Assembly: GCA_018241505.1 (NCBI GenBank)
Contig: JAFEDS010000016.1
Location: forward strand, 760,522-824,521
DNA from: Pseudomonadota bacterium
GTDB taxonomy: Bacteria; Pseudomonadota; Gammaproteobacteria; Steroidobacterales; Steroidobacteraceae
Direction of reading: 5' to 3'
DNA: 64,000 nucleotides
Part shown: positions 1-64,000 of the stretch, piece after piece
How positions within the stretch are numbered: the stretch's first letter is position 1
Layout: every line of letters begins with the position of its first letter
Notes under the pieces: generated by a model
Databases searched by the model: none
The model's input: the letters and a program-made list of their open reading frames with translations, nothing else
What the model was told of the DNA's origin: nothing
Made by a program: the position numbers and the translations under genes

Positions 1-327
1 CATTTGTTCGCTGAGTTCCAGAGCTCGCCGCCCAATGAGCATCTCGATGAATACTCGGATGCCAACATTGCATTCCATACCGAGGTCATCCGCCTCGGTG
101 GCTCGCAGACCATCATTGATGCGACCCGCAACCTGTTGCTCCACGTGCGTGCCATCCGGCGGGCGACCATCTCACAGCAGGACCGCGCGTCCCGCTCCAT
201 CATCGATCATCTGAAGATCATCGAAGCATTGGAGAAGCGCGATACGGAGCTGGCGGAGCGTTTGACCCGCCAACATACATTGGATCTGGCGACTCACGTC
301 GACCGCTACGGTGACTTTCTCGGCTGA
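1..327 (+). CDS. GntR/FadR-family regulator, C-terminal part (truncated by window edge)
   Basis: Only the last 108 codons are inside the window; the reading frame is open through base 1, so the true start lies upstream. The visible part matches an FCD ligand-binding domain: an N-AFH segment about 25 residues in, then D-H-LKIIEAL, then a terminal AERLTRQH. In FCD domains these histidines and acids bind a metal next to a carboxylate effector. The missing N-terminus should carry the winged-helix GntR domain. The ligand cannot be judged from this fragment. The gene converges on ppc with 10 bp between stop codons. Confidence 0.8.
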   Translation, partial: HLFAEFQSSPPNEHLDEYSDANIAFHTEVIRLGGSQTIIDATRNLLLHVRAIRRATISQQDRASRSIIDHLKIIEALEKRDTELAERLTRQHTLDLATHVDRYGDFLG

Positions 328-337
328 GGGTGCCGGG

Positions 338-2986
338 TTATCCACTATTTCTCAGGGCGGTCGCAATCGCGTTGATGGACAACTGGATGCCCTCACGCAC
401 CCGCGGATCCTTCTCTCCCGCGCGATGCCGCTTCAGCATTTCCACCTGCAGCAGGTTGAGCGGCTCGATGTAGGGCAACCGCAACCGGATCGAGGCATCC
501 AGTGCCGGATGTCTCTCCAACAGCCGCGTTTGACCGGTCACGGTCAGCAACGATTCCACGGTCACCGTCCACGTGTCGCGGATGTGGCCGAAAATCGCGC
601 CGGCGAGCGTCCGGTCCTCAACTAACATCGCATACAGGGCCGCAATCCCCATATCCGACTTGGAGAGCACCATTTCCAGGTTGTCCACGGTCGCGCGGAA
701 AAAGGGCCACGCCGCCAGCATCTCCTGCAGCAGCGCTGGATCGGGGAAGGATTTGAGAGCCTGCCCTACTCCGTACCATCCCGGCAACATGACACGCGCC
801 TGCGCCCAACTGAATACCCACGGAATGGCGCGCAGATCCTCAATTCGTTCCGAGCTGGTTCGGGATGCGGGACGCGAGCCGATTTTCAACTCCGCGATCT
901 CTACCAGCGGAGTCATCTGGCGGAAGAACCGCGGGAAACCTTCCGTTTCGTACACGAGCTTGCGGTAGGCGTGGAACGCGTCCTTGGACAGCGTGTTCAT
1001 TGCGCCCGCGAAGCGGGATCGATCGGCCGTTGAAAGCTGCGCGTTTTCCAGTGAAGTCAACAGCGTCGCGGCCGTGATCGACTCGAGATTGACCGCGGCA
1101 CTCTCTCGGGTACCGTACTTCGCGGCGATGATTTCGCCCTGTTCGGTAATACGGATCCGGCCTTTCACAGTCCCGTACGGCTGGGCTCGAATGGCATCGA
1201 AAGACGAGCCGCCACCACGCCCCACCGCGCCGCCGCGTCCGTGAAAAACCTGCATGACTGTCTGCGCCTTGCGGAACACTTCGGCCAGCGCCGTGGTTGC
1301 CTGTTGCAGGCTCCAGACGGAGGTCAGATAGCCGCCATCCTTGTTGGAGTCGGAGTATCCGACCATGACCTCCTGGAAACCGCGGCTCTTCGTGATCGCA
1401 GCGACTTCGGGCAGCGCCAGCCATGTCGTCATGACCGTGGAGGAATTCCGCAGGTCACCGATGGTTTCAAACAGCGGAACGGCCATGATGGCCGCGTGCC
1501 CTGCGCGGTACAACCCCGCCTCCTTCAGCAGGATGTTGACCTCCAGCAGGTCCGAAACGCTGTCGCATTTGGAGATGATGTAGGTGGTGATGCATTCCGG
1601 CCCGTAAATCCTGTGAGCCTCGGCCGCGGCCCGCACGATCGCCAGCTCCGAGTCGGTTTCGGGGCTGTAGGTTGCGAACGGGCTGGCCAGTAGACGCTCA
1701 CTCGACAGCTCCTGCCGGAGCAGCCCGATGCGAGTGGCTTCGTTCATCTGCTCGTAATCGGCCGCAACGCCGGCTACCTTCAACAGCTCGGCGACTACGC
1801 GCGCGTGGACATCCGAGTTCTGTCTCAGATCCAACGTCGCCAGATGAAAACCAAACGTCTCGACAGCGCGAATGAGCCGGGTTAGGGCGCTCGATTCATT
1901 GCCCTGGCTTTGCAAGGATTTTTCGAGGATCTGCAGATCGTCGCGCAGTGTCCTGGCATCGGCATAGGCTTCAGCCGGGACCAACGCAGGCCTGGCCGGT
2001 ACCTGGCCGGTGATCTTCTTGTAGGTTTCCGCGAGTCGCGCATAAATCCCGGTGATTGCCCTTCTGTAGGGCTCGTCGGCGCGGACCGCGTGATTATCGC
2101 CGCCGCGCTCAGCCAACTCGTTCAACTCGCGTGAGACTTCTGCCTGCTCATTCGAGATGGAGAGCTCGGCACCCAAGGCGTGCAATTGCGCGAGATAGTT
2201 GGCCAGCAACGCTTGCGACGACCGACTCAAGGTGACTTTCAGGGAGTCGGCCGTGACATGCGGATTGCCATCGCGATCACCACCGATCCAGCTCCCCGGG
2301 CGAAGGAAACTGGCGGGTCGACGCCCCAGAGACCGCTCCCATCGCGCATATAGCGCCGGAATCACCGGCAAAAAAACCTCGCGCAGATAAGCGAGCGCAA
2401 TATCGACCTCGTCGGATACGTACAGCCGTTCGCGCCGCAGCGCGCGCGTCTGCCAAAGCAACGCCACCTGCCTCGCAATAGCCTCGTCAATCAGCTCGCC
2501 ATCCGCAGTCTCGGTACGGCCGGCATCCCGCAACCGCATCAGATCAAAGATGCGATTACGATGGTCGATCATGCTTTTGCGCATGACCTCCGTGGGATGC
2601 GCCGTGAGCACTGGAACAATCAATGCCCGGTCCAGAAGGTCACTCGCCTTCTCAGCATCCACACCCTGCGTCTTCAGGTAATCCAGCGTGGCGGGGAGAG
2701 TGCTCTCCTTCTCGGCTGTCACACCCTGGCGGTCTTCCGCAAGGTTCGCCAGCATCGAAAAAAGCATGAAGCTGCGTGCGAATGCGACGGTCTCGTCGAG
2801 CGTCAGGGACTCCAGGCCGGCATCCAGACCCCGCGGTTTTGAGATGCCACGATAGCGGTCCACGGAGCCGGCGCGGATGGCCTCGATGCGCTGAAATAGT
2901 GCATCGCCGCCGTGGGCGCGGATGACGTCGCCGAGGATCTTGCCCAGGAAGCGGACGTCGGCGTTCTGAGTGAGCGGTTGATTCAT
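338..2986 (-). CDS. ppc: Phosphoenolpyruvate carboxylase
   Basis: Cytoplasmic enzyme that carboxylates phosphoenolpyruvate with bicarbonate to oxaloacetate, refilling the TCA cycle. The 882-residue length is normal for a bacterial PEPC. Diagnostic motifs are all present: VLTAHPTEV (catalytic His at about 130), GSWIGGDRDGNPHVT, VMVGYSDSNKDGGY with the active-site Lys, and the glycine loop FHGRGGAVGRGGG. The C-terminus ends in RNSG, close to the usual RNTG. The frame is open for 40 more codons upstream, but that stretch is Cys- and Arg-rich and unlike PEPC, so the ATG at 2986 (MNQPLTQN) is taken as the start. It is divergent from the large membrane-protein gene at 3086. Confidence 0.97.
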   Translation of the reverse strand: MNQPLTQNADVRFLGKILGDVIRAHGGDALFQRIEAIRAGSVDRYRGISKPRGLDAGLESLTLDETVAFARSFMLFSMLANLAEDRQGVTAEKESTLPATLDYLKTQGVDAEKASDLLDRALIVPVLTAHPTEVMRKSMIDHRNRIFDLMRLRDAGRTETADGELIDEAIARQVALLWQTRALRRERLYVSDEVDIALAYLREVFLPVIPALYARWERSLGRRPASFLRPGSWIGGDRDGNPHVTADSLKVTLSRSSQALLANYLAQLHALGAELSISNEQAEVSRELNELAERGGDNHAVRADEPYRRAITGIYARLAETYKKITGQVPARPALVPAEAYADARTLRDDLQILEKSLQSQGNESSALTRLIRAVETFGFHLATLDLRQNSDVHARVVAELLKVAGVAADYEQMNEATRIGLLRQELSSERLLASPFATYSPETDSELAIVRAAAEAHRIYGPECITTYIISKCDSVSDLLEVNILLKEAGLYRAGHAAIMAVPLFETIGDLRNSSTVMTTWLALPEVAAITKSRGFQEVMVGYSDSNKDGGYLTSVWSLQQATTALAEVFRKAQTVMQVFHGRGGAVGRGGGSSFDAIRAQPYGTVKGRIRITEQGEIIAAKYGTRESAAVNLESITAATLLTSLENAQLSTADRSRFAGAMNTLSKDAFHAYRKLVYETEGFPRFFRQMTPLVEIAELKIGSRPASRTSSERIEDLRAIPWVFSWAQARVMLPGWYGVGQALKSFPDPALLQEMLAAWPFFRATVDNLEMVLSKSDMGIAALYAMLVEDRTLAGAIFGHIRDTWTVTVESLLTVTGQTRLLERHPALDASIRLRLPYIEPLNLLQVEMLKRHRAGEKDPRVREGIQLSINAIATALRNSG

Positions 2987-3085
2987 CGTTAGGACAATAC
3001 AGCAAATATTCGCGGTGCAGCAGCGCGATATCCGGCCACTTGCGGACAGTCTGTTGTCAAGGGAGGGGGCAAGCGGACCAACATC

Positions 3086-6000
3086 ATGAAGAAGTGGGCT
3101 GCGCAACTGACCCGCACAATTCTGTGCGCGCTACTCATTGGCCCGACACTATTGTCGGCAGTCCGCGCGGCGGACCAAGCTGTACCGAAAGCGCTAACGC
3201 CCGCAACCCGCAAACCGGGCCTGGTGCAACGCCAACAACTGAATCCCGCGGTCAGTCTGGCCACGCTCCTGCCGGAAGCAGCCGAAATCGACCTGGGTGT
3301 GGTGGTCGTTCCGGACCCGCGCGTCGCCCGATACCAACGGCCGTACGACCTGGGACTCGTCGCCATCGAGCTGGGCATGCTGAAGAACGGCTACGTTCTC
3401 GACCGCTTCTACCTGCCCTGGTACGGCGATGCACCCGCCGAAGAAACCGATACCGCCGCAAACACCGGCCCGTCCGAGTCGCCCAAGTACGGGCTCATGT
3501 TGTTTCGATGTGACGCGTGGCGTGCCGATGATACATCGCAGCAATCTCGTGCCAGGCCCGGGGAGTGCACAACACCCTCCACGGATCAAACGCGACGCCG
3601 CAGCCGCTTTCGCGCGCTTTACATTGTCCCTGACGTTTCGACAACGGGTATCGATGCGCATTCATTCCAGTGTGTAGTCAGTCGGATTGCCTCACAGTTG
3701 TCACCGGCCCCTGCCGGCGAGTCGCCGCCAGACGAGCTGAAGTGCCCGAAGCCGCCGGCGGTGCATTTCACGACCCACTCGCAGCAGCTTCCTGCAGTGG
3801 GCCTGCTCACATTTCCAGGTCTGTACGAGGCGGAGTTTGCTTCCGCGCTCGTCGTACTGGGCCCCTCCTTTTCAGGTTCGGTCGACTCACTCGGCGCCCT
3901 GTCAGAACGGCTGGATGCCACGCAGACGCGCATCTCACGGATTTGCGCCATTTCCAGCTCGACCAGTGACAGCTCCAACTTCCGGGCCAATGCCCGTTAC
4001 CCCAACCTGCAGTTCACCAGTCTCGCGCTCGAGAACAACCGCAAGCTCGCGCACCTGGCCAGGCTCGTCGCTTCACTGACGCAGTGGGCGCCCGCCGCCG
4101 TCGACACTCGCAGGGATCTCAAACAACAGGTGGCCCATTTGAAAAACAGAGTGGCCATCCTCGCGGAAGCATCCACGTTTGGCAGCGGCGTGTGTCTCGG
4201 CGACCTGCAGTCCGCGGACAGCGATGATCGCTACCGCCTGTTCGCCGAAGCCTTGTGCGATTCGGCCGTGTACCTGTATTTTCCCGCGAATATCGCCGAT
4301 GTGCGTTACGGCCTGCTGCAGGCGCGCGCCGACGACGATGCCAACAGCCCCTTGAACCTCAAACTGCACACCCCGACCGACCATCTGCCGCTGCAGTTGG
4401 GAACCGAGAATGGCAGTGAGTTCCCCGAGAGCCGGCAATCGGGCCTGACTTCTGTGAGTGCGGAGCTCGCGCTCGAACGAGGCTTGGACGCGCTGAAGGA
4501 CTTGGCTCCCGTTCCGCAGATTGTCATCGTCGTGGCGACCGATGTCCGCGACCGGCTGTTTCTGTTCGATGAAGTCAGAGCCCGCCTTCCCGGTGCACTG
4601 CTCATCGACCTGGAAGCGGACAATCTGCTGGCACATCCGGACTTCCTGCACGCGAGCCGCAGCGCTTTGTCGTTTGCATCCGCCGAGCTCACGGGCCGGT
4701 CGCGTGTCTATGGCTGCGAATCGACCCCGGATGACCAGGACGCGCATTCGCGCTGGAATCCCATTTCATCGTGGTCGAGTGATGTGCAGGCGCTGCTCTC
4801 CGATGCCGTCGCGGGATTGGCCTCGGGCTCTGTTGCCGGTAATGCGCCCTGTCTGTTCGACGGCAGCTTTGAGCCACGCAGCCGGCGCGCCACCCTCCAG
4901 GTTGTAACGCTGACAGGGTTTCATAAAGTCAGCACCGGTTATGTCACCGGTTCCGCTCGCCACACCCGGGCGTCCATCACAGCCGCGGCCAACATCGACT
5001 CGACGCGATTCGAAATCATCGAGGCCAGCGCCCCGATGTTGTGTCTCACGGCGGCGTGGCTGTGGATCTCGCCCCTGGTGCTGCCGCGCAGGCGCGAGGT
5101 GCCGATCAAGCCGGCACACCTGTCGTTTGCAGACACCTTTTCGCTGGGAATCTGCCTGCTGTGCGCGGCCCTGCTGACCCTGGGCGGCTACTATGTCAAC
5201 CAGTTCGACCCGGACAATGCGATCCCATTCTGGCTGGTGATCGCGCTGTTGGGGGGATTCGTCGGGCTGTATTTCTGGATCAAGGCGCTGCGCCGGGTGC
5301 GGCGGGCCGCGCAACAATTCAACTCCCGCAGTGCCGTGGCCCCGGCCGCACTGGCATTGTCAGCGGTGATTCTGGCGTGCGCGCCGCTGTTGTGGCTCGG
5401 CAGCAGCCACGCAACCTACAAAGACATCGTGGACATTGCGGAACTGATCGAGCTCGCCGTGGATCCCCAGTCCGGAATGGCGCTCTTCCTGGTCATCGGC
5501 CTGGCCACTCTCGCCCTGCTGCACGCCTCGATCATACTCAGCAGCGGAGCGGGAATCGTGAACCGCAACTCCAACGTGCTGCGCGGCGCGGAAGAGTTGG
5601 CCAGGCCTGCCAACAAGAATGGGGCCGGCGCAAAGCGCCATCGGCGCGGCTTGCCCGCGCTCAACCCTTATGGACTGTTGGCGCTGGCGTCGAGCGTAAT
5701 TGCGTTGGTCGTCCTGCGAGCCATCGTGTATCGCGAAGTGCGGCTCACCCTCTTTGGGACGTTTGCTTCCCATGCGGCGTTGTTCGCCATTGTCGCCACC
5801 TCGTTTTCCGCGGCACTGTTGGCTTGCTCGGCCATTGGCTCAGCCCGGCGGGTGCGCTCCATATCCCGGTTCTTCTCGATGGCTCGCGCTCAAACTACTC
5901 CAACCACGACGCTTTGGCCGCCGGGACCGCAAACACCCCGCATCTTTGCAACCACTCCTGTGGTCGCCCTGGCTGCCAGCGGCGGGGAGCATGCCCGCAC

Positions 6001-6472
6001 GCTGCTGGAAAGTGACCAATGCGATCATTGGATCCGGGAGCTGAAGGAATGGCTGTACGACTGCCAGGACGACAGCAGTCACCGCATCGCGGCTTTCACC
6101 TTGCTTGCCGTGGAAATCTCGCTATACCGATGGTTTGTGGTCGGTGGAGTCTCGTGCGCACTCGCCAGTGTCGCGACGGTCTGGTTGTTTCCCATCGAGG
6201 CGGACCAGTTGGTGATACTCAATCTCGGGCTGCTGGTGGCGCTCGGAGTGTCCTGCGGCCTGGTCGCCACCAGCCTGGAGCGGGATGAAGTGTTGAGCAG
6301 CATACTGTGCAACAGGAAGGCACGCCGCCGCTTTTCGACACCCTTGTTCATGTTCATTGCCCTGCCCTTCCTGGCGTTTGCACTGGCGCTTGCCATCGCG
6401 AATGTTCCGGGTGTCGTCGATTGGGGCGGCGGCTTGCTACAGCTTCTCGCTGCGCTGGGAATCCATCCTTAA
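3086..6472 (+). CDS. Large membrane protein with periplasmic N-domain, function unknown
   Basis: A 1128-residue protein that I cannot assign. Residues 1-29 form a signal peptide ending near AVRAADQ. Residues 30-645 are soluble and probably periplasmic. From about 650 there are roughly ten hydrophobic helices, two of them in the last 100 residues. A segment near residues 470-530 (VVATDVRDRLFLFDEVRARL, then a parallel strand/Asp pattern and HASRSALSFAS) resembles uncharacterised proteobacterial proteins I recall with a 'LGSDVYDKLLLL' type motif and a periplasmic-binding-like look; that resemblance is from memory. It stands alone between divergent ppc and the efflux operon (123 bp gap). No ATPase, kinase or channel motif is visible. 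Confidence 0.75.
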   Translation: MKKWAAQLTRTILCALLIGPTLLSAVRAADQAVPKALTPATRKPGLVQRQQLNPAVSLATLLPEAAEIDLGVVVVPDPRVARYQRPYDLGLVAIELGMLKNGYVLDRFYLPWYGDAPAEETDTAANTGPSESPKYGLMLFRCDAWRADDTSQQSRARPGECTTPSTDQTRRRSRFRALYIVPDVSTTGIDAHSFQCVVSRIASQLSPAPAGESPPDELKCPKPPAVHFTTHSQQLPAVGLLTFPGLYEAEFASALVVLGPSFSGSVDSLGALSERLDATQTRISRICAISSSTSDSSNFRANARYPNLQFTSLALENNRKLAHLARLVASLTQWAPAAVDTRRDLKQQVAHLKNRVAILAEASTFGSGVCLGDLQSADSDDRYRLFAEALCDSAVYLYFPANIADVRYGLLQARADDDANSPLNLKLHTPTDHLPLQLGTENGSEFPESRQSGLTSVSAELALERGLDALKDLAPVPQIVIVVATDVRDRLFLFDEVRARLPGALLIDLEADNLLAHPDFLHASRSALSFASAELTGRSRVYGCESTPDDQDAHSRWNPISSWSSDVQALLSDAVAGLASGSVAGNAPCLFDGSFEPRSRRATLQVVTLTGFHKVSTGYVTGSARHTRASITAAANIDSTRFEIIEASAPMLCLTAAWLWISPLVLPRRREVPIKPAHLSFADTFSLGICLLCAALLTLGGYYVNQFDPDNAIPFWLVIALLGGFVGLYFWIKALRRVRRAAQQFNSRSAVAPAALALSAVILACAPLLWLGSSHATYKDIVDIAELIELAVDPQSGMALFLVIGLATLALLHASIILSSGAGIVNRNSNVLRGAEELARPANKNGAGAKRHRRGLPALNPYGLLALASSVIALVVLRAIVYREVRLTLFGTFASHAALFAIVATSFSAALLACSAIGSARRVRSISRFFSMARAQTTPTTTLWPPGPQTPRIFATTPVVALAASGGEHARTLLESDQCDHWIRELKEWLYDCQDDSSHRIAAFTLLAVEISLYRWFVVGGVSCALASVATVWLFPIEADQLVILNLGLLVALGVSCGLVATSLERDEVLSSILCNRKARRRFSTPLFMFIALPFLAFALALAIANVPGVVDWGGGLLQLLAALGIHP

Positions 6473-6595
6473 CACCGCTGTCGCAGCGATTCTATTCAAT
6501 ACACCCCCAGGATCATCGGGGCACAATCGCGAGCTGTCTCCCGCTTGGCTACACTGTGACGCCGCGGGGGCGTAGAGGCTTCAAGGGAGAGCTCG

Positions 6596-7675
6596 ATGAC
6601 GGATACCCCATCCGCCTTCAATTGGCGCACGCCACCCGACTGGATCTGGCGGGCAATCGTCTTTCTGCTCGCAGTGGGCGTGCTCGTGCTCATCACCACA
6701 CGCTGGAGCCGCTGGGAATCCAATTCGCGCCGGCAATCGACGGACGATGCCTACCTGCAATCCGACTTGACCCCGATCGCCGCAAAGGTTTCCGGGTACG
6801 TGCGCGCCATGCCCATCCAGGACTACGACCGCGTCCAACAGGGTCAGTTGATCGCCGAGATTGTCGACGACGACTACCGTGCCACCGTGGATCAACTCAC
6901 CGCCAGTGTCGCGGCTGCCGCGGCACAAATCGAGGCCTTGAAGGCACAGCAGGAACTGCAGACAGCCAACGTCCAGGCCGCCCGGGCCAGCGTCGCCGCC
7001 GTGGCTGCCAATGCGGAACAGAACAAACGCGATCTCGCTCGACAGGCCCTGCTGTTCAAGACAGGATCGTCTTCAACCGAGGCGGCTGAAAAGCTGCAAA
7101 CGGTCAAAGCCCAGCTTGCCGCCCAACTCGAGCAGTCGCGTGCCCAGGCGAGTGCCGCCGGCCGCCAACTGACGGTTCTGGCCGCCCAACAGGCCCAGGC
7201 CGAAGCGGCGCTTGCCGCTCAAAAGGCCAACCTCGCTCTTGCCAGAATCAACTTGGGCTACACGCGCATCGTGGCCCCGCAGGACGGTGTCATCGGCCAG
7301 CGCCAGGTGAAACCGGGTCAGTGGGTGGGTGTGGGCGGCCAGGTCACCTCATTGACGCCCCTGCCGAATGTCTGGGTGGTCGCCAACTTCAAGGAAACCC
7401 AATTGACGCACATGTCGATTGGCGAGAAAGCCGATATCCGCGTGGATACGTTTCCGGGGCGGACCCTGCATGGACACGTCATCGCCTTCGCCCCCGGGGC
7501 CGGCTCGCAGTTCGCACTGTTGCCGCCCGACAATGCCACCGGCAATTTCACCAAAGTGGTGCAACGTGTTGCCGTCAAGATTGTCATCGACGATGCCGAC
7601 GGCTTGAAGGACAAGTTGCGACCCGGAATGTCAGTGGTGGCGACGGTCGATACCAAGTCGGGTCAGCGTTCATGA
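6596..7675 (+). CDS. HlyD/EmrA-family membrane fusion protein
   Basis: Periplasmic adaptor of a tripartite drug-efflux pump, linking the MFS pump encoded next to the outer-membrane channel after it. The 359 residues show one N-terminal transmembrane helix (about 16-36), a first half-lipoyl segment with the typical STDDAYLQSD motif (43-90), an Ala/Gln-rich coiled-coil hairpin (95-215), the second half-lipoyl motif GYTRIVAPQDGVIGQRQVKP (about 220-245) and a beta-barrel end. The length fits EmrA/VceA-like adaptors. Its stop overlaps the ATG of the next gene (ATGA), which indicates translational coupling. Confidence 0.93.
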   Translation: MTDTPSAFNWRTPPDWIWRAIVFLLAVGVLVLITTRWSRWESNSRRQSTDDAYLQSDLTPIAAKVSGYVRAMPIQDYDRVQQGQLIAEIVDDDYRATVDQLTASVAAAAAQIEALKAQQELQTANVQAARASVAAVAANAEQNKRDLARQALLFKTGSSSTEAAEKLQTVKAQLAAQLEQSRAQASAAGRQLTVLAAQQAQAEAALAAQKANLALARINLGYTRIVAPQDGVIGQRQVKPGQWVGVGGQVTSLTPLPNVWVVANFKETQLTHMSIGEKADIRVDTFPGRTLHGHVIAFAPGAGSQFALLPPDNATGNFTKVVQRVAVKIVIDDADGLKDKLRPGMSVVATVDTKSGQRS

Positions 7676-9354
7676 ATGCACCGGGCCCAGCGGGGCCAGC
7701 GGGGGCAGCAGCGGCGCCTCCAGCGGCAGCAGCTACTCCAGCGGCGGCGGCTCCGGCGACACTCGCGCCCTCGCGACCCATCACGCCGCCCGCCACGTCA
7801 TTCCCGTGGCTCGGACTCACCGCCGTGCTGATGGGTACATTCATTTCAACCCTCAACACGCGCCTTTCAACCCTGGGCCTCGCTGACATCCGCGGTGCCG
7901 TCCACGCCGGCTTTGATGAGGGCGCCTGGATTTCCACCGCGCAGACGGTCGCCCAGATGCTGATCACGCTCGTGGCCATCTGGCTCGGCGCGATCTACGG
8001 CACGCGCAAGGTGTTGATGGAAGCGGCCGCGGCTTTCGCCGTCATTTCCCTGCTGGAGCCCTTCTCCCCCAACCTGCAGACCTTGTTGGTATTCCAGTTC
8101 GTGGGCGGCCTCGCATCCGGTTTCTTCATCCCCCTGACCTTGAGCTTCGTGCTGCGCAATACGCCACCGAAGGCCTGGGCATACGGCGTCGCGGTGTATG
8201 CACTCAACCTCGAAGTGTCGTTGAATGTCTCGGCGTCGCTCGAAGGTTGGTACACCGACCACCTGTCCTGGCGCTTCATCTTCTGGCAGAACATTCCGTT
8301 CGCGCTGATCATGGTGGCCTGCCTGTACTTCGGAGTGAAACCGGAACCCGTCAATCCCAACCGCCCGCGCGCCGATATTTTTGGATTCCTGTACGGCGGC
8401 TGCGGCTTCGCGCTCATTTATGCCGCGCTCGACCAGGGCAACCGGCTCGACTGGCTCAATTCAACCCTCGTCCTGGGCCTGCTGGCCGCCGGCTTTATGT
8501 TGTTGTTGCTTTTTTTCGTACACGAATGGCGCTGCCCGTTCCCGGCTGTCGACCTGCGAGTGGTGTTTGAGCCGCCCATGCCGCGAATGTTGCTGCTCGT
8601 GTCATTCCTGCGCCTGACCATTCTGTCCACGGCTCTCGTCATACCGCAGTTCTTACAGACCGTCCGCGGGTTTCGTGCCCTCGAGGTCGGCGATACGCTG
8701 GCGTGGATTGCGGCTCCCCAATTGCTCATTTGTTTTCTCGCGGGCTTTACCCTGCGGCGCGCCGATCCCCGCATGGTCGCGGTGTTTGGTTTCATGTGCA
8801 TCTGCGTCGCATGCCTGATGGTGGCATACGGTCTCACACCGCTGTGGGGTTCGGATCAATTCCTGCCGTCGGCAATCCTCCAGGCCGTTGGACAGAGCTT
8901 CGCCCTGTCGGGCACGATTTTTTTCGCGGTCCTGCACCTGCGCCCGCAGGTTGCCTTGAGCTTCGGGGCCGCCATCCAGACTGCCCGTCTGTTTGGCGGC
9001 GAGATCGGCAGTGCGTTCATTCAAACGTTTGTGCGAGTGCGCGGCCAGGTGGCCTCGAACCACCTGGGACAACACATCCAGGTCGGCGACGGATCGGTAA
9101 TCCAGCGCATGCAAGCGTACGGTGCGGCCACGGCTCGCGCCGGGGATCCACTGTCCGCCACAACACGCGGAGCCGCGGTCCTCAACAACGTAGTCCATGG
9201 TTCCGCCATCACGCAGGGAATCATCGATGCATTTGTGGTCATCGCCGCGGCCACCGCACTGACAGTCATCTTTATTGTTACGAGGCGCGCAGCCCCACCG
9301 GGGCCTGCCTCGCACGTGCCCATATTTGCCCGCCGCCCGGAGACGCCGCTATGA
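7672..9354 (+). CDS. MFS drug transporter, DHA2 (EmrB) family
   Basis: Inner-membrane proton-driven exporter of about 560 residues with some 14 hydrophobic helices, the length and topology of DHA2 pumps. The segment MGTFISTLNTRLSTLGLADI is the TM1 region typical of EmrB. The start is the ATG overlapping the emrA-like stop; the frame is open further upstream, but that is inside the previous gene. Odd feature: the first 40 residues are a low-complexity Ala/Pro/Gly tail before TM1, not usual for EmrB. It is followed by another ATGA overlap with the outer-membrane channel gene, so all three pump parts are translationally coupled. Confidence 0.93.
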   Translation: MNAPGPAGPAGAAAAPPAAAATPAAAAPATLAPSRPITPPATSFPWLGLTAVLMGTFISTLNTRLSTLGLADIRGAVHAGFDEGAWISTAQTVAQMLITLVAIWLGAIYGTRKVLMEAAAAFAVISLLEPFSPNLQTLLVFQFVGGLASGFFIPLTLSFVLRNTPPKAWAYGVAVYALNLEVSLNVSASLEGWYTDHLSWRFIFWQNIPFALIMVACLYFGVKPEPVNPNRPRADIFGFLYGGCGFALIYAALDQGNRLDWLNSTLVLGLLAAGFMLLLLFFVHEWRCPFPAVDLRVVFEPPMPRMLLLVSFLRLTILSTALVIPQFLQTVRGFRALEVGDTLAWIAAPQLLICFLAGFTLRRADPRMVAVFGFMCICVACLMVAYGLTPLWGSDQFLPSAILQAVGQSFALSGTIFFAVLHLRPQVALSFGAAIQTARLFGGEIGSAFIQTFVRVRGQVASNHLGQHIQVGDGSVIQRMQAYGAATARAGDPLSATTRGAAVLNNVVHGSAITQGIIDAFVVIAAATALTVIFIVTRRAAPPGPASHVPIFARRPETPL

Positions 9355-10811
9355 GGGCCTGCATATCGGGCGGTCTGCTCGCGCCCGTGCTGGCCGCCCT
9401 GACGACGGTGCTGGGCGCCGTGGCGGGTTGCACCCTCGGTCCCAACTATCATCCAGCCCCTCCAACACCGGGAGCGGCCGGTCCGCTGGTGTCGGTTTCA
9501 CCGTCGGCAGAGACTTCCGCCGAACCCCCTGATGACTGGTGGCGCCTCTATCACGATCCAACACTCGACCGGTTGTTGGATGAAGCCTTCAAAGCCAACA
9601 CAGACCTGAAGGCTGCGGAGGCCAACCTGCAAGCCGCGAGCGCGGCGCTCGACATTGCGCGCGACGCCTTTCTCCCCCAGACGAAGGCCGAAATCGGCTC
9701 AACCCGCGGTCGCGACGGGCTGACGGACGAGATTCTCGAACTGACTGGCCGGCGGCCCCAGACCATCTGGATTCATGAGGCCGCCCTCAGCCTCGGATAC
9801 GAGCTCGACTACCTTGGTCGGGTTCGCAGGTCGGTGGAATCTGCCCGTGCGGACGCGGAAGCCGTTGCCGCCGTTCATGACAGCGTAAAGATCACCGTGG
9901 CTGCGGAGACTGCGCGGTCGTACGCGCAGATCTGCGCTTTTGGGGAGCAGATTGAGGTTGCGAAGCGGTCGCTCGATATCGTCAGCCGTGAGGCAGATAT
10001 CACCGTTCATCGGAACGAGGCCGGCGCCGGCTCGCAGTTCGATGTGGTGCGTGCTCAGCAGCTTGTTGCGCAAGTGAGGGCGAGCATTCCGCCGTTGGAA
10101 GGCCAGCGCCGTGCGGCGGTCTTCCAGCTAGCGGCCTTGCTCGGGCGGGCCCCTTCGATGGCACCCACTGAGGTCAATCCGTGCGTCCTCCCGCCTCACC
10201 TTTCAGATCTTGTGCCTGTGGGTGACGGGACCGGCCTGCTCAAGCGGCGCCCGGACGTCCGCCAAGCTGATCGGAGAATGGCCTCCGCGACGGCCCGCAT
10301 CGGCATAGCCACCGCGGACCTGTATCCGAGGATCACCCTGAAAGCCCTGTACGGCACTGTCACGGCGGACATCAATGAGTTCACGGCGCCCGATTCGGTC
10401 ATCTGGGGTATCGGACCCAGCGTCAGTTGGACGTTTCCGAACATGGCGGGTCCCCGTGCCCGGGTCCGCGCTGCAAAAGCCAGCGCCGCCGCGGCGTTGG
10501 CGAACTTCGACTCGGTCGTCCTTAAGGCCCTGAAAGAGACCGAACAATCGCTATCGACCTACGGCTCGGAGCTGGAGCGCCGGCAAGCCTTGTCCGATGC
10601 GCAACAAAAGGCTCACCAGGCCTTCGATATGGCCCACAACCAGTTTCTTGCCGGCTCCCTCAGCAATCTGGACCTGCTGACCACGGAGCAAGCACTCGTC
10701 GCCGCCGACGCCGCGGTCGCTATCTCGGATACGGCGCTGATTCAGGATCAGATCGCTGTGTTCAAGGCACTGGGTGGCGGATGGCGCGGGGTTGAGGTGG
10801 GCCGCCGCTAA
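9351..10811 (+). CDS. NodT-family outer-membrane efflux lipoprotein
   Basis: TolC-type outer-membrane channel completing the EmrA-EmrB-like pump. The 486-residue protein starts with a lipoprotein signal peptide; the lipobox cysteine is about residue 27 (VAGCTLGPNYHPAP). The mature N-terminus has the hallmark GPNY-x-P of NodT/OprM proteins. Two OEP repeats follow, with DDWWRLYHDPTLDRLLDEAF as the first helix and LLKRRPDVRQADRRMASATA as the typical central motif. The ATG at 9351 is chosen because it overlaps the upstream stop and directly precedes the signal peptide. The substrate of the pump is not evident. Confidence 0.93.
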   Translation: MRACISGGLLAPVLAALTTVLGAVAGCTLGPNYHPAPPTPGAAGPLVSVSPSAETSAEPPDDWWRLYHDPTLDRLLDEAFKANTDLKAAEANLQAASAALDIARDAFLPQTKAEIGSTRGRDGLTDEILELTGRRPQTIWIHEAALSLGYELDYLGRVRRSVESARADAEAVAAVHDSVKITVAAETARSYAQICAFGEQIEVAKRSLDIVSREADITVHRNEAGAGSQFDVVRAQQLVAQVRASIPPLEGQRRAAVFQLAALLGRAPSMAPTEVNPCVLPPHLSDLVPVGDGTGLLKRRPDVRQADRRMASATARIGIATADLYPRITLKALYGTVTADINEFTAPDSVIWGIGPSVSWTFPNMAGPRARVRAAKASAAAALANFDSVVLKALKETEQSLSTYGSELERRQALSDAQQKAHQAFDMAHNQFLAGSLSNLDLLTTEQALVAADAAVAISDTALIQDQIAVFKALGGGWRGVEVGRR

Positions 10812-10877
10812 AGATTTCTGCCATTTTGGCCGCTAAAGCGTCAAAATCCTGGGTCAAGCTGGAGCAATTGGTAGCGA

Positions 10878-12236
10878 ATGCGGGTTCTCGTAGTAGGTCG
10901 AAATGCTGAAGTACTGGCCAAAGCCGCCGGTACGTTCGCGAGCGACCTGCAGTTATGCACCGCCGCGAGCAAAGCCGATTGCTTAGTCCTCCTCGCGAAT
11001 TCCGACTTCGATCTCATCATCGCCTGCGAGACACTGGCGGACGGGCCGGGGCTCGAGGTACTGAGCCACGTCGTCGTCAACTCGCCCAACACCCTTCGAA
11101 TCTTCGCCGCCCGCCCCGCCACACTCGAGCTGCTCAAGGGTGAATTGGGGTTCTTCGGCCTATTTCGCACGCTCCCATACCCGATCAACTTCCGGAAGCT
11201 TTGGGCAGCTATCGCCTTGGCTCAGGGGGCTTGTGATGGGCAGGCGCCAGGGGCGCTGCCCGCAGCAGGTGCGGTGCCCGCACCGGGGCCCTTGTCCGCA
11301 GCGCTGGCGTCCGCGTTGCAGGCGTCCTCCGCGCAGGGATCCGCGCCACTGGCAGAGCGGCACCCGGCGCCGCCTACTTCGCCGCCTCCGCCCATTCGGC
11401 ATGTTGTTTTAGAGGACACGTGGGAGCTCGAGGTGCTCTCCGCATCTCAACAGCAGGAACCCGCACCCCAACAGCACCGACCCACGCAGCAACAGCAATG
11501 GCCGGTGCCGCAACAGCAGCCGCCTACGCCGCTTCACGAGGCAACGCCCGGCATGCGCGCCGCCGCGCGATACGCCGCCGCACACGATGTACGCGACGCA
11601 GCAACACCCCCGGCGCGCATTCCCGAAAGCGAGGCCTTCAAACGCGCACGTGCTCGGCGCAACGCGGCCAATCGCGACGCCGCAGATCGCAACACAGCCA
11701 ACTCCAACGCCGACAAACGCATCACCGACAAGCGCGATGCAGCCAACCGCAGCGTCAGCAAACGCGAACCGGTCATCAGCAACCAGTCATTAGCTGAGAT
11801 CGCCAGACGCTTTACAACCCAACGCCCATTCGCTCAATTGGGCCGCTTACCGACAGGAATCCAGCGGGCCGCACTGTTCGTAGGCTCTGGTGTTTTCGCC
11901 GTGATCACTTTGGCAGTACTGACTTTCTTCATGGCCCACACCGACAAAGCCGCGAAGCCTGCGAAGCTGCCGATCATCGCGTCGCTCAATCAACCGCTGC
12001 CGCACAAGGCCTTCCCGTGGCAGCCCGAAACACAGCAACCAACACAGCAGGCAGCGCCAACGGAAAGTGAGGCACCGCCCGCCCCGACAGGGGACCTCGA
12101 AGCACAGGACCCCGCTGCCTCGGACACCCCCGCCGACCGCGACCCGGCCCCTCCCGATCCAGCGCCGATGTCGCCGCAACCACCGCCACAAGCCCAAGCC
12201 TTGGAATCGCAGCAGGCTCAGCCAGTCGACAACTAG
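10878..12236 (+). CDS. Degenerate receiver-domain protein with disordered linker and one TM helix
   Basis: A 452-residue protein. Residues 1-120 look like a CheY-type receiver fold (MRVLVVGRNAEVL start, DFDLIIACETLADGPGLEVL in the beta3 region), but the phospho-acceptor position is Cys in place of Asp, and the beta5 Lys-Pro is Tyr-Pro. Phosphotransfer is therefore unlikely. Residues 120-300 are Pro/Gln/Ala-rich, then come Asn/Asp/Arg repeats of the type NRDAADRN/DKRDAANRS. One hydrophobic helix (about 330-352, ALFVGSGVFAVITLAVLTFF) precedes a Pro/Gln-rich tail. It lies 66 bp after the efflux operon and may be separate from it. I do not recognise the full architecture. Confidence 0.7.
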   Translation: MRVLVVGRNAEVLAKAAGTFASDLQLCTAASKADCLVLLANSDFDLIIACETLADGPGLEVLSHVVVNSPNTLRIFAARPATLELLKGELGFFGLFRTLPYPINFRKLWAAIALAQGACDGQAPGALPAAGAVPAPGPLSAALASALQASSAQGSAPLAERHPAPPTSPPPPIRHVVLEDTWELEVLSASQQQEPAPQQHRPTQQQQWPVPQQQPPTPLHEATPGMRAAARYAAAHDVRDAATPPARIPESEAFKRARARRNAANRDAADRNTANSNADKRITDKRDAANRSVSKREPVISNQSLAEIARRFTTQRPFAQLGRLPTGIQRAALFVGSGVFAVITLAVLTFFMAHTDKAAKPAKLPIIASLNQPLPHKAFPWQPETQQPTQQAAPTESEAPPAPTGDLEAQDPAASDTPADRDPAPPDPAPMSPQPPPQAQALESQQAQPVDN

Positions 12237-12321
12237 CGCGCAAGCGCCGGCCGGCCCAATATGCCACGGCGCATCTGGGCTCCCCCCGACCATTCCCTCC
12301 TAGGGATAGGACCGCGTCCAT

Positions 12322-12591
12322 TTAGACGGCATGCCAATAGGCATCGCGAATACTCAACGCCTGGTTCAGCTTCGCGGTGATCAGCGAGATACGTTCCTCT
12401 GGCATCCCTGAGACATCCACTTGGATATAGAGGATGTCCCCAATGCCCATTTCCGCTACCACGCGGCGGGGCACCACATTCAGATTCTGGAATCGCTCGA
12501 GGACGCGCGACAGCGCCCCAAGGTCGGCCTCAGCCGTGACCCTCAGGCGGTAAAGCGCTGATGTTTCAGGGGATAATTCTGTGACAGTCAT
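12322..12591 (-). CDS. Small ACT-domain protein
   Basis: An 89-residue protein consisting of one ACT-type ligand-binding fold: LYRLRVTAEADLGALSRVLE, then FQNLNVVPRRVVAE and an amphipathic helix near the end (ERISLITAKLNQALSIRDAY). It resembles the regulatory domain of acetolactate synthase small subunits (IlvM-size), but no ilv gene is next to it, so the partner is unknown. The ATG at 12591 gives MTVTELSP; the open frame upstream of it is not ACT-like. It is flanked by the convergent receiver-like gene and the creatininase-family gene on the same strand. Confidence 0.7.
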   Translation of the reverse strand: MTVTELSPETSALYRLRVTAEADLGALSRVLERFQNLNVVPRRVVAEMGIGDILYIQVDVSGMPEERISLITAKLNQALSIRDAYWHAV

Positions 12592-12747
12592 GAACCTGCA
12601 ACCTCGTACTGGAACTGGGAACACCGCACGCAACGTCGACCCGGCTTTCAGCGAAAGCCGGGTAGGTAATGCATGCAATGGTCCGTACGAGGCGGTTCAT
12701 GGCTGGCTCAATATACCTGAATCAGGCGGATGCTGCCCCGCCCCCCT

Positions 12748-13617
12748 TCAGCCCTTGGGCGGTATGAATGTCCGGATCTGCTTGACCGCGTAATCAACCT
12801 TGATATCAAAGGCTTCTTTCCCCAGCTTGGCGCTCGAGCGGCGGCCATCGCCAATAATCCCGTTTTTCACAGCCCCCGGCGCCGCGGCGTCCGGCTTTCC
12901 ATCCGGCCCCACAGGAATGCCGACCGCTTCGGAGAGCTTGTCCTTACGCACGTAGGTTCCGTCCTTATCCAGATACATCATGAGTGCTGTATCCGGAATG
13001 CCGCCGTGCAGGCTCTTCGGATAACCCCGTTCCTCGAGAGTCTTGTTGAACGCATCGTTGGCCGGGGTATAGACCTGATCGCAGTAGAAGACGTGAATTC
13101 CCTTCGGGCCGTACTCTCCATCCATTTTTTTCGCCACCCGGGCATACACATTCTGCTCGCCGGGGCCCTGGCCACCGCCGTGATCGCCCATGATCACCAC
13201 GTTCTTGAATCCGGTCGTGACCGACTGTTCAACGAATCGCTCCAACACCGCTTCCAACAGCTCGTTGGTGAGGCCGATGGTGCCGGGAAACTCCGCGCTC
13301 GCGTTGTTCGGGGTCAATGGCAACACGGGCATGGCGATGGCATTGCCCAGGCGAATGGCAATGGCTTTGACAGTTCCCCGTGCCATCAGGTTGTGACCCC
13401 CGTTGGCATTCTGAGGCCCACGCTCTTCAACGCCACCCGTGTAGATCAGCGCCGTCGTCTTGCCGGCGGCCAGCGCGTCCCTGACTTCCGGCCAGGTCAT
13501 CAGCTCAAACTCGACGAGATCGGAGTGAGAACCTGCCGCCATTGACGGCGCGGCAGTCAGCGCCGCCATTGCGAAGACCGCGGACGCGAGGCCCGCCACC
13601 AGAACTTTGCGCACCAC
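12748..13617 (-). CDS. Secreted creatininase-family amidohydrolase
   Basis: Creatininase/MftE-fold hydrolase of about 289 residues with a signal peptide (VVRKVLVAGLASAVFAMAAL, cleavage near SMAAG), so the product is probably periplasmic. The metal-site motif is altered: the canonical EQHGP...TD reads VEERGPQNANGGHN, so the second ligand His is Arg and the Asp is His. The later IMGDHGGGQGPGE keeps the HGG. Creatininase-like proteins with EQNGP...KHN form a known divergent branch, and this one goes further. The GTG at 13617 is chosen because AAGGTGGA lies 6 bp ahead of it and it begins the signal peptide. Substrate unknown. Confidence 0.8.
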   Translation of the reverse strand: MVRKVLVAGLASAVFAMAALTAAPSMAAGSHSDLVEFELMTWPEVRDALAAGKTTALIYTGGVEERGPQNANGGHNLMARGTVKAIAIRLGNAIAMPVLPLTPNNASAEFPGTIGLTNELLEAVLERFVEQSVTTGFKNVVIMGDHGGGQGPGEQNVYARVAKKMDGEYGPKGIHVFYCDQVYTPANDAFNKTLEERGYPKSLHGGIPDTALMMYLDKDGTYVRKDKLSEAVGIPVGPDGKPDAAAPGAVKNGIIGDGRRSSAKLGKEAFDIKVDYAVKQIRTFIPPKG

Positions 13618-13712
13618 TGTCAATCCACCTTTGCCCCCGGATGTTGGCGGCAAATATGACACACCGCGCGTTCCCCGGGTATGGCGTTGGTCTCGGGAAC
13701 TGAGAAGAACTG

Positions 13713-14870
13713 TCAGGCGGGTAGCCGCTCGAGCTGGAAGCGTTCAAACGCACCCAACGCCGACTCGATCCTCTTTTTGTGAGCCCGGGCTGATCCCCGG
13801 CCCACCCAGGTCCATTTCTGGATGAGCAGTTTGCGCCGCTCGCGATCCGTCTTCAGATCGATCGCAGCCACAATCTCATCGCCACACAACACCGGGCAGG
13901 CGAAATAACCAAACACGCGCTTCGCCTTGGGCACGTAGGCCTCGAAGCGGTGCTCATAGTCCAATATCAACAATGAGCGCTTGCGTTGATTGACCAACGG
14001 ATCAAACGGCGACAGGATGTGAACGAGATCGGGGCTGTCTTCCAAGCGCTGTTCGAGCATCTCGGGCTGTGCCCAGTGCTGCCACTTCCCCGCCCCCGCC
14101 AGCGCGACCGGAATCAGCTCCTTGCGACGTACTCGCCGCTCGATGACTCGTTTGATTGCAGGTTTGCCGGACGGATTCAGGTAACAGATGGATTCGAGAC
14201 TGACGATACCTTGAGCGCGCAATGCACGATCCACGAGGTACTCGGCCACTTCGCCGGCACTCGCGGCCGCCGGCAAGCGCTGCCAACCGAAGTGCCGCGC
14301 TGTCAGCTCGTAGGTTTTCAACATGCCGGCGCGCTGGCTGACAGTCACCAGCCCTTTGAAGAAGGCCAATTGCAGCGCGCGCTTGGAAGGTTTGCGGCTC
14401 GCCCAGGCGTGATCCTTCTCCACCAGCACGTCATCCTCGATATCACGAATGGTGAGCGCACCGCCCTTGCGGATCCGGGTCATCACGCGGCGAACTTCGT
14501 TGTCCTTGACGTTGGTGAACCAGACCGCGCGGCGCGACCAGTAGGTGCGCATATCGCGGACATAGAAACGGAAATCTTCTATGGGCAGAAAGCTGAGCGC
14601 ATGCGTCCAGTATTCAAACAGGGTCTTGTCGGCTGATTGCGCCTGGTGCAGGTGCTCGCGGCGATAATCGGGAATCCGCGTAAAGAGAATATGGTGGTGG
14701 CAGCGTTCGATGACATGGATGGTATCGATCTGTACATAGCCGAGCTGCCGGACGGCCGCGGGAATCGCGCCGGGACCGCTGCCAAAAGGCGCCACCGTAT
14801 CGAGCTTCTGAGCGCGCAGCCAGATGCGCCTGGCCTGGGACTGGGAGACTGCGACTGGATCCTCTGACAT
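13713..14870 (-). CDS. YcaQ/AlkX-type winged-helix DNA glycosylase family protein
   Basis: About 385 residues matching the HTH_42 (DUF1006) family, whose studied members (YcaQ, AlkZ) excise alkylated bases and unhook interstrand crosslinks. The diagnostic segment LGYVQIDTIHVIERCHHHIL is near residues 43-62. It carries the Q-I-D form of the catalytic Q-x-Q/D motif, as in E. coli YcaQ. Other family features are SRR...RAGMLKTYEL, LSPFDPLVNQRKR and the C-terminal DLKTDRERRKLLIQ. The ATG at 14870 gives MSEDPVAV; an in-frame ATG six codons upstream (14888) is possible. No biosynthetic cluster is adjacent, so general alkylation repair is most likely. Confidence 0.85.
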   Translation of the reverse strand: MSEDPVAVSQSQARRIWLRAQKLDTVAPFGSGPGAIPAAVRQLGYVQIDTIHVIERCHHHILFTRIPDYRREHLHQAQSADKTLFEYWTHALSFLPIEDFRFYVRDMRTYWSRRAVWFTNVKDNEVRRVMTRIRKGGALTIRDIEDDVLVEKDHAWASRKPSKRALQLAFFKGLVTVSQRAGMLKTYELTARHFGWQRLPAAASAGEVAEYLVDRALRAQGIVSLESICYLNPSGKPAIKRVIERRVRRKELIPVALAGAGKWQHWAQPEMLEQRLEDSPDLVHILSPFDPLVNQRKRSLLILDYEHRFEAYVPKAKRVFGYFACPVLCGDEIVAAIDLKTDRERRKLLIQKWTWVGRGSARAHKKRIESALGAFERFQLERLPA

Positions 14871-15048
14871 ACGCTCACGTGTCCGCATTCAAATGCACGC
14901 CGGCAATCCAACATTGTACAGCCGTGATCAATTCGCGGAAGCTGCACCACACAATAGCTGCCGAATGAGCAGCGCGACCATCCGCGAGTTTTGCAATAAC
15001 AACCGTTTTTATAGTAACTTGAAAATAGCGCGACCGCCCGTCTTTACC

Positions 15049-15720
15049 ATGGCCCACGCTCTCGTCAACCGGAAAGATCTAAAACCAGGCGACGTACTGT
15101 ACGGATTTGATTCCTCCACGCGCTCACACGGAGGAGCGTTGGCTAGCGGCTATTCGCATGCGGGCATTTTCATCGGGAGAAATCGCATATTGGAAGCGAC
15201 CCCTCCCACGGTCCGGAAAATCGACTTCCAAGGATTCGCGGCAGGCTTCAGCCACATTGCCGTATTTCGTTGCATTGAACCCTGGCCGCCAGAGCGAATT
15301 GACGCGCTGAAATCCTTTGCACGAAAAGCCATCGGCAAGCCTTTCAATGAGATCGGGCTGCGAAGATGCGAACTGCGTAGAGAGACAACCCCGGCAACAG
15401 CGATGGAACGATATCTCGCCTACCGGGATGGTAGATACGTCGTACGCAGCGAAAGAGGTGTCTACTTTTGTTCGGAGCTCGTCGCAGCCGCCTTCGTTTC
15501 TTCGGGAATGATCAGCCTCGGCGCAGCCACTCAATTATTGCCCGAGGCATTCGCCCCAATTGACCTTACCAGGGACAAAGTGTTTGGGTTTTTTCTCGGC
15601 TTCGCAGTTCCTTATCGCGGTTACAAAATCCCAAAGGACGACGTATTCATTGATTCAGTTTTACCGCGGCGCAGAGGCAAGAGTTCGGTGCGCGCTGACA
15701 GGATCGAAGGCCGGGGCTAA
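15049..15720 (+). CDS. YiiX/YebB-like permuted NlpC/P60 (papain-like) hydrolase
   Basis: A 223-residue protein with the layout of permuted NlpC/P60 enzymes. The His box comes first (LKPGDVLYGFD, then GYSHAGIFIGRNRILEATPP, His about 40 residues in), and the nucleophile Cys comes late (GVYFCSELVAAAFVSSG, about residue 144). Relatives act as cysteine peptidases or amidases on peptide or lipid substrates; the substrate here is unknown. No signal peptide is evident. The ATG at 15049 is preferred; an in-frame ATG at 14965 would add 28 residues from a locally AT-rich stretch that looks more like a promoter. It is divergent from the glycosylase gene. Confidence 0.7.
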   Translation: MAHALVNRKDLKPGDVLYGFDSSTRSHGGALASGYSHAGIFIGRNRILEATPPTVRKIDFQGFAAGFSHIAVFRCIEPWPPERIDALKSFARKAIGKPFNEIGLRRCELRRETTPATAMERYLAYRDGRYVVRSERGVYFCSELVAAAFVSSGMISLGAATQLLPEAFAPIDLTRDKVFGFFLGFAVPYRGYKIPKDDVFIDSVLPRRRGKSSVRADRIEGRG

Positions 15721-15848
15721 GTTCAAACGTGGCCTGAGTGCCGATTTGGAAACTGCGAAGTTACTGCCGAGTCGTGAAGCACCAACAGACCGCTCGAGTT
15801 CGCAGTCGGAACCTCAGGTCACGGTTACGGCCCGCGCTCACGAGCCCT

Positions 15849-16634
15849 TCAGTTCAACCGAATAGACCCATCCGTAGTCGCGAGCGTCAGCTCCTGTCCA
15901 CCGCCATTCAATGCTCCGTTGACCTCGGATTTACTCACATCACCCTGAACAGTCACGGGCAGGCCGAGTTTGATGCTTCCATCGACGGTGGTGGCATGAA
16001 TGTTGGCCTGGAAGTCCCGGGGAAGTGATACCTCGAGACTGCCATCGACCGAACGGATGCTCCAGGGGGAGCTCATCTTCGAGCCGTCGGCGATCTTGGC
16101 AACCACGCTTCCGTCAGTGGTCTGGAGATTCAGCGCATCGAATCGACCTTGCGCGCGCAGCGATCCATCGGTGCTCGACGCATCGCATCTACCATCGAAG
16201 TGCGCAATCGTCACGGCGCCATCCGTGCTGTGCAACTGAACGTCCCCTGTCAGGGAATCGACCGTGATCGAACCGTCGACGGATTCAACCCTCAGATTGC
16301 CTTCCCGCGGCATGCGAACTTCGGTGACGAGCCTCTTGTCATTGAAACCAAGGGCAATACCGGGTTTGTGCAGCACGGTGAGCTCCACGCGGTCACCGTC
16401 CTGGTGGGATTCTATTTTCAATCCGCCGCCGAGATTGAGAGCGACCGATGAACCGGCGCGTTTCACATTGAACTCAACATTTTGCGTGTCCGAGGCAATC
16501 ACGTGGACGCTGCTGTCATCGACATGAACGTGCACCTGCGGCCGTCCGGTCACGACGTATGACTTTGAATATTCCTCAGCACTTGCGTTCGAAACCGCAC
16601 CCAGCGCCACGAGCACGGCAGCCATGAGTCGCAT
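15849..16634 (-). CDS. Exported DUF4097-type beta-helix protein
   Basis: A 261-residue protein with a signal peptide (MRLMAAVLVALGAVSNASAEE). The rest is made of short beta-strand turns in which a [VT]DGS[IVL] unit recurs roughly every 18-25 residues: SVDGSITV, STDGAVTI, STDGSLRA, TTDGSVVA, SVDGSLEV, TVDGSIKL, TTDGSIRL. This is the DUF4097 / putative adhesin pattern, predicted to fold as a right-handed beta-helix. Its biochemical role is not known. The start at 16634 is the ATG eight bases after GGAAGG; an ATG two codons upstream lies too close to that site. It stands alone, with no anti-sigma or PspC partner next to it. Confidence 0.78.
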   Translation of the reverse strand: MRLMAAVLVALGAVSNASAEEYSKSYVVTGRPQVHVHVDDSSVHVIASDTQNVEFNVKRAGSSVALNLGGGLKIESHQDGDRVELTVLHKPGIALGFNDKRLVTEVRMPREGNLRVESVDGSITVDSLTGDVQLHSTDGAVTIAHFDGRCDASSTDGSLRAQGRFDALNLQTTDGSVVAKIADGSKMSSPWSIRSVDGSLEVSLPRDFQANIHATTVDGSIKLGLPVTVQGDVSKSEVNGALNGGGQELTLATTDGSIRLN

Positions 16635-16873
16635 CACCATTACCTTCCCGTCACGTTGTGTCAGGGCTCCCAGTTGAGCTGAGAAATCTACAGCCTTCAA
16701 CCCGCTTTCGCCCAGTGGATTTGGTGGTGCGACATTGCGTTCACTCGGCACCTTGATGCTATAGAAGTAAGCCCCCATGGTGCGCGAATCGCGGCAGCCT
16801 CTCCATCACCGACGGGAGGCGCCGCTACATTCCCGGCTCACAGATCATCCGCCGTTCGACTCTATCTTCACAG

Positions 16874-18637
16874 TCAGCCTGATTTGCTCGAATGCAGTCG
16901 GTACTTAGCTCCGGGCGACCTCTCGCTACTAGTGGTGAGTTCGATCTCACGGTCCTTCAACATCCGCCTGAGCCAGCGGCTGACAATCGACTGCCCCAGA
17001 CCCAATTCGGCCTGCAAAGCGGCGCGTGACATTTCGCCACGCCCTGCGAGTAATTGCCGTATCTCAGGACGCCGATCTGCTCTCTCACCTCGCTCCGATC
17101 GCTCACCGGGCTTTGTGTCAGCCTGCCCTACGAGACTCGCGAGAACGTACTCTGTGTATCGACCTCCACCGACGACCTCGGCGAGTCCACGGTTTACGAG
17201 GTCGGCGAGTTCTCGCGTGGCTACGCGACTGTCCGCATCGCTGATCTGTCGATAGCGTACGTTGCTCATAGCCTCCCCCGCTTTCATGAGCACCAACGCA
17301 TTACGTTGATCACGCGAAAGTCCGCGAGCCGTATCCCCCAATCCAGCAAGCCAATTCAGAGTCTGGGGGTCGACAAGGGAGTGCCGTGGAAACGTCACAC
17401 AGAAGGTGCTGACTCCGTCTTCAAATCGGGGCGGACTCATGTCGGCCGCACGCAATGCCTGGATCATCACAGGGATACCCGTCCCGCGGTGCTCAACGAT
17501 GGCTTCACCGGTTCGGGGCGTCACGGCATCTTCTAACAGTTGCATCAAGGTTGCGTTGCGTGCACTGGTAACCCCAGCTGACCCTAATGTATCGACTGAG
17601 ACAGGCCCGAAAAGTCCGCCAGGGTTGGTGATGATCAATCGATCGAGGAAAAGTTGGACCTGTACTGCGGTACCACGCGACTGCGGCGAAAGGTCCCGGT
17701 GTGCGAGCGCGTTGACAACAGCTTCGCTCAACGCTGCCACAGGAATTTCTAAAGCGCCACGGCGGGTAGGGCCTGTGGCGATGCGTGGTTGACGCAAGTT
17801 CCGCGCGATCACAACCAACGTCTCGGCAAGCATGCGGCCGATCGAGCCATCGATGCGCGCATCGTCAAGCATCCGCTCAGCATGCGGCCCTGGCTCACCG
17901 ATCTCGCGGCCAGGATACGCAGTTACGAGTACCGAGAACTGCGGGAAGAAAGATTGCGGCTCCCGACCGAAGACAAGCAACCCCGCGACCGATGGCACGA
18001 AGCGGTTACTATCATCAGGGTGAGGCACCAGAACTTTGAGCGACCGGAGGATTCGCTGGTCCGCGGCCGCACGAAACCGAGGACGGCGCTCTCTCACGTG
18101 TTTCAGAAATGCTGTTAGAGAAGCTTGGTCGAGGTCCTTAGGTCCCGCGTTCGGGACGGCCCCTTGATCGTCGACAGGCTGTCCGCGTGAGGAGAGCATT
18201 AGCTGCACCTCGTAGCTATTCAGCTTGCGATCACCATCGGCAACTCGCACAAATGCGCCGTTGGAGTGGCCTGCAGGCCGGTAGTAGCATGGTTTCTGGC
18301 TTGGAAGCATCTCGGGAACTTCGGCAACGACAAGTGCTCGGCCGTCGATCTCCTTGATGTCGATGACAGGTGTGAGGCGCGGCTCCATCTCAGCGGTCAT
18401 GCTCGCCAGGTCTTGAAGAGTCTTGCGAGGATTCTCGACACCGACCACCTCGAAATTGTGTCCTTCATCGAGCCCGAGAATGATTACTCCGCCACCGGAT
18501 GTGTTCGCAAAAGCCGAGAGAGTCTCCCACAGACGCGTGGGTAGTCCTCCCCATGCCAGCTTCGCCTCCACGTGCCTGAAGTCGGTGCGCATCCGCCGCA
18601 GTAGGGCTATATGCTCTTGAAGTTCCTCGTCCGTCAC
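16874..18637 (-). CDS. AlbA_2 / HATPase_c_4 DNA-binding regulator
   Basis: About 587 residues. The N-terminal Schlafen/AlbA_2 domain (15-130) shows E-AK, WETLSAFANTSGGGVIILGL and an FVRVADGDRKLNSYE end. The middle holds a GHKL-type ATP-binding block (about 290-400: ALSEAVVNALAHRDLS, then DRLIITNPGGLFGPV). The C-terminus has winged-helix segments, including a final Gln-Ser-Ile-Val-Ser-Arg-Trp recognition helix. Proteins of this plan are annotated as putative transcriptional regulators (COG2865) and are common in accessory DNA. The GTG at 18637 is chosen because GAGG lies 8 bp upstream; a GTG three codons earlier overlaps that site. The 12-bp repeats upstream suggest autoregulation. Confidence 0.8.
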   Translation of the reverse strand: MTDEELQEHIALLRRMRTDFRHVEAKLAWGGLPTRLWETLSAFANTSGGGVIILGLDEGHNFEVVGVENPRKTLQDLASMTAEMEPRLTPVIDIKEIDGRALVVAEVPEMLPSQKPCYYRPAGHSNGAFVRVADGDRKLNSYEVQLMLSSRGQPVDDQGAVPNAGPKDLDQASLTAFLKHVRERRPRFRAAADQRILRSLKVLVPHPDDSNRFVPSVAGLLVFGREPQSFFPQFSVLVTAYPGREIGEPGPHAERMLDDARIDGSIGRMLAETLVVIARNLRQPRIATGPTRRGALEIPVAALSEAVVNALAHRDLSPQSRGTAVQVQLFLDRLIITNPGGLFGPVSVDTLGSAGVTSARNATLMQLLEDAVTPRTGEAIVEHRGTGIPVMIQALRAADMSPPRFEDGVSTFCVTFPRHSLVDPQTLNWLAGLGDTARGLSRDQRNALVLMKAGEAMSNVRYRQISDADSRVATRELADLVNRGLAEVVGGGRYTEYVLASLVGQADTKPGERSERGERADRRPEIRQLLAGRGEMSRAALQAELGLGQSIVSRWLRRMLKDREIELTTSSERSPGAKYRLHSSKSG

Positions 18638-18667
18638 GAGAAGCACCTCGAACCAGACCCTGGTGGC

Positions 18668-18730
18668 TTAGTACTTAGCATAGTACTTAGCATAGTACTT
18701 AGCACCAGCGAAAGAGCCAAGTACTAAGCT
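18668..18730. repeat. Iterated 12-bp direct repeats plus one inverted copy
   Basis: Three tandem copies of TAGTACTTAGCA occupy 18669-18704 with an exact 12-bp period. An inverted copy, AAGTACTAAGCT, sits at 18719-18730 after a 14-bp gap. The block begins 31 bp upstream of the regulator's start and would lie over its promoter. Such iterons commonly bind an autoregulator. A further GTACTTAGCT occurs at 16901-16910 inside the 3' end of the same gene. Confidence 0.7.
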
Positions 18731-19023
18731 CATGCTGCCTCCCATTCGCACATCATTTCGCTTAGCCGCACCAACACATGGCGCTGATATCGGTCAGGTC
18801 TGCCGACTTGCTCGCATCCTCCACGGCTTCACTCGCGGCTGTGCCGGCATCGTCTTCCCAACACGACTGAGGGCCAGAGGGGGTGGTGTGGTCAGCCGGT
18901 GCGGCTGTGTTGACGCACGGTCGCGGCGGCGCTTTACGCAAAGCGCTCTTGCGCAGTCTGCAACGCCACGAGTGGGCACAAAGTGGGCACACCCACTTTT
19001 AACCCACATAGGCGCTTGATTTT
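18731..19023. other. Gene-free stretch next to tRNA-Val
   Basis: With the iterons, this makes about 390 bp without a coding region between the AlbA_2 gene and tRNA-Val. Short open frames here lack codon structure and mostly read through the tRNA. It holds one clear hairpin (18980-18999, listed separately) and a repeat of GTGGGCACA just before it. A tRNA beside an accessory-type regulator could mark an old integration site, but I see no second copy of the tRNA 3' end. Confidence 0.5.
18980..18999 (-). terminator. Hairpin downstream of tRNA-Val
   Basis: AAAGTGGG / CACA / CCCACTTT is a perfect 8-bp stem with a 4-nt loop, 24 bp after the tRNA-Val 3' end. The A-stem/T-stem flanks would allow termination in either direction. 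It is the likely terminator of the tRNA transcript. Confidence 0.55.
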
Positions 19024-19100
19024 TGGTGCGCGCTGACGGGATCGAACCGCCGACATTCGCCTTGTAAGGGCGACGCTCTACCAGCTGAGCTAAGCGCGCA
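19024..19100 (-). tRNA. tRNA-Val (anticodon UAC)
   Basis: The reverse strand folds as a full cloverleaf. The acceptor stem TGCGCGC pairs with GCGCGCA, followed by encoded CCA. The D-arm is GCTCAGCTGGTAGAGC. The anticodon stem-loop CGCCCTTACAAGGCG has TAC in the loop, and the T-arm is GGCGGTTCGATCCCGTC. The length is 77 nt including CCA. It lies 57 bp beyond the lon stop. Confidence 0.95.
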
Positions 19101-19122
19101 GTGCGGGGCAGGAGGCAGCGAA

Positions 19123-19141
19123 GGGTACGCGAACCGTACCC
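19123..19141 (-). terminator. Hairpin between lon and tRNA-Val
   Basis: GGGTACG / 5-nt loop / CGTACCC is a perfect 7-bp stem, 17 bp after the lon stop codon. No T-tract follows on the minus strand, so intrinsic termination is uncertain. It could instead be a processing or attenuation site before the tRNA. Confidence 0.4.
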
Positions 19142-19157
19142 TCCGCTCAACTTTCGC

Positions 19158-21614
<2,457 letters not shown>

Positions 21615-21709
21615 GCTCGAGCCCTCGATGAAGATGGGACACGGCCCCGGTGCGAACGGGTGCCGGCGTACTCATTTGGAGTTTAACGGGAAATGGGCCC
21701 AAAGAGCAT

Positions 21710-21735
21710 GCGGCGCTGTTCCTTAACAGCGCCGC
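21710..21735 (-). terminator. Strong hairpin between clpX and lon
   Basis: GCGGCGCTGTT / CCTT / AACAGCGCCGC is a perfect 11-bp inverted repeat, 25 bp after the clpX stop. There is no T-run, so it may be a terminator helped by Rho, a transcript-stabilising stem, or an attenuator setting lon levels. lon would then need its own promoter in the remaining 95 bp. Confidence 0.5.
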
Positions 21736-21760
21736 AGGGGTCCCTGAACGGAAGGAACGG

Positions 21761-23080
<1,320 letters not shown>

Positions 23081-23262
23081 CGAAAGTCCTCATGAGCGCG
23101 CAGCTCAATTTCGTTATAGCACGGCCCGAAGCCGTGAAGCAAAGCGCTGGCGCACCGCTAAGCCCTTGTGTCGTCGAGGATTGTATGACCGGATTCACTG
23201 TCGTGGGTGCAACCTTTACATTTTCCTTCAATCTGGTGCGCGGCAAGCCGACTTCACATTAT

Positions 23263-23293
23263 CCGGATGGGTGGGGGCATCCCACCCATCCGG
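23263..23293 (-). terminator. Large hairpin between clpP and clpX
   Basis: CCGGATGGGTGGG / GGCAT / CCCACCCATCCGG is a perfect 13-bp stem starting 6 bp beyond the clpP stop. It is very GC-rich and lacks a T-tract. It probably limits read-through from tig-clpP into clpX, or protects the 3' end of the clpP transcript. Confidence 0.55.
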
Positions 23294-23299
23294 AGCGGA

Positions 23300-23923
23300 T
23301 TACTTGCCGGGGGTCGCGATGACCTCGCCCCGCTTCTCCAGCACGCGGTCCACCAGACCGTACTTCACAGCCTCGTTCCAATCCATGAACCGGTCGCGAT
23401 CCGTGTCCTGTTTTATGCGATCGACGCTCTGGCCGGTGTGCTTGGCCAGGATTTTGTTGAGCCGGTCACGCGTCTCGAGCATTTCCTTGGCGTGGATTTC
23501 CATGTCCGCCGCCTGCCCCTGGAAGCCGCCGAGCGGCTGGTGGATCATCACCCGCGCGTGCGGCAGGCAAAAACGCTTGCCCGCAGCACCCGCAGCAAGC
23601 AGGACCGCGCCCATGCTGGCCGCCTGGCCAATGCAGATGGTGCCCACGTCCGGCTTGATGAACTGCATGGTGTCGTAAATGGCCAAGCCCGCGGTCACGA
23701 CGCCACCGGGTGAATTGATGTACAGCGAGATGTCCTTGTCGGGGTTCTCCGATTCCAGGAACAGAAGCTGTGCCACCACAATATTGGCCATGTAGTCGTC
23801 CACGGGACCGACCACGAACACCACGCGCTCCTTCAGGAGGCGGGAATAGATGTCATACGCCCGTTCGCCGCGGGCCGTCTGTTCGACGACCATGGGAACG
23901 AGATTCAGTGCCCGCTCGATCAT
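23300..23923 (-). CDS. clpP: ClpP, proteolytic subunit of Clp protease
   Basis: Serine peptidase that assembles as two heptameric rings and degrades substrates unfolded by ClpX or ClpA. The 207-residue length is standard. The catalytic triad is visible: Ser in [14 protein letters not shown] (about 107), His in [14 protein letters not shown] (about 132) and Asp in [10 protein letters not shown] (about 181). The N-terminus [20 protein letters not shown] is characteristic. The start lies 9 bp after the tig stop, so both are probably co-transcribed. Confidence 0.98.
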
Positions 23924-23932
23924 GTCTGTGTC

Positions 23933-25246
23933 TCACTGTGTCGATTCAATGTTCTGCCCGAATCCGGTCAGGTCTTTGAAGGTCATAGGTTTGTCCGTAA
24001 CCTGCGCGTGGTCCACGATCCAGTCCACGACTTGATTCTCGAGTACGACGGATTCCACCTGGCGCATGGCATCGGCATTCTGGAGATACGCACGCCGAGC
24101 CTCGTCCGGATTCGGATACTGGGCAACCAGGTCATTCAGGTGAGTCTGAACCGACTCCCGATCGACCTTGATGCTTTGCGCTTGCACAATCTGGCCCATC
24201 AACAAACCCAGGGCGGCACGGCGTCGTGCCTGATCCTCAAAAACCTCTCGCGGGGGGACCTGGCTAGCGTCCTTCGCGCCGATCCGACGCGCGGCATCTA
24301 CCTGTAAACGCTGCACCTGCTCATCAACCATTGAGCGAGGCACTTCGAAGGTGTTCTCCCGATAGAGCGCGTCCATCACCTGCCCGCGGACGCGGTTGCG
24401 AATGACCTCTCCCAGCTCGCGCTCCATGCTCTTTCGAACCTCGTCGCGCAGCGCCTGGAGCCCACCCTCTTCTACACCGTACGCGCGGCAGAACTCGTCG
24501 TCCACTTCCGGAAGGCTGTGCTGTTCCACCTGCTTTACGGTGACCTCGAGCTCGCCCGTCTTGCCCGCAATCTGCTTGTTGGGGCTGTCCGCCGGGAATG
24601 AAAGGGATACCGCCTTTTTCTCACCCGCGGTTACACCCTTGAGGGCTGCCTCGAGGTCCGGAAGCGACTGGCGCGAGCCGATAACGACGGGCACATCACG
24701 CCCCTCACCGCCTTCGAACGGCTGCCCGTCGATCTTGCCGTCGAAATCGATCGTCACCCGATCTGTGTCCTGCGCCGGTCGCTCAACTGCCGTGAACACG
24801 GGGCGCTGCCGCCGCATGCTCTCGATCATCGCGTCGATGTCTTCGTCAGTTACCGACGATGTCGGCCGCTCAATGGCCAGCGCGTCGAACGGCTTGACCT
24901 GAAATTCCGGCAGCACTTCGAAAATGGCGGCGTACTTGAGGCCATCTCCCGGCCCGATGGCAATAGGCTCAATTCGGGAGCCCCCAGCAGGCGTCAGCTT
25001 CTCCTGGGTCAGGGCCTGGGTGAACGAGCTGCGCATGAGGTCCTGTACGACCTCCGCGTGGACCTGCTCGCCGAACTGCTTGCGCACCACGGTGAGGGGG
25101 GCTTTACCGGGGCGAAAACCCTTCAGCCGCGCCGTCCGAGAGATGTGCTTGAGCCGCTGTTCAATCTCGCCCTTGACCTCAGTCTCAGGCACGGCCACTT
25201 CCAGGCGCCGCTCCAGACCACTCGTGGTGGTCAGTGATACTTGCAT
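23933..25246 (-). CDS. tig: Trigger factor, ribosome-associated chaperone
   Basis: Binds the ribosome exit tunnel and shields nascent chains; also a peptidyl-prolyl isomerase. The 437 residues show the ribosome-binding signature GFRPGKAP (about 44-51, the GFRxGxxP motif), an FKBP-like domain (about 155-245: DRVTIDFDGKIDGQPFEGGE) and the long helical C-terminal arms. The ATG at 25246 has GAGGAA six bases upstream. It is the first gene of the tig-clpP-clpX-lon run and is preceded by tRNA-Leu on the same strand, 26 bp away. Confidence 0.97.
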   Translation of the reverse strand: MQVSLTTTSGLERRLEVAVPETEVKGEIEQRLKHISRTARLKGFRPGKAPLTVVRKQFGEQVHAEVVQDLMRSSFTQALTQEKLTPAGGSRIEPIAIGPGDGLKYAAIFEVLPEFQVKPFDALAIERPTSSVTDEDIDAMIESMRRQRPVFTAVERPAQDTDRVTIDFDGKIDGQPFEGGEGRDVPVVIGSRQSLPDLEAALKGVTAGEKKAVSLSFPADSPNKQIAGKTGELEVTVKQVEQHSLPEVDDEFCRAYGVEEGGLQALRDEVRKSMERELGEVIRNRVRGQVMDALYRENTFEVPRSMVDEQVQRLQVDAARRIGAKDASQVPPREVFEDQARRRAALGLLMGQIVQAQSIKVDRESVQTHLNDLVAQYPNPDEARRAYLQNADAMRQVESVVLENQVVDWIVDHAQVTDKPMTFKDLTGFGQNIESTQ

Positions 25247-25272
25247 GACGATTCCTCAACCTCAGTAATACA

Positions 25273-25354
25273 TGCGAAAGGCGGGACTCGAACCCGCACG
25301 GGTTACCCCGCTGGAACCTAAATCCAGTGCGTCTACCAGTTCCGCCACTTTCGC
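25273..25354 (-). tRNA. tRNA-Leu (anticodon UAG)
   Basis: The reverse strand gives the acceptor stem GCGAAAG pairing with CTTTCGC plus discriminator A. The D-arm is GGCGGAACTGGTAGACGC. The anticodon arm CTGGATTTAGGTTCCAG has TAG in the loop. The variable arm is long, as expected of class II tRNAs, and the T-arm is GCGGGTTCGAGTCCCGC. CCA is not encoded. It lies just upstream of tig. Confidence 0.94.
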
Positions 25355-25502
25355 CCGAGCAGCACGCGAAGAACGCGCGCAGGCAGACCCGCCATTATAG
25401 CGGTTGAGGGGCGCCTGCGGCGCGTCGGACGCGAGCAGCGTATGCTCCGACCACGGAAAAGGAACCCGGGGCCCGTGCGGCCGATGCCGCGCAAGCAACC
25501 AC

Positions 25503-25871
25503 ATGAAGTCTCTTCTAATCGCGTTTCTGGTTTCGCTGCTTACGATTACATCCGGCGTCATGGACGCTCGGGGCTTTGTTTACGCCGGCCGGGCGTGGCC
25601 TGGCGGCGCTCTGGACTGGACGGCCGTAGGCCAGTCACTGCTCGCGTTCCTTGCCGGCATTTCCCTCTATATAGGTGCCGTTCGTTTCATGCAGGCGATG
25701 GGGCTGAACGCCGTCGCGCTCCAAAGCGGCATCTGGTTCGTTGCGACGGCCATCGGCATTGCCGCCCTGGATGGGACGGTGGCCCAATGGACGCGGGCGC
25801 AGCAGGGTGTCGCGCTCGCGGTCATGGTGGGCCTGGCCTGGCTGATTTCAACGGCCCAGGAGGCTCACTGA
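25503..25871 (+). CDS. Small integral membrane protein, unknown function
   Basis: A 122-residue, strongly hydrophobic protein with about four helices: residues 3-20, 43-62, 72-90 and 100-117. I see no motif that gives a function. The ATG at 25503 begins directly with a membrane helix; the open frame before it is Pro/Arg-rich and unlikely to be translated. It is divergent from tRNA-Leu and precedes an XRE regulator on the same strand by 106 bp. Confidence 0.6.
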   Translation: MKSLLIAFLVSLLTITSGVMDARGFVYAGRAWPGGALDWTAVGQSLLAFLAGISLYIGAVRFMQAMGLNAVALQSGIWFVATAIGIAALDGTVAQWTRAQQGVALAVMVGLAWLISTAQEAH

Positions 25872-25977
25872 AGGCACACATCTGTACGAGCGGTGCCATG
25901 AAAGTGATGACGTTTGGTGAAGCTGCGCAGCGGCGCTAGATTGGTGCTCTGGCTGCGCGACCCAAAGGGACACATCG

Positions 25978-26430
25978 ATGACCGATCGGCGCGAGAGGCA
26001 AGTAACGGGCGGGTTCGCCCTGCGCCTGCGTCAGGTCATCGATGCCTATGGCAGTGCCAACTCCATTGCCAAAACCATTGAGCGCTCGGAAGGCGCCGTG
26101 CGCAAATGGCTGCGCGGCGAGTCGGAACCCAACGTCACCGACCTGCGCACCCTGTGCGAGCAGACGCAAACGAGTATCGAGTGGTTGGTGACCGGGCGCG
26201 GCCGGCGCGAGGTGGTCCACACTCCGCCCCCACCATCCCACAACGGTCCGCTCAGTGTTACCTTGTTGGAGTCCATCACCGACGCCGTCGAGAGCGAAAT
26301 CAACAAGGACAACCTCACGCTCTCCTCTGCCAAGCGCTCCATGCTCGTGGCAACTCTGTATGGCATGTTCCAGGAGAGCCAGAAGATTGATCCCGACGCA
26401 GTAGCACGCCTCGTGCGTCTGGCACGCTGA
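25978..26430 (+). CDS. XRE/CI-like transcriptional regulator
   Basis: A 150-residue protein with an N-terminal helix-turn-helix (about 10-65): FALRLRQVIDAYGSANSIAK, then the recognition helix region RSEGAVRKWLRGESEPNV. The latter is typical of phage-type repressors that use a KWxRGExxP motif. The C-terminal half (TLLESITDAVESEINKDNLT onward) is a helical domain of unknown partner, lacking the S24 peptidase Ser-Lys dyad, so it is not a self-cleaving repressor. No phage genes surround it. It converges on the PepSY gene 24 bp downstream. Confidence 0.75.
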   Translation: MTDRRERQVTGGFALRLRQVIDAYGSANSIAKTIERSEGAVRKWLRGESEPNVTDLRTLCEQTQTSIEWLVTGRGRREVVHTPPPPSHNGPLSVTLLESITDAVESEINKDNLTLSSAKRSMLVATLYGMFQESQKIDPDAVARLVRLAR

Positions 26431-26454
26431 GATTCGCGAGCTCATCGCGCGCGA

Positions 26455-27054
26455 TCACACAACCGCGCTGCCCCCGATAACCAACAACACAATGGCCGCG
26501 ATGCCCACGATGCTGAATGCCATCTGCTTCGCGTTGCGGCCCCGTGCCCACAGAATCAGGCCGCTGATTCCGAGGGCCACCATGGCGATCGCGAAACTGT
26601 CGGTTAGCAGGATCCAGGCCGCACCGCCACCCACGCCCTTGTGCAGGCGCTCGAGTACCGCCAGCGGACTGTTCTGCGATTTCCGAACGGTGGCGGTCGA
26701 CCCGCCTTCGCTGTATTCAACCTGAGTGACCATCCGCGCGTTGCCCCCGTTGAACATCCAACGCTTGGCGTTGGCGCCCCCACGTCCGCCGCGCTGACTC
26801 TCAACATCAATATGGTGTGCATCGTGCAGCCAGGCACGCAGCGCCTCGCGTGAGGTACGCGCAAACTCGGGCACGTCCAACTCGGCGCGGGAAATTTCCG
26901 TGGAGTCGCCCTGAGGCAGTTGCATGATGCCGCGATGATTCTGCATGAAGCCGCTGATACCAAACAGGATTGCCGCAATGGCACCCCAGGCCCCAATCCA
27001 CAGGTGCAATTGGCGAATGAGCCGGTGCGTCCGCAGGTTCACAGTTCCGACCAC
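26455..27054 (-). CDS. PepSY-associated transmembrane protein
   Basis: A 199-residue inner-membrane protein with an N-terminal helix preceded by the family's [15 protein letters not shown] motif, a periplasmic PepSY-like loop (about 50-130) and two closing helices. The [10 protein letters not shown] His pair resembles the PepSY_TM family often encoded with siderophore receptors, some of which reduce ferri-siderophores. Whether this short version binds heme is unclear. The start is a GTG; it overlaps the hydroxylase gene by 16 bp, which ties it to the receptor-hydroxylase operon. Confidence 0.78.
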
Positions 27055-27716
27055 CTTCTCAGCAGATTGTGATAAACGCCCACCAGCTTCACCGCCGACG
27101 CATGCCCGGCGTGATCCTGGTTGAGCTTTTGAATGGCCACATCGAGATCAAACAACAAGGAGCGCCCGCCATCGTCGCGCACCAGGCTCTGGATCCAGAA
27201 GAATGACGCGAGGCGCTCGCCGCGGGTAATCGCTTCCACCCGGTGAACAGTCGTTGCGGAATACAACACCAGGTCACCGGCAGGCAGCTTGATCCGCTGC
27301 GTCCCGCAAGTAGTGCCGATCGCCAGCTCACCACCGTCGTATTCCTCCGGCGCCGACAGAAACAACGTGGCTGACAGGTCCGTTCGCACGGGTTGTCCCG
27401 CCTGTTCGTAGCGAATGGCATTGTCCACGTGATCGCCGAAGCCGCTCCCCTCCTTGTAGCGGTTGAAAAGCGGCGTGAAAACGTGGCGTGGCAGCGCCGC
27501 CGCAAAAAACAGCGGGCTGCGATCCAGAGCCTTGCGAACAGCGGCACTGAGCTCGCGCGCGACCGGATCGCTTTCCGGTAGCTGCAGATTGTTCTTGGCA
27601 CGCGCCGACTGAAATCCCGCCGTGATCCGGCCATCGGTCCAGCCGGCGGTTGCCAACCGCTTGCGAAAATCGGCCACCTGCGCGGCATCCAACACCCGGG
27701 GGACGTGCAACAGCAT
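27039..27716 (-). CDS. PKHD-type Fe(II)/2-oxoglutarate hydroxylase (PiuC/YbiX family)
   Basis: A 225-residue cytoplasmic dioxygenase. The iron ligands are the H-x-D in [11 protein letters not shown] (about residue 97) and the distal His in [18 protein letters not shown]; the Arg of GERLA is the 2-oxoglutarate anchor. Members are typically encoded beside catecholate receptors (Fiu-YbiX, PiuA-PiuC) and are iron-repressed; their true substrate is unsettled. The ATG lies 2 bp after the receptor stop, so the genes are in one operon. Confidence 0.92.
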
Positions 27717-27718
27717 GC

Positions 27719-30058
27719 TCAGAAAGTTACATTCGCGGCGAGCGTGGCGGTGCGTCCGGCGCCCGGATTCACCCAGCCGCTGGTCGTGGACACAGAGCGC
27801 AATTGCGTGAAGTATTCCTTGTCAAACAGGTTGCTGACATTCAGTTGCAAATTGACATGCCGGTTTACGTTGTATGCCGCCATGAGGTTGTGCACGACAA
27901 AACCCGGTATTGTTCTGCGATTGTAGATGGCCGTCGCGGTCGCATCGTTCGCGGTGGCCCACACCCACGACGTATAGTTCAAACCGTAACCCACCAGGAG
28001 GCCACGGTGCAGGTTGTAGGTCGTCCACAGGTTGGCTGAGTCCTGCGGTGTATTCGCCAAGGCGTTGCCGGCCTGAGCGTCAATGCCCGTGGTTGCGATG
28101 GTAAAGTCAGAAACACTTTGCAGTACTTTGCTGCGCAGGTGCGCGTAGTTAGTGAAGACGGCCCAGTCGCGCGTAATATTCCCCGCCATTCCAATCTGCA
28201 CCCCATCGACACGCGCCTTGCCATCGAGCTGCTGGGTCGGCACGGTGGGATCGCCTGATGCCACCAGGTAGTTCTTGCGATCCGTTCGGAACACCGCGCC
28301 CGTGACAGCAGTTGCGCCGCCAAACAAGTCCCACTTCGCGCCCAGCTCGTACGTCACTGCGTTCTGCGGATCTACATTGCAGTTCGTCGTGCAACTGCCG
28401 TTCACGGTCGAAGTCGAAGGCAGCTTCGAGTTGCCATACGCAAAGTAGATGCTGCCGGGTTCAACCGGCTTATAGACCACCGCGCCTCTATACGAAAGGA
28501 GGTTGTCGTCATTCACTAGGGGATTGGTCGCGGCGGGAACGAGCGGGCCCAGCGGCACCTTCAAGCTGGCAGCCGGCGTCGCCGTCCAGCTTTCATACCG
28601 CGCCTTATTGTGCTCGTAGCGCGCGCCGAAACCTACACTCCACTGATCGTTGAATTTCAACGTGTCAAACGCGTACAGCGCCTGATTCTGCACCACTGAA
28701 TTGGCATGGCCGGCGATCTTGAGATTGATCGGCTGCGTGAAGGTATGCTGCGGGTCGTACAGGCTCTCGGGATTGAGCAGGTAGGTCGTGCCGTTGGCGT
28801 TGCGGTACTCGTTGCCGGTGTTTTGCGAATAGGCTTCGCGGGACAATGCTACACCGACCACCAGGGCGTGCGACACGAGCCCCGTGTTGAATCGGACGGT
28901 GAAATCGGTCTGATTCGCGATGATCCGGTTGTTGGTGTCTCTCAGGTTGCCAATCGGCCCACCTGGCGTATACGTCACCCCGCCGACGCCTTCGAGCGGA
29001 TTGGCACCCGCCGCCCCGCAACGCAAAGTGGCACCAGGCACCCGAAGGTTCGTTCCCAGCGGGTAGTCGCCGGGCACGAGACAGATTCGTCCCTCCGGAG
29101 CGTCGGTGATGCTGTAACGGTCATAGTTTTCCCATCGCGTCAGGTTCCGGATGGTGGCCGTCGCCCCGAAATCATGAGTGAAGATCGCCGTGACAGCGTC
29201 GCTGTCGATGCGCTCGACGTCAACATTGCTGAAGCCATAGTAGTTGCTGCGATTCACGCCCGGCACGGGTTGAAAGTTGCGCAGCGGTATTCCGTATTCC
29301 GGGAGGTTGCGATCGTGCTCATGAACATACGCCAGCGTGAGACGAGTGGGCGTATTCAGTCCCCACGTAAATGACGGCGCAACACCCCAACGCGTATAGC
29401 TGGTCACATCCCGATCAGCCACCATGTTCCGGTGCCCCATGACATTGAGCCGTGCCGCCATACCCTGGTCGGGATCGCCGACCATGCGATTCACATCAGC
29501 CGCACCACGCAAGTAGTCGGCGGTGCCCCCGCCGACACTGATGGCTGCATAGTCGGAAGCCGTAGGCAGCTTCGACACCAGGTTGATTGTGCCGCCCAAC
29601 GCGCCAACACCGGAGTAGACGGAGCTCGTACCCTGAACGACCTCGATCGATTGTGTGTTGAATGGGTCAGTGTGCGTGGTATTCGCACTTTGGCGCACAC
29701 CGTCTACCGCAATGTCGTTGGTCGCCGTGAACCCGCGGATGTTGATGCTGTCGCCGTAACTGCCGCCCTCCCCGGCCCCGAAAGTGATGCCCGGCACGTT
29801 CTGGCGCAGGACGTCGCGCAACAGGAGACCTCCTTGTTGTTGGATCAGATCCGCCGGGATCACCGTGATGGTCTGCGCCGTATCGCGCAGCAGCTCGGTG
29901 TATTTCGGCGATGACGGTACTTCGGCCTTATAGGCGCCCGCCTGTGCATCGACGTCGATCTTGCCGAGCTCCGTAACCTTCTCATCCTCCGCGGCGACGG
30001 CGGACAGACTCGTACCGATGGCTGCTAGAGCCAGGAAACCACGCGACTGATTGCCCAT
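27719..30058 (-). CDS. TonB-dependent siderophore receptor (catecholate type)
   Basis: A 779-residue outer-membrane receptor with a signal peptide ([17 protein letters not shown]), a plug domain (about 55-170, with [19 protein letters not shown] and [20 protein letters not shown]) and a 22-strand barrel ending in Phe ([11 protein letters not shown]). The plug pattern and the piuC-like gene directly downstream match Fiu/PiuA catecholate receptors. The gene heads a receptor-hydroxylase-PepSY operon and is divergent from tonB, with a Fur-like box in the 103-bp gap. Iron repression is inferred from that box. Confidence 0.92.
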
Positions 30059-30107
30059 AGACCCGTAAATGACCTCGTGTTGTTGCTCCCCCGGTGGCAG
30101 TTACGCT

Positions 30108-30126
30108 AATACGAATCATTCTCATT
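30108..30126. promoter_or_regulatory. Fur-box-like operator between the receptor and tonB genes
   Basis: AATACGAATCATTCTCATT matches 17 of 19 positions of the palindromic Fur-box form AATGAGAATCATTCTCATT. It lies 50 bp upstream of the receptor start and 36 bp upstream of the tonB start, placed to repress both divergent promoters when iron is plentiful. Confidence 0.75.
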
Positions 30127-30161
30127 TGCAATCCCATTGCGAGCCAGTTAGAGTCGAACCC

Positions 30162-30782
30162 ATGAGCGTCGCTGAAACAGTTGCGAGTCGCGGTACGGTC
30201 GGCGCGGGAATCCTGGTAGCCCATGTGGCACTCGTTGCGGTGCTGGCGAGTGCCGGTGTGATCAGAACATCGCCCATTGCCCCACCGGTGTCCGTTACCT
30301 TCCTCCAACAGGAGGAAAAACGCGCCGAACGGCCTCCGGTCGACCAACCGGTCCTCACACCCGTGCATCAGGTGTTGATACCGCCACCCGATGTGGTCGT
30401 TGAGATTGAGCCTGGCAGCACGGCGATTGCCGCCAGCGCCGCGGATACTCCGCCACCCCCGCCGCCTTCAGCTCCTGCGTCGGGAAGCGCGACCATTCCG
30501 GAAATATCGGATGTCGCATACCTGGTGCAACCCGCGCCGCGCTACCCGCCCGAATCGCGACGGATTCGCGAACAGGGACTCGTCATGTTGCGGGTTCTCA
30601 TTGACGAGCGGGGGCACGCAAAAGCGGTCGAGATCTATAAATCGAGCGGCCACCCGCGGCTCGACGAAGCCGCCCGGGCGGCTGTGACACGGGCCGTGTT
30701 CAAGCCGTATATCGATGGCGGCATTGCGCGGGCAGCCGCCGCCATTGTCCCGGTGGAATTCTCATTGCGGGCGGCTTCATAA
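30162..30782 (+). CDS. tonB: TonB-family energy transducer
   Basis: Couples the proton-motive force of an ExbBD complex to outer-membrane receptors. The 206 residues have an N-terminal anchor helix (about 13-33, VGAGILVAHVALVAVLASAG), a Pro-rich periplasmic spacer with PPPPPPS (about 95-103), and a C-terminal TonB domain with the YPPESRRIREQGLVMLRVLI signature and the SSGHPRLDEAARAAV helix. exbB and exbD are not adjacent. The ATG at 30162 precedes the anchor helix. It is divergent from the siderophore receptor under a common Fur-like box, so it is probably the dedicated transducer for that receptor. Confidence 0.92.
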   Translation: MSVAETVASRGTVGAGILVAHVALVAVLASAGVIRTSPIAPPVSVTFLQQEEKRAERPPVDQPVLTPVHQVLIPPPDVVVEIEPGSTAIAASAADTPPPPPPSAPASGSATIPEISDVAYLVQPAPRYPPESRRIREQGLVMLRVLIDERGHAKAVEIYKSSGHPRLDEAARAAVTRAVFKPYIDGGIARAAAAIVPVEFSLRAAS

Positions 30783-30847
30783 ATCTGACATAAAGTCACT
30801 GTGGACTAGGGTTTGGCCGTGGGGCCATTCCCAACAGGAGCTGCGCA

Positions 30848-31765
30848 GTGACCGATTCCACCACCCCGCCTCTGGACCACGAAGAACTCATGCGGCGCCT
30901 CAGCCGCGACCTCATCGATGGTTACGATGAGGAGCTCGAGCTGGAAATCGAGGACCGGGATGGCCCTGCGCAAATCCGTACCGACGACGAGCGTGCCGCC
31001 CGGCACTTCTATTTCCAGGAGCTGTTCCGGCTGCAGAGCGAGCTGGTGAAGCTGCAGGACTGGGTGGTCGCCACCCGGCAGAAGGTCGTCATTCTATTCG
31101 AGGGACGGGACGCTGCCGGCAAAGGCGGTGCCATCAAGCGGCTCACCCAGCGCCTGAACCCTCGCGTCTGCCGCGTCGTCGCGCTCCCTGCTCCCAACGA
31201 CCGCGAGCGGACTCAATGGTATTTCCAACGCTATGCCGCCCACCTGCCCGCGGCCGGCGAAATCGTTCTGTTTGACCGGAGTTGGTACAACCGCGCCGGC
31301 GTCGAGCGCGTGATGGGCTTCTGCACCGAAGAGGAAGTCGAAGAGTTCTTCCGCTCCGTCCCCGAGTTTGAACGGATGCTCGGGCGCTCGGGCATCAAGC
31401 TACTGAAGTACTGGTTCTCCATCACGGACGAAGAACAACATGTCCGCTTCCTGGGCCGCATCAACGACCCGCTCAAACAGTGGAAGTTGAGCCCGATGGA
31501 CCTGGAGTCGCGGCGCCGCTGGGAGGACTACACGCGCGCCAAGGAAATCATGTTGGAACGCACGCACATCCCCGAGGCGCGCTGGTGGGTGGTGCACGCC
31601 GTGGACAAGAAGCGCGCGCGACTCAACATGATCTATCACCTGCTGCAGCAGTTCGAATACACGGAGACTCCCAAGGCACCGATCGTGTTACCGGCCCGGG
31701 AACGGCACGAGCATTACTCGCGGCAGGCGGTGCCGGCGGAAATGGTGGTGCCGGAGATTTTTTAA
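30848..31765 (+). CDS. ppk2: Polyphosphate kinase 2 (PPK2 family)
   Basis: Transfers phosphate between polyphosphate and nucleoside diphosphates. The 305-residue single-domain protein has Walker A FEGRDAAGKGGAIKR (about 83), the lid segment PNDRERTQWYFQRY (about 117), and Walker B EIVLFDRSWYNRAGVERVMG. The partly acidic N-terminus and single domain fit class I PPK2. The direction (NTP making versus polyphosphate making) cannot be read from the sequence. The start is GTG at 30848 with AGGAG 7 bp upstream. It lies 65 bp after tonB and is probably independent of it. Confidence 0.93.
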   Translation: MTDSTTPPLDHEELMRRLSRDLIDGYDEELELEIEDRDGPAQIRTDDERAARHFYFQELFRLQSELVKLQDWVVATRQKVVILFEGRDAAGKGGAIKRLTQRLNPRVCRVVALPAPNDRERTQWYFQRYAAHLPAAGEIVLFDRSWYNRAGVERVMGFCTEEEVEEFFRSVPEFERMLGRSGIKLLKYWFSITDEEQHVRFLGRINDPLKQWKLSPMDLESRRRWEDYTRAKEIMLERTHIPEARWWVVHAVDKKRARLNMIYHLLQQFEYTETPKAPIVLPARERHEHYSRQAVPAEMVVPEIF

Positions 31766-31897
31766 ACAACCCAATCCCTGTCACTTTGTTGCGGCGCGTA
31801 ACTCCTGTAATTCAAATGGTTACGCATCGCTCCGTTCACGCTGGAATCGCTCGAATGGCGAGCGTACGGTCCCCGGCTTCGCAGGGAGGCGCGTCTC

Positions 31898-33205
31898 ATG
31901 GACTGGAAGACGGTGCGGATCGGGGCAGTGCTGGCGTGGGTCGGGTCGGCGCCGGCTTGGGGACTGGATTTCGGGACCGACACTACGGTTCGGTCCGCCA
32001 CTTTCGAGCTGTATGCGCCAGGGGCGTTCAACGGTGCCAAGGGACTGGTGGGAACCGCGTTCGCCATCGGTGCCAACCGGTTCGTCACCACCGCCCACCT
32101 GTTGGATTCCGCCGCCGGTAGCCGTTTCGGTCATCCGCTGGTGGTGGATGCGCGGCATGTTGAATACCCGATTGCCGACATCCTGCAGTATTCGGAACAA
32201 CACGACTACGTTATTTTCACCTTGAAGCATCCGCCCCGCGTCAGGCCACTGGAGGTACAAAGCAACGGGCGGGCCCCGGGTCACCTTTATTTCAGCGGCT
32301 GGCGGCTGAATGGTGCGGTCACTACCGAGCGCGGCAGTTACACAGCGTTGACATCCGAGTGGCTGCGCTTTTCGGGACCCGTGTGGGGCGCGGCTGGTGG
32401 CGGTCCCGTCATCAATGAATCGGGTCAGGTCATCGGCATCGTCCAGGGCGTGTCGTTGAATGGCGAGCCCAACTACGCCGTCCCGATTGACGTACTGTCC
32501 AACGATCCAACCAACACGGCGCAACTGCATGGCATGGAGTTGCTGAGGCAGCTCATGCCCACAGTGTCGGCGGTTCAGCCTTTGCTCGCAGCGATCCCCC
32601 TGCCGCTGGCCTGGGACGACTTCTCGCGTGAGGTGCAACAACTGCGCCATGCATACTATGACAAGATGGTCGGCCCCCTGCTGGAGGCAACGCGCCAGCG
32701 GTTTGTGTTGACCGGCGAGACCTCAGCGGACACATGCAGCTTCCTCAACGGCGGCGACTGCCAGTGCAAACCGCGCGCCGACGCTACGGGCGAGCTCGTA
32801 ATGAGCGAACCGCCCCGCGACGGCGATTCGCAAATGGTTGCTGGAGTTGGCGTGGTACGCGTGAGTGATCCGGTGGACAACACCTCCCGGCACTTGAAGA
32901 TCGCACTGCGCTCGCCCGCCCGCTCGGAACGGCCCTCATCCGAGCTGGTGCGCCAGAAGGACGCGGCGTATGTCGATTTCCACAATCGCGGCTGGCGCCT
33001 GCGAACCTGGGTTGCCCTGGATCGGGACCAGGAAGTGCTGTCGATGGAACGGCCCCTGGACGGCGGCTCCATTGTACTGACACGGAGTGTGCCCACCGCG
33101 CTCGACTACGCCGCGCAATTGCAGCTCGAGTTCATTGCGAACCTGGTTTACTACCAGTGCGAAGAACTGTCGGGTGAAGGCATCGCCCGCCTGGCGTTCA
33201 ACTGA
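31898..33205 (+). CDS. Exported trypsin-like serine protease homologue with altered Ser motif
   Basis: A 435-residue protein with a short signal peptide (VRIGAVLAWVGSAPAWG). A chymotrypsin-fold domain (about 25-215) keeps the His motif FVTTAHLLD (about 66) and the Asp motif EQHDYVIFTLK. The nucleophile motif G-x-S-G-G-P reads A-A-G-G-G-P, so the Ser is Gly (codon GGT). The downstream substrate strand GQVIGIVQGV is intact. The C-terminal 220 residues (with Cys-rich CSFLNGGDCQCK) match nothing I know. As read, this is a pseudoprotease, perhaps a binding protein or inhibitor; a sequencing error is less likely because two neighbouring positions also differ. The gene stands alone. Confidence 0.75.
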   Translation: MDWKTVRIGAVLAWVGSAPAWGLDFGTDTTVRSATFELYAPGAFNGAKGLVGTAFAIGANRFVTTAHLLDSAAGSRFGHPLVVDARHVEYPIADILQYSEQHDYVIFTLKHPPRVRPLEVQSNGRAPGHLYFSGWRLNGAVTTERGSYTALTSEWLRFSGPVWGAAGGGPVINESGQVIGIVQGVSLNGEPNYAVPIDVLSNDPTNTAQLHGMELLRQLMPTVSAVQPLLAAIPLPLAWDDFSREVQQLRHAYYDKMVGPLLEATRQRFVLTGETSADTCSFLNGGDCQCKPRADATGELVMSEPPRDGDSQMVAGVGVVRVSDPVDNTSRHLKIALRSPARSERPSSELVRQKDAAYVDFHNRGWRLRTWVALDRDQEVLSMERPLDGGSIVLTRSVPTALDYAAQLQLEFIANLVYYQCEELSGEGIARLAFN

Positions 33206-33285
33206 CCCGCCTTCCGCGGCGGGACTTGACCGGTCCTCGGGCCGCCAAGGATCATGGCGGCAAGCAAGGTCATGGAGGACCTCAA

Positions 33286-34158
33286 ATGCAACAATACGCG
33301 GACTCCGGTATTGTATTTGGGTCCGCGGCAGCCGCCGCGGCAATGAAACCCGACAGCGTCAGAGCCACCTGCGAGGCCATCGGCCTGGCGCGGTCGACTT
33401 ACTACTATCAGTCGCACCGCTCGGTCACGGCGATTGAGCTGGAGCAGAAGATCGTTCTGCGCTTGCACGAGTTGCGTGAGTTGCATCCACGGGATGGCTA
33501 CCGGCGGATGACTGCGCATCTGCAGTCGGAAGGACTGCATGTCAATCGGAAACGAATCGCGCGGCTGATGCACTTGCACGGACTGAGCGGGCAACCGTCC
33601 CGCCCTCCGGACGGCAGCGTCAGAAACTGGCACGCGCGCGCGCCAACCGCGAACTTGCACGACAGCACACGCCTCACCGGGCCCTGTCAGGTGTGGGTGA
33701 CCGATTTGGCGTATGCGCGCATTCGCACCAACCTGGTGTATGTCGCGGTAGTCATCGATGCCTGGTCGCGTGAGGTGATTGGATACGCCGCTTCCCTGCA
33801 GATCACGAGTCGATTGACTCGAATCGCGTTGCATTCGGCAGTGCGGTCACATCGACCGGCGGCGGGGTGCATTCATCACTCAACTTGCGCAGCCCATTAC
33901 CTGACACATGGCTACTGTGAGCTGTTGCGTCAGTACGGGCTGATTCCCTCGATCGGCGCGCCGGCCGGGCGGCCAGGCACCGGGGGGCGCAGCCCGCGGA
34001 ATATCATAGAGGTACAGGGTTTTGAAAGTTGGAAAGCGGTGCTCAGCGGGCCGAGGTCCTTTATTCGCGCGCTGTATTCAGCCGAACACCTCGACTACGT
34101 GCTCGGGCACCCTTACGCGACGCGGATGGCGCGCCGGGAGTCCGTTGTGCCGGATTGA
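33286..34158 (+). CDS. IS3-family transposase OrfB-like protein, catalytically degenerate
   Basis: A 290-residue open frame with the IS3/IS2 OrfB layout: HTH_21 segment (LRELHPRDGYRRMTAHLQSE, NRKRIARLMHLHGL) and rve integrase core. The first Asp is present in VWVTDLAYARI. The second, normally HHSDxGxQY, reads HHSTCAAHY, so Asp is Thr. A Glu lies in FESWKAVL at about the expected place. The ATG has GGAGG 7 bp ahead, and the frame is uninterrupted. OrfA and terminal inverted repeats are not visible. It is either a decayed insertion remnant or an exapted protein. Its end overlaps the LysR gene by 46 bp on the other strand. Confidence 0.75.
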   Translation: MQQYADSGIVFGSAAAAAAMKPDSVRATCEAIGLARSTYYYQSHRSVTAIELEQKIVLRLHELRELHPRDGYRRMTAHLQSEGLHVNRKRIARLMHLHGLSGQPSRPPDGSVRNWHARAPTANLHDSTRLTGPCQVWVTDLAYARIRTNLVYVAVVIDAWSREVIGYAASLQITSRLTRIALHSAVRSHRPAAGCIHHSTCAAHYLTHGYCELLRQYGLIPSIGAPAGRPGTGGRSPRNIIEVQGFESWKAVLSGPRSFIRALYSAEHLDYVLGHPYATRMARRESVVPD

Positions 34159-35156
34159 GTAGGGGCCAGCAACCGGTGCAACGGCTCACGGCTGGTCCAG
34201 AACCGTACGTTTTCCCGGCTTCCCCGCCCCGTATGCCGCTTGATCTGCCGTTCCGGGACTTCACTGACGCAATTCGCGCCCAGGAAATCAATGAACGAAC
34301 GTACCGCGGGCAGCATGCCCCTGCGGGACGGGAAAACGACTTGAACCTCGTGCAGCGGAGCGAGGTAGTCGGGTAAAACAATCTCCAGGCCGCCCTGACG
34401 GATCTCATTGACACACACAGCAAGAGGAAGCTGCGCGATTCCCAGTCCACCCTCCGCGGCCTGGCGTACAACAACCATGTCATCCGCGATCAAAGTGGGC
34501 TCGTGACGAATCTGAAGCTCGTTCTCGTCAGGATCCACGAGTTTCCACACATGAGGCCCTTGCACGGAGCCGTAAGCCAACGTCTTCATGCGCGACACAT
34601 CGGCCGGCGAGGTCGGGCGGCCGTGGCGGTCCAGGAACGCACGGCTGGCCACCAGGACCTGCTGGATGATTCCCAATGAACGCATGATCAGGCCGGAGTC
34701 TTCGGTGGGCACCTGCCGGACCCGGATACACAGGTCGAAGTTTTCCTCCAGATCGACCTCGCGGTCGGTTGCCGCAATGGCAATGCGGACTTGGGGGTTC
34801 TGCTCCACGAAGCGCGGAATCAGGGGGCCTACCACCAACTGCGCAATCATCGCAGGACAGCTCACACGGATCGTTCCAGACGGAGCGGCACGAGCGCACG
34901 CGACACGCTCATAGGCGGCCTTCGCTTCCGCGACCATGCGGACGCAGTAGCCATGGAATTCCATTCCCAGGTCGGTGACGGCGAAGTGACGAGTTGTGCG
35001 CTGGACCAGGCGGATACCCAGGCGCTCCTCGAGAGCACTGACACGGCGGCAGATGCTGGAGCGGGCTACGCCAAGGGCTTTGGCCGCCCCGGTGAACCCA
35101 TTGTGTTCAACTACTTGCGAAAATACGTAAAGATCGTTCAGGTCTTGCATGTCCAT
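34113..35156 (-). CDS. LysR-family transcriptional regulator
   Basis: A 347-residue regulator. The N-terminal winged HTH (about 1-62) reads LNDLYVFSQVVEHNGFTGAA, then GVARSSICRRVSALEERLG; the effector domain (about 90-300) has the usual DLCIRVRQV and GGLGIAQLP segments. The C-terminal 45 residues are Arg-rich and probably an added read-on into the transposase region: the last 46 bp overlap that gene antisense, so the original stop may have been lost. It is divergent from the GlxA-type regulator gene, a usual layout for a LysR target, though the target is unproven. Two ATGs (35156, 35150) can serve as start. Confidence 0.88.
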   Translation of the reverse strand: MDMQDLNDLYVFSQVVEHNGFTGAAKALGVARSSICRRVSALEERLGIRLVQRTTRHFAVTDLGMEFHGYCVRMVAEAKAAYERVACARAAPSGTIRVSCPAMIAQLVVGPLIPRFVEQNPQVRIAIAATDREVDLEENFDLCIRVRQVPTEDSGLIMRSLGIIQQVLVASRAFLDRHGRPTSPADVSRMKTLAYGSVQGPHVWKLVDPDENELQIRHEPTLIADDMVVVRQAAEGGLGIAQLPLAVCVNEIRQGGLEIVLPDYLAPLHEVQVVFPSRRGMLPAVRSFIDFLGANCVSEVPERQIKRHTGRGSRENVRFWTSREPLHRLLAPTQSGTTDSRRAIRVA

Positions 35157-35278
35157 GCCCGAAGCCGTTCAACCATTAAACGTTCGGGCTCCGCTTTTCC
35201 GTTACCAACGCATGGCCGAATTGGTCGGATGCGCGACCTTTCCGCTACTGTAGCCCACGCCTTAGTCTGTCGGGGTAC

Positions 35279-36283
35279 ATGATGATGAAGGGTACAAAGC
35301 GCGTAGGCGTGCTCGGATTCAATGGAGTGAACGCAGTGGACGTGGTCGGTCCGACTGAGGTCTTCGCCAATGCCGGGCGCCCCGACTTCACCCGCGGGGA
35401 GTCCAAGGGACACTATCGCACGTACCTGATTGGACTCTCCGACGCGCCATTCATTGCCGAATCCGGCGTTCGCTTTGTACCAGACTGCCGTTTGGCGGAT
35501 GCTCCGGCCCTCGACACTCTCGTTGTACCGGGCGGCTGGGGACTACGCGAATCCGCAACGAACGCGGCTGTTTCGAGCTGGTTGCGCAGTCGCGCGCCTC
35601 GAATCCGACGGGTTGCCTGCGTATGTACGGGAGTGTATGGCCTCGCGCCGACCGGGTTGCTCGATGGACGGCGAGTCACAACCCACTGGCGCTTTGCCGG
35701 AGACCTGTCCGAGCGCTTTCCACGCCTCGCGGTCGACTCGAAGGCGCTGTTTATCAAGGACGGCCGGTACTACACCTCCGGCGGCGTCACCGCCGGTATC
35801 GATCTGGCGCTCGCGCTCGTTGAAGAGGATCTCGGTCCGAGGGTGGCCCTCGCGGTGGCGCGCGAGTTGGTTGTGTACTTGAAGCGGCCCGGTGGCCAGG
35901 AACAATTCTCCGAGCCCCTGCGATTTCAGGTGCATGCCGCCGATCGGTTTGCCGACCTGGTTGCCTGGATTTGCGCGCACCTGGAACACGATCTGTCCAT
36001 AGCGACACTCGCCGAGCGGGCCCGGCTGAGCCCGCGACATTTCAGCCGCCGGTTTCACGACACTTTCGGCTGCACTCCCGCCCAATTCGTGGACGGGCTG
36101 CGTCTGACCGAAGCCCGGGAACGACTGACGGCTCCGGGCCGAACGGTCGACAGCATCGCTGCCTCGGTGGGTTTCGCCAGTGCCGATGTTTTCCGCCGGC
36201 GCTTCCGGCGCCGTTTCGGTGTTGCACCCAGTAACTATCGCGAGCGCTTCCTGACAGCCCGCTCGCCAGGAGAGTCATCATGA
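35279..36283 (+). CDS. GlxA-family AraC regulator with DJ-1/PfpI domain
   Basis: A 334-residue protein. Residues 1-190 are a DJ-1/PfpI-like sensor domain (VGVLGFNGVNAVDVVGPTEV, nucleophile-elbow region RRVACVCTGVYGLAPTGLLD, then RRVTTHWRF). Residues 220-320 are an AraC-type double HTH (LAERARLSPRHFSRRFHDTF, GFASADVFRRRFRRRFGVAP). The elbow Cys in VCTGVY is kept. Family members regulate catabolism of quaternary amines, amides or arginine; the effector here is unknown. The last codons overlap the P460-type gene start (ATGA), so they are co-translated. Confidence 0.92.
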   Translation: MMMKGTKRVGVLGFNGVNAVDVVGPTEVFANAGRPDFTRGESKGHYRTYLIGLSDAPFIAESGVRFVPDCRLADAPALDTLVVPGGWGLRESATNAAVSSWLRSRAPRIRRVACVCTGVYGLAPTGLLDGRRVTTHWRFAGDLSERFPRLAVDSKALFIKDGRYYTSGGVTAGIDLALALVEEDLGPRVALAVARELVVYLKRPGGQEQFSEPLRFQVHAADRFADLVAWICAHLEHDLSIATLAERARLSPRHFSRRFHDTFGCTPAQFVDGLRLTEARERLTAPGRTVDSIAASVGFASADVFRRRFRRRFGVAPSNYRERFLTARSPGESS

Positions 36284-36843
36284 GGTTTCGTTCCGCCGCG
36301 ATTCTGTTGTTGGTTTCCGCAGCCGCCAGCGGCGCGGGCGCGGATGACCCCAACTATACCCAGGATGGCAAACTGAAGCCGCCGGCGGATTACCGCGAGT
36401 GGATTTTCCTGTCCTCGAGCCTCGACATGAGCTACCGGAAGCTCGGAGGTCTGATGGGCCATTCGATGTTCGACAATGTCTTTGTCGATCCGTCGTCCTA
36501 CCGGGAGTTCGTCAAGACCGGCACGTGGCCGGAAAAGACCCGCCTGGTCATGGAGGTCCGCGCCGCCACTGAGAAAGGCTCCATCAACGAGCACGGCAGG
36601 TTCCAGTCGGGCGATTCCATGGGGCTCGAGGTGCACATCAAGGACTCGGCGCGCTTTGCGGGCGGCTGGGCATTCTTCGCATTCAACGGCAGCGAGCCCG
36701 CTGTACAGATTCCATCAGGCGCCGACTGCTACTCCTGCCATCAACAGCACGGCGCGGTGAATACGACGTTTGTGCAGTTCTACCCAACGCTGCTGAAGAT
36801 TGCGACCGAGAAAAAGACTCTCAGCCCGAACTATCACCCCTGA
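36280..36843 (+). CDS. Cytochrome P460-family protein
   Basis: A 187-residue exported protein with a signal peptide (SAAILLLVSAAASGAGAD). The mature part follows the P460 pattern: ADYREWIFLSSSLDMSY at the start, FDNVFVDPSSY in the middle and the heme-attachment motif CYSCHQQHGAVNTTFVQFYP (about 156-175). Known cytochromes P460 oxidise hydroxylamine or bind NO, but many members, probably including this one, are untested. The start overlaps the glxA-type stop by 4 bp. The stop overlaps that of the convergent peptidase gene by 10 bp. Confidence 0.85.
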   Translation: MRFRSAAILLLVSAAASGAGADDPNYTQDGKLKPPADYREWIFLSSSLDMSYRKLGGLMGHSMFDNVFVDPSSYREFVKTGTWPEKTRLVMEVRAATEKGSINEHGRFQSGDSMGLEVHIKDSARFAGGWAFFAFNGSEPAVQIPSGADCYSCHQQHGAVNTTFVQFYPTLLKIATEKKTLSPNYHP

Positions 36844-37970
36844 TCGACCTTGGCACGCCCGTATAGCCGCATGATCGCCATCAATTGTGTGTGATTGATG
36901 GCCTCGAGTGTCCGGCCGGCGGGTTTGAGGGTGGGAACGGACTCCGCCGCAATCATTGCATTCAACACCGACTCTTCTACGCAGTCGACGGTTGCACGAT
37001 AGATCTCGTCGAGGTGGGCATCGTTCAGCCACTCAACGCGGAAGCTGTGCGGCTGATGCTCGCCTATTGCCGGCAGGTAGGTTTCGTTCGCCACCGAGAA
37101 CGCCAACATCAGATCGCCGGAGTAGTGACCTCCGCTGGTACCGGTGCGGCCTATCCCGAGAGCCCCCCGTTTGGCCACTCTACGCAACTGGGTCGAGCTC
37201 AGGGGAGCATCGGTAGCGATCAATACAATAATCGACCCTTGCTCGCGCCCTGCGCATTCGGAAATCACCCGGTCTTCGGTCAGATACCACCCGACAGGCA
37301 CGCCGAGAATGCGTAGCTCCTCCCGAATACCGAAGTTGGACTGGACGAGAACCCCTACCGTGTACTCATGGGACTCAATTTTGACGCGCCGTGAGCTGGT
37401 CCCCGTTCCTCCTTTGAATTCGTATGTCGAGTTACCTGCGCCTCCTCCCACGTTACCTTCCGCAAGTAAGCCGCTACGGGCACCGCGAATGGCCTCCAAC
37501 ACGTGATGTTCCCGCACGTGCCGGCCGCAGATATCGTTCACCATCCCGTCGTAGGTCTCTGCCACGACCGGCATCGCCCAAGCGTAGTGTTTGCGGAAAT
37601 ATTCAGCGTAGTGCTCGACCATCCAGCCGACAACGGCGTGGTGGACCATACCGACTGAGTGAGTGTTGGTCAGACAGACCGGGCCGGTGAAATAGCCCGC
37701 GTCGGCGATCCAATGACTGCCGGTCATCTCTCCATTGCCGTTGAAGTCAAATTGTCCGGCCCAAACGGGAGTGGGTTTAGTGGCATGTCCACGGGGCAAC
37801 ACGGCCGTAACACCGGTGTAAATCTGTCGATCGCCCGGACTCGCGGCCAGGGACTTTATGGTTGAGTACCCCACTTCGACGCCGGGCACGTCGGTGATCG
37901 CATTGTAGGGTCCGGGCGTCCCCGATAGCGGCAGCCCAATATCGCGCGCACGGGGTCGGGGTGTCGACAT
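36834..37970 (-). CDS. P1-family (DmpA-type) aminopeptidase/esterase
   Basis: About 378 residues of the DmpA/BapA N-terminal-nucleophile family, which matures by autocleavage into two chains and removes D- or beta-amino acids or hydrolyses amides and esters. The cleavage/nucleophile site is visible as REQGSIIVLIATDAPLSS (Gly-Ser, about residue 240). Other hallmarks are ITDVPGVEVGYSTI near the N-terminus, CLTNTHSVGMVHHAVVGWM and NVGGGAGNSTYEFKGGTGTSS. No signal peptide is obvious. The ATG at 37970 gives MSTPRPRARD. It lies 10 bp after the permease gene and ends the receptor-permease-peptidase operon. Confidence 0.93.
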   Translation of the reverse strand: MSTPRPRARDIGLPLSGTPGPYNAITDVPGVEVGYSTIKSLAASPGDRQIYTGVTAVLPRGHATKPTPVWAGQFDFNGNGEMTGSHWIADAGYFTGPVCLTNTHSVGMVHHAVVGWMVEHYAEYFRKHYAWAMPVVAETYDGMVNDICGRHVREHHVLEAIRGARSGLLAEGNVGGGAGNSTYEFKGGTGTSSRRVKIESHEYTVGVLVQSNFGIREELRILGVPVGWYLTEDRVISECAGREQGSIIVLIATDAPLSSTQLRRVAKRGALGIGRTGTSGGHYSGDLMLAFSVANETYLPAIGEHQPHSFRVEWLNDAHLDEIYRATVDCVEESVLNAMIAAESVPTLKPAGRTLEAINHTQLMAIMRLYGRAKVDQG

Positions 37971-37980
37971 TCCTGTGACC

Positions 37981-39327
37981 TCAGATCGAGAGTTCGTTTC
38001 GGTTCCGCTGCCGCAGTGCCAGGCCGTAGACCAGACCGACCGCAAGCCATACGAGGCCGAGCGTCATGGCCAGCGGGCTCATACCGGACATCACCGCCAG
38101 CACCACGGCGATGCCCAACAGGGGCACCACCAGGTGCACCAGCCATTGGCCGGAGCGCCGCCGGACCCAAAACAAGGTGATGACAGAGATATGCAGCAGC
38201 AGAAATGCGGTCAGCGCACCGAAGTTGACCAGTGAGACCAGCTCATCCATTGCGTAGCGCATGGCCAGCGCGACTGTCAGCGATATGGCCGTGGTAACCA
38301 GCATCCCGATGTACGGGGTTCCGTATTTGGGATGCAGCGCCGAGAGCGAGCGAGGTAGTTGTCGGTCCCGGCCCATGGCGAACAACACGCGAGCGACGCC
38401 GACTTGCATGGGTAGTGCGTTTGTGAAGCCAACCAAGGTGGCCGTAACCCAGGCGAGCAATGCGCCAGCCCACGGTCCAATGGCCCACGCCGTCAGGTCG
38501 TAACTGGCCGCCGCCGCATCCTTGAAAGCGAATCCGCTCATGAGATTGCCCAATATCCACGCCATCAACGCAAACAACATCGCCGACAGCACCAGCACGC
38601 CAATAATGGCGCGGCCCATGACGCGCTTGTCGTTGCCTTTGACCTCCTCACCCAGTGTCGAGATGGCATCGAACCCGAGGAAGGACATCACACAGATCGA
38701 AGTTGCCGCGAAAATACCACTGGGATGAAAGAGCCCGGGAGCGTACAGCGGCCGCAGCGTCAGCCCACCATTGCCCAGGCCCCTGTGCAGGGCCATCCAC
38801 GACAGAATCAGCAATCCGCCAATGAAGAATATCTGCAGGGTCACCGAGACCAGATTGACGCGGGAGGTAACCGTAACGCCGAACCAGTTGATGCTGAGCG
38901 TTACCGTGCCCAGCAGGATGATCCAGATGGCGCGATCGACTTGCGGCAAGAGGGCGCTGATTGCTACAGCCATCAACACGTAGATGTAGGACGGGATGAG
39001 GAGGTAATCGAGTAACACCATCCAGCCTGCCATGAATCCTGCAAACGGTCCCAGGGCGTAGCGTGCGAAGCCGTATACCGATCCAGCGGACGTGACGGTT
39101 TCGGTCATTACGGCATAGCTTTTAGCCGTGAAATACATACAGACCGCGCCCAGCACATAGGCGAGCAGGATCAGTCCATTGGCGGCATTCCAGACAAAGC
39201 CGATCGTCTGCAGCGGCGCAAAGGGCGAGACGTACGCAAGACCGTAGATCAGCAGGTCGACATAGGTCAGCTCTCTGCGAAGCTGCGGGGCCGCTTCCGG
39301 CCCTTCGCTCAATACCGTTTGCTGCAC
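37981..39327 (-). CDS. APC-family amino acid permease
   Basis: A 448-residue inner-membrane transporter with about 12 helices. The N-terminal LTYVDLLIYGLAYVSPFAPL and the TM6-TM7 region (SFLGFDAISTLGEEVKGNDK) are typical of APC permeases. The start is placed at the GTG at 39327, which lies just beyond the stop of the TonB receptor and is probably coupled to it; the frame stays open upstream inside the receptor gene. It sits between an outer-membrane receptor and a DmpA-type peptidase, so the cargo is likely an amino acid or short peptide/amide. Confidence 0.9.
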   Translation of the reverse strand: MQQTVLSEGPEAAPQLRRELTYVDLLIYGLAYVSPFAPLQTIGFVWNAANGLILLAYVLGAVCMYFTAKSYAVMTETVTSAGSVYGFARYALGPFAGFMAGWMVLLDYLLIPSYIYVLMAVAISALLPQVDRAIWIILLGTVTLSINWFGVTVTSRVNLVSVTLQIFFIGGLLILSWMALHRGLGNGGLTLRPLYAPGLFHPSGIFAATSICVMSFLGFDAISTLGEEVKGNDKRVMGRAIIGVLVLSAMLFALMAWILGNLMSGFAFKDAAAASYDLTAWAIGPWAGALLAWVTATLVGFTNALPMQVGVARVLFAMGRDRQLPRSLSALHPKYGTPYIGMLVTTAISLTVALAMRYAMDELVSLVNFGALTAFLLLHISVITLFWVRRRSGQWLVHLVVPLLGIAVVLAVMSGMSPLAMTLGLVWLAVGLVYGLALRQRNRNELSI

Positions 39328-39329
39328 AT

Positions 39330-41723
39330 TCAGAACCGGTACGTGGCGGTCGCGCCGACCGTGAGCGGCCGTATCGAGCGATCGAAGTACAGTGGCGAGC
39401 CGGTTGTGTCGCGAGATCGAACCAACAGCGGGTGCGAGTTGGTCAGGTTCTGCCCGAACACCGAGACATCGAACCCATCGAACCGCAAGCCGGCACGCAG
39501 ACCGAGTGTCGAGAACCCGGGTATGTCGGGCAAGGTCGCATCCGCCGCCCCGTTGGCCGGATTCTGTATGGACAGCTTGCCGGAGGGGTCCGTGGTCACG
39601 TGATAGTCGAGCCGCACATAGGGAGCCCTTGCCGTCCATACGGGCAATTGATACTCACTCGAGACCGTCACGGTCCAGGGGGCACTCGGCAGCCGATCGC
39701 CTTTGGTCACGAGATTGCCTCCGGGGGCGCAACCGCCAAAGCACACCGTTTGGGTGTACTGAGCGTTCGTGTAGGCGGCTTGCAACTGCAGTGACAGCTT
39801 GTCCACGGGACGATACTGAATATCGATGTCACCGCCTTTGCTGTTGGCCTTGCCGAGATTGGCCACGAATTGCTGGCCGCAGCTCGTGAGGTACAAATTC
39901 TGTTGAATGTCTTTCCAGTCAATATAGAACAGGCTGGCGTTGATCTGCATGCGGTAGTCCAGGGTCGTGATTTTGGCACCGAGCTCGTAGCTCCACAAAC
40001 TGTCCGGCCGATACGTGCCCGGCGATCGCCCCAGCCCGAGTTGCTGCTCTTGCGAGATGCAGGTCACCCCCAAGCCGTTGTTGATGCCGCCCTCGCGATA
40101 GCCCTTGGCGGCGCTCGCGTAAAACATCGTGTCGCGATTGGGTTTGTAGTTGATCACCGCGCGCGGGGTAATCGGTGTAGCAGAATCCGCGCCGGCGGAT
40201 ACCAGCGGTGTCGTCGGCCCAAACGCGGGGCCGAGGAACGGCCCATATTGCTCATACAACCCGTTATAACTGGCATGCTCGACACGCACCCCGCCGGTGA
40301 CACTGAATCCATGTCCGAGCTTCACTGTAGCCTCACCATACCCCGCAATCTGTTTGTCAATGATCCGGAATACCGGCTGTTTGGCAATGAGGCCGTTCGG
40401 GCAAGGCGCGGCATCCGTGCAGTAAGGTGCGAACTGCGGATACGCCTGGTTGAATTCGTCGTTCAGGTGGGGATCGTAGATGTCCTGCAATTCGTTTTCA
40501 TTGAGATGCGCGTAATACACGCCGCCGGTCCAGCTCAGCGGTCCCTCGCTGTCTTTGGACTGAAGCCTGACTTCCGCGACGGTGTTGTCCTGGTTGTCGT
40601 GGAAGAAGGACTCGGCGAATACCCCATAGGCGGCGTAGGGCGACAAGCCGTAGTTGGCGCGATCAAACTGTGTGTAGTCCGGAACGTCCCACTGGCGGCG
40701 TGAGAAGTACGAGACATTGCCGATCAACTGCACCGGACCCAGGTCCCAATCGAGCTTGACTGCGCTCAGAGTAAACGGATCGGTACTGGGATTGCGCTGG
40801 GCGTTGCCGTTCAGAAAGCGCTCGGCACCCGGGTCGGACAACTGGGGCCAGTATGAGCCCGTGTCGTTCAAGTGCAGGCGCTGCAGATAAACCGACGGTG
40901 TGATGCTCAGGTTGTCAGTAACCGCCCACTTGAAGGCCAGGCGCAGCGAGGCGGTGTACTGCCAGTTGGCATTCGGCTGGGAAACAACTCCCGTACGGTA
41001 GTCGGCGCGATCCACGTAGCCACCGTCCTGACGATACTGCGCGCTCATGCGAAACCCAAGCTTGCCATCAATGACCGGGCCGCCGATACCGACACCGGCC
41101 TCATAACTTTGGCCCCCGTGATCGGTGGTGGCGAGCTCGCCGCGCATGTAGCCGCTATAGGTGTTCAGGCTCGGCTGAGGTGTGATGAAGCGCAGGGCAC
41201 CGCCTTCGGCGCTGGCACCAAACAAGGTGCCCTGGGGACCGCGCAGTACCTCAACTCGCTCCAGGTCGAACAGCACGGGAAAGGGAATCACTGTGCCGAA
41301 GCCTATGTGCCGGCCTTGAATGGGCGTGTCATCGACATAAATGGCCGTGGTCGAGGTACCCGCGTTCGAGTCGATACCGCGGAAGGCGATGTCCGAATTC
41401 TCGTCATTGTAGTTCGACGCTGCGGTCAGGCCCATGCGCACAAAGGATACGCCCGGCGAGAACAGTGTCAGATCGTCGATGTCGCGAAGTCCCTGGGCAT
41501 CGAGCTTCTCCGGACTGAAGGCGCTCACGCTGATGGGGACATCCTGGAGCCGCTCGGCGCGGCGCTGCGAAGTGACAATGACCTCCTCGAGAGCCCCCGG
41601 CGAACTGTCGGCAGCCGCCGGCTGGGCTGTAGTCCCATCGGCGGATGCTGCAGTGCAACATACGCCCAGGGCCATGCACCCTGCGGTCAATGAGCCCAGC
41701 CAGTTGGTTTTGTTTATACGCAT
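39330..41723 (-). CDS. TonB-dependent receptor (FecA/FyuA-like, substrate unknown)
   Basis: A 797-residue outer-membrane receptor. The signal peptide (SLTAGCMALGVCCTAASA) is followed by a TonB-box-like EEVIVTSQRRAERLQDVPIS, the plug (to about 200, with GIDSNAGTSTTAIYVDDTPI and VEVLRGPQGTLFGASAEGGA) and a barrel closing in VGATATYRF. The QRRAERLQDVPIS plug start is common in carbohydrate, terpene, steroid and xenobiotic receptors of sphingomonads and related gammaproteobacteria, not siderophore-specific. It heads the operon with a permease and peptidase and is divergent from an AraC regulator (148-bp gap). Confidence 0.92.
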   Translation of the reverse strand: MRINKTNWLGSLTAGCMALGVCCTAASADGTTAQPAAADSSPGALEEVIVTSQRRAERLQDVPISVSAFSPEKLDAQGLRDIDDLTLFSPGVSFVRMGLTAASNYNDENSDIAFRGIDSNAGTSTTAIYVDDTPIQGRHIGFGTVIPFPVLFDLERVEVLRGPQGTLFGASAEGGALRFITPQPSLNTYSGYMRGELATTDHGGQSYEAGVGIGGPVIDGKLGFRMSAQYRQDGGYVDRADYRTGVVSQPNANWQYTASLRLAFKWAVTDNLSITPSVYLQRLHLNDTGSYWPQLSDPGAERFLNGNAQRNPSTDPFTLSAVKLDWDLGPVQLIGNVSYFSRRQWDVPDYTQFDRANYGLSPYAAYGVFAESFFHDNQDNTVAEVRLQSKDSEGPLSWTGGVYYAHLNENELQDIYDPHLNDEFNQAYPQFAPYCTDAAPCPNGLIAKQPVFRIIDKQIAGYGEATVKLGHGFSVTGGVRVEHASYNGLYEQYGPFLGPAFGPTTPLVSAGADSATPITPRAVINYKPNRDTMFYASAAKGYREGGINNGLGVTCISQEQQLGLGRSPGTYRPDSLWSYELGAKITTLDYRMQINASLFYIDWKDIQQNLYLTSCGQQFVANLGKANSKGGDIDIQYRPVDKLSLQLQAAYTNAQYTQTVCFGGCAPGGNLVTKGDRLPSAPWTVTVSSEYQLPVWTARAPYVRLDYHVTTDPSGKLSIQNPANGAADATLPDIPGFSTLGLRAGLRFDGFDVSVFGQNLTNSHPLLVRSRDTTGSPLYFDRSIRPLTVGATATYRF

Positions 41724-41871
41724 GTACCCCCCTTGCGTCGAAAACTTCGAGCGCGACCTAACAACAAGTGGCTTGCCTGGTTATGGGAATCGTTGCCCGC
41801 GCTGCTGCCGACGACTATATTGGCTTTCAGTCCAGTGGCATTGACAGGCGCTCGGCTAAATACGCCATCTG

Positions 41872-42939
41872 ATGTCAACTCATGATCTGCCAGGCTCGAG
41901 AACGCTGACCATCCACATCAGCTACGTGGGTGCGGTCGGGCTGCATTTGTCGCGTCGTGGGCACGATCCGGCGCCGCTGTATGCCCGCATTGGCCTTACA
42001 GCGGCTGCGGTTGACGACGGTCAGCTTCGCGTACCGCTTCACGATTTCTTCGAGCTGCTCGATGCAGCGGCCCGGCACGCACACGACCCTCATCTGGGCC
42101 TGCATGTCTATGAACGATTCGATTTTGCCGATCTCGGTGTACTGGGTTTCGCGCTGCTGTCTTCCAAGGATGTGGGTGCCGCCCTGCGAGTGTTGATGCG
42201 CTATGGCGCCGTGTTCCAGGACGGCGATGAGGGGCAACTGCTGCTGGAGCGTAATTACGCCCACATGTGGTATCGGGTGAATGCCCCCGACCTGCCCCTG
42301 TCGCGCCACGACTGCGACATGTCCACTGCGTTCACCCTGTTCTTCCTGCGCAAAGTGTTGGACCCGGACTGGACCCCGGTAGCGGTACAGTTGCAACATC
42401 CACAGCCTTCCACCGCGCTGCTCGGCGAATATCAACGGGTCTTTGGCTGCCCTTTGACCTTTGGCGCCGCGACCAATCAGATCACCCTGCCGCGGCGTGT
42501 CCTGGATGCACCGATCCGCTCATCCGACAAGCGCCTGTTCGATATCATCGAGCGCAATCTTCGGCTGTTGCAGGAACAAACCCGGCTGGAGAACTCACTG
42601 GCACAGAAGGTTGAGGCCGCCATCGCGGAGAGTCTGTCAACGGGACCGCCGCGTCTGGAGCAGATTGCGCGCATGCTCAATGTCTCGTCGGGGACTTTGC
42701 AGAGCCAGTTGTTGGCGCGCGAGCTGAAGTTCAACGAGTTGTTGGACAAAGTGCGCCGCGAGCTGGCGTTGCGCTTGTTGGCGACCACCGAGCGGTCGCT
42801 GGCTGAGGTCACCTACCTCCTGGGATATTCGGATGAGAGCGCGTTCAATCGGGCCTTTCGGCGCTGGATCGGACGGACGCCCAATGACTATCGACGTTCG
42901 ATCCGCGTACGCCTCGATGGCAACGTCGCCGTGAGATAG
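41872..42939 (+). CDS. AraC-family regulator (arabinose-binding-like N-domain)
   Basis: A 355-residue regulator with the PF12625-type N-terminal domain (about 15-205: LPLSRHDCDMSTAFTLFFLR and GLHVYERFDFADLGVLGFAL) and a C-terminal HTH_18 (about 255-345: IARMLNVSSGTLQSQLLARE, LLGYSDESAFNRAFRRWIGR). This group includes OruR-type activators of amino-acid and other catabolic operons. It is divergent from the TonB receptor-permease-peptidase operon, its probable target. Its last 52 bp overlap the TetR gene antisense. Confidence 0.92.
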   Translation: MSTHDLPGSRTLTIHISYVGAVGLHLSRRGHDPAPLYARIGLTAAAVDDGQLRVPLHDFFELLDAAARHAHDPHLGLHVYERFDFADLGVLGFALLSSKDVGAALRVLMRYGAVFQDGDEGQLLLERNYAHMWYRVNAPDLPLSRHDCDMSTAFTLFFLRKVLDPDWTPVAVQLQHPQPSTALLGEYQRVFGCPLTFGAATNQITLPRRVLDAPIRSSDKRLFDIIERNLRLLQEQTRLENSLAQKVEAAIAESLSTGPPRLEQIARMLNVSSGTLQSQLLARELKFNELLDKVRRELALRLLATTERSLAEVTYLLGYSDESAFNRAFRRWIGRTPNDYRRSIRVRLDGNVAVR

Positions 42940-43529
42940 GTTTGTAGATACGCCGTCATGGCGCGCTCGGCCTCCGCACACATCTCGACGGTGACGGTCG
43001 CGTTGTCCAGGACCGACAGAGAAAACATGAGATCGGCGATCTCCACCGCCCGGAAGAATACGGCGGAGAGATTGGGAATCGCCGGCAGCTCGAACCAGAC
43101 CTCCAGGTGCTGAGCGATTAGCCGGCCGATCGCCGCATCGCTGTGCCGATCGCGGCGCTTGAGCTCGGGTGGGGTCTTGGGCCCAATCTGCAACTGCCGC
43201 GCCGCCGGATTGCGGTTGTAGTAGTCCATACCGCGCCTCGTCAAAATGGCGACGACGTCCTGCCAGCCGCGGACGCGAGCACGGATGGGGCGTCTTTGAT
43301 CCTCGAGCAGCTCCGTCTGCAATGACACCAGCAGGTTGGCATACAGATCCCCGATGTCATCGTAGAAGTGATAGGCGGAGCCCTTGGGCACGCCGGCACG
43401 TACGGCGACATCACCCAGACTGATGTCATCGAGCTCCCGCTCGGAGAGCATGGCACGCGCCGCCGCGAGGAGCCGCTTGCGCCGCTCTATGCCGCGGGCG
43501 TGCATTGTCCCGCGCCTGGTCCCCAACAT
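42888..43529 (-). CDS. TetR-family transcriptional repressor
   Basis: A 213-residue regulator with the N-terminal TetR HTH (about 15-60: LLAAARAMLSERELDDISLG, VRAGVPKGSAYHFYDDIGDL) and a helical ligand domain. A second possible ATG is eight codons in (43505). The gene is divergent from the FeaR-like AraC gene; a perfect palindrome in the shared 109-bp region is its likely operator. Its ligand is unknown. The 3' end overlaps the opposing AraC gene by 52 bp. Confidence 0.9.
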   Translation of the reverse strand: MLGTRRGTMHARGIERRKRLLAAARAMLSERELDDISLGDVAVRAGVPKGSAYHFYDDIGDLYANLLVSLQTELLEDQRRPIRARVRGWQDVVAILTRRGMDYYNRNPAARQLQIGPKTPPELKRRDRHSDAAIGRLIAQHLEVWFELPAIPNLSAVFFRAVEIADLMFSLSVLDNATVTVEMCAEAERAMTAYLQTYLTATLPSRRTRIERR

Positions 43530-43582
43530 ACCGGATCGATCTCCCGCCCTCCCCCCGTAACCCGTTTGCGAGGCAGAGTGGA

Positions 43583-43611
43583 TCGAGTATACTCGAATTG
43601 AATCGAGTATA
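43583..43611. promoter_or_regulatory. Palindromic operator plus repeated half-site
   Basis: TCGAGTATACTCGA at 43583-43596 is a perfect 14-bp palindrome. The half TCGAGTATA recurs at 43603-43611, exactly 20 bp (two helical turns) on. It lies in the region between the divergent tetR- and araC-type genes, 54 bp from the first start and 28 bp from the second. The two-turn spacing suggests cooperative binding, most likely by the TetR protein. Confidence 0.7.
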
Positions 43612-43638
43612 AGGTCGACTATTGGAGATATTGCAGCA

Positions 43639-44574
43639 ATGCACAGGTCCGGGCCGAACGGCTGCGATTACGAAACCTCCAATGAGGCCCTGAGCCGCAT
43701 CTGCGGTGCCTATCGGATTGCCTGCGATCGCTGGTGGGAGTTTCGCGGCAACATCGCGACCCGGACCGCCGGGTCGCTGCACTTTGCCGACGTTAGATTT
43801 TCGCACGGCGCGGTAATTCGCGATCGCGGTGAAGGCCGCTACCGGGGCGATCACTACTTCCTGGTCCTGCAAGCGGCAGGCTCAGCAAGAATGCGTCAGC
43901 GCGGGAATGAGGCGGCCCTCGAGGCAGGCGATTGCACTCTCATAGACTCGAGGTTTGCTTCTGTATTCGAAGTGGGAACGGACTTCCACCAGTACTCTTT
44001 TCATTTCCCAGCGCAGTTGATGCAGGAGCGCTTCGGCCGGCAGGCATTACCCTTGGCAGCCGTGATCGGGGGCCGGCGCGGAGCCGGTGCCATTCTGTCG
44101 GATTTGCTCACTTCCCTAGTACGCAATGCCTCCTCCCTCCAGGGAGTTGATCTGACTGGAGTGACACTACAAGCCCTCGCCGCAGCCCTCGGCACGGAGG
44201 GGGAGCCACGTCAGTGTACTAGTGAGTCAAACAGTATTCCCTCGCTACGGGAGATTGTGGAATACGTTGATATCCGGGCTCATGAGCCGGATCTGACACC
44301 GGCGGGTATCGCGAGCCATTTCAATATTTCGTTGCGCCGCCTGTATCGTCTGGCAGCACCGACGGGTTGCGCGCCCGCCGCCCTGGTGTGGCAGCGGCGC
44401 CTGGAGCAGGCGCGCAAGATGCTGGCCAGCGGCAATTCCCGCGTGCCCATTCTCGAGATTGCCTTGAGTTGCGGATTCAAAGACGGCGCGCATTTTTCGC
44501 GGGCCTATCGCAAGGCCTATGGTCACCCGCCCAAGCTGGCGCGTACCGCCGTGCGCTCGGCGCTGACGCTCTGA
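43639..44574 (+). CDS. AraC-family regulator, FeaR-like
   Basis: A 311-residue regulator. The N-terminal domain (about 20-185) resembles AraC_binding_2 of FeaR-type proteins (GDHYFLVLQAAGSARMRQRG, LEAGDCTLIDSRFASVFEVG). The C-terminal HTH_18 (about 215-305) has ASHFNISLRRLYRLAAPTG and LSCGFKDGAHFSRAYRKAYG. FeaR activates aromatic-amine oxidation in E. coli, so an aromatic or amine effector is possible but unproven. It faces the permease-aminotransferase end of the large catabolic array and overlaps that permease gene by 52 bp at the 3' ends. Confidence 0.88.
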   Translation: MHRSGPNGCDYETSNEALSRICGAYRIACDRWWEFRGNIATRTAGSLHFADVRFSHGAVIRDRGEGRYRGDHYFLVLQAAGSARMRQRGNEAALEAGDCTLIDSRFASVFEVGTDFHQYSFHFPAQLMQERFGRQALPLAAVIGGRRGAGAILSDLLTSLVRNASSLQGVDLTGVTLQALAAALGTEGEPRQCTSESNSIPSLREIVEYVDIRAHEPDLTPAGIASHFNISLRRLYRLAAPTGCAPAALVWQRRLEQARKMLASGNSRVPILEIALSCGFKDGAHFSRAYRKAYGHPPKLARTAVRSALTL

Positions 44575-45998
44575 GAGAGTTGCTCTTCGTCGAGAATCTG
44601 TTCCACGGAGGCCGGCGCGAACAACGGTGAGTGTTGCACGAAGCGCGTCCAGACAAACGCATACACCGCGGTCCCCGCCAACATCAAGCCGAACGGAATA
44701 TAGACAGCGCTGCGTCGGGTGCCTGATGGAGCGATGTATGCGAGCGCGACGACGATTCCCACCATGGATACAATTTGCGGCAGCGGGAACCAGCGCGCCC
44801 GGTAAGGCCGCGGCAAGTCCGGTCGCCGCAACCTCAGGGAGACCACAGACAAAGTTACGAGGATGTAGGCCACACCCCAGGCGCAGACCGCGGCGAGCAC
44901 CAGATTCGCGAGCCTGTCGAGGTCACCGTGAATCAGCCACGCATGGACACAGGGAATCGCGGCGGAAAATGCGATACCCACCAGCGGAGTCTTGAACCGC
45001 GGATGCAGGTATGCAAAGGCCTTGGGCAGGGCGCCATCGAGGGCCATTCCGTACAAGATACGAGGTAGGCCGGCCATCAGCGTATTGATAGTCGCAGCAC
45101 CCGCGAACAACAGGCCAATGCCGAGCCACACACGGCCTGCCGGTCCGAGGACCGCTTCCGCGAATTTCGGAATGGCCATGGGTGTGTCGAGGAGATGGGT
45201 AATGCCGGCGGCGTCCAACGGTAAGTTGGGTACCTGGCGGCGCATCGCCGTCCCAAAGATCAACATGCAGGTGGCTACAGCCCACAGCCCGAGTTGCATC
45301 GCCCGCGGAATCTGAGTTGCCGGTTTCCGCAGCTCCGTTGCCAGCGGAGTGACAAATTCGAAACCGACAAACATGAACATCGCCATGCCCACCAGCGACA
45401 ACACCGCTGTTGAGCCCGAGCCGATAGTCGAAGAGCCGAAAAGACTCGTCAGCGGCACCGCCGGTGCGTGCAGCAGCCCCAGGATGCCAAAGATCATCAA
45501 AGTGGACCACATGCCGACGGTCAGGACGATCTCGATCTTGCCGTAGACGCGGATACCGAGGGCGTTGGTAACTGCAAACACCATCACCATGCCGACTCCC
45601 ACCAGCCACGAGGTGCCGCTGCGCTCGAGAGCCGCATTCAGTGTGTCGAAGTTGACGAGCGCCATGATGCCGCTCAGCACTGTTTCTGCGGTTCCGGCAA
45701 AAACGTGCACGAGCAGGTAAGCGGAAATCGTCCCGGTAATCGCGCAGAAGCGTCCGAGCCCGCAGGAGATGTAGTCGTAGACGGAGCCGGTTGTCGGCAG
45801 GATGGAAGCTGCTTCCGCAAACGAAGTCGCCTGTGCCTGCATGACGACAAACGCGATGCACATGGCGGCTACAAACGTGCCACCTCCCATGCCAAAGCCA
45901 CTGGTCACTGTGAGAATGACCGGGCTGGCCATGATGAGGCCGACCGACGTGGCGAGCGCGGTTGGGAAACCGAGCGCGCCCTGAGCGATACGGCTCAC
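44523..45998 (-). CDS. APC-family amino acid/amine permease
   Basis: A 491-residue inner-membrane transporter with about 12-13 helices, starting ALGFPTALATSVGLIMASPV and with the TM6 region MFMFVGFEFVTPLATELRKP, which is typical of APC amino-acid/polyamine carriers. Its start overlaps the aminotransferase stop by 4 bp (ATGA), so import of an amine or amino acid and its deamination are probably coupled. It is the last gene of the minus-strand array. Confidence 0.9.
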   Translation of the reverse strand: MSRIAQGALGFPTALATSVGLIMASPVILTVTSGFGMGGGTFVAAMCIAFVVMQAQATSFAEAASILPTTGSVYDYISCGLGRFCAITGTISAYLLVHVFAGTAETVLSGIMALVNFDTLNAALERSGTSWLVGVGMVMVFAVTNALGIRVYGKIEIVLTVGMWSTLMIFGILGLLHAPAVPLTSLFGSSTIGSGSTAVLSLVGMAMFMFVGFEFVTPLATELRKPATQIPRAMQLGLWAVATCMLIFGTAMRRQVPNLPLDAAGITHLLDTPMAIPKFAEAVLGPAGRVWLGIGLLFAGAATINTLMAGLPRILYGMALDGALPKAFAYLHPRFKTPLVGIAFSAAIPCVHAWLIHGDLDRLANLVLAAVCAWGVAYILVTLSVVSLRLRRPDLPRPYRARWFPLPQIVSMVGIVVALAYIAPSGTRRSAVYIPFGLMLAGTAVYAFVWTRFVQHSPLFAPASVEQILDEEQLSQSVSAERTAVRASLGG

Positions 45999-47368
45999 AC
46001 TGTATCCAACACGCTCAGGAGGATCTCGAGCGCCGAGAACAGGTAGGCACGCGGAATCGTCAGGGACGGCATGAGCCGTAACACATTGCCATTGCGGCCA
46101 CAGGGAACCATGATCACGCCGCGCCGCAGGGACTCGACAACGATTCGTCCAATCTTCTCTGCCGCGAGGGGTGTGCGAGAATCCCTGTCCTCCACCAACT
46201 CGATCCCAATCATGAGCCCGCGGCCACGGACCTCACCAATGCGCGGATGGTTGCGGGCCCGCACCCGCTCCAGGGTCTCTTCGCCGAGCTGGCGGGCGCG
46301 GTCGAGAAGCTCGAGCTTTGGATCGCGTAGTAACGCGATATTGGTGAGACACACCGCCGCCGACAGCGCATTTGCAGCGAATGTCCCGGGTTGCGATCCC
46401 GGCGGGATCTGTCTTGCGAGATCGGTGCGCAGAGCGACCCCCGCCATCGGCAAGTCGCCGCCCATCCCCTTGCCGAACGTCAACATATCCGGCCGGACAC
46501 CGGAGTGCTCGACCGCCCACATCTTTCCAGTGCGGCCCGCGCCCGCTTGCACCTCGTCCACTACGAGAAGCGCACCGGACTCGTCGCAAGCCTTGCGCAA
46601 GAGCTGCAGAAACTCGGGAGCCGGCGCGACATAACCGCCCTCCCCCTGAACCGGCTCGACGATGACGGCAGCAACATCGTCTGCCCCCGTATAGCGCGTA
46701 TTCAGCAGGTAGTTGACGTACTCACCCGCGATTCGCTCGGCGCTCTTGGTTGTTGTGTCAAAGGGAAATCGATACGCGTAGGGATAGGGAGCGTGAATGA
46801 CTCCGGGCATGAACGGCCCGTAGCCTGAGCGATACTGATTGCCGGTGGTGAGCGCATTCGACGCGTTCCAAACGCCATGGTAAGCGCCGTGAAATGCCAG
46901 GATCTGCTGGCGGCCGGTGACCCTCTTGGCAAACTTGATTGCCGCTTCGAGCGCATCGCTGCCACTTTGGGTGAAGTAGCTGATGCAGTTGCCCCGAAGT
47001 CCCTCCGGCATGACCTCTGCCAGGGTCGCGGCAAGCTCCACGCGTTTCGAGTTGCTGATATCGGACGCGTGCATCAACCGTTGCGACTGTGCCTGGATCG
47101 CTTCGACAACTCGAGGATGGCAGCGACCAACGCTATTAACACCGACGCCCGCGGAGATATCAATGTAGAGATTGCCGTCGGGGTCTTTCACGGTGACGCC
47201 AAATCCCTGATCGAACACGAGTGGGAAGTCACCGCCGCCCCGTGCCATCGACTCGACATCGAGTGAGCGCCGCAGGGACTCCTGCGACCGGGGACCGGGG
47301 ACCGATGTCGTCACCATTCGCGGTGCGCCGGGGTAGGAAAGGGCTTCCAGCTCAGCTTCACTAATCAT
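45995..47368 (-). CDS. Class III (omega) aminotransferase
   Basis: A 457-residue PLP enzyme of the 4-aminobutyrate/omega-amino-acid aminotransferase type. The cofactor site shows SGSDALEAAIKFAKR (phosphate-binding), FHGAYHGVW, VVDEVQAGAGRTGKMWA (Asp to the pyridine N) and the Schiff-base Lys in DMLTFGKGMGGDLPMAG (about 280). The substrate amine is unknown; GABA, beta-amino acids or putrescine-like compounds are typical. The ATG at 47368 has GGTGG 8-9 bp upstream; a GTG four codons earlier is the alternative. It is coupled to the downstream permease. Confidence 0.92.
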   Translation of the reverse strand: MISEAELEALSYPGAPRMVTTSVPGPRSQESLRRSLDVESMARGGGDFPLVFDQGFGVTVKDPDGNLYIDISAGVGVNSVGRCHPRVVEAIQAQSQRLMHASDISNSKRVELAATLAEVMPEGLRGNCISYFTQSGSDALEAAIKFAKRVTGRQQILAFHGAYHGVWNASNALTTGNQYRSGYGPFMPGVIHAPYPYAYRFPFDTTTKSAERIAGEYVNYLLNTRYTGADDVAAVIVEPVQGEGGYVAPAPEFLQLLRKACDESGALLVVDEVQAGAGRTGKMWAVEHSGVRPDMLTFGKGMGGDLPMAGVALRTDLARQIPPGSQPGTFAANALSAAVCLTNIALLRDPKLELLDRARQLGEETLERVRARNHPRIGEVRGRGLMIGIELVEDRDSRTPLAAEKIGRIVVESLRRGVIMVPCGRNGNVLRLMPSLTIPRAYLFSALEILLSVLDTV

Positions 47369-47395
47369 TGTTTCGACCACCCGAAAGACCCGTGG

Positions 47396-47417
47396 GGTAC
47401 CTCCAATGTAGGTTACC
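47396..47417. promoter_or_regulatory. Possible operator upstream of the aminotransferase gene
   Basis: GGTACCT / 7-nt spacer / AGGTTACC is an imperfect inverted repeat 27 bp upstream of the start. It lies in the only sizeable gap (158 bp) between the TonB receptor and the aminotransferase genes, so it may mark an internal promoter. The evidence is the symmetry alone. Confidence 0.3.
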
Positions 47418-47526
47418 TCGGGGGGGCGGTTCTTGCTTGCGCGCGCCGCGGCCTTGATTGCCCTTGCCAGGCGCGCCCAAGCCTCTGATTTACCGATAAT
47501 TAGTGCGCAAAGCAGCCATCCATCGG

Positions 47527-49875
47527 TCAGAATGACCGCTTGATTTCCAGCCAGTATTCGCGCCCGCGCGCGTAGGTGGCCTGCGTGTAGCCAATGTTGG
47601 CCGCGTAGCGCTCCGCATTGCCCGCAATGATGTAGCGTTTATCCGTCAGATTGGTACCGCGGGCGCTCACCAGCCACTTCTTGTCGGCAGTGTTGAATGT
47701 CAACGAGCCGCCGAGGAGGAACAGATTCGGACGCTCCAACTCCGTTGAATTCAGGACGTCATTGAACAACTTCGAGGTGTAGCTGCCATCGACGCTGAGC
47801 GTCAGTTGATTGTTCTGCGGCAGATCCCAATGATGCGCCGCCGTCAGGTTGGCCGAGGTGTGGGGCGACTTGGCCAGGCGCGAGTGCAGTGTCAGGACGG
47901 GGGTGCCATCCAGGTTCAGGTCGGCCAGAGTCTCCGGAGTCAGCGACTTGTAACGGGTCGTCAGAAACCCCAGGCCGCCGCTGAAGTCCCAATGACGTTC
48001 CGGAGCGAATGCGAAATCCAGCTCGCCACCGATGATCTCGGCATTTCCCGCGTTGCGAGTGACGGGGCCGATGCCCTCGAAAATCGGTGTGATCTGCATA
48101 TCCTTGTAATTGGTATGGAACACATCGCCATTCAAGCGCAGCCGATTGCCGAGCCCCAGCCATTTCAGACCCAACTCTGCGACACCCACCGTCTCCGGCC
48201 GGAAACTGGGCGGCGCCGCCAGCGGCGACTGAGCGCTCGGGCCGATGCGCTGACTGAAACCACCTGATTTGAAACCTGTTGAGTACGACACGTAGCTCAT
48301 CAGGCCATCCGTGAGGTGATACTGCAGCGACACCGTGAAATCCACGTGACCGGTGGTCGTACTGTAATTGCCCGGGACCACCAGCGGCACCACCGGCGGC
48401 AGCCCCAGCCCCAATCCATTCGCGCTGCTCTGGAATGTTTGCGGAGCTCCCTCGTAGCCTGGGGAAAACTCTTTACGCTCGTTCGTGTAGCGCACACCCG
48501 CAGTTGCCCCGAGCTTCTCGGACAGATTCACGTTGGTCTGCGCAAAAGCCGACAGGTTGCGATCATCAACCGCTCCACCACTCAGCAGATTACCAATGGA
48601 GGTCGCCACGAGGTTACTGTCGAAGCCGGTTTCACCGAGGTAGTACACACCGGCGACATAGTTGCCCCAATTGTCAGGTAGCCTGCCGCTGAGCTGGAAT
48701 TCCTGCGACCACTGCTTGTCGAGGTAGTTGTCGTAGGTATCCGCGACCAGGAACGGCGAGGATAGGGAGTCGCGCGCGAAGTTGCTCGTCAGACGGCGAA
48801 ATGCGGTGATGCTCTTCAACTGAACGCCACCGAGGTCGTACGCCAGCGTCAGGGAGTTGCCCCAGATGTTGAAGTCCGACCGTGACGGACCGCCGTAGTA
48901 CGTCGAATCAGGGTCTTTGGATATGAACGTGCCGTTAAAGAGATCCGCGCTCGAGAACTGTCCAGCGAACTGCGGGCGCAGCGTCGAGCTAGTCCCCGGT
49001 ATCAAACCGGCGGCGGCGGGCAAAAACGGGGCTCCCGTAGTCGGAACAATCGTGAGCACTGACTGAGGCACCGACTGCTCGCGGCCGCGCGAGTAGTCCA
49101 TGATGTAGTCGACAGTAAACTCAGATGTCGGTGTCCACAACGCTCGTCCCCGTGCAACCACGCGATCGACGTTGCCGAGTTCCGGTGAATCCGGCTGCAG
49201 AATACGGCGCTGGTAGCCGTCCTCATTGAGTGCGGCGAAGCTGAGCGAGGTCAAAAGCGTATCGCTGATCGGGGCGTCCACTCGCGCTTTGACATTGTGA
49301 CGCGCAAAGTTTCCGGCTTCAAACTCGATCTCGCCTCCCCCTTGGGCCTGGGGCGGACGCGACGTTACGTTGAGCGCACCGCCGACAGTGTTCTTGCCGA
49401 ACAGAGTGCCCTGTGGACCGCGGAGGACCTCCACGCTCTGTATGTCGACCAGGTCCAGCAGGCTGCCCACCGAGCGTGCGAGATACACGCCATCAATGTA
49501 GACACCCACTCCAGGATCGGAATTGAGTGTGAAATCGGTCTGACCGATGCCGCGAATGAAAATGGTCGAGGCCACCGAAGAACCGGAGACCGCGGCCGTC
49601 GAATCGACAGTCAGGTTGGGCGTCAGGCGGGCGATGCCGGACAGGTTCTGAGCGCCATGAGCTTCAATGTCGTTGGCAGTCAGCGCCGTAATGGAAATGG
49701 GCACATCCTGCAGCTTCTCAGTGACTTTGCGGGCACTGACCGTAATTTCCTCGAGTACGGGGGCGCCGTCCTGCGCACCGGCGGTCTGCGCGCGAGCCGG
49801 TTGCGGCTGGGCCAGATACAGAACCAAGGTGGCTCCTGTTGCCAGTGCGCCACGGACAGCGGATGCGACGGTCAT
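47527..49875 (-). CDS. TonB-dependent receptor
   Basis: A 782-residue outer-membrane receptor with a signal peptide (ATGATLVLYLAQPQPARAQ), a TonB-box/plug start EEITVSARKVTEKLQDVPIS, plug motifs (about 60-190: TIFIRGIGQTDFTLNSDPGV, VEVLRGPQGTLFGKNTVGGA) and a barrel ending in REYWLEIKRSF. The VTEKLQDVPIS form is typical of receptors used for complex organics rather than siderophores. It lies inside the minus-strand catabolic array, 115 bp after the SDR gene, and probably brings the pathway substrate across the outer membrane. Confidence 0.92.
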   Translation of the reverse strand: MTVASAVRGALATGATLVLYLAQPQPARAQTAGAQDGAPVLEEITVSARKVTEKLQDVPISITALTANDIEAHGAQNLSGIARLTPNLTVDSTAAVSGSSVASTIFIRGIGQTDFTLNSDPGVGVYIDGVYLARSVGSLLDLVDIQSVEVLRGPQGTLFGKNTVGGALNVTSRPPQAQGGGEIEFEAGNFARHNVKARVDAPISDTLLTSLSFAALNEDGYQRRILQPDSPELGNVDRVVARGRALWTPTSEFTVDYIMDYSRGREQSVPQSVLTIVPTTGAPFLPAAAGLIPGTSSTLRPQFAGQFSSADLFNGTFISKDPDSTYYGGPSRSDFNIWGNSLTLAYDLGGVQLKSITAFRRLTSNFARDSLSSPFLVADTYDNYLDKQWSQEFQLSGRLPDNWGNYVAGVYYLGETGFDSNLVATSIGNLLSGGAVDDRNLSAFAQTNVNLSEKLGATAGVRYTNERKEFSPGYEGAPQTFQSSANGLGLGLPPVVPLVVPGNYSTTTGHVDFTVSLQYHLTDGLMSYVSYSTGFKSGGFSQRIGPSAQSPLAAPPSFRPETVGVAELGLKWLGLGNRLRLNGDVFHTNYKDMQITPIFEGIGPVTRNAGNAEIIGGELDFAFAPERHWDFSGGLGFLTTRYKSLTPETLADLNLDGTPVLTLHSRLAKSPHTSANLTAAHHWDLPQNNQLTLSVDGSYTSKLFNDVLNSTELERPNLFLLGGSLTFNTADKKWLVSARGTNLTDKRYIIAGNAERYAANIGYTQATYARGREYWLEIKRSF

Positions 49876-49990
49876 AGGTCTCCCCGGAATGTTGTTATCA
49901 CAGGCTCAAGCTAACAGCCGCGGGCCGCTGGTTGATATCCCTTGTCTGCAGCGATCCTCCAAACTCCGCAGCCGCCGTGTTGCTTTGAAT

Positions 49991-50794
49991 CTACAGCACA
50001 CTCGCCTGGCCTCCGGTGAGTTTGGCAATCGCCTGCCCCGCCTGTTCGGGCCCCATGGCCAGATACCCGCCCTCCACCTTGAGCTCTCCGCCGGTGATGA
50101 AGCTCGCCTGCTCTGAACACAGAAACAGCACTCCATCGGCAATTTCCTGTGCGCGCGCAAGCCGCCCGAGCAGATGGAACTCGGCCGCGACGCGATCCGC
50201 CTTGTGCCAATCCCCCTGCGACAAGGCCGCAATGGGATCGCTCTGCGTCCAGCCTGCGATCAGTGAGTTGACCCGGATGCCCTCCCGCGCATAGTCCATG
50301 GCCTGCAGCCGGGTCAATTGCAGAATGGCCGCCTTGGAGACCGGATAGGTCCAGCGGCCGGATTGCCCCACGTACGCGCTGATACTGGAGAGATTGACGA
50401 CCGCGCCCCGGTTCTTCGCCAGCTCACGGCTGGCAAGCTCAACCAGCCGCGCGCCACTGACCACGTTGGTTTCCAGAGTCGCGAGCCAGTCCTGCCGGCT
50501 CGAGCAACGTCCCTGGTCGAGATACGAGCAGGCATTGTTGACTATGAAGTCCAGCCGGCCAAAGGACTGCAGCGTTCTCGCGATCAGGCGCGACAGATCC
50601 TCATCGCGCGTGATATCAACCTGCTCATAGATGACTGTCGCACCGAGTCGCTCCGCAACCTGCTCGCCCTTCTCCCTGGAGCGCGCCGCCACAATGACAC
50701 GCGCACCGGCGGCGTGAAAAGCCTCAGTAATAGCCAGCCCGATACTGGCTGCACCGCCGGTGACGATGGCGACCTTGTCTTTGATGCCTGTCAT
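49991..50794 (-). CDS. SDR-family NAD(P)-dependent oxidoreductase
   Basis: A 267-residue classical short-chain dehydrogenase. The cofactor loop is TGGAASIGLA (about 12), the structural motif NNACSY replaces the usual NNAG, the catalytic Ser is in VNLSSISAYVG (about 140) and the Tyr/Lys pair in TYPVSKAAIL (about 155). An Asp at the beta-2 end is not obvious; Arg-Ser-Arg there suggests NADP(H). The ATG at 50794 has GGGAGA 7 bp upstream; the longer open frame is not SDR-like. It starts 19 bp after the phytoene-dehydrogenase-like gene, in the monooxygenase operon. Confidence 0.92.
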   Translation of the reverse strand: MTGIKDKVAIVTGGAASIGLAITEAFHAAGARVIVAARSREKGEQVAERLGATVIYEQVDITRDEDLSRLIARTLQSFGRLDFIVNNACSYLDQGRCSSRQDWLATLETNVVSGARLVELASRELAKNRGAVVNLSSISAYVGQSGRWTYPVSKAAILQLTRLQAMDYAREGIRVNSLIAGWTQSDPIAALSQGDWHKADRVAAEFHLLGRLARAQEIADGVLFLCSEQASFITGGELKVEGGYLAMGPEQAGQAIAKLTGGQASVL

Positions 50795-50813
50795 GAGAGT
50801 CTCCCGTTGCCGT

Positions 50814-52391
50814 TCACGCGATCGCCTGCGCCGCGAGGAATCCGGACATGCCGCCGAGTCCGGGACCTGGATGTGTGGAGGCGCCGATATGAAAGAGGCG
50901 CTCGATGCAGGTCGCATGTCCACGAGCTGCAGATGATGGCCGCCACAACAGGAATTGATCGAGGTCACACGCGCCGGAGTACGGATCTCCTCCGACCAGG
51001 TTGATGTTGAGCCGTTCGAGATCGTGTGGCCCCAACACCCGACGGCCCACGATACTGCGGCGCAAGTTTGCGATTTGAGCGCACAAGCGCTCAACGATAC
51101 GGTCCGCGTAGGCTTCCGCCAAGGATGAGGTCCACAGCCCATCGGCCGGGCACTGCAGGCGCTGGCAGGCATCGCCCCGAATGTTGCGCGGCAGCTCCTG
51201 CAATTGAATCCACAGAATGCTGCGGCCACGCGGCGCGCGACTCGCATCGACGGCTACCGGCTGACAGACGACAATCGTGGCTTCGGCCGGCAGAAGGCCG
51301 CGTTCCGCCTCATTGACCGCGCGAGAAACGCCGTCCAGGCCGTCGGTCAGATGTAACATCGCAATCTTACCCAGCTCGGGAACCAACCACTGCGGCGGCT
51401 CGTCCAGGGCGAGGTGAATCTGCATCTCGGCCCGTCCGTAGCGATAGTTTTTCGCACTCTCGAGCAAATCCGGGCGCACTGGCGCCCGACTGAGCAAGCG
51501 GCCGTAAAGTTGCGTGGGTGTTGTGTTGCACACGACTGCCGTGCGTGCCGCAATCTCGCGGCCGTCAGCAAGACGCACCCCACGAGCTGATTTCTTGCTG
51601 ACGAGGACCGACTCAACGTCCGATTGCGTATGCAGCTCTCCGCCAGCATCACGGATTAGTTTCTCAAACGCTTGCACCAGCGTGAAACTGCCTCCAGCCA
51701 CCATCGGACTGCCGGCCTGCTCGAGTGTCAACATAATCAACCGACACATCAGACCTGAGAGTGCGCTCTCGGGTGACAAGCCCACATGCAGCACCCAGGG
51801 CGCGAACAGTGCACGGATCGTTTCCGAATGAAACGTGCGCTCCAGCCATGTTCGACAACTTCGCGTTCCATCGGCAAAGTAGGTCGAGAGGCCGTCGAGG
51901 CCTTCCCGCCAGACATGGTGGCCCAGAAGCCGCAAAGTTGCCGTACTGCGGGGCTCCCCTCCCAGCAGGCCGAAGGTGAGTGCGCTATCGCGTTGGATGC
52001 CCGCCATTGCCCGAGCAAACGCAGAGCCCGCGCCGGGCTCAATGGCATCGAGGGCTGCGATATTGCGTTCGCGATCGCGGTGGAATACGAGGTGGCTGCC
52101 ATCGGGTCTCAGTACACCCGTCGGGGTAGCGCTGTTCTCGAAGCGCACCCCGTAATGAGCCAGCGACTGCGCCAACTGTGCATAGTGTGGGGCTGTCACG
52201 AACAGCGGATATAGGGTGGAGAGCGTGTCGTGTTTGAATCCGGGAACGGTGAGCTCCTCGGTCCGAATACATCCGCCGAGCACCGAATTGCGCTCCAGAA
52301 TGCATACCCGCTGATTGCGGCGAGCCAGCATTGCTCCGCATACGAGAGAGTTGATACCGCTGCCCACAATGACCACGTCAAAAGCAGTCAT
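50814..52391 (-). CDS. Phytoene-dehydrogenase-like FAD oxidoreductase
   Basis: A 525-residue flavoprotein of the CrtI/COG1233 type. The N-terminal dinucleotide-binding motif VVIVGSGINSLVCGAMLARR and the following ERNSVLGGCIRTEE are characteristic, as is the C-terminal FAD segment LFHIGASTHPGPGLGGMSGF. Despite the family name, no other carotenoid genes are near, so oxidation or isomerisation of a pathway intermediate is more likely. It overlaps the flavin-reductase stop by 4 bp and precedes the SDR by 19 bp, so it belongs to that operon. Confidence 0.88.
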   Translation of the reverse strand: MTAFDVVIVGSGINSLVCGAMLARRNQRVCILERNSVLGGCIRTEELTVPGFKHDTLSTLYPLFVTAPHYAQLAQSLAHYGVRFENSATPTGVLRPDGSHLVFHRDRERNIAALDAIEPGAGSAFARAMAGIQRDSALTFGLLGGEPRSTATLRLLGHHVWREGLDGLSTYFADGTRSCRTWLERTFHSETIRALFAPWVLHVGLSPESALSGLMCRLIMLTLEQAGSPMVAGGSFTLVQAFEKLIRDAGGELHTQSDVESVLVSKKSARGVRLADGREIAARTAVVCNTTPTQLYGRLLSRAPVRPDLLESAKNYRYGRAEMQIHLALDEPPQWLVPELGKIAMLHLTDGLDGVSRAVNEAERGLLPAEATIVVCQPVAVDASRAPRGRSILWIQLQELPRNIRGDACQRLQCPADGLWTSSLAEAYADRIVERLCAQIANLRRSIVGRRVLGPHDLERLNINLVGGDPYSGACDLDQFLLWRPSSAARGHATCIERLFHIGASTHPGPGLGGMSGFLAAQAIA

Positions 52392-52879
52392 CGCACATCC
52401 AGGAGCGAGCAGTATTGACCGCGATGAAAGACCAGGGGCGCCGCGTCGTAGCGCTCGAGCTCCTTCACCTCCGCGATGAAGATGGTGTGATCACCGACCA
52501 CGTGCGAATCAGCGAGTTGACAGCGGAAGTGAGCGTGAGCCCCCGCAATCAGGGGAATGCCGGCACGCCACGCAAAGTCGATTGCCAGTCCCTCCTGGGG
52601 GCGCCCGGCAAAATGCCGGGAGATCCTCTCCTGGGTCACCGACAAGATACTCAGACCGAACTCCATGCCGCGCTCGAGCAGGTGTGCCATGCGCGCGTTA
52701 TTGTCGATGCAGATCAACACCAGCGGTGGATCCAGTGAGACGGACGTAAACGAGTTCGCGGTCATACCGTGCTGCGAGCCCTCGTACGAGGCCGTGACAA
52801 CAATGATACCGGTGGCGAAGGTACCGAGCGCATCGCGCAGATCGCGTTGGTTCAGCTTCTCCGTAACGGGCGCGTGCAC
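52388..52879 (-). CDS. Flavin reductase (StyB/HpaC family)
   Basis: A 163-residue NAD(P)H:flavin oxidoreductase of the DIM6/NTAB fold. The signature RDALGTFATGIIVVTA (about 12), GMTANSFTSVSLDPPLVLIC (about 36) and FFxGRP-like HFAGRPQEG (about 88) are present, and the C-terminal VVGDHTIFIAEV fits. It supplies reduced FAD to the monooxygenase encoded just upstream: its GTG start follows that stop codon with no gap, the layout of styAB. Confidence 0.93.
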   Translation of the reverse strand: MHAPVTEKLNQRDLRDALGTFATGIIVVTASYEGSQHGMTANSFTSVSLDPPLVLICIDNNARMAHLLERGMEFGLSILSVTQERISRHFAGRPQEGLAIDFAWRAGIPLIAGAHAHFRCQLADSHVVGDHTIFIAEVKELERYDAAPLVFHRGQYCSLLDVR

Positions 52880-54103
52880 TCAATGCTCCGCTGAGGCGAG
52901 AAACTCTTCAGCCGCCTGCGGATCACTAAAACGGGGAAAGAAGCGGCGCGGATCATCAAACGCGTTGGTGAACCAGGATGCGATATCGGGGCGGTTCGCA
53001 GCGGCGCCCAGCAGCGCTGCAACATGCGCCGGGGGCGGCCGCAGCATCGCATTGGTCCATTGCGTGACAAAACGCGCGTAGCTCCAGTATTCCTCGAACG
53101 TCTGCTCCATCCAGTTACCATCAAATACTTCGTGGCCGTGGCGGAGAATCCGCTCCAGGTAGGCGGCCGCGCATTTGCTGGCGTTGTTTGAGCCTTGCCC
53201 GGTGATGGGATCGTTCAGACACACGACATCCGCCATGCCGAGCACGAGAGCACCGGAGGGTAAGCGCGCAATCGGCCGTCTCACGGTCGGGGCGAATCGT
53301 CCGCTGAGAATCCCCTTCGGGTCCGTCAATTGCACATTTCGGGCGCGCTCGAGCTCCCACGGAACGAATGTCGATAGAATCCCGAGCGAGGCATTCAGGT
53401 GTTGCTCGGGACTGGTCACGCCGGTCCAACAATCCATCGGCCCCCCCGGCACCCCTTCAAACACCATGATTTCGCAGGGGCCCGTGACAGTGAGCGCAGG
53501 GAACACGAAATATTCCCCTACCCCGGGAATGACATTGAAACACACCGCTGAATGGTCGGGACGTGGCCGCAGACCGTGCACGTAGGTGAGGCCCAGGGCC
53601 CGCATGGGGCGATCAAACTCCGAACGGGCCGCATCGCGCGCAAAGATATTGGCGATGGCACCCTTACCGGCAGCCACGACCACCAGAGCACACTCCCGGG
53701 TGAGCGCCTCCAGGTCATCGAGCTTCGCCTCCACCAACCGCACCTCGCCGCCCAGCTCCTGCAGTTGCTCCAGCAGAACGGGCATCTTTACACGTTGGTC
53801 GACGGACATAGCGGCTGAATCCAGGCGCGCCGACCAACGGACTGCGCGCGCACCGTCCGGACCGACGATGGCGAACTCAATGCCATCGACCGTGGGACAT
53901 GTCTGGTTCCATTGATTGATACCCACCTCGCGTTCCAGGCGTAGAGCCGTACTGAACATGCACTGACTCGAGGTCACCCGCCCGTCACGGATCTGCTGCG
54001 GTGTCTGGGCAGAGAGCAGTACGACCTCATAGCCTGCCTTGCGCAGCCCGATGGCCAATTGCAACCCGGATTGGCCCGCTCCCACGATTCCGATCTTTCG
54101 CAT
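52880..54103 (-). CDS. StyA-like (styrene/indole monooxygenase) flavoprotein
   Basis: A 407-residue FAD monooxygenase, close in length to StyA (about 415). The N-terminal FAD motif GIVGAGQSGLQLAIGLRKAG, RVTSSQCMFSTALRLERE (about 43) and the C-terminal DPITGQGSNNASKCAAAYLE are typical of the StyA/indole monooxygenase group of two-component group E enzymes, which epoxidise styrene or indole side chains. The adjacent flavin reductase supports this. The closest substrate cannot be told from motifs. It opens the tight StyA-StyB-like-oxidoreductase-SDR unit. Confidence 0.88.
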   Translation of the reverse strand: MRKIGIVGAGQSGLQLAIGLRKAGYEVVLLSAQTPQQIRDGRVTSSQCMFSTALRLEREVGINQWNQTCPTVDGIEFAIVGPDGARAVRWSARLDSAAMSVDQRVKMPVLLEQLQELGGEVRLVEAKLDDLEALTRECALVVVAAGKGAIANIFARDAARSEFDRPMRALGLTYVHGLRPRPDHSAVCFNVIPGVGEYFVFPALTVTGPCEIMVFEGVPGGPMDCWTGVTSPEQHLNASLGILSTFVPWELERARNVQLTDPKGILSGRFAPTVRRPIARLPSGALVLGMADVVCLNDPITGQGSNNASKCAAAYLERILRHGHEVFDGNWMEQTFEEYWSYARFVTQWTNAMLRPPPAHVAALLGAAANRPDIASWFTNAFDDPRRFFPRFSDPQAAEEFLASAEH

Positions 54104-54214
54104 ACTCCGCCTCAGGTGATGAGCTGATCGGAGTGTGTCTCCACGAAACAGGCGCCCTCAACACAAAAGCCGCAGCGTCTGTACAAATAGTGCAGGTTGC
54201 CCAATGCGCAGAGG

Positions 54215-55672
54215 TCAGGCCAAACGGCGGTTGATGTCGCGCAGACCCCGGTACGCGCTTTTGTAGAGCTCCAGGGCTTCTGCGTAGCGATCCGCGTGGC
54301 GCGGGTCAGGAGAAAAGCTCACCTCCGCCCGGGTCATGCTCCGGATCGCCGCCGAGAGGTCGGAATAGACTCCCGTGCCCACGGCGGCAATGATGGCGGC
54401 GCCAAGAACGCCTGCGTCGAGGTATGCGGCGCGTTGCAGCTCGACTCCGAGGACATCCGCCCGTATCTGACACCACAGATCGGACTGAGCCCCACCACCA
54501 GCCAAAAACAGCCGGCTGTAGTCGTGCGATGCGGCCTTCACAGCTTCATCGAACAGCAACTTGGCCGACAGGGCCACCCCTTCCAGCACCCCCAAGGAGA
54601 AGTCGGCGGCGCCCATGCTGCCTGTCAAGCCAAGAAAGGCGCCACGGCTGTTGCTATCCCACAGCGGTGCGCGCTCGCCCTGCAAATGCGGCAAAAAGAG
54701 CACTCGCGCCCTGGCCCGATCGACACCGGCGGCAAGGGCAAGCAGCGCTTCGATGGGACGGCCCAAAATATCCGCGAACCAGCGCAAGGAGTCGGCTCCA
54801 CTCTGGGTCGGGCCCGCGTGCACGTGCCAACCGTTGACAGGCATGAAGCTGACGATGCCGGGTGTGTTCATACGCCGGTCTGAGCACAAGATGACGATTT
54901 CGCTGGTGCCGCTCAGATATGCCCCCTCGCCGGGCCCTGCCACACCGGTGCCGAACATGCTGGCCCACCCGTCCATCGTCCCGGTCATCATCGGCGTGCG
55001 CGCGTTTGTCAAACTCTGTCGCGTGTAGGTACCGGCGGTGGCAGTGAGCTCCAGCAACGGAGGCAAGCGTTCGTGCGCGCCGTGGACCTGGTCGATCAGA
55101 TCCGCAATGTAAAGGCCTTTCAGATCAACCAGGTCGAAACAGCTCAGCGCATCACTGACCCGCTGACCGGTCAGGTGCAACAGGCAGTAGTCCTTGGGCG
55201 TCAGAACACAGGCGACCCGGCGCCAGAGATCCGGATGTTGCTCGGCCAGCCATGCCATGCGGCTGATCGTATGGCTTGCGGCAATATGCACGTCCGACCC
55301 CCACCAGCGGCGCCGCTGCTCATCGGTTAGCTGCGCATCCAGCCGACGGGCCTGGGGGTCACATCGCGTATCCTGCCAGGTGATAGCGGGAAACACCGGC
55401 TTACCTTCGGCATCGACAAAAGCGTGAGTATTTGTCTGGCCGCACAGACAGATTCCCGCGATGGCTGCCGGCGGCACCGAGTCGCAGACGTACTGCAGAA
55501 TTTGTTGAGTCGCCTGCAACCAGTCATCCGGATTCTGGATCACTTCCGTGGCCGAATGACGCGTTGTCGGATAGGTCACCCGCCTTTCACGGATACACAC
55601 ACCGCCCGAATCAAACAGCGCGCCCTTGACCGCGGTCGTGCCGATATCGACTCCCACAATGTATTCAGGCAT
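54215..55672 (-). CDS. FGGY-family carbohydrate kinase (xylulokinase-like)
   Basis: A 485-residue ATP-dependent sugar/polyol kinase. The N-lobe begins YIVGVDIGTTAVKGALFDSG; GICLCGQTNTHAFVDAEGKP and AITWQDTRCDPQA form the substrate side, and LFLAGGGAQSDLWCQIRADV (about 395) is the C-lobe ATP motif. Substrates in the family include xylulose, ribulose, glycerol and erythritol; this one is not predictable. The start overlaps the TrpA-like gene by 8 bp, which links phosphorylation to that lyase. Confidence 0.9.
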   Translation of the reverse strand: MPEYIVGVDIGTTAVKGALFDSGGVCIRERRVTYPTTRHSATEVIQNPDDWLQATQQILQYVCDSVPPAAIAGICLCGQTNTHAFVDAEGKPVFPAITWQDTRCDPQARRLDAQLTDEQRRRWWGSDVHIAASHTISRMAWLAEQHPDLWRRVACVLTPKDYCLLHLTGQRVSDALSCFDLVDLKGLYIADLIDQVHGAHERLPPLLELTATAGTYTRQSLTNARTPMMTGTMDGWASMFGTGVAGPGEGAYLSGTSEIVILCSDRRMNTPGIVSFMPVNGWHVHAGPTQSGADSLRWFADILGRPIEALLALAAGVDRARARVLFLPHLQGERAPLWDSNSRGAFLGLTGSMGAADFSLGVLEGVALSAKLLFDEAVKAASHDYSRLFLAGGGAQSDLWCQIRADVLGVELQRAAYLDAGVLGAAIIAAVGTGVYSDLSAAIRSMTRAEVSFSPDPRHADRYAEALELYKSAYRGLRDINRRLA

Positions 55673-56435
55673 CGATCGCCGCTCTCACATCACGAACAAA
55701 GGCGCGTATCGCCCGCTCTCCCTCGATCGCCTTGCGGACACACACGGACCCGATGATTACACCATCGGCCCCCAATTCGATGGCGGCGCGGGCCTGCCCG
55801 GGCGTACTGATACCGAATCCGAGCAGGATGCGCTGCTGGACGCCCGCGTCCCGAAGTCGTTGGATCCGCTCAGCATTCGTGGGATCCAGATCTGCGCGGG
55901 GCCCGGTGAGTCCATCGGTGGCTTGCAGCATCACGTAGGAGTCGCACCGCCGGGCGCGTTCAATATCCCGTTCACTGAAATGCTTCGGAACAAATGCAAC
56001 ACGGCGTGTACCCGGCGGCAGCGCAATTCCCGGAATGCCGGCATCGAGACCCAGGATCAGCGTTGCATCCACAAACTCGAACGTCTCGGAGGAGCTGTGC
56101 GCAAGGACCGCGGAATCCGCATACGTCATGCAAACAGTCCCGATCTGCGGAGCGCGGGCACGCACGGCACGGCTCATCTCCCTGAAGCGAACCGGAATGT
56201 CGGTCCCCGACTGCATGGCGCGAGCCATCGAGTCGGCAATGTCGGGGCCATCGAGACGCGGGTCTCCGCTCGGCATCCCGAGCTCCAGAATGTTGACACC
56301 GCCCTCCGCGTACGCATCCAGCAGATAGCTTCCCACGAGGGGATCGCCGATCGGCAGATAACAAGTCAGCAAAGGGCCAGGCCGCCTCAACACACTGACC
56401 AGGGAGTTCGGCGGGACAGAAGGTTGCTCCGACAT
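55665..56435 (-). CDS. Orphan tryptophan-synthase-alpha-like lyase
   Basis: A 256-residue TIM-barrel protein of the TrpA family. The catalytic residues of TrpA appear kept: Glu in GGVNILELGMPSGDP (Glu49 equivalent) and Asp in PRLDGPDIADSMARAM (Asp60). The phosphate-binding loops LLGFGISTPGQAR and DGVIIGSVCVRKAI are also present, as are Tyr in SYVMLQATDG and Thr-Gly in LTGPRAD. TrpA cleaves indole-3-glycerol phosphate to indole and glyceraldehyde 3-phosphate. No trpB, trpC or trpF is near, so it is not biosynthetic here; it probably splits a related phosphorylated substrate. It overlaps the kinase gene by 8 bp. Confidence 0.88.
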   Translation of the reverse strand: MSEQPSVPPNSLVSVLRRPGPLLTCYLPIGDPLVGSYLLDAYAEGGVNILELGMPSGDPRLDGPDIADSMARAMQSGTDIPVRFREMSRAVRARAPQIGTVCMTYADSAVLAHSSSETFEFVDATLILGLDAGIPGIALPPGTRRVAFVPKHFSERDIERARRCDSYVMLQATDGLTGPRADLDPTNAERIQRLRDAGVQQRILLGFGISTPGQARAAIELGADGVIIGSVCVRKAIEGERAIRAFVRDVRAAIDA

Positions 56436-56567
56436 GATGGGCGCTCACAGACGCGACGCGGGTCGCACGACTGGGAGCGATCTTGTCGGCGCAATCGGTC
56501 CCGCGAAATCCAGCGGCTGCCGGAAGTATCCGAGGAATGCACAACTGCGCGATAAATACCGGAAAGC

Positions 56568-57770
56568 TCAACTTCTGCCGGCAATCGCGCTGCCCGCGGG
56601 CGCGTTTCGCGTCAGCGCTCGCAACAAGATCAGCAACGCGAGCAACATCAATGGATAGATAATGGAATAGCGATATAGCACCGCAATGGATAGAGCATCG
56701 CGCAGTGCGCCAATCGCGTAGGAACCAATTCCGACACCCAGCATCATGCCGGCGGTCAGCATCGAGGCAATCCAGGAAACCTCGTGGGGGAAGGGAGCCG
56801 CGGCAGTGCCCACGAGCAAGGGGAAGAAACCGGAACACGCGAGCCCGGCGAAAGCGAAGCCGAGCAGCGCGCTGGAGTACGTTTGTATGTTCGAGACGCC
56901 GACAAACGCGGCGGTAATCAGCAGCGGCAGGATAGTGATCAGAACCATGGGTTTGAAGTGCAGTACCGCCAGCGATGTGAGCAACCGGCCGAACGTCAGC
57001 GCACCCCAAAAACAGGTCAACACCCAAAGTGCCGCCTGCGGAAGCTGCTTTTCTTCACTCACGTACAGAATGGCCCAGTTGGAAAACATGCCTTCGGCGA
57101 TGGAATAGAGCACCGCCATCAACAGGGCCGTCCAGAAAAAGGCGCTGCGGCCCGGCGCCGGCCACAATGACGGATTTCCGAAAGTGGGCGCGGCAGGCAG
57201 CCGCGCGCCGGCGCTGAAGGCGAACAGGAGCAGCGCCACGGCGCACAGTCCCACCGGAGCCAACAACCAGTGCTGCCAGGCTGTCAGTGTCGCAATGACA
57301 AATGGACCGAGGGTCAGGCCGGCACCGGCGGTCATGTGCAGAGCCACAATGGCCGTGTTCGCCCGGCGCGGAAACAGCAGCGGCAGAAACGCATTCAAAG
57401 GCCCGCCGCCGAAGCCAAATGCAAATCCGAAGCAACCGGTGGCGCCCATCAACACGGGCAAAGTGAAGTTGGCCGGGACGGTCGAGCTGAGCGCCAGCAG
57501 AGCCTGTGACAGCGCGAAAAAGATCAGGGCGATGAGATACATGGCGCGCAGCCCGATGCGTTGAACGGCAGCACCGCCGAGCAGCGCGCCGGCAATGGAA
57601 GTCATGAGCTGCGACAGGTAGATCGAACCGTAAGCCAGGTCGGAAATCCCCCGGCTCTCACGCAAATACGCACTGCTGCCCGGGAAACTGACGAGAGTCA
57701 GACCCAGCAGCAAGGCGCCGGCATAAACACTGATGGCGGGAAAAAGAGGTGATTCGCCTGCTTGCCTCAT
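56568..57770 (-). CDS. MFS transporter
   Basis: A 400-residue inner-membrane carrier with about 12 helices. The N-terminal SVYAGALLLGLTLVSFPGSS and the mid-protein loop between helices 6 and 7 fit a sugar- or metabolite-type MFS protein; no drug-specific motif is seen. The ATG at 57770 (MRQAGESP) is chosen because the open frame before it is polar and unlike a transporter start. It lies between the AraC regulator and the TrpA-like/kinase pair, so it probably imports the compound they act on. Confidence 0.85.
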   Translation of the reverse strand: MRQAGESPLFPAISVYAGALLLGLTLVSFPGSSAYLRESRGISDLAYGSIYLSQLMTSIAGALLGGAAVQRIGLRAMYLIALIFFALSQALLALSSTVPANFTLPVLMGATGCFGFAFGFGGGPLNAFLPLLFPRRANTAIVALHMTAGAGLTLGPFVIATLTAWQHWLLAPVGLCAVALLLFAFSAGARLPAAPTFGNPSLWPAPGRSAFFWTALLMAVLYSIAEGMFSNWAILYVSEEKQLPQAALWVLTCFWGALTFGRLLTSLAVLHFKPMVLITILPLLITAAFVGVSNIQTYSSALLGFAFAGLACSGFFPLLVGTAAAPFPHEVSWIASMLTAGMMLGVGIGSYAIGALRDALSIAVLYRYSIIYPLMLLALLILLRALTRNAPAGSAIAGRS

Positions 57771-57869
57771 CAGCAGATGATGCTGAGGCGAGCGGGGTCC
57801 GTATATCCGAGAACTGCAGCGCTCGTCCGGAAAGTGCAACCTCAGCGCGTCATCCGGCCCGCGTCGCTG

Positions 57870-58850
57870 TCAGCAGTGTGCCTTGAGGGTTTCCGAGGGT
57901 CTTTCGCCGAAGCGGCGATAATAATCCCGCGAGAAGTGCCCCAGGTGATAGAAACCCCAGCGGCACGCGATGCTGGCAACCGTATCCGCGGGCTCGGGCC
58001 GCACGAGATTGTCGCGAGCCGCCTGCAAGCGCAAGGCGCGATAATGCGCAATGGGAGACAGGCCCTTGTGTTTACGGTACGCGGCAAACAAGGTCCGCTC
58101 CGGTACCCCGGCCGCCGTGGCAATCTCGGCGATCCCTACCTCGTTGCTCAGGTTGGCCCGAATGAACGCCTCGGCCCGTAACAGATAGCGCGGCCCGGGA
58201 TTGGTGACCTGCGCCTCCAAAGCCTCTGTGTAGTTGTGCCGCTGCGTGGTCAGCAGCCCCATCGCCACCGCCCGCTCCATTTGGGCGCACCACAGCGGTG
58301 TGTGCCTCATGGCGTCGTGCCGGTCCAACTCCAACACAAGAAAGTCGACCAGGGCGCGCAAGCTCGCGCGCGCCCCGAATGAATAGTCAAATTCCGGCTC
58401 AAAACGCAACGGCTCGGTGATCGTGCACTCGAGGGTATCCGCAAGGTGGCGTTCGAGTACGGCGCGCGGCACTTTGACCGCCATGAGGGCGGTATCACAT
58501 GACCACTTGGTTTGCAGGGTCAGGCCCGGAGAAACGACACAGCCGAGTCCTTCGCCGCTGGTAAATTCGCGGGAGCCGACACGATAGGAACAGTGACCGC
58601 TGAGGGGCAAGTCCAACAGGAAGAAATCCGGCAGCTCACTCGCACAGACGGTGATTTCCATTCCGTACGTCAGGTAGTGAAGCGAGAGCGTGGAGAGTGT
58701 GACCTCGTGATGGCGAGCCGCGATCTTGGGCTGCCAATGCTCGGTGTGAACCCGATGCCGGCAATAGGCACGCGTCATGGCATCGCGTACGACCTCGATG
58801 CTGTCGGTCTCGAGCGTCACGAAGTTCGACAGTGGGTGAGCGGCTTTCAT
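57870..58850 (-). CDS. AraC-family regulator of the catabolic array
   Basis: A 326-residue regulator with an AraC_binding_2-like N-domain (about 10-190: SELPDFFLLDLPLSGHCSYR and GEGLGCVVSPGLTLQTKWSC) and a C-terminal HTH (about 225-322: AAGVPERTLFAAYRKHKGLS, CRWGFYHLGHFSRDYYRRFG). The ATG at 58850 is the first ATG; a TTG 31 codons upstream would add a poorly conserved start. It lies 99 bp upstream of the MFS gene on the same strand, so it is the natural candidate activator for the kinase-lyase segment. Confidence 0.9.
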   Translation of the reverse strand: MKAAHPLSNFVTLETDSIEVVRDAMTRAYCRHRVHTEHWQPKIAARHHEVTLSTLSLHYLTYGMEITVCASELPDFFLLDLPLSGHCSYRVGSREFTSGEGLGCVVSPGLTLQTKWSCDTALMAVKVPRAVLERHLADTLECTITEPLRFEPEFDYSFGARASLRALVDFLVLELDRHDAMRHTPLWCAQMERAVAMGLLTTQRHNYTEALEAQVTNPGPRYLLRAEAFIRANLSNEVGIAEIATAAGVPERTLFAAYRKHKGLSPIAHYRALRLQAARDNLVRPEPADTVASIACRWGFYHLGHFSRDYYRRFGERPSETLKAHC

Positions 58851-58987
58851 CAACGGCTTTGGGCAGTCTCGATCGCGCGTGACCTGCAAGGCCAAGTATG
58901 GGCTTTGAGCCCGGATGGTAAGCCGAGCCACCCTGAAGCTCAAGTGACGCAGCCAGGTTACCGGTAAGGGGGACGGACAGCGCTATC

Positions 58988-59734
58988 CTAGGAGCCAACG
59001 GCCTTTCTGGTGGGAGCCGGCAATTCCTCGTTGAATGATTGATTTCCCGCCAGCATTCGCGACAGCACGCTTCCGATCATCCGCGCTATCGGTTGAGCAT
59101 ATTCAATTGCGTCAACGGAGAATGCATCCTTCTTCGCGCTCTCGAAGCGAAGCACCCCGAGAACGATGCTGCCTCGTTCTTCCTTGGGTGGCCCCAAGAC
59201 GGGAATCATCAACACGCTGCGATATTTTTTTTCGGGATCGCGTGCTCCAGCCAGATCGAGTTGGCCAGCCTCATGGACATCGCTTATATATATGAACGGA
59301 TCCGGACCCGTAAAGCGAGCAACCTCATCCTGGTTCATCGGATATCTCGCCGCCAACAAATTGCGGCGCTCACGAGATTCCTTGTCGCTTGCGAATGCAA
59401 CCGCATACACCTGGCCGTTTGCGCTGTCGTATTCTGCGCCGGATGTGAGCAACAAAAGATAGGCATTCACGCGCGCCCCAACCGCGGTCGATATCCAGGA
59501 CGAAGTCTGTGTCAGAATATCTCCCAAAACAGTCTGAGCACTGCCAGAATCGCGCGCAAAGGTCGGCAGAGGATTGCCCAAATACGTCGCGTAGCCCGAA
59601 AGCAAGCTCTGATAGTTGCGCTTCATCTGAGCTTTCTGCCTGACCAGGGACACGGCGCTCCTCAGTGCCGCCAACAGGCTGATGCCGGCGGCGACAACAC
59701 TAACCAACACCTCTGTGCTAGGTACCACTGTCAC
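58988..59734 (-). CDS. Membrane-anchored protein with GAF-like domain, unknown
   Basis: A 248-residue protein. It has one N-terminal helix (about 8-28, VLVSVVAAGISLLAALRSAV), then a basic, probably cytoplasmic, linker and a domain (about 60-225) with GAF-like alternation: SSWISTAVGARVNAYLLLLT, FIYISDVHEAGQLDL, YRSVLMIPVLGPPKEERGSI, VLGVLRFESAKKDAFSVDAI. The RSVLMIPV...GVLRFES...F pattern is the usual GAF end. The ligand is unknown. The start is GTG at 59734, overlapping the small membrane protein gene by 17 bp, so the two are made together. I recognise neither as a named system. Confidence 0.65.
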   Translation of the reverse strand: MTVVPSTEVLVSVVAAGISLLAALRSAVSLVRQKAQMKRNYQSLLSGYATYLGNPLPTFARDSGSAQTVLGDILTQTSSWISTAVGARVNAYLLLLTSGAEYDSANGQVYAVAFASDKESRERRNLLAARYPMNQDEVARFTGPDPFIYISDVHEAGQLDLAGARDPEKKYRSVLMIPVLGPPKEERGSIVLGVLRFESAKKDAFSVDAIEYAQPIARMIGSVLSRMLAGNQSFNEELPAPTRKAVGS

Positions 59735-60107
59735 CTACCAGGAAGAAGAGCTCACCGGCCTGTATGTGCCGCTTGTACCTTTCAATGGCATGTATCGCCA
59801 TAAACGCAACTATCGTAATTATCGAGAAGATTCGCACATAGAAATGCGGAACGTTCCCCGCCGCCAAGGAGCCAAACACAGCAGAAAACAACATAGCGAC
59901 CACAATGCTGATCCCCAGCAGCGCCAGGTTTTTGGTCGCAACCCCAATGGATATGCAGTACATACTCGCAGATATGGCCAGAGTCTTTTCGTCAACCCCG
60001 CCAGTAACACACCACTCAATAAAGATCGGCATGAGCGGCAAAACCAACTGCGCGATCAATGAGAATATAAACTGTTGCCACTTTCCGTTTCCCTTTACGT
60101 CTGACAT
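59718..60107 (-). CDS. Small four-helix membrane protein, unknown
   Basis: A 129-residue protein with four predicted helices: about 12-32, 42-64, 66-85 and 90-109. A short cytoplasmic tail (ERYKRHIQAGELFFLVGDSG) follows. No motif is recognised. Base composition here is lower in GC than in the neighbouring catabolic genes, which suggests acquisition. It is the first gene of a two-gene unit with the GAF-like protein and may form its membrane partner. Confidence 0.6.
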   Translation of the reverse strand: MSDVKGNGKWQQFIFSLIAQLVLPLMPIFIEWCVTGGVDEKTLAISASMYCISIGVATKNLALLGISIVVAMLFSAVFGSLAAGNVPHFYVRIFSIITIVAFMAIHAIERYKRHIQAGELFFLVGDSGT

Positions 60108-61021
60108 TCGGCGGCCTCAACCGGGAACTCAATACGCAAAAAGGTAGAAGGTGTGTTCGCCCATTGGCGGGAATACCGGATGGGACTATTCAACTGCGTC
60201 TGTGCATTTGATTCAACGCGCAATTTTCGTTCCATGAATTTGAGCGGCACCGTCGACTGGGTGATTCGACTCGCGCTTGAAACCTCTCTCTTTGATCTTG
60301 GATTGCGGGCGCTGTCGCGCAGAAAAATACCGGGGTCAGTCCCGGCTCACTCACATCAATTCGCCCCCCTTCGCGCGCTCACGCAGCGCACTGCATTTAA
60401 AAGCGACTGCGGTTCCTTTGTTGGACCGCTTTTTGAATTGTGACAAGACTATAGGCTCAAATGCTTGTAAATCCAATCTCCGTAGCACCGCAGGCACTGA
60501 AATATCAAGAGAACCCGTGCGGCAAATAGCGAATTCATCGAATTTGGAGCCGCGGTGACTGAATGGTTTGATCAACTCAACACTTCTCTAACAACAGTCG
60601 TACGAAGCCCAGGAGTCCCAACATCGTCAACAGCCATGCGTCAGCAACGGCTAAAAAAGGTGTTTGTTTTAGCGTCCGGCTCCGCACGCGGTTTTGCGCC
60701 ACGGTCAATGCCATCCACCAGCCAGCGGGCGTAGCCAACATGAGCAGCCCACGCTCGCCCGTGGGGCGCAACTCGCGGAACTTCAGGGACAGCAGACCTC
60801 GATGGACATCGACGCAGCCTGCAAACGGGAAATTGGTGGGCCGTGTAGGAGCCCAGGTTTGCCGGTAAGTATCGGGAAATAAAGGATTTCTCGGTCATTA
60901 CGCTCTGACGATACCTCGAAGAATACCCCGGTCGCAATCGGGCTGATCCGAAGCGCCGCCCGCCATGGGTGCAACCACGGCGGACGGCTACCACAGCCTA
61001 CGTACTAGAGGTACGCGAACC
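60108..61021. other. About 0.9 kb without a convincing gene
   Basis: Short open frames on both strands (for example 60153-60443 plus and 60577-60771 minus) lack recognisable domains. The minus-strand one ends in a hydrophobic helix and could be a remnant. 60290-60550 is noticeably AT-richer than its surroundings. ACCGGGGTCAGTCCCGG near 60330 is a short inverted-repeat-like string of the type found beside REP or IS elements, but I see no full element. The stretch probably spans the left boundary of the mobilisable element. Confidence 0.4.
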
Positions 61022-61345
61022 ATGGGTTCTTCACTGCGATTTCATTCTACCCGCCATCCACCCGCCCCCAATGTCCAAGGAGGGTCCACCACGGCTTGTC
61101 TGCGCATCCAATCCGCCCGCGCCTTCGGGCTTGCTCTCAAGGCAGCCCGCACGGAGAGAGGACTTAGCCAGGAAGACCTAGCCGAACGAGGGGACTTCGA
61201 CCGGACTTATCCCAGCATGTTGGAACGGGGACGCCGTTCACCGACGTTCTTTGTAATCCTTCAGCTCGCTCAAGGGCTCCGGATGGACCCCGTCGCGCTG
61301 TTCATTCAGGCGGTGGCACGCCTGCACGGGGAGGTGCGGTCATGA
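61022..61345 (+). CDS. XRE-family repressor
   Basis: A 107-residue protein with a helix-turn-helix domain at about 38-95: FGLALKAARTERGLSQEDLA, then FDRTYPSMLERGRRSPTFFV, the usual xenobiotic-response-element layout. The preceding 35 residues are Pro/Ser-rich, so a later start near the HTH is possible. Its stop overlaps the ATG of the antirestriction gene (ATGA), suggesting it controls that gene and itself. Confidence 0.8.
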   Translation: MGSSLRFHSTRHPPAPNVQGGSTTACLRIQSARAFGLALKAARTERGLSQEDLAERGDFDRTYPSMLERGRRSPTFFVILQLAQGLRMDPVALFIQAVARLHGEVRS

Positions 61346-61773
61346 CAGATCCAATAGAGACTTCAGGGATTGTCGTTCTGGCCATCGCGGCCAGGGACGA
61401 GCAAGAGGTTCTTGATCGCCATTTCGGCACGATGTCGCCGCTTATCGAGTGTGCCGTACACATGCAGGCTTCACGGCTATGTCGGCGCATCAAGATCAGC
61501 CGCGTACGATGGAGATACTACGAGTTCTCAGGACACGGCCTATATATGGCACCAGACATCGAGGACATTCCGGTTCAAGACGACAGAGACGGCTTTCAGT
61601 GCACTCTGTCTTCGCATGCGTTTGGGATTGCCACGTCGCTCCTGGCTTTCTCTCGCTTTGCGGGCGTGGGAGATGGCTGCATGGAGAAACATGCGAGCAG
61701 CCTATTGGAACTTGCTATCAAACATCCGGAGACTGAGCTAATAAGACAGACTGTTGCCGGCAGACTCATATGA
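61342..61773 (+). CDS. KlcA/ArdB-family antirestriction protein
   Basis: A 143-residue protein whose core matches the KlcA/ArdB family of plasmids and mobile islands: RWRYYEFSGHGLYMAPDIED corresponds to the family's WxFYELSNGGFYMAP, and FQCTLSSHAFGIATSLLAFS to the GELSADAAGIVATLFAL block; LAIKHPETELI parallels the HPEARAI end. These proteins protect incoming DNA against type I restriction without being classic DNA mimics. It is translationally coupled to the XRE repressor and lies in the transfer module, as expected for early expression in a recipient. Confidence 0.82.
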   Translation: MTDPIETSGIVVLAIAARDEQEVLDRHFGTMSPLIECAVHMQASRLCRRIKISRVRWRYYEFSGHGLYMAPDIEDIPVQDDRDGFQCTLSSHAFGIATSLLAFSRFAGVGDGCMEKHASSLLELAIKHPETELIRQTVAGRLI

Positions 61774-61850
61774 GGTAAGTCAATAACAATCCAGACTGCG
61801 CGGGCGAGATATTTCGTCCGCGCAGTCCGGGCCTTCTGAAACGATGCAGG

Positions 61851-62129
61851 TCAAGTACCGACGGTCATGCCACTTCCGGGCCGGCTCGCCTTGATTCTGC
61901 CTGCGATCCACTGCAGCACTTCTTCCTCGATCCAGCCGACGGTGCGATCACCCACCTTGATGCTCTTAGGAAAGCGGTTCTGCGCCTGATATTGGTAGAT
62001 GGATGATCTGGAAAGCCCGGTAAGGGCCATCACATCGCGAAGTCGCAAGATTCGTTGCGGTGTCACCGGTGGGGCACGCTGCGGATTCTCGAGCGGCAGC
62101 TCACGTTGGTGGGTAGCCTTGGTTTCCAT
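61851..62129 (-). CDS. AlpA-family regulator/excisionase-like protein
   Basis: A 92-residue protein with a MerR-like winged helix at about 25-85: RILRLRDVMALTGLSRSSIY, QYQAQNRFPKSIKVGDRTVG and WIEEEVLQWIAGRI. This is the AlpA pattern of phage and integrative elements, where the protein activates integrase expression or acts as an excisionase. No integrase is in the window. It lies on the same strand as the mobilisation genes, 238 bp downstream of the relaxase gene. Confidence 0.9.
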   Translation of the reverse strand: METKATHQRELPLENPQRAPPVTPQRILRLRDVMALTGLSRSSIYQYQAQNRFPKSIKVGDRTVGWIEEEVLQWIAGRIKASRPGSGMTVGT

Positions 62130-62367
62130 AGTCGAGGTTCCTCGGGAGTTGATTTAGCGGGTTCGCCTCCCCTCCCGAAATATGTCTTGGCTGGATGTCC
62201 GCGACCACCCTCGAATTGAAGGGTCTTTCAACACAACTCCATCTTGAGGTACATAGTCTCGAACGCTGACGGATTCTCGCTCGTCCGTGGAAGTCCGCAA
62301 TCATTCGCGAGGCTTGCGGACCGCTAGGGCGATTGGTTGTGTCGGCGTCCGCATCGACGGCCGGAAG

Positions 62368-63357
62368 TTATCGCGTGGGAGGATCCATTTCCTTTGCTGC
62401 CCGCGCCCTACTCCTTTCCAGCATTTCCTTAGCAAGCAATTCCCTTTCCGTCCTGGGCACCGGCATTCTCGACTCGAATGCGCGAACAGCATCCGAGAGT
62501 TCGCGGTCGCCCTGGGCTTCGAGCATCACGCCAAGGCGGCGCCATCCTTCACGGACCTCCGCCCGAGTTCTCAACAGCACGCCCCTCCCTTTCTCCATTT
62601 TCAGACCGCCGGTGCGCAACTCCCCGCCAACCTGCGCGTGCCTTTGCTCCATGTGGGTGGAATCCCCACGACGATTCGCCCGGTAGATCGCATCGCGTTT
62701 GCGGGATCGGGATTCACCCCGGACCGCACGTTCGGTCGCGTTCGCAGTGACGCCGAGCTCCCTGAGGTTCTCGGCAAACTGTGCGCGCCATGAACGGAGT
62801 GTCGCCTTGCGGATGTTCAGTCGCTCACCCCGCTCACCCATTGCCTTCAGTACCACGTGCACATGCGGGTGCCTCTCGTCTGTGTGCAGGACCATTGCGT
62901 AGCGATGCTTGAGTGCCCATTCGTTCGCGGCCAGCTTCTTCACGGCCTTCAACACTGCGCCCGGTGATGTTCCAGGTGGCATTGAGAAAATCAGGTTGTG
63001 AACGAGCTTCACCGGCTTGCGCCTCAGATCGGGAGAAGGAGATCGTAAATCCTGCGCCTCAAGGTCGAGATCCCAATCGCTGATAACTTGCTTCTCAAAC
63101 CCTTTTCCATCGACGCGCACGCCGGAATCCATCTCCACCCCTAAGTCGCCATCACGCCCAACGTACGCCATGTGCAGCCCGACTCCCGTCGTCGTCCTCG
63201 CGCCGCCGGATACTTTGACCATGACCTCCGGTGCGCGATGGACGGTCAAGGCGATGTGCAAGCGCTTGGTCGGGGTTATGACGCGGGAAGGACTTCCATA
63301 GGCCTTGAGGTCGAGCAGTGGCTCTTCGTCAAGTCGTAGATCAACGATTCTTCTCAT
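62368..63357 (-). CDS. Relaxase / mobilization nuclease
   Basis: A 329-residue relaxase. The metal-binding three-His motif is clear: HTDERHPHVHVVLKAMGERG (about 158-177, HxDxxHxHVH). VHNLIFSMPPGTSPGAVLKA upstream is the common region before it, and YGSPSRVITPTKRLHIALTV may include the nucleophile Tyr near the start. It nicks DNA at oriT and covalently leads the transferred strand. The short length, without a primase or helicase domain, fits mobilisable elements that borrow a conjugation machine. It overlaps mobC by 17 bp. Confidence 0.88.
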   Translation of the reverse strand: MRRIVDLRLDEEPLLDLKAYGSPSRVITPTKRLHIALTVHRAPEVMVKVSGGARTTTGVGLHMAYVGRDGDLGVEMDSGVRVDGKGFEKQVISDWDLDLEAQDLRSPSPDLRRKPVKLVHNLIFSMPPGTSPGAVLKAVKKLAANEWALKHRYAMVLHTDERHPHVHVVLKAMGERGERLNIRKATLRSWRAQFAENLRELGVTANATERAVRGESRSRKRDAIYRANRRGDSTHMEQRHAQVGGELRTGGLKMEKGRGVLLRTRAEVREGWRRLGVMLEAQGDRELSDAVRAFESRMPVPRTERELLAKEMLERSRARAAKEMDPPTR

Positions 63358-63889
63358 GGCCGAGATTCCAGCCCGTCAGGTTGGCGACAATCACCGCTTT
63401 GAACGAGTCGCGGAGGGCGGCGAGTGCACGCATTACCGCCCGCAAGTCGCCGATATTCGGCCCATGGGGATGCTCGCCACGGTTCAGGGCGTGCGCGATT
63501 TGATTCATGTTCCGTCCGATTGCTCCCAGCTCAGCAATGCTTGCCTTCAGGACCGCTAGCTCGTTTGGGAGCAACGGCGCAAGAGATCGAAGGTGCGACC
63601 GAATCAGGAATGACACATAGGTTGCTGTGGGAACGCAGCGAGCATCGGCACGCTCCCGAAGTAACAGCAGGTCGTCCGGATTCAGCCGCACAGATATTTT
63701 TCCTGTGGCCGCCGCTCGTTCAACAGGTTCGATCACATCTAACTGGACGACTTCGGAAGCTATCAGAGCGGCGTTGACCAGGCGTTTCAACAGCGCGGAC
63801 TCAGTGAGACCTTGTTGGTGTGCGAGCGCCGCGAACTGCGCTTTCCTTGCGGCGGTGACCCGAGCTGAGATGAGTGAGACAGCGACCAT
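63341..63889 (-). CDS. mobC: MobC-like relaxosome accessory protein
   Basis: A 182-residue protein with a ribbon-helix-helix-like section (ISVRLNPDDLLLLRERADAR, about 72-91) and the MobC hallmark GAIGRNMNQIAHALNRGEHP (about 132-151). It helps the relaxase bind and open oriT. The first ATG is at 63889; a TTG six codons upstream is the alternative. It is followed directly by the relaxase gene, the usual mobC-relaxase order. Confidence 0.88.
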   Translation of the reverse strand: MVAVSLISARVTAARKAQFAALAHQQGLTESALLKRLVNAALIASEVVQLDVIEPVERAAATGKISVRLNPDDLLLLRERADARCVPTATYVSFLIRSHLRSLAPLLPNELAVLKASIAELGAIGRNMNQIAHALNRGEHPHGPNIGDLRAVMRALAALRDSFKAVIVANLTGWNLGHEKNR

Positions 63890-64000
63890 GGAGTTAGTGT
63901 CATACAATCGACGCCGGTTGGCTATCCTGCAAACAAAGGAATTTGCCTCTCGTTTTCAACACGGCGTCGCCGCCGCTGTCGTTTCCCTCTAACCATGGGA
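63890..64000. other. oriT: Candidate oriT with RP4-like nic sequence
   Basis: CTATCCTGC at 63922-63930 on the plus strand matches the YATCCTG|Y nic consensus of RP4/R64-type relaxases. It lies 33 bp upstream of the mobC start, where oriT usually sits. Nicking after the G (63929) would send DNA rightwards first and the mob genes last, which is the normal polarity. GCCGGTTGGC just before it could form a short stem. Only one side is visible, so the extent is approximate. Confidence 0.55.

Follow-up and report, generated by a model that had tools for sequence, protein, structure and literature searches.

Genes for a TrpA-like lyase and an FGGY kinase in front of an indole monooxygenase cassette suggest a route that frees and degrades indole

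A gene for a TrpA-like protein overlaps an FGGY-family kinase gene in front of an indole monooxygenase cassette, and this arrangement suggests an undescribed route by which indole is freed and then degraded. The locus is a new combination of known parts. We tentatively favor, at a confidence a little short of even, the reading that the gene set serves import of a substrate, its phosphorylation by the kinase, its cleavage by a TrpB-free lyase, and degradation of the released indole by the monooxygenase cassette.

In the window (the whole 64-kb stretch of DNA that was analyzed), the ORFs of an MFS transporter and putative importer (56568–57770; Pfam MFS_1, 61.1 bits), a TrpA-like putative stand-alone lyase of 256 aa (55665–56435; Pfam Trp_syntA, 96.5 bits with a cut-off of 27), and an FGGY-family kinase of 485 aa (54215–55672; Pfam FGGY_N, 121.6 bits, and FGGY_C, 107.3 bits) all lie on the minus strand and span 54215–57770. 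An earlier note on this DNA had described these three genes and an 8-bp overlap between the last two, and the ORFs and Pfam matches confirm that description. The MFS ORF (56568–57839) opens at a TTG at 57839, and its first ATG is at 57770. The three genes are just the first part of a longer series on the same strand. A gene for an AraC-family regulator (57870–58943, minus strand; Pfam AraC_binding_2 and HTH_18) lies on the far side of the MFS gene. On the other side, 111 bp beyond the kinase gene and on the same strand, are genes for an indole monooxygenase (IifC/StyA-like; 52880–54103; Smoa_sbd, 145.9 bits), a flavin reductase (IifD/StyB-like; 52388–52879; Pfam and NCBIfam profile searches), an FAD-dependent oxidoreductase (CrtO/CrtI-like, under the NCBIfam cut-offs; 50814–52391), and a short-chain dehydrogenase (SDR, IifB-like; 49991–50794; Pfam and locus comparison), the start codon of the last having been picked by eye within a longer ORF. 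The successive gaps among these four genes are 0, −4, and 19 bp. The earlier note ended at the kinase and missed this cassette. Genes for a TonB-dependent receptor (47527–49875), a class III aminotransferase (45995–47380), and an amino-acid permease of the APC type (44523–45998, overlapping the aminotransferase gene by 4 bp) follow on the same minus strand, and their membership in the unit is uncertain.

We infer that the catabolic gene set is co-transcribed. As the lyase–kinase pair is flanked by gaps of 132 bp and 111 bp, a separate transcript for the pair is possible. Scans for promoter-like sites (2, with a shuffled mean of 3.4) and terminator-like sites (13, with a shuffled mean of 11.3) gave no clear signal. 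The MFS protein has a single NCBIfam match, of 27.5 bits, which is so far under the cut-off of 407.75 that we assign it to no subfamily.

The TrpA-like protein has the fold, the catalytic acids, and the phosphate site of TrpA. Its mean identity to ordinary TrpAs is about 28%, its score against the NCBIfam trpA equivalog TIGR00262 is 84.9 bits (under the cut-off of 102.35), and the best 50 of its 1,941 PDB fold matches were all TrpA, the reconstructed LBCATS included, or BX1. The earlier note held that the catalytic Glu and Asp and the phosphate loops are retained, and we found them at E51 and D62 (Glu49 and Asp60 of TrpA) and at G206-F207-G208 and G229-S230. Residues E51, D62, T177, F207, and G229 match all of the 60 ordinary TrpAs with which the protein was aligned. 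Of these rows, 36 were fetched by a pattern that fixes nine positions, E51 and D62 among them; the same two acids are also present in the other 24, which were chosen without a motif pattern.

Other positions that are invariant in the 60 ordinary TrpAs have changed, namely L61, D107, S115, G129, and M169 of the TrpA-like protein. At the Asn104 column it carries Asp and at the Asp130 column Gly, where ordinary TrpAs have Asn and Asp, respectively, in 60 of 60 rows; according to the available text of one study (PMC8187860), Asn104 belongs to the interface with TrpB, and Asp130 is close to that interface. Tyr175 of TrpA (Tyr170 of BX1), likewise present in 60 of 60, is replaced by Met. The structure model has a pLDDT of 84.6, with low confidence at residues 101–150. 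Because of the Tyr175 replacement and this low-confidence region, the aromatic bound by the protein may be other than plain indole. In a tree the protein forms the longest terminal branch (2.41 compared with a median of 0.30), even with midpoint rooting on that branch, and its placement is uninformative because the branch is so long. The GC3 of the gene, 0.69, lies within the range of its neighbors.

Apart from these altered TrpB-contact residues, the TrpA-like gene differs from trpA in having no adjoining trpB. The earlier note's statements that trpB and trpC are not nearby held up: a tblastn search with the genome's own TrpB matched nothing in the window at E ≤ 1, and trpB lies on another contig (C16), directly before the trpA that is the only other TrpA-family match in the genome. 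IGPS-family (trpC) matches are also confined to contig C16. Tryptophanase had no match in the genome. The TrpA-like protein may be active without TrpB.

BX1 is a stand-alone lyase of maize and the model for the freeing of TrpA from TrpB. Like the TrpA-like protein, BX1 (from grasses; structures 1tjr and 1rd5) has the TrpA fold and the same catalytic Glu and Asp and lacks a TrpB partner. It is the second-best solved sequence match to the TrpA-like protein (76.7 bits), with 31% identity across 211 aligned positions, and both proteins differ from ordinary TrpA at the Ala59, Asn104, and Gly110 columns. However, BX1 keeps Tyr170 and Asp125, where the TrpA-like protein has Met and Gly, and BX1 is a plant enzyme, whereas the TrpA-like protein is bacterial and its gene overlaps a kinase gene. 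The loop-6 residues Val174 and Asn175 of BX1, named in the available part of their source (PMC11574760), align with Thr and Asp in the TrpA-like protein, which are not BX1-like.

In the 60-row alignment, BX1 departs at 4 of 33 near-invariant columns, and all four fall within the nine at which the TrpA-like protein departs (hypergeometric p = 0.003, for columns that are not independent). When only the 24 rows gathered without motif selection were used, BX1 departed at 6 of 39 columns at the 95% level, sharing four with the 13 departures of the TrpA-like protein (p = 0.08); at the 100% level all four BX1 departures were shared (p = 0.012), and the genome's own TrpA also departed at eight columns. 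The likeness to BX1 thus weakens on the 24-row control. Tyr26 was considered as a BX1-like trait and dropped, as Tyr occurs there in 45 of the 60 ordinary TrpAs.

The kinase contains both the FGGY_N and the FGGY_C domain. Xylulokinase is the nearest of the NCBIfam models, and the protein stays under all 12 cut-offs listed; against the XylB equivalog TIGR01312 it scored 259.9 bits and did not reach the cut-off of 380.25. Four relatives at 41%–45% identity were found, in two other phylum genomes and on two Rhizobium plasmids. XylB and the Rhizobium plasmid FGGY kinases have both FGGY domains in common with the kinase, and an N-T/S-H segment is shared by the three relatives that were aligned (the match in the fourth locus, L136, is split into two pieces and was left out of the alignments). 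The genes of the relatives inspected adjoin sugar-type ABC transporter genes, and TrpA was found beside none of the four, whereas the kinase gene here pairs with a lyase gene.

Conservation of the lyase–kinase pair in other genomes had been set by the earlier note as a test of its proposal. Neither the pair nor a close relative of the lyase was found in 98 near relatives, a further 216 members of the family, 368 genomes of the class, and 397 of the phylum (overlapping samples), nor in plasmids, phages, or two scans of genome contigs; 58 stretches matched in an 8-mer scan of genome contigs, and none was confirmed as a relative of the lyase. A DNA pattern for E-x-G-x-P-x-G-D-P-x-x-D-G-P picked out 79 stretches in genome contigs, mostly labelled as Eremiobacterota, Coriobacteriia, or other actinobacteria, and none in viral contigs. 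At 41 of these 79 loci the lyase had a match (tblastn, E ≤ 1e-8; best identity 35%), and a kinase match was found at none of them within the 8 kb or less covered at each locus. The motif was rejected as a signature of the lyase, as the proteins it picks out resemble ordinary TrpAs that have Gly there.

Judged by their sequences, the monooxygenase, flavin reductase, FAD oxidoreductase, and SDR make up a predicted iif-type indole-degradation cassette. The best solved match to the monooxygenase is 7z4x (554.2 bits), and copies 52%–62% identical occur in other genomes. In this 7.9-Mb genome there is a single match of the kind at E ≤ 1e-90, which makes chance adjacency of the lyase–kinase pair to it unlikely. 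We inspected 11 indole-monooxygenase loci elsewhere: all 11 have an SDR 46%–50% identical to the one here and a flavin-reductase match, three have an FAD oxidoreductase homologue (the same three carry a cyclase), and nine have a tblastn match to the AraC regulator (27%–33% identity; 6–9 kb from the monooxygenase in two of them). The lyase or the kinase was present in none of the 11.

Indole degradation sets of the iif and ipo-dho types are reported from Acinetobacter, Burkholderia, Pseudomonas, and Providencia (PMC4577076, PMC12538310, PMC9871250). As far as the available portions of these reports describe them, such sets have an indole monooxygenase, a flavin reductase, an SDR, and an AraC regulator with the same domains as here (AraC_binding_2 and HTH_18 in IifR; PMC4577076), but not the MFS, TrpA-like lyase, and FGGY kinase genes placed in front here. 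In those accounts the sets also include a cyclase with an iifA-type role, which in this genome is on another contig: no cyclase/IifA partner was found within the 64-kb window, and the best match in the genome to the Azospirillum cyclase (63% identical) lies on contig C28, next to a PRK08255 hydroxylase/oxidoreductase gene (1261.6 bits, with a cut-off of 1078).

The favored reading would run as follows. The MFS carrier would bring in indole with a polyol side chain such as glycerol, indole-3-glycerol being the simplest case, and the kinase would phosphorylate its terminal hydroxyl. The TrpA-like protein, without TrpB as in the case of maize BX1, would then cleave the product by a retro-aldol reaction to indole and glyceraldehyde 3-phosphate. 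Oxidation of the indole toward anthranilate would fall to the monooxygenase and its flavin reductase, along with the SDR and the FAD oxidoreductase, and the C28 cyclase would assist. We infer the inward direction of transport, the indolic substrate of the lyase, and the substrate of the kinase. The earlier note had likewise proposed that a carrier, a kinase, and a lyase free an aromatic compound and a triose phosphate. That proposal is supported in part, with the gene overlap, the intact sites, and the neighboring indole cassette in its favor and the altered indole pocket and the failure to find the pair in the other genomes searched against it. The fuller scheme, a phosphorylative indole salvage with a dedicated FGGY kinase and a TrpB-free, TrpA-derived lyase, in which triose phosphate enters glycolysis and indole goes to anthranilate, is possible but less likely than not.

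The pair might instead act on a non-indolic compound: a sugar or polyol would be imported and phosphorylated by the kinase, and its phosphate would be split by the TrpA-fold enzyme into triose phosphate and another carbonyl compound, with the cassette adjacent by accident. The loss of Tyr175 and Asp130 with retention of the catalytic acids and phosphate site fits this account, as do the sugar-type transporter genes beside the kinase relatives and the gaps on both sides of the pair. We consider it unlikely, however: the next gene oxidizes indole, which is the product of TrpA-fold lyases, and is the only one of its kind in the genome at E ≤ 1e-90, and the 50 best fold matches are all TrpA or BX1. 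Still less probable is that the gene is a trpA copy undergoing drift, with little or no activity left, that persists next to catabolic genes by chance. Such a duplicate would account for the long terminal branch and for the failure to find relatives in the genomes searched, but the frame is open, the GC3 is that of the neighborhood, and catalytic and phosphate-site residues that stay intact at so low a mean identity are unlike neutral decay.

A bacterial analogue of BX1 is also rather improbable. Here the lyase would free indole from biosynthetic indole-glycerol phosphate (IGP), the monooxygenase set would turn it into an oxidized product for export by the MFS protein, and the kinase would serve another step. 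With genes of the IGPS family and trpBA in the genome, IGP should be available; the lyase has BX1's departures at three TrpA columns, and the available text of one source gives BX1 as a known stand-alone IGP lyase from secondary metabolism (PMC12930369). This account leaves the kinase, with its gene overlapping that of the lyase, without a role, and the downstream genes resemble degradation cassettes; the C28 cyclase with its CoA-type hydroxylase also points to degradation.

If the favored reading of release and degradation is correct, the locus would add an entry route into bacterial indole catabolism and would point to natural use of indolic polyols as a carbon source. Catabolism would have recruited the penultimate step in the biosynthesis of tryptophan, giving a natural bacterial stand-alone indole-releasing lyase comparable with maize BX1 and an independent counterpart to the plant enzyme. 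Lyase and monooxygenase together would then form a color-forming (indigo) reporter of the lyase reaction. As lon, clpX, and tig genes were recognized by eye on the 824-kb host contig, and GC is even over the genes of the window, contamination seems unlikely as the source of the locus.

The earlier note had described a trio of an MFS carrier, a TrpA-like gene and an FGGY kinase. These genes are present and their coordinates are correct, but the trio only heads a longer run of genes on the same strand. In transcription order, this minus-strand run comprises an AraC-type regulator (57870-58943), the MFS carrier (56568-57770), the TrpA-like gene (55665-56435), the FGGY kinase (54215-55672), an indole monooxygenase (52880-54103), a flavin reductase (52388-52879), a CrtO-like FAD oxidoreductase (50814-52391), an SDR (49991-50794), a TonB receptor (47527-49875), a class III aminotransferase (45995-47380), and an APC permease (44523-45998). 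The successive intergenic gaps from regulator to permease are 99, 132, -8, 111, 0, -4, 19, 115, 146, and -4 bp.

The TrpA-like protein passed the Pfam Trp_syntA model but missed the cut-off of the NCBIfam trpA equivalog. The genome's true trpA lies directly after trpB on another contig (C16), and its product is 21% identical to the TrpA-like protein. This ordinary TrpA (1462-2235 of the C16 locus L001) is itself divergent: it reads ADGV, so that Val follows the catalytic Asp-Gly where Pro is near-invariant. In one alignment, we compared the TrpA-like protein (the query) to 60 ordinary TrpAs and to the stretch of BX1, the stand-alone indole-3-glycerol phosphate (IGP) lyase of maize, that is printed in a solved-structure match. 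The 60 sequences came from the genome itself, 2 near-relative loci, 19 phylum-genome loci, the fetched loci L025 and L027, and a set of 79 loci matching a DNA pattern for E-x-G-x-P-x-G-D-P-x-x-D-G-P, from which 36 were used; L119, which holds the query, and the remaining pattern loci, which gave no match or did not pass a length filter, were left out. TrpB adjacency was seen among the 60 only for the genome's own TrpA, L025, and L027.

The query agrees with 60/60 ordinary TrpAs at Glu51, Asp62, Thr183, Phe212, and Gly233 (own-TrpA numbering). It deviates at 9 of the 33 columns with at least 95% conservation over the 60 rows; ordinary TrpAs, scored leave-one-out, depart at no more than 4 each (mean 0.47). 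BX1 departs at 4 of the 33, all within the query's 9 (hypergeometric p = 0.003, for columns that are not independent). At TrpA Ala59, BX1 has Ile and the query Leu; at Asn104, Lys and Asp; at Gly110, both have Ser; and the departure at BX1 column 67 is a Ser shared by BX1, the query, and the genome's own TrpA alike. Passages of PMC8187860 place Asn104 at the TrpA-TrpB interface, with Asp130 nearby and a hydrogen bond between them; BX1 retains Asp130, whereas the query has Gly. The pattern that fetched 36 of the rows fixes 9 positions, 8 of which are among the 33 columns. With the other 24 rows as a control, 39 columns reach the 95% level; departures among them number 13 for the query and 6 for BX1, 4 of them in common (p = 0.08). 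When 100% conservation is required, the counts are 12/33 and 4/33, all 4 in common (p = 0.012). The genome's own ordinary TrpA, left out in turn, departs at 8 columns of the 24-row set. Because the query's changes at Ala59, Asn104, Gly110, Asp130, and Tyr175 hold in both row sets and the overlap with BX1 is weaker in the control, the alignment makes it likely that the TrpA-like protein has lost its TrpB contacts, and a specific resemblance to BX1 is only suggested.

Tyr175 (BX1 Tyr170), counted among the active-site residues in excerpts of PMC12930369, is Tyr in 60/60 ordinary TrpAs and Met in the query. The BX1 loop-6 positions Val174 and Asn175, singled out in parts of PMC11574760, are Thr and Asp in the query, and among the longer stretches of the predicted model, residues 101-150 have the lowest confidence (block pLDDT 55-75). 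For these reasons, the evidence is stronger for the phosphate end of the substrate than for its aromatic end.

No lyase above the level of ordinary TrpA (at most 37% identity to the lyase) was found in 98 near relatives (two matches, 29-30%), 216 other family members, 368 other class genomes, or 397 other phylum genomes (31 matches at E <= 1e-17, 31-37%), samples that overlap. The same was true of plasmids (60 records matched, all <60%; the best 30 of the 60 at <=35%) and phages (5 records, 26-29%). Two motif-based scans of genome_contigs returned no lyase, although they could miss a divergent homologue whose motif residues differ. A conserved kinase-TrpA-like pair in other genomes, the test proposed in the earlier note, was found in none of the genomes, plasmids, and phages searched; conservation, the customary proof of joint function, is lacking for this pair. 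The note knew of no described catabolic pathway with the trio. Among the papers listed by full-text searches of a literature mostly without subscription papers, no title or abstract opening concerned such a gene set.

The kinase has two FGGY domains, and XylB is the closest NCBIfam model, with a score under its cut-off. Relatives at 41-45% identity occur on two Rhizobium plasmids and in 2 of 397 other phylum genomes (E <= 1e-75). None of these four loci (L136, by search only, L137, L140, and L141) holds a TrpA-like gene, and in the last three ribose-type ABC transporter genes adjoin the kinase (ORFs read by eye), a setting that suggests a sugar or polyol substrate for the kinase's kin. The kinases of L137, L140, and L141, each 41-45% identical to that of the window, have an N-T/S-H segment in common and point to a possibly uncharacterised subfamily. 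The L136 relative (12001-13436, Rhizobium grahamii plasmid record) matched as two pieces and looks frame-broken; the near-identical place in L137 matched as one.

The gene after the kinase encodes a styrene/indole monooxygenase-family protein. Among solved structures, its best matches are 7z4x, which we take to be AbIMO, the Acinetobacter indole monooxygenase, 7z97, and 7zca (554-548 bits), then 9lrq (509.5); 9j0h (200.6 bits) and styrene monooxygenase 3ihm (142.2) score far lower. Such genes (E <= 1e-90) occur in 11 of 398 phylum genomes sampled, the present one counted, and the 10 others carry 11 copies 52-62% identical to the window's gene. We compared 11 loci, drawn from all 10 of these genomes and one Azospirillum plasmid. 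All 11 have an SDR, at 46-50% identity to that of the window, together with a flavin-reductase match (28-42%; weakest in L125 and L127, where it lies beyond the SDR). An AraC match (27-33%) is present in nine, 6-9 kb distant in two, and the FAD oxidoreductase (46-52%) and a cyclase-family gene are present in the same three. The TrpA-like gene and the kinase are each in 0/11 (E <= 1e-10). In L124 (9259-11659), one cluster carries two indole monooxygenase genes in tandem, with 62% and 56% identity to that of the window. The cassette shares its core with the published iif and ipo-dho sets, for which the consulted portions of PMC4577076, PMC12538310, and PMC9871250 report or propose conversion of indole to anthranilate, the Providencia set being described there as a catechol pathway. 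According to parts of PMC4577076, Acinetobacter IifC is unexpressed without the regulator IifR, whose two Pfam domains are identical in type to those of the window's AraC regulator.

The window contains no cyclase gene. The Azospirillum cyclase has three matches elsewhere in the genome, the best (63% identical) on contig C28. There it adjoins genes for a bifunctional salicylyl-CoA 5-hydroxylase/oxidoreductase protein (NCBIfam 1261.6 bits against a cut-off of 1078) and an indolepyruvate-oxidoreductase-alpha-like protein below cut-off (286.9 against 650.9). 2-Aminobenzoyl-CoA monooxygenase/reductase is close kin of the former, which may thus take anthranilate onwards. The cyclase and indolepyruvate-oxidoreductase-like genes lie side by side, divergent from the hydroxylase-type gene (L145, 2396-7725), a possible anthranilate-degradation locus. 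A model search of the genome for tryptophanase gave no match; the same model matched 4 of 14 control genomes. Contigs C1 to C42 gave 18 Ring_hydroxyl_A match rows, which may point to a broad capacity of the organism to degrade aromatics.

The 8-bp overlap ties the kinase to the lyase, and a link between the pair and indole comes from its position ahead of the only close indole monooxygenase gene in the genome. A phosphorylated retro-aldol substrate fits the intact acids and phosphate site, and a lyase working alone fits the altered TrpB contacts. In the simplest scheme, which we put forward tentatively and at somewhat less than an even chance, an indolic polyol would be imported, phosphorylated, and then cleaved, the released indole passing to the oxidising cassette and the triose phosphate to glycolysis. 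Of the two main rivals, both less likely, one is that the pair belongs to an unrelated sugar route, set beside the indole cassette by chance. The other, a little less likely again, is that the cell's own IGP is used in the manner of BX1.

A second same-strand set occupies 36834-41723 and consists of a peptidase S58, an amino-acid permease, and a TonB receptor, the last read by eye; an AraC regulator (41872-42939) lies on the opposite strand. The set looks as if it takes up and hydrolyses a peptide or beta-amino compound. At the contig end, 62368-63907 encodes a MobA/VirD2-like relaxase (Pfam Relaxase, 44.3 bits) with a small upstream MobC-like gene (by eye), possibly a mobile element a few kilobases from the gene set. 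The ORF at 33226-34158 resembles an IS3-type transposase by eye.
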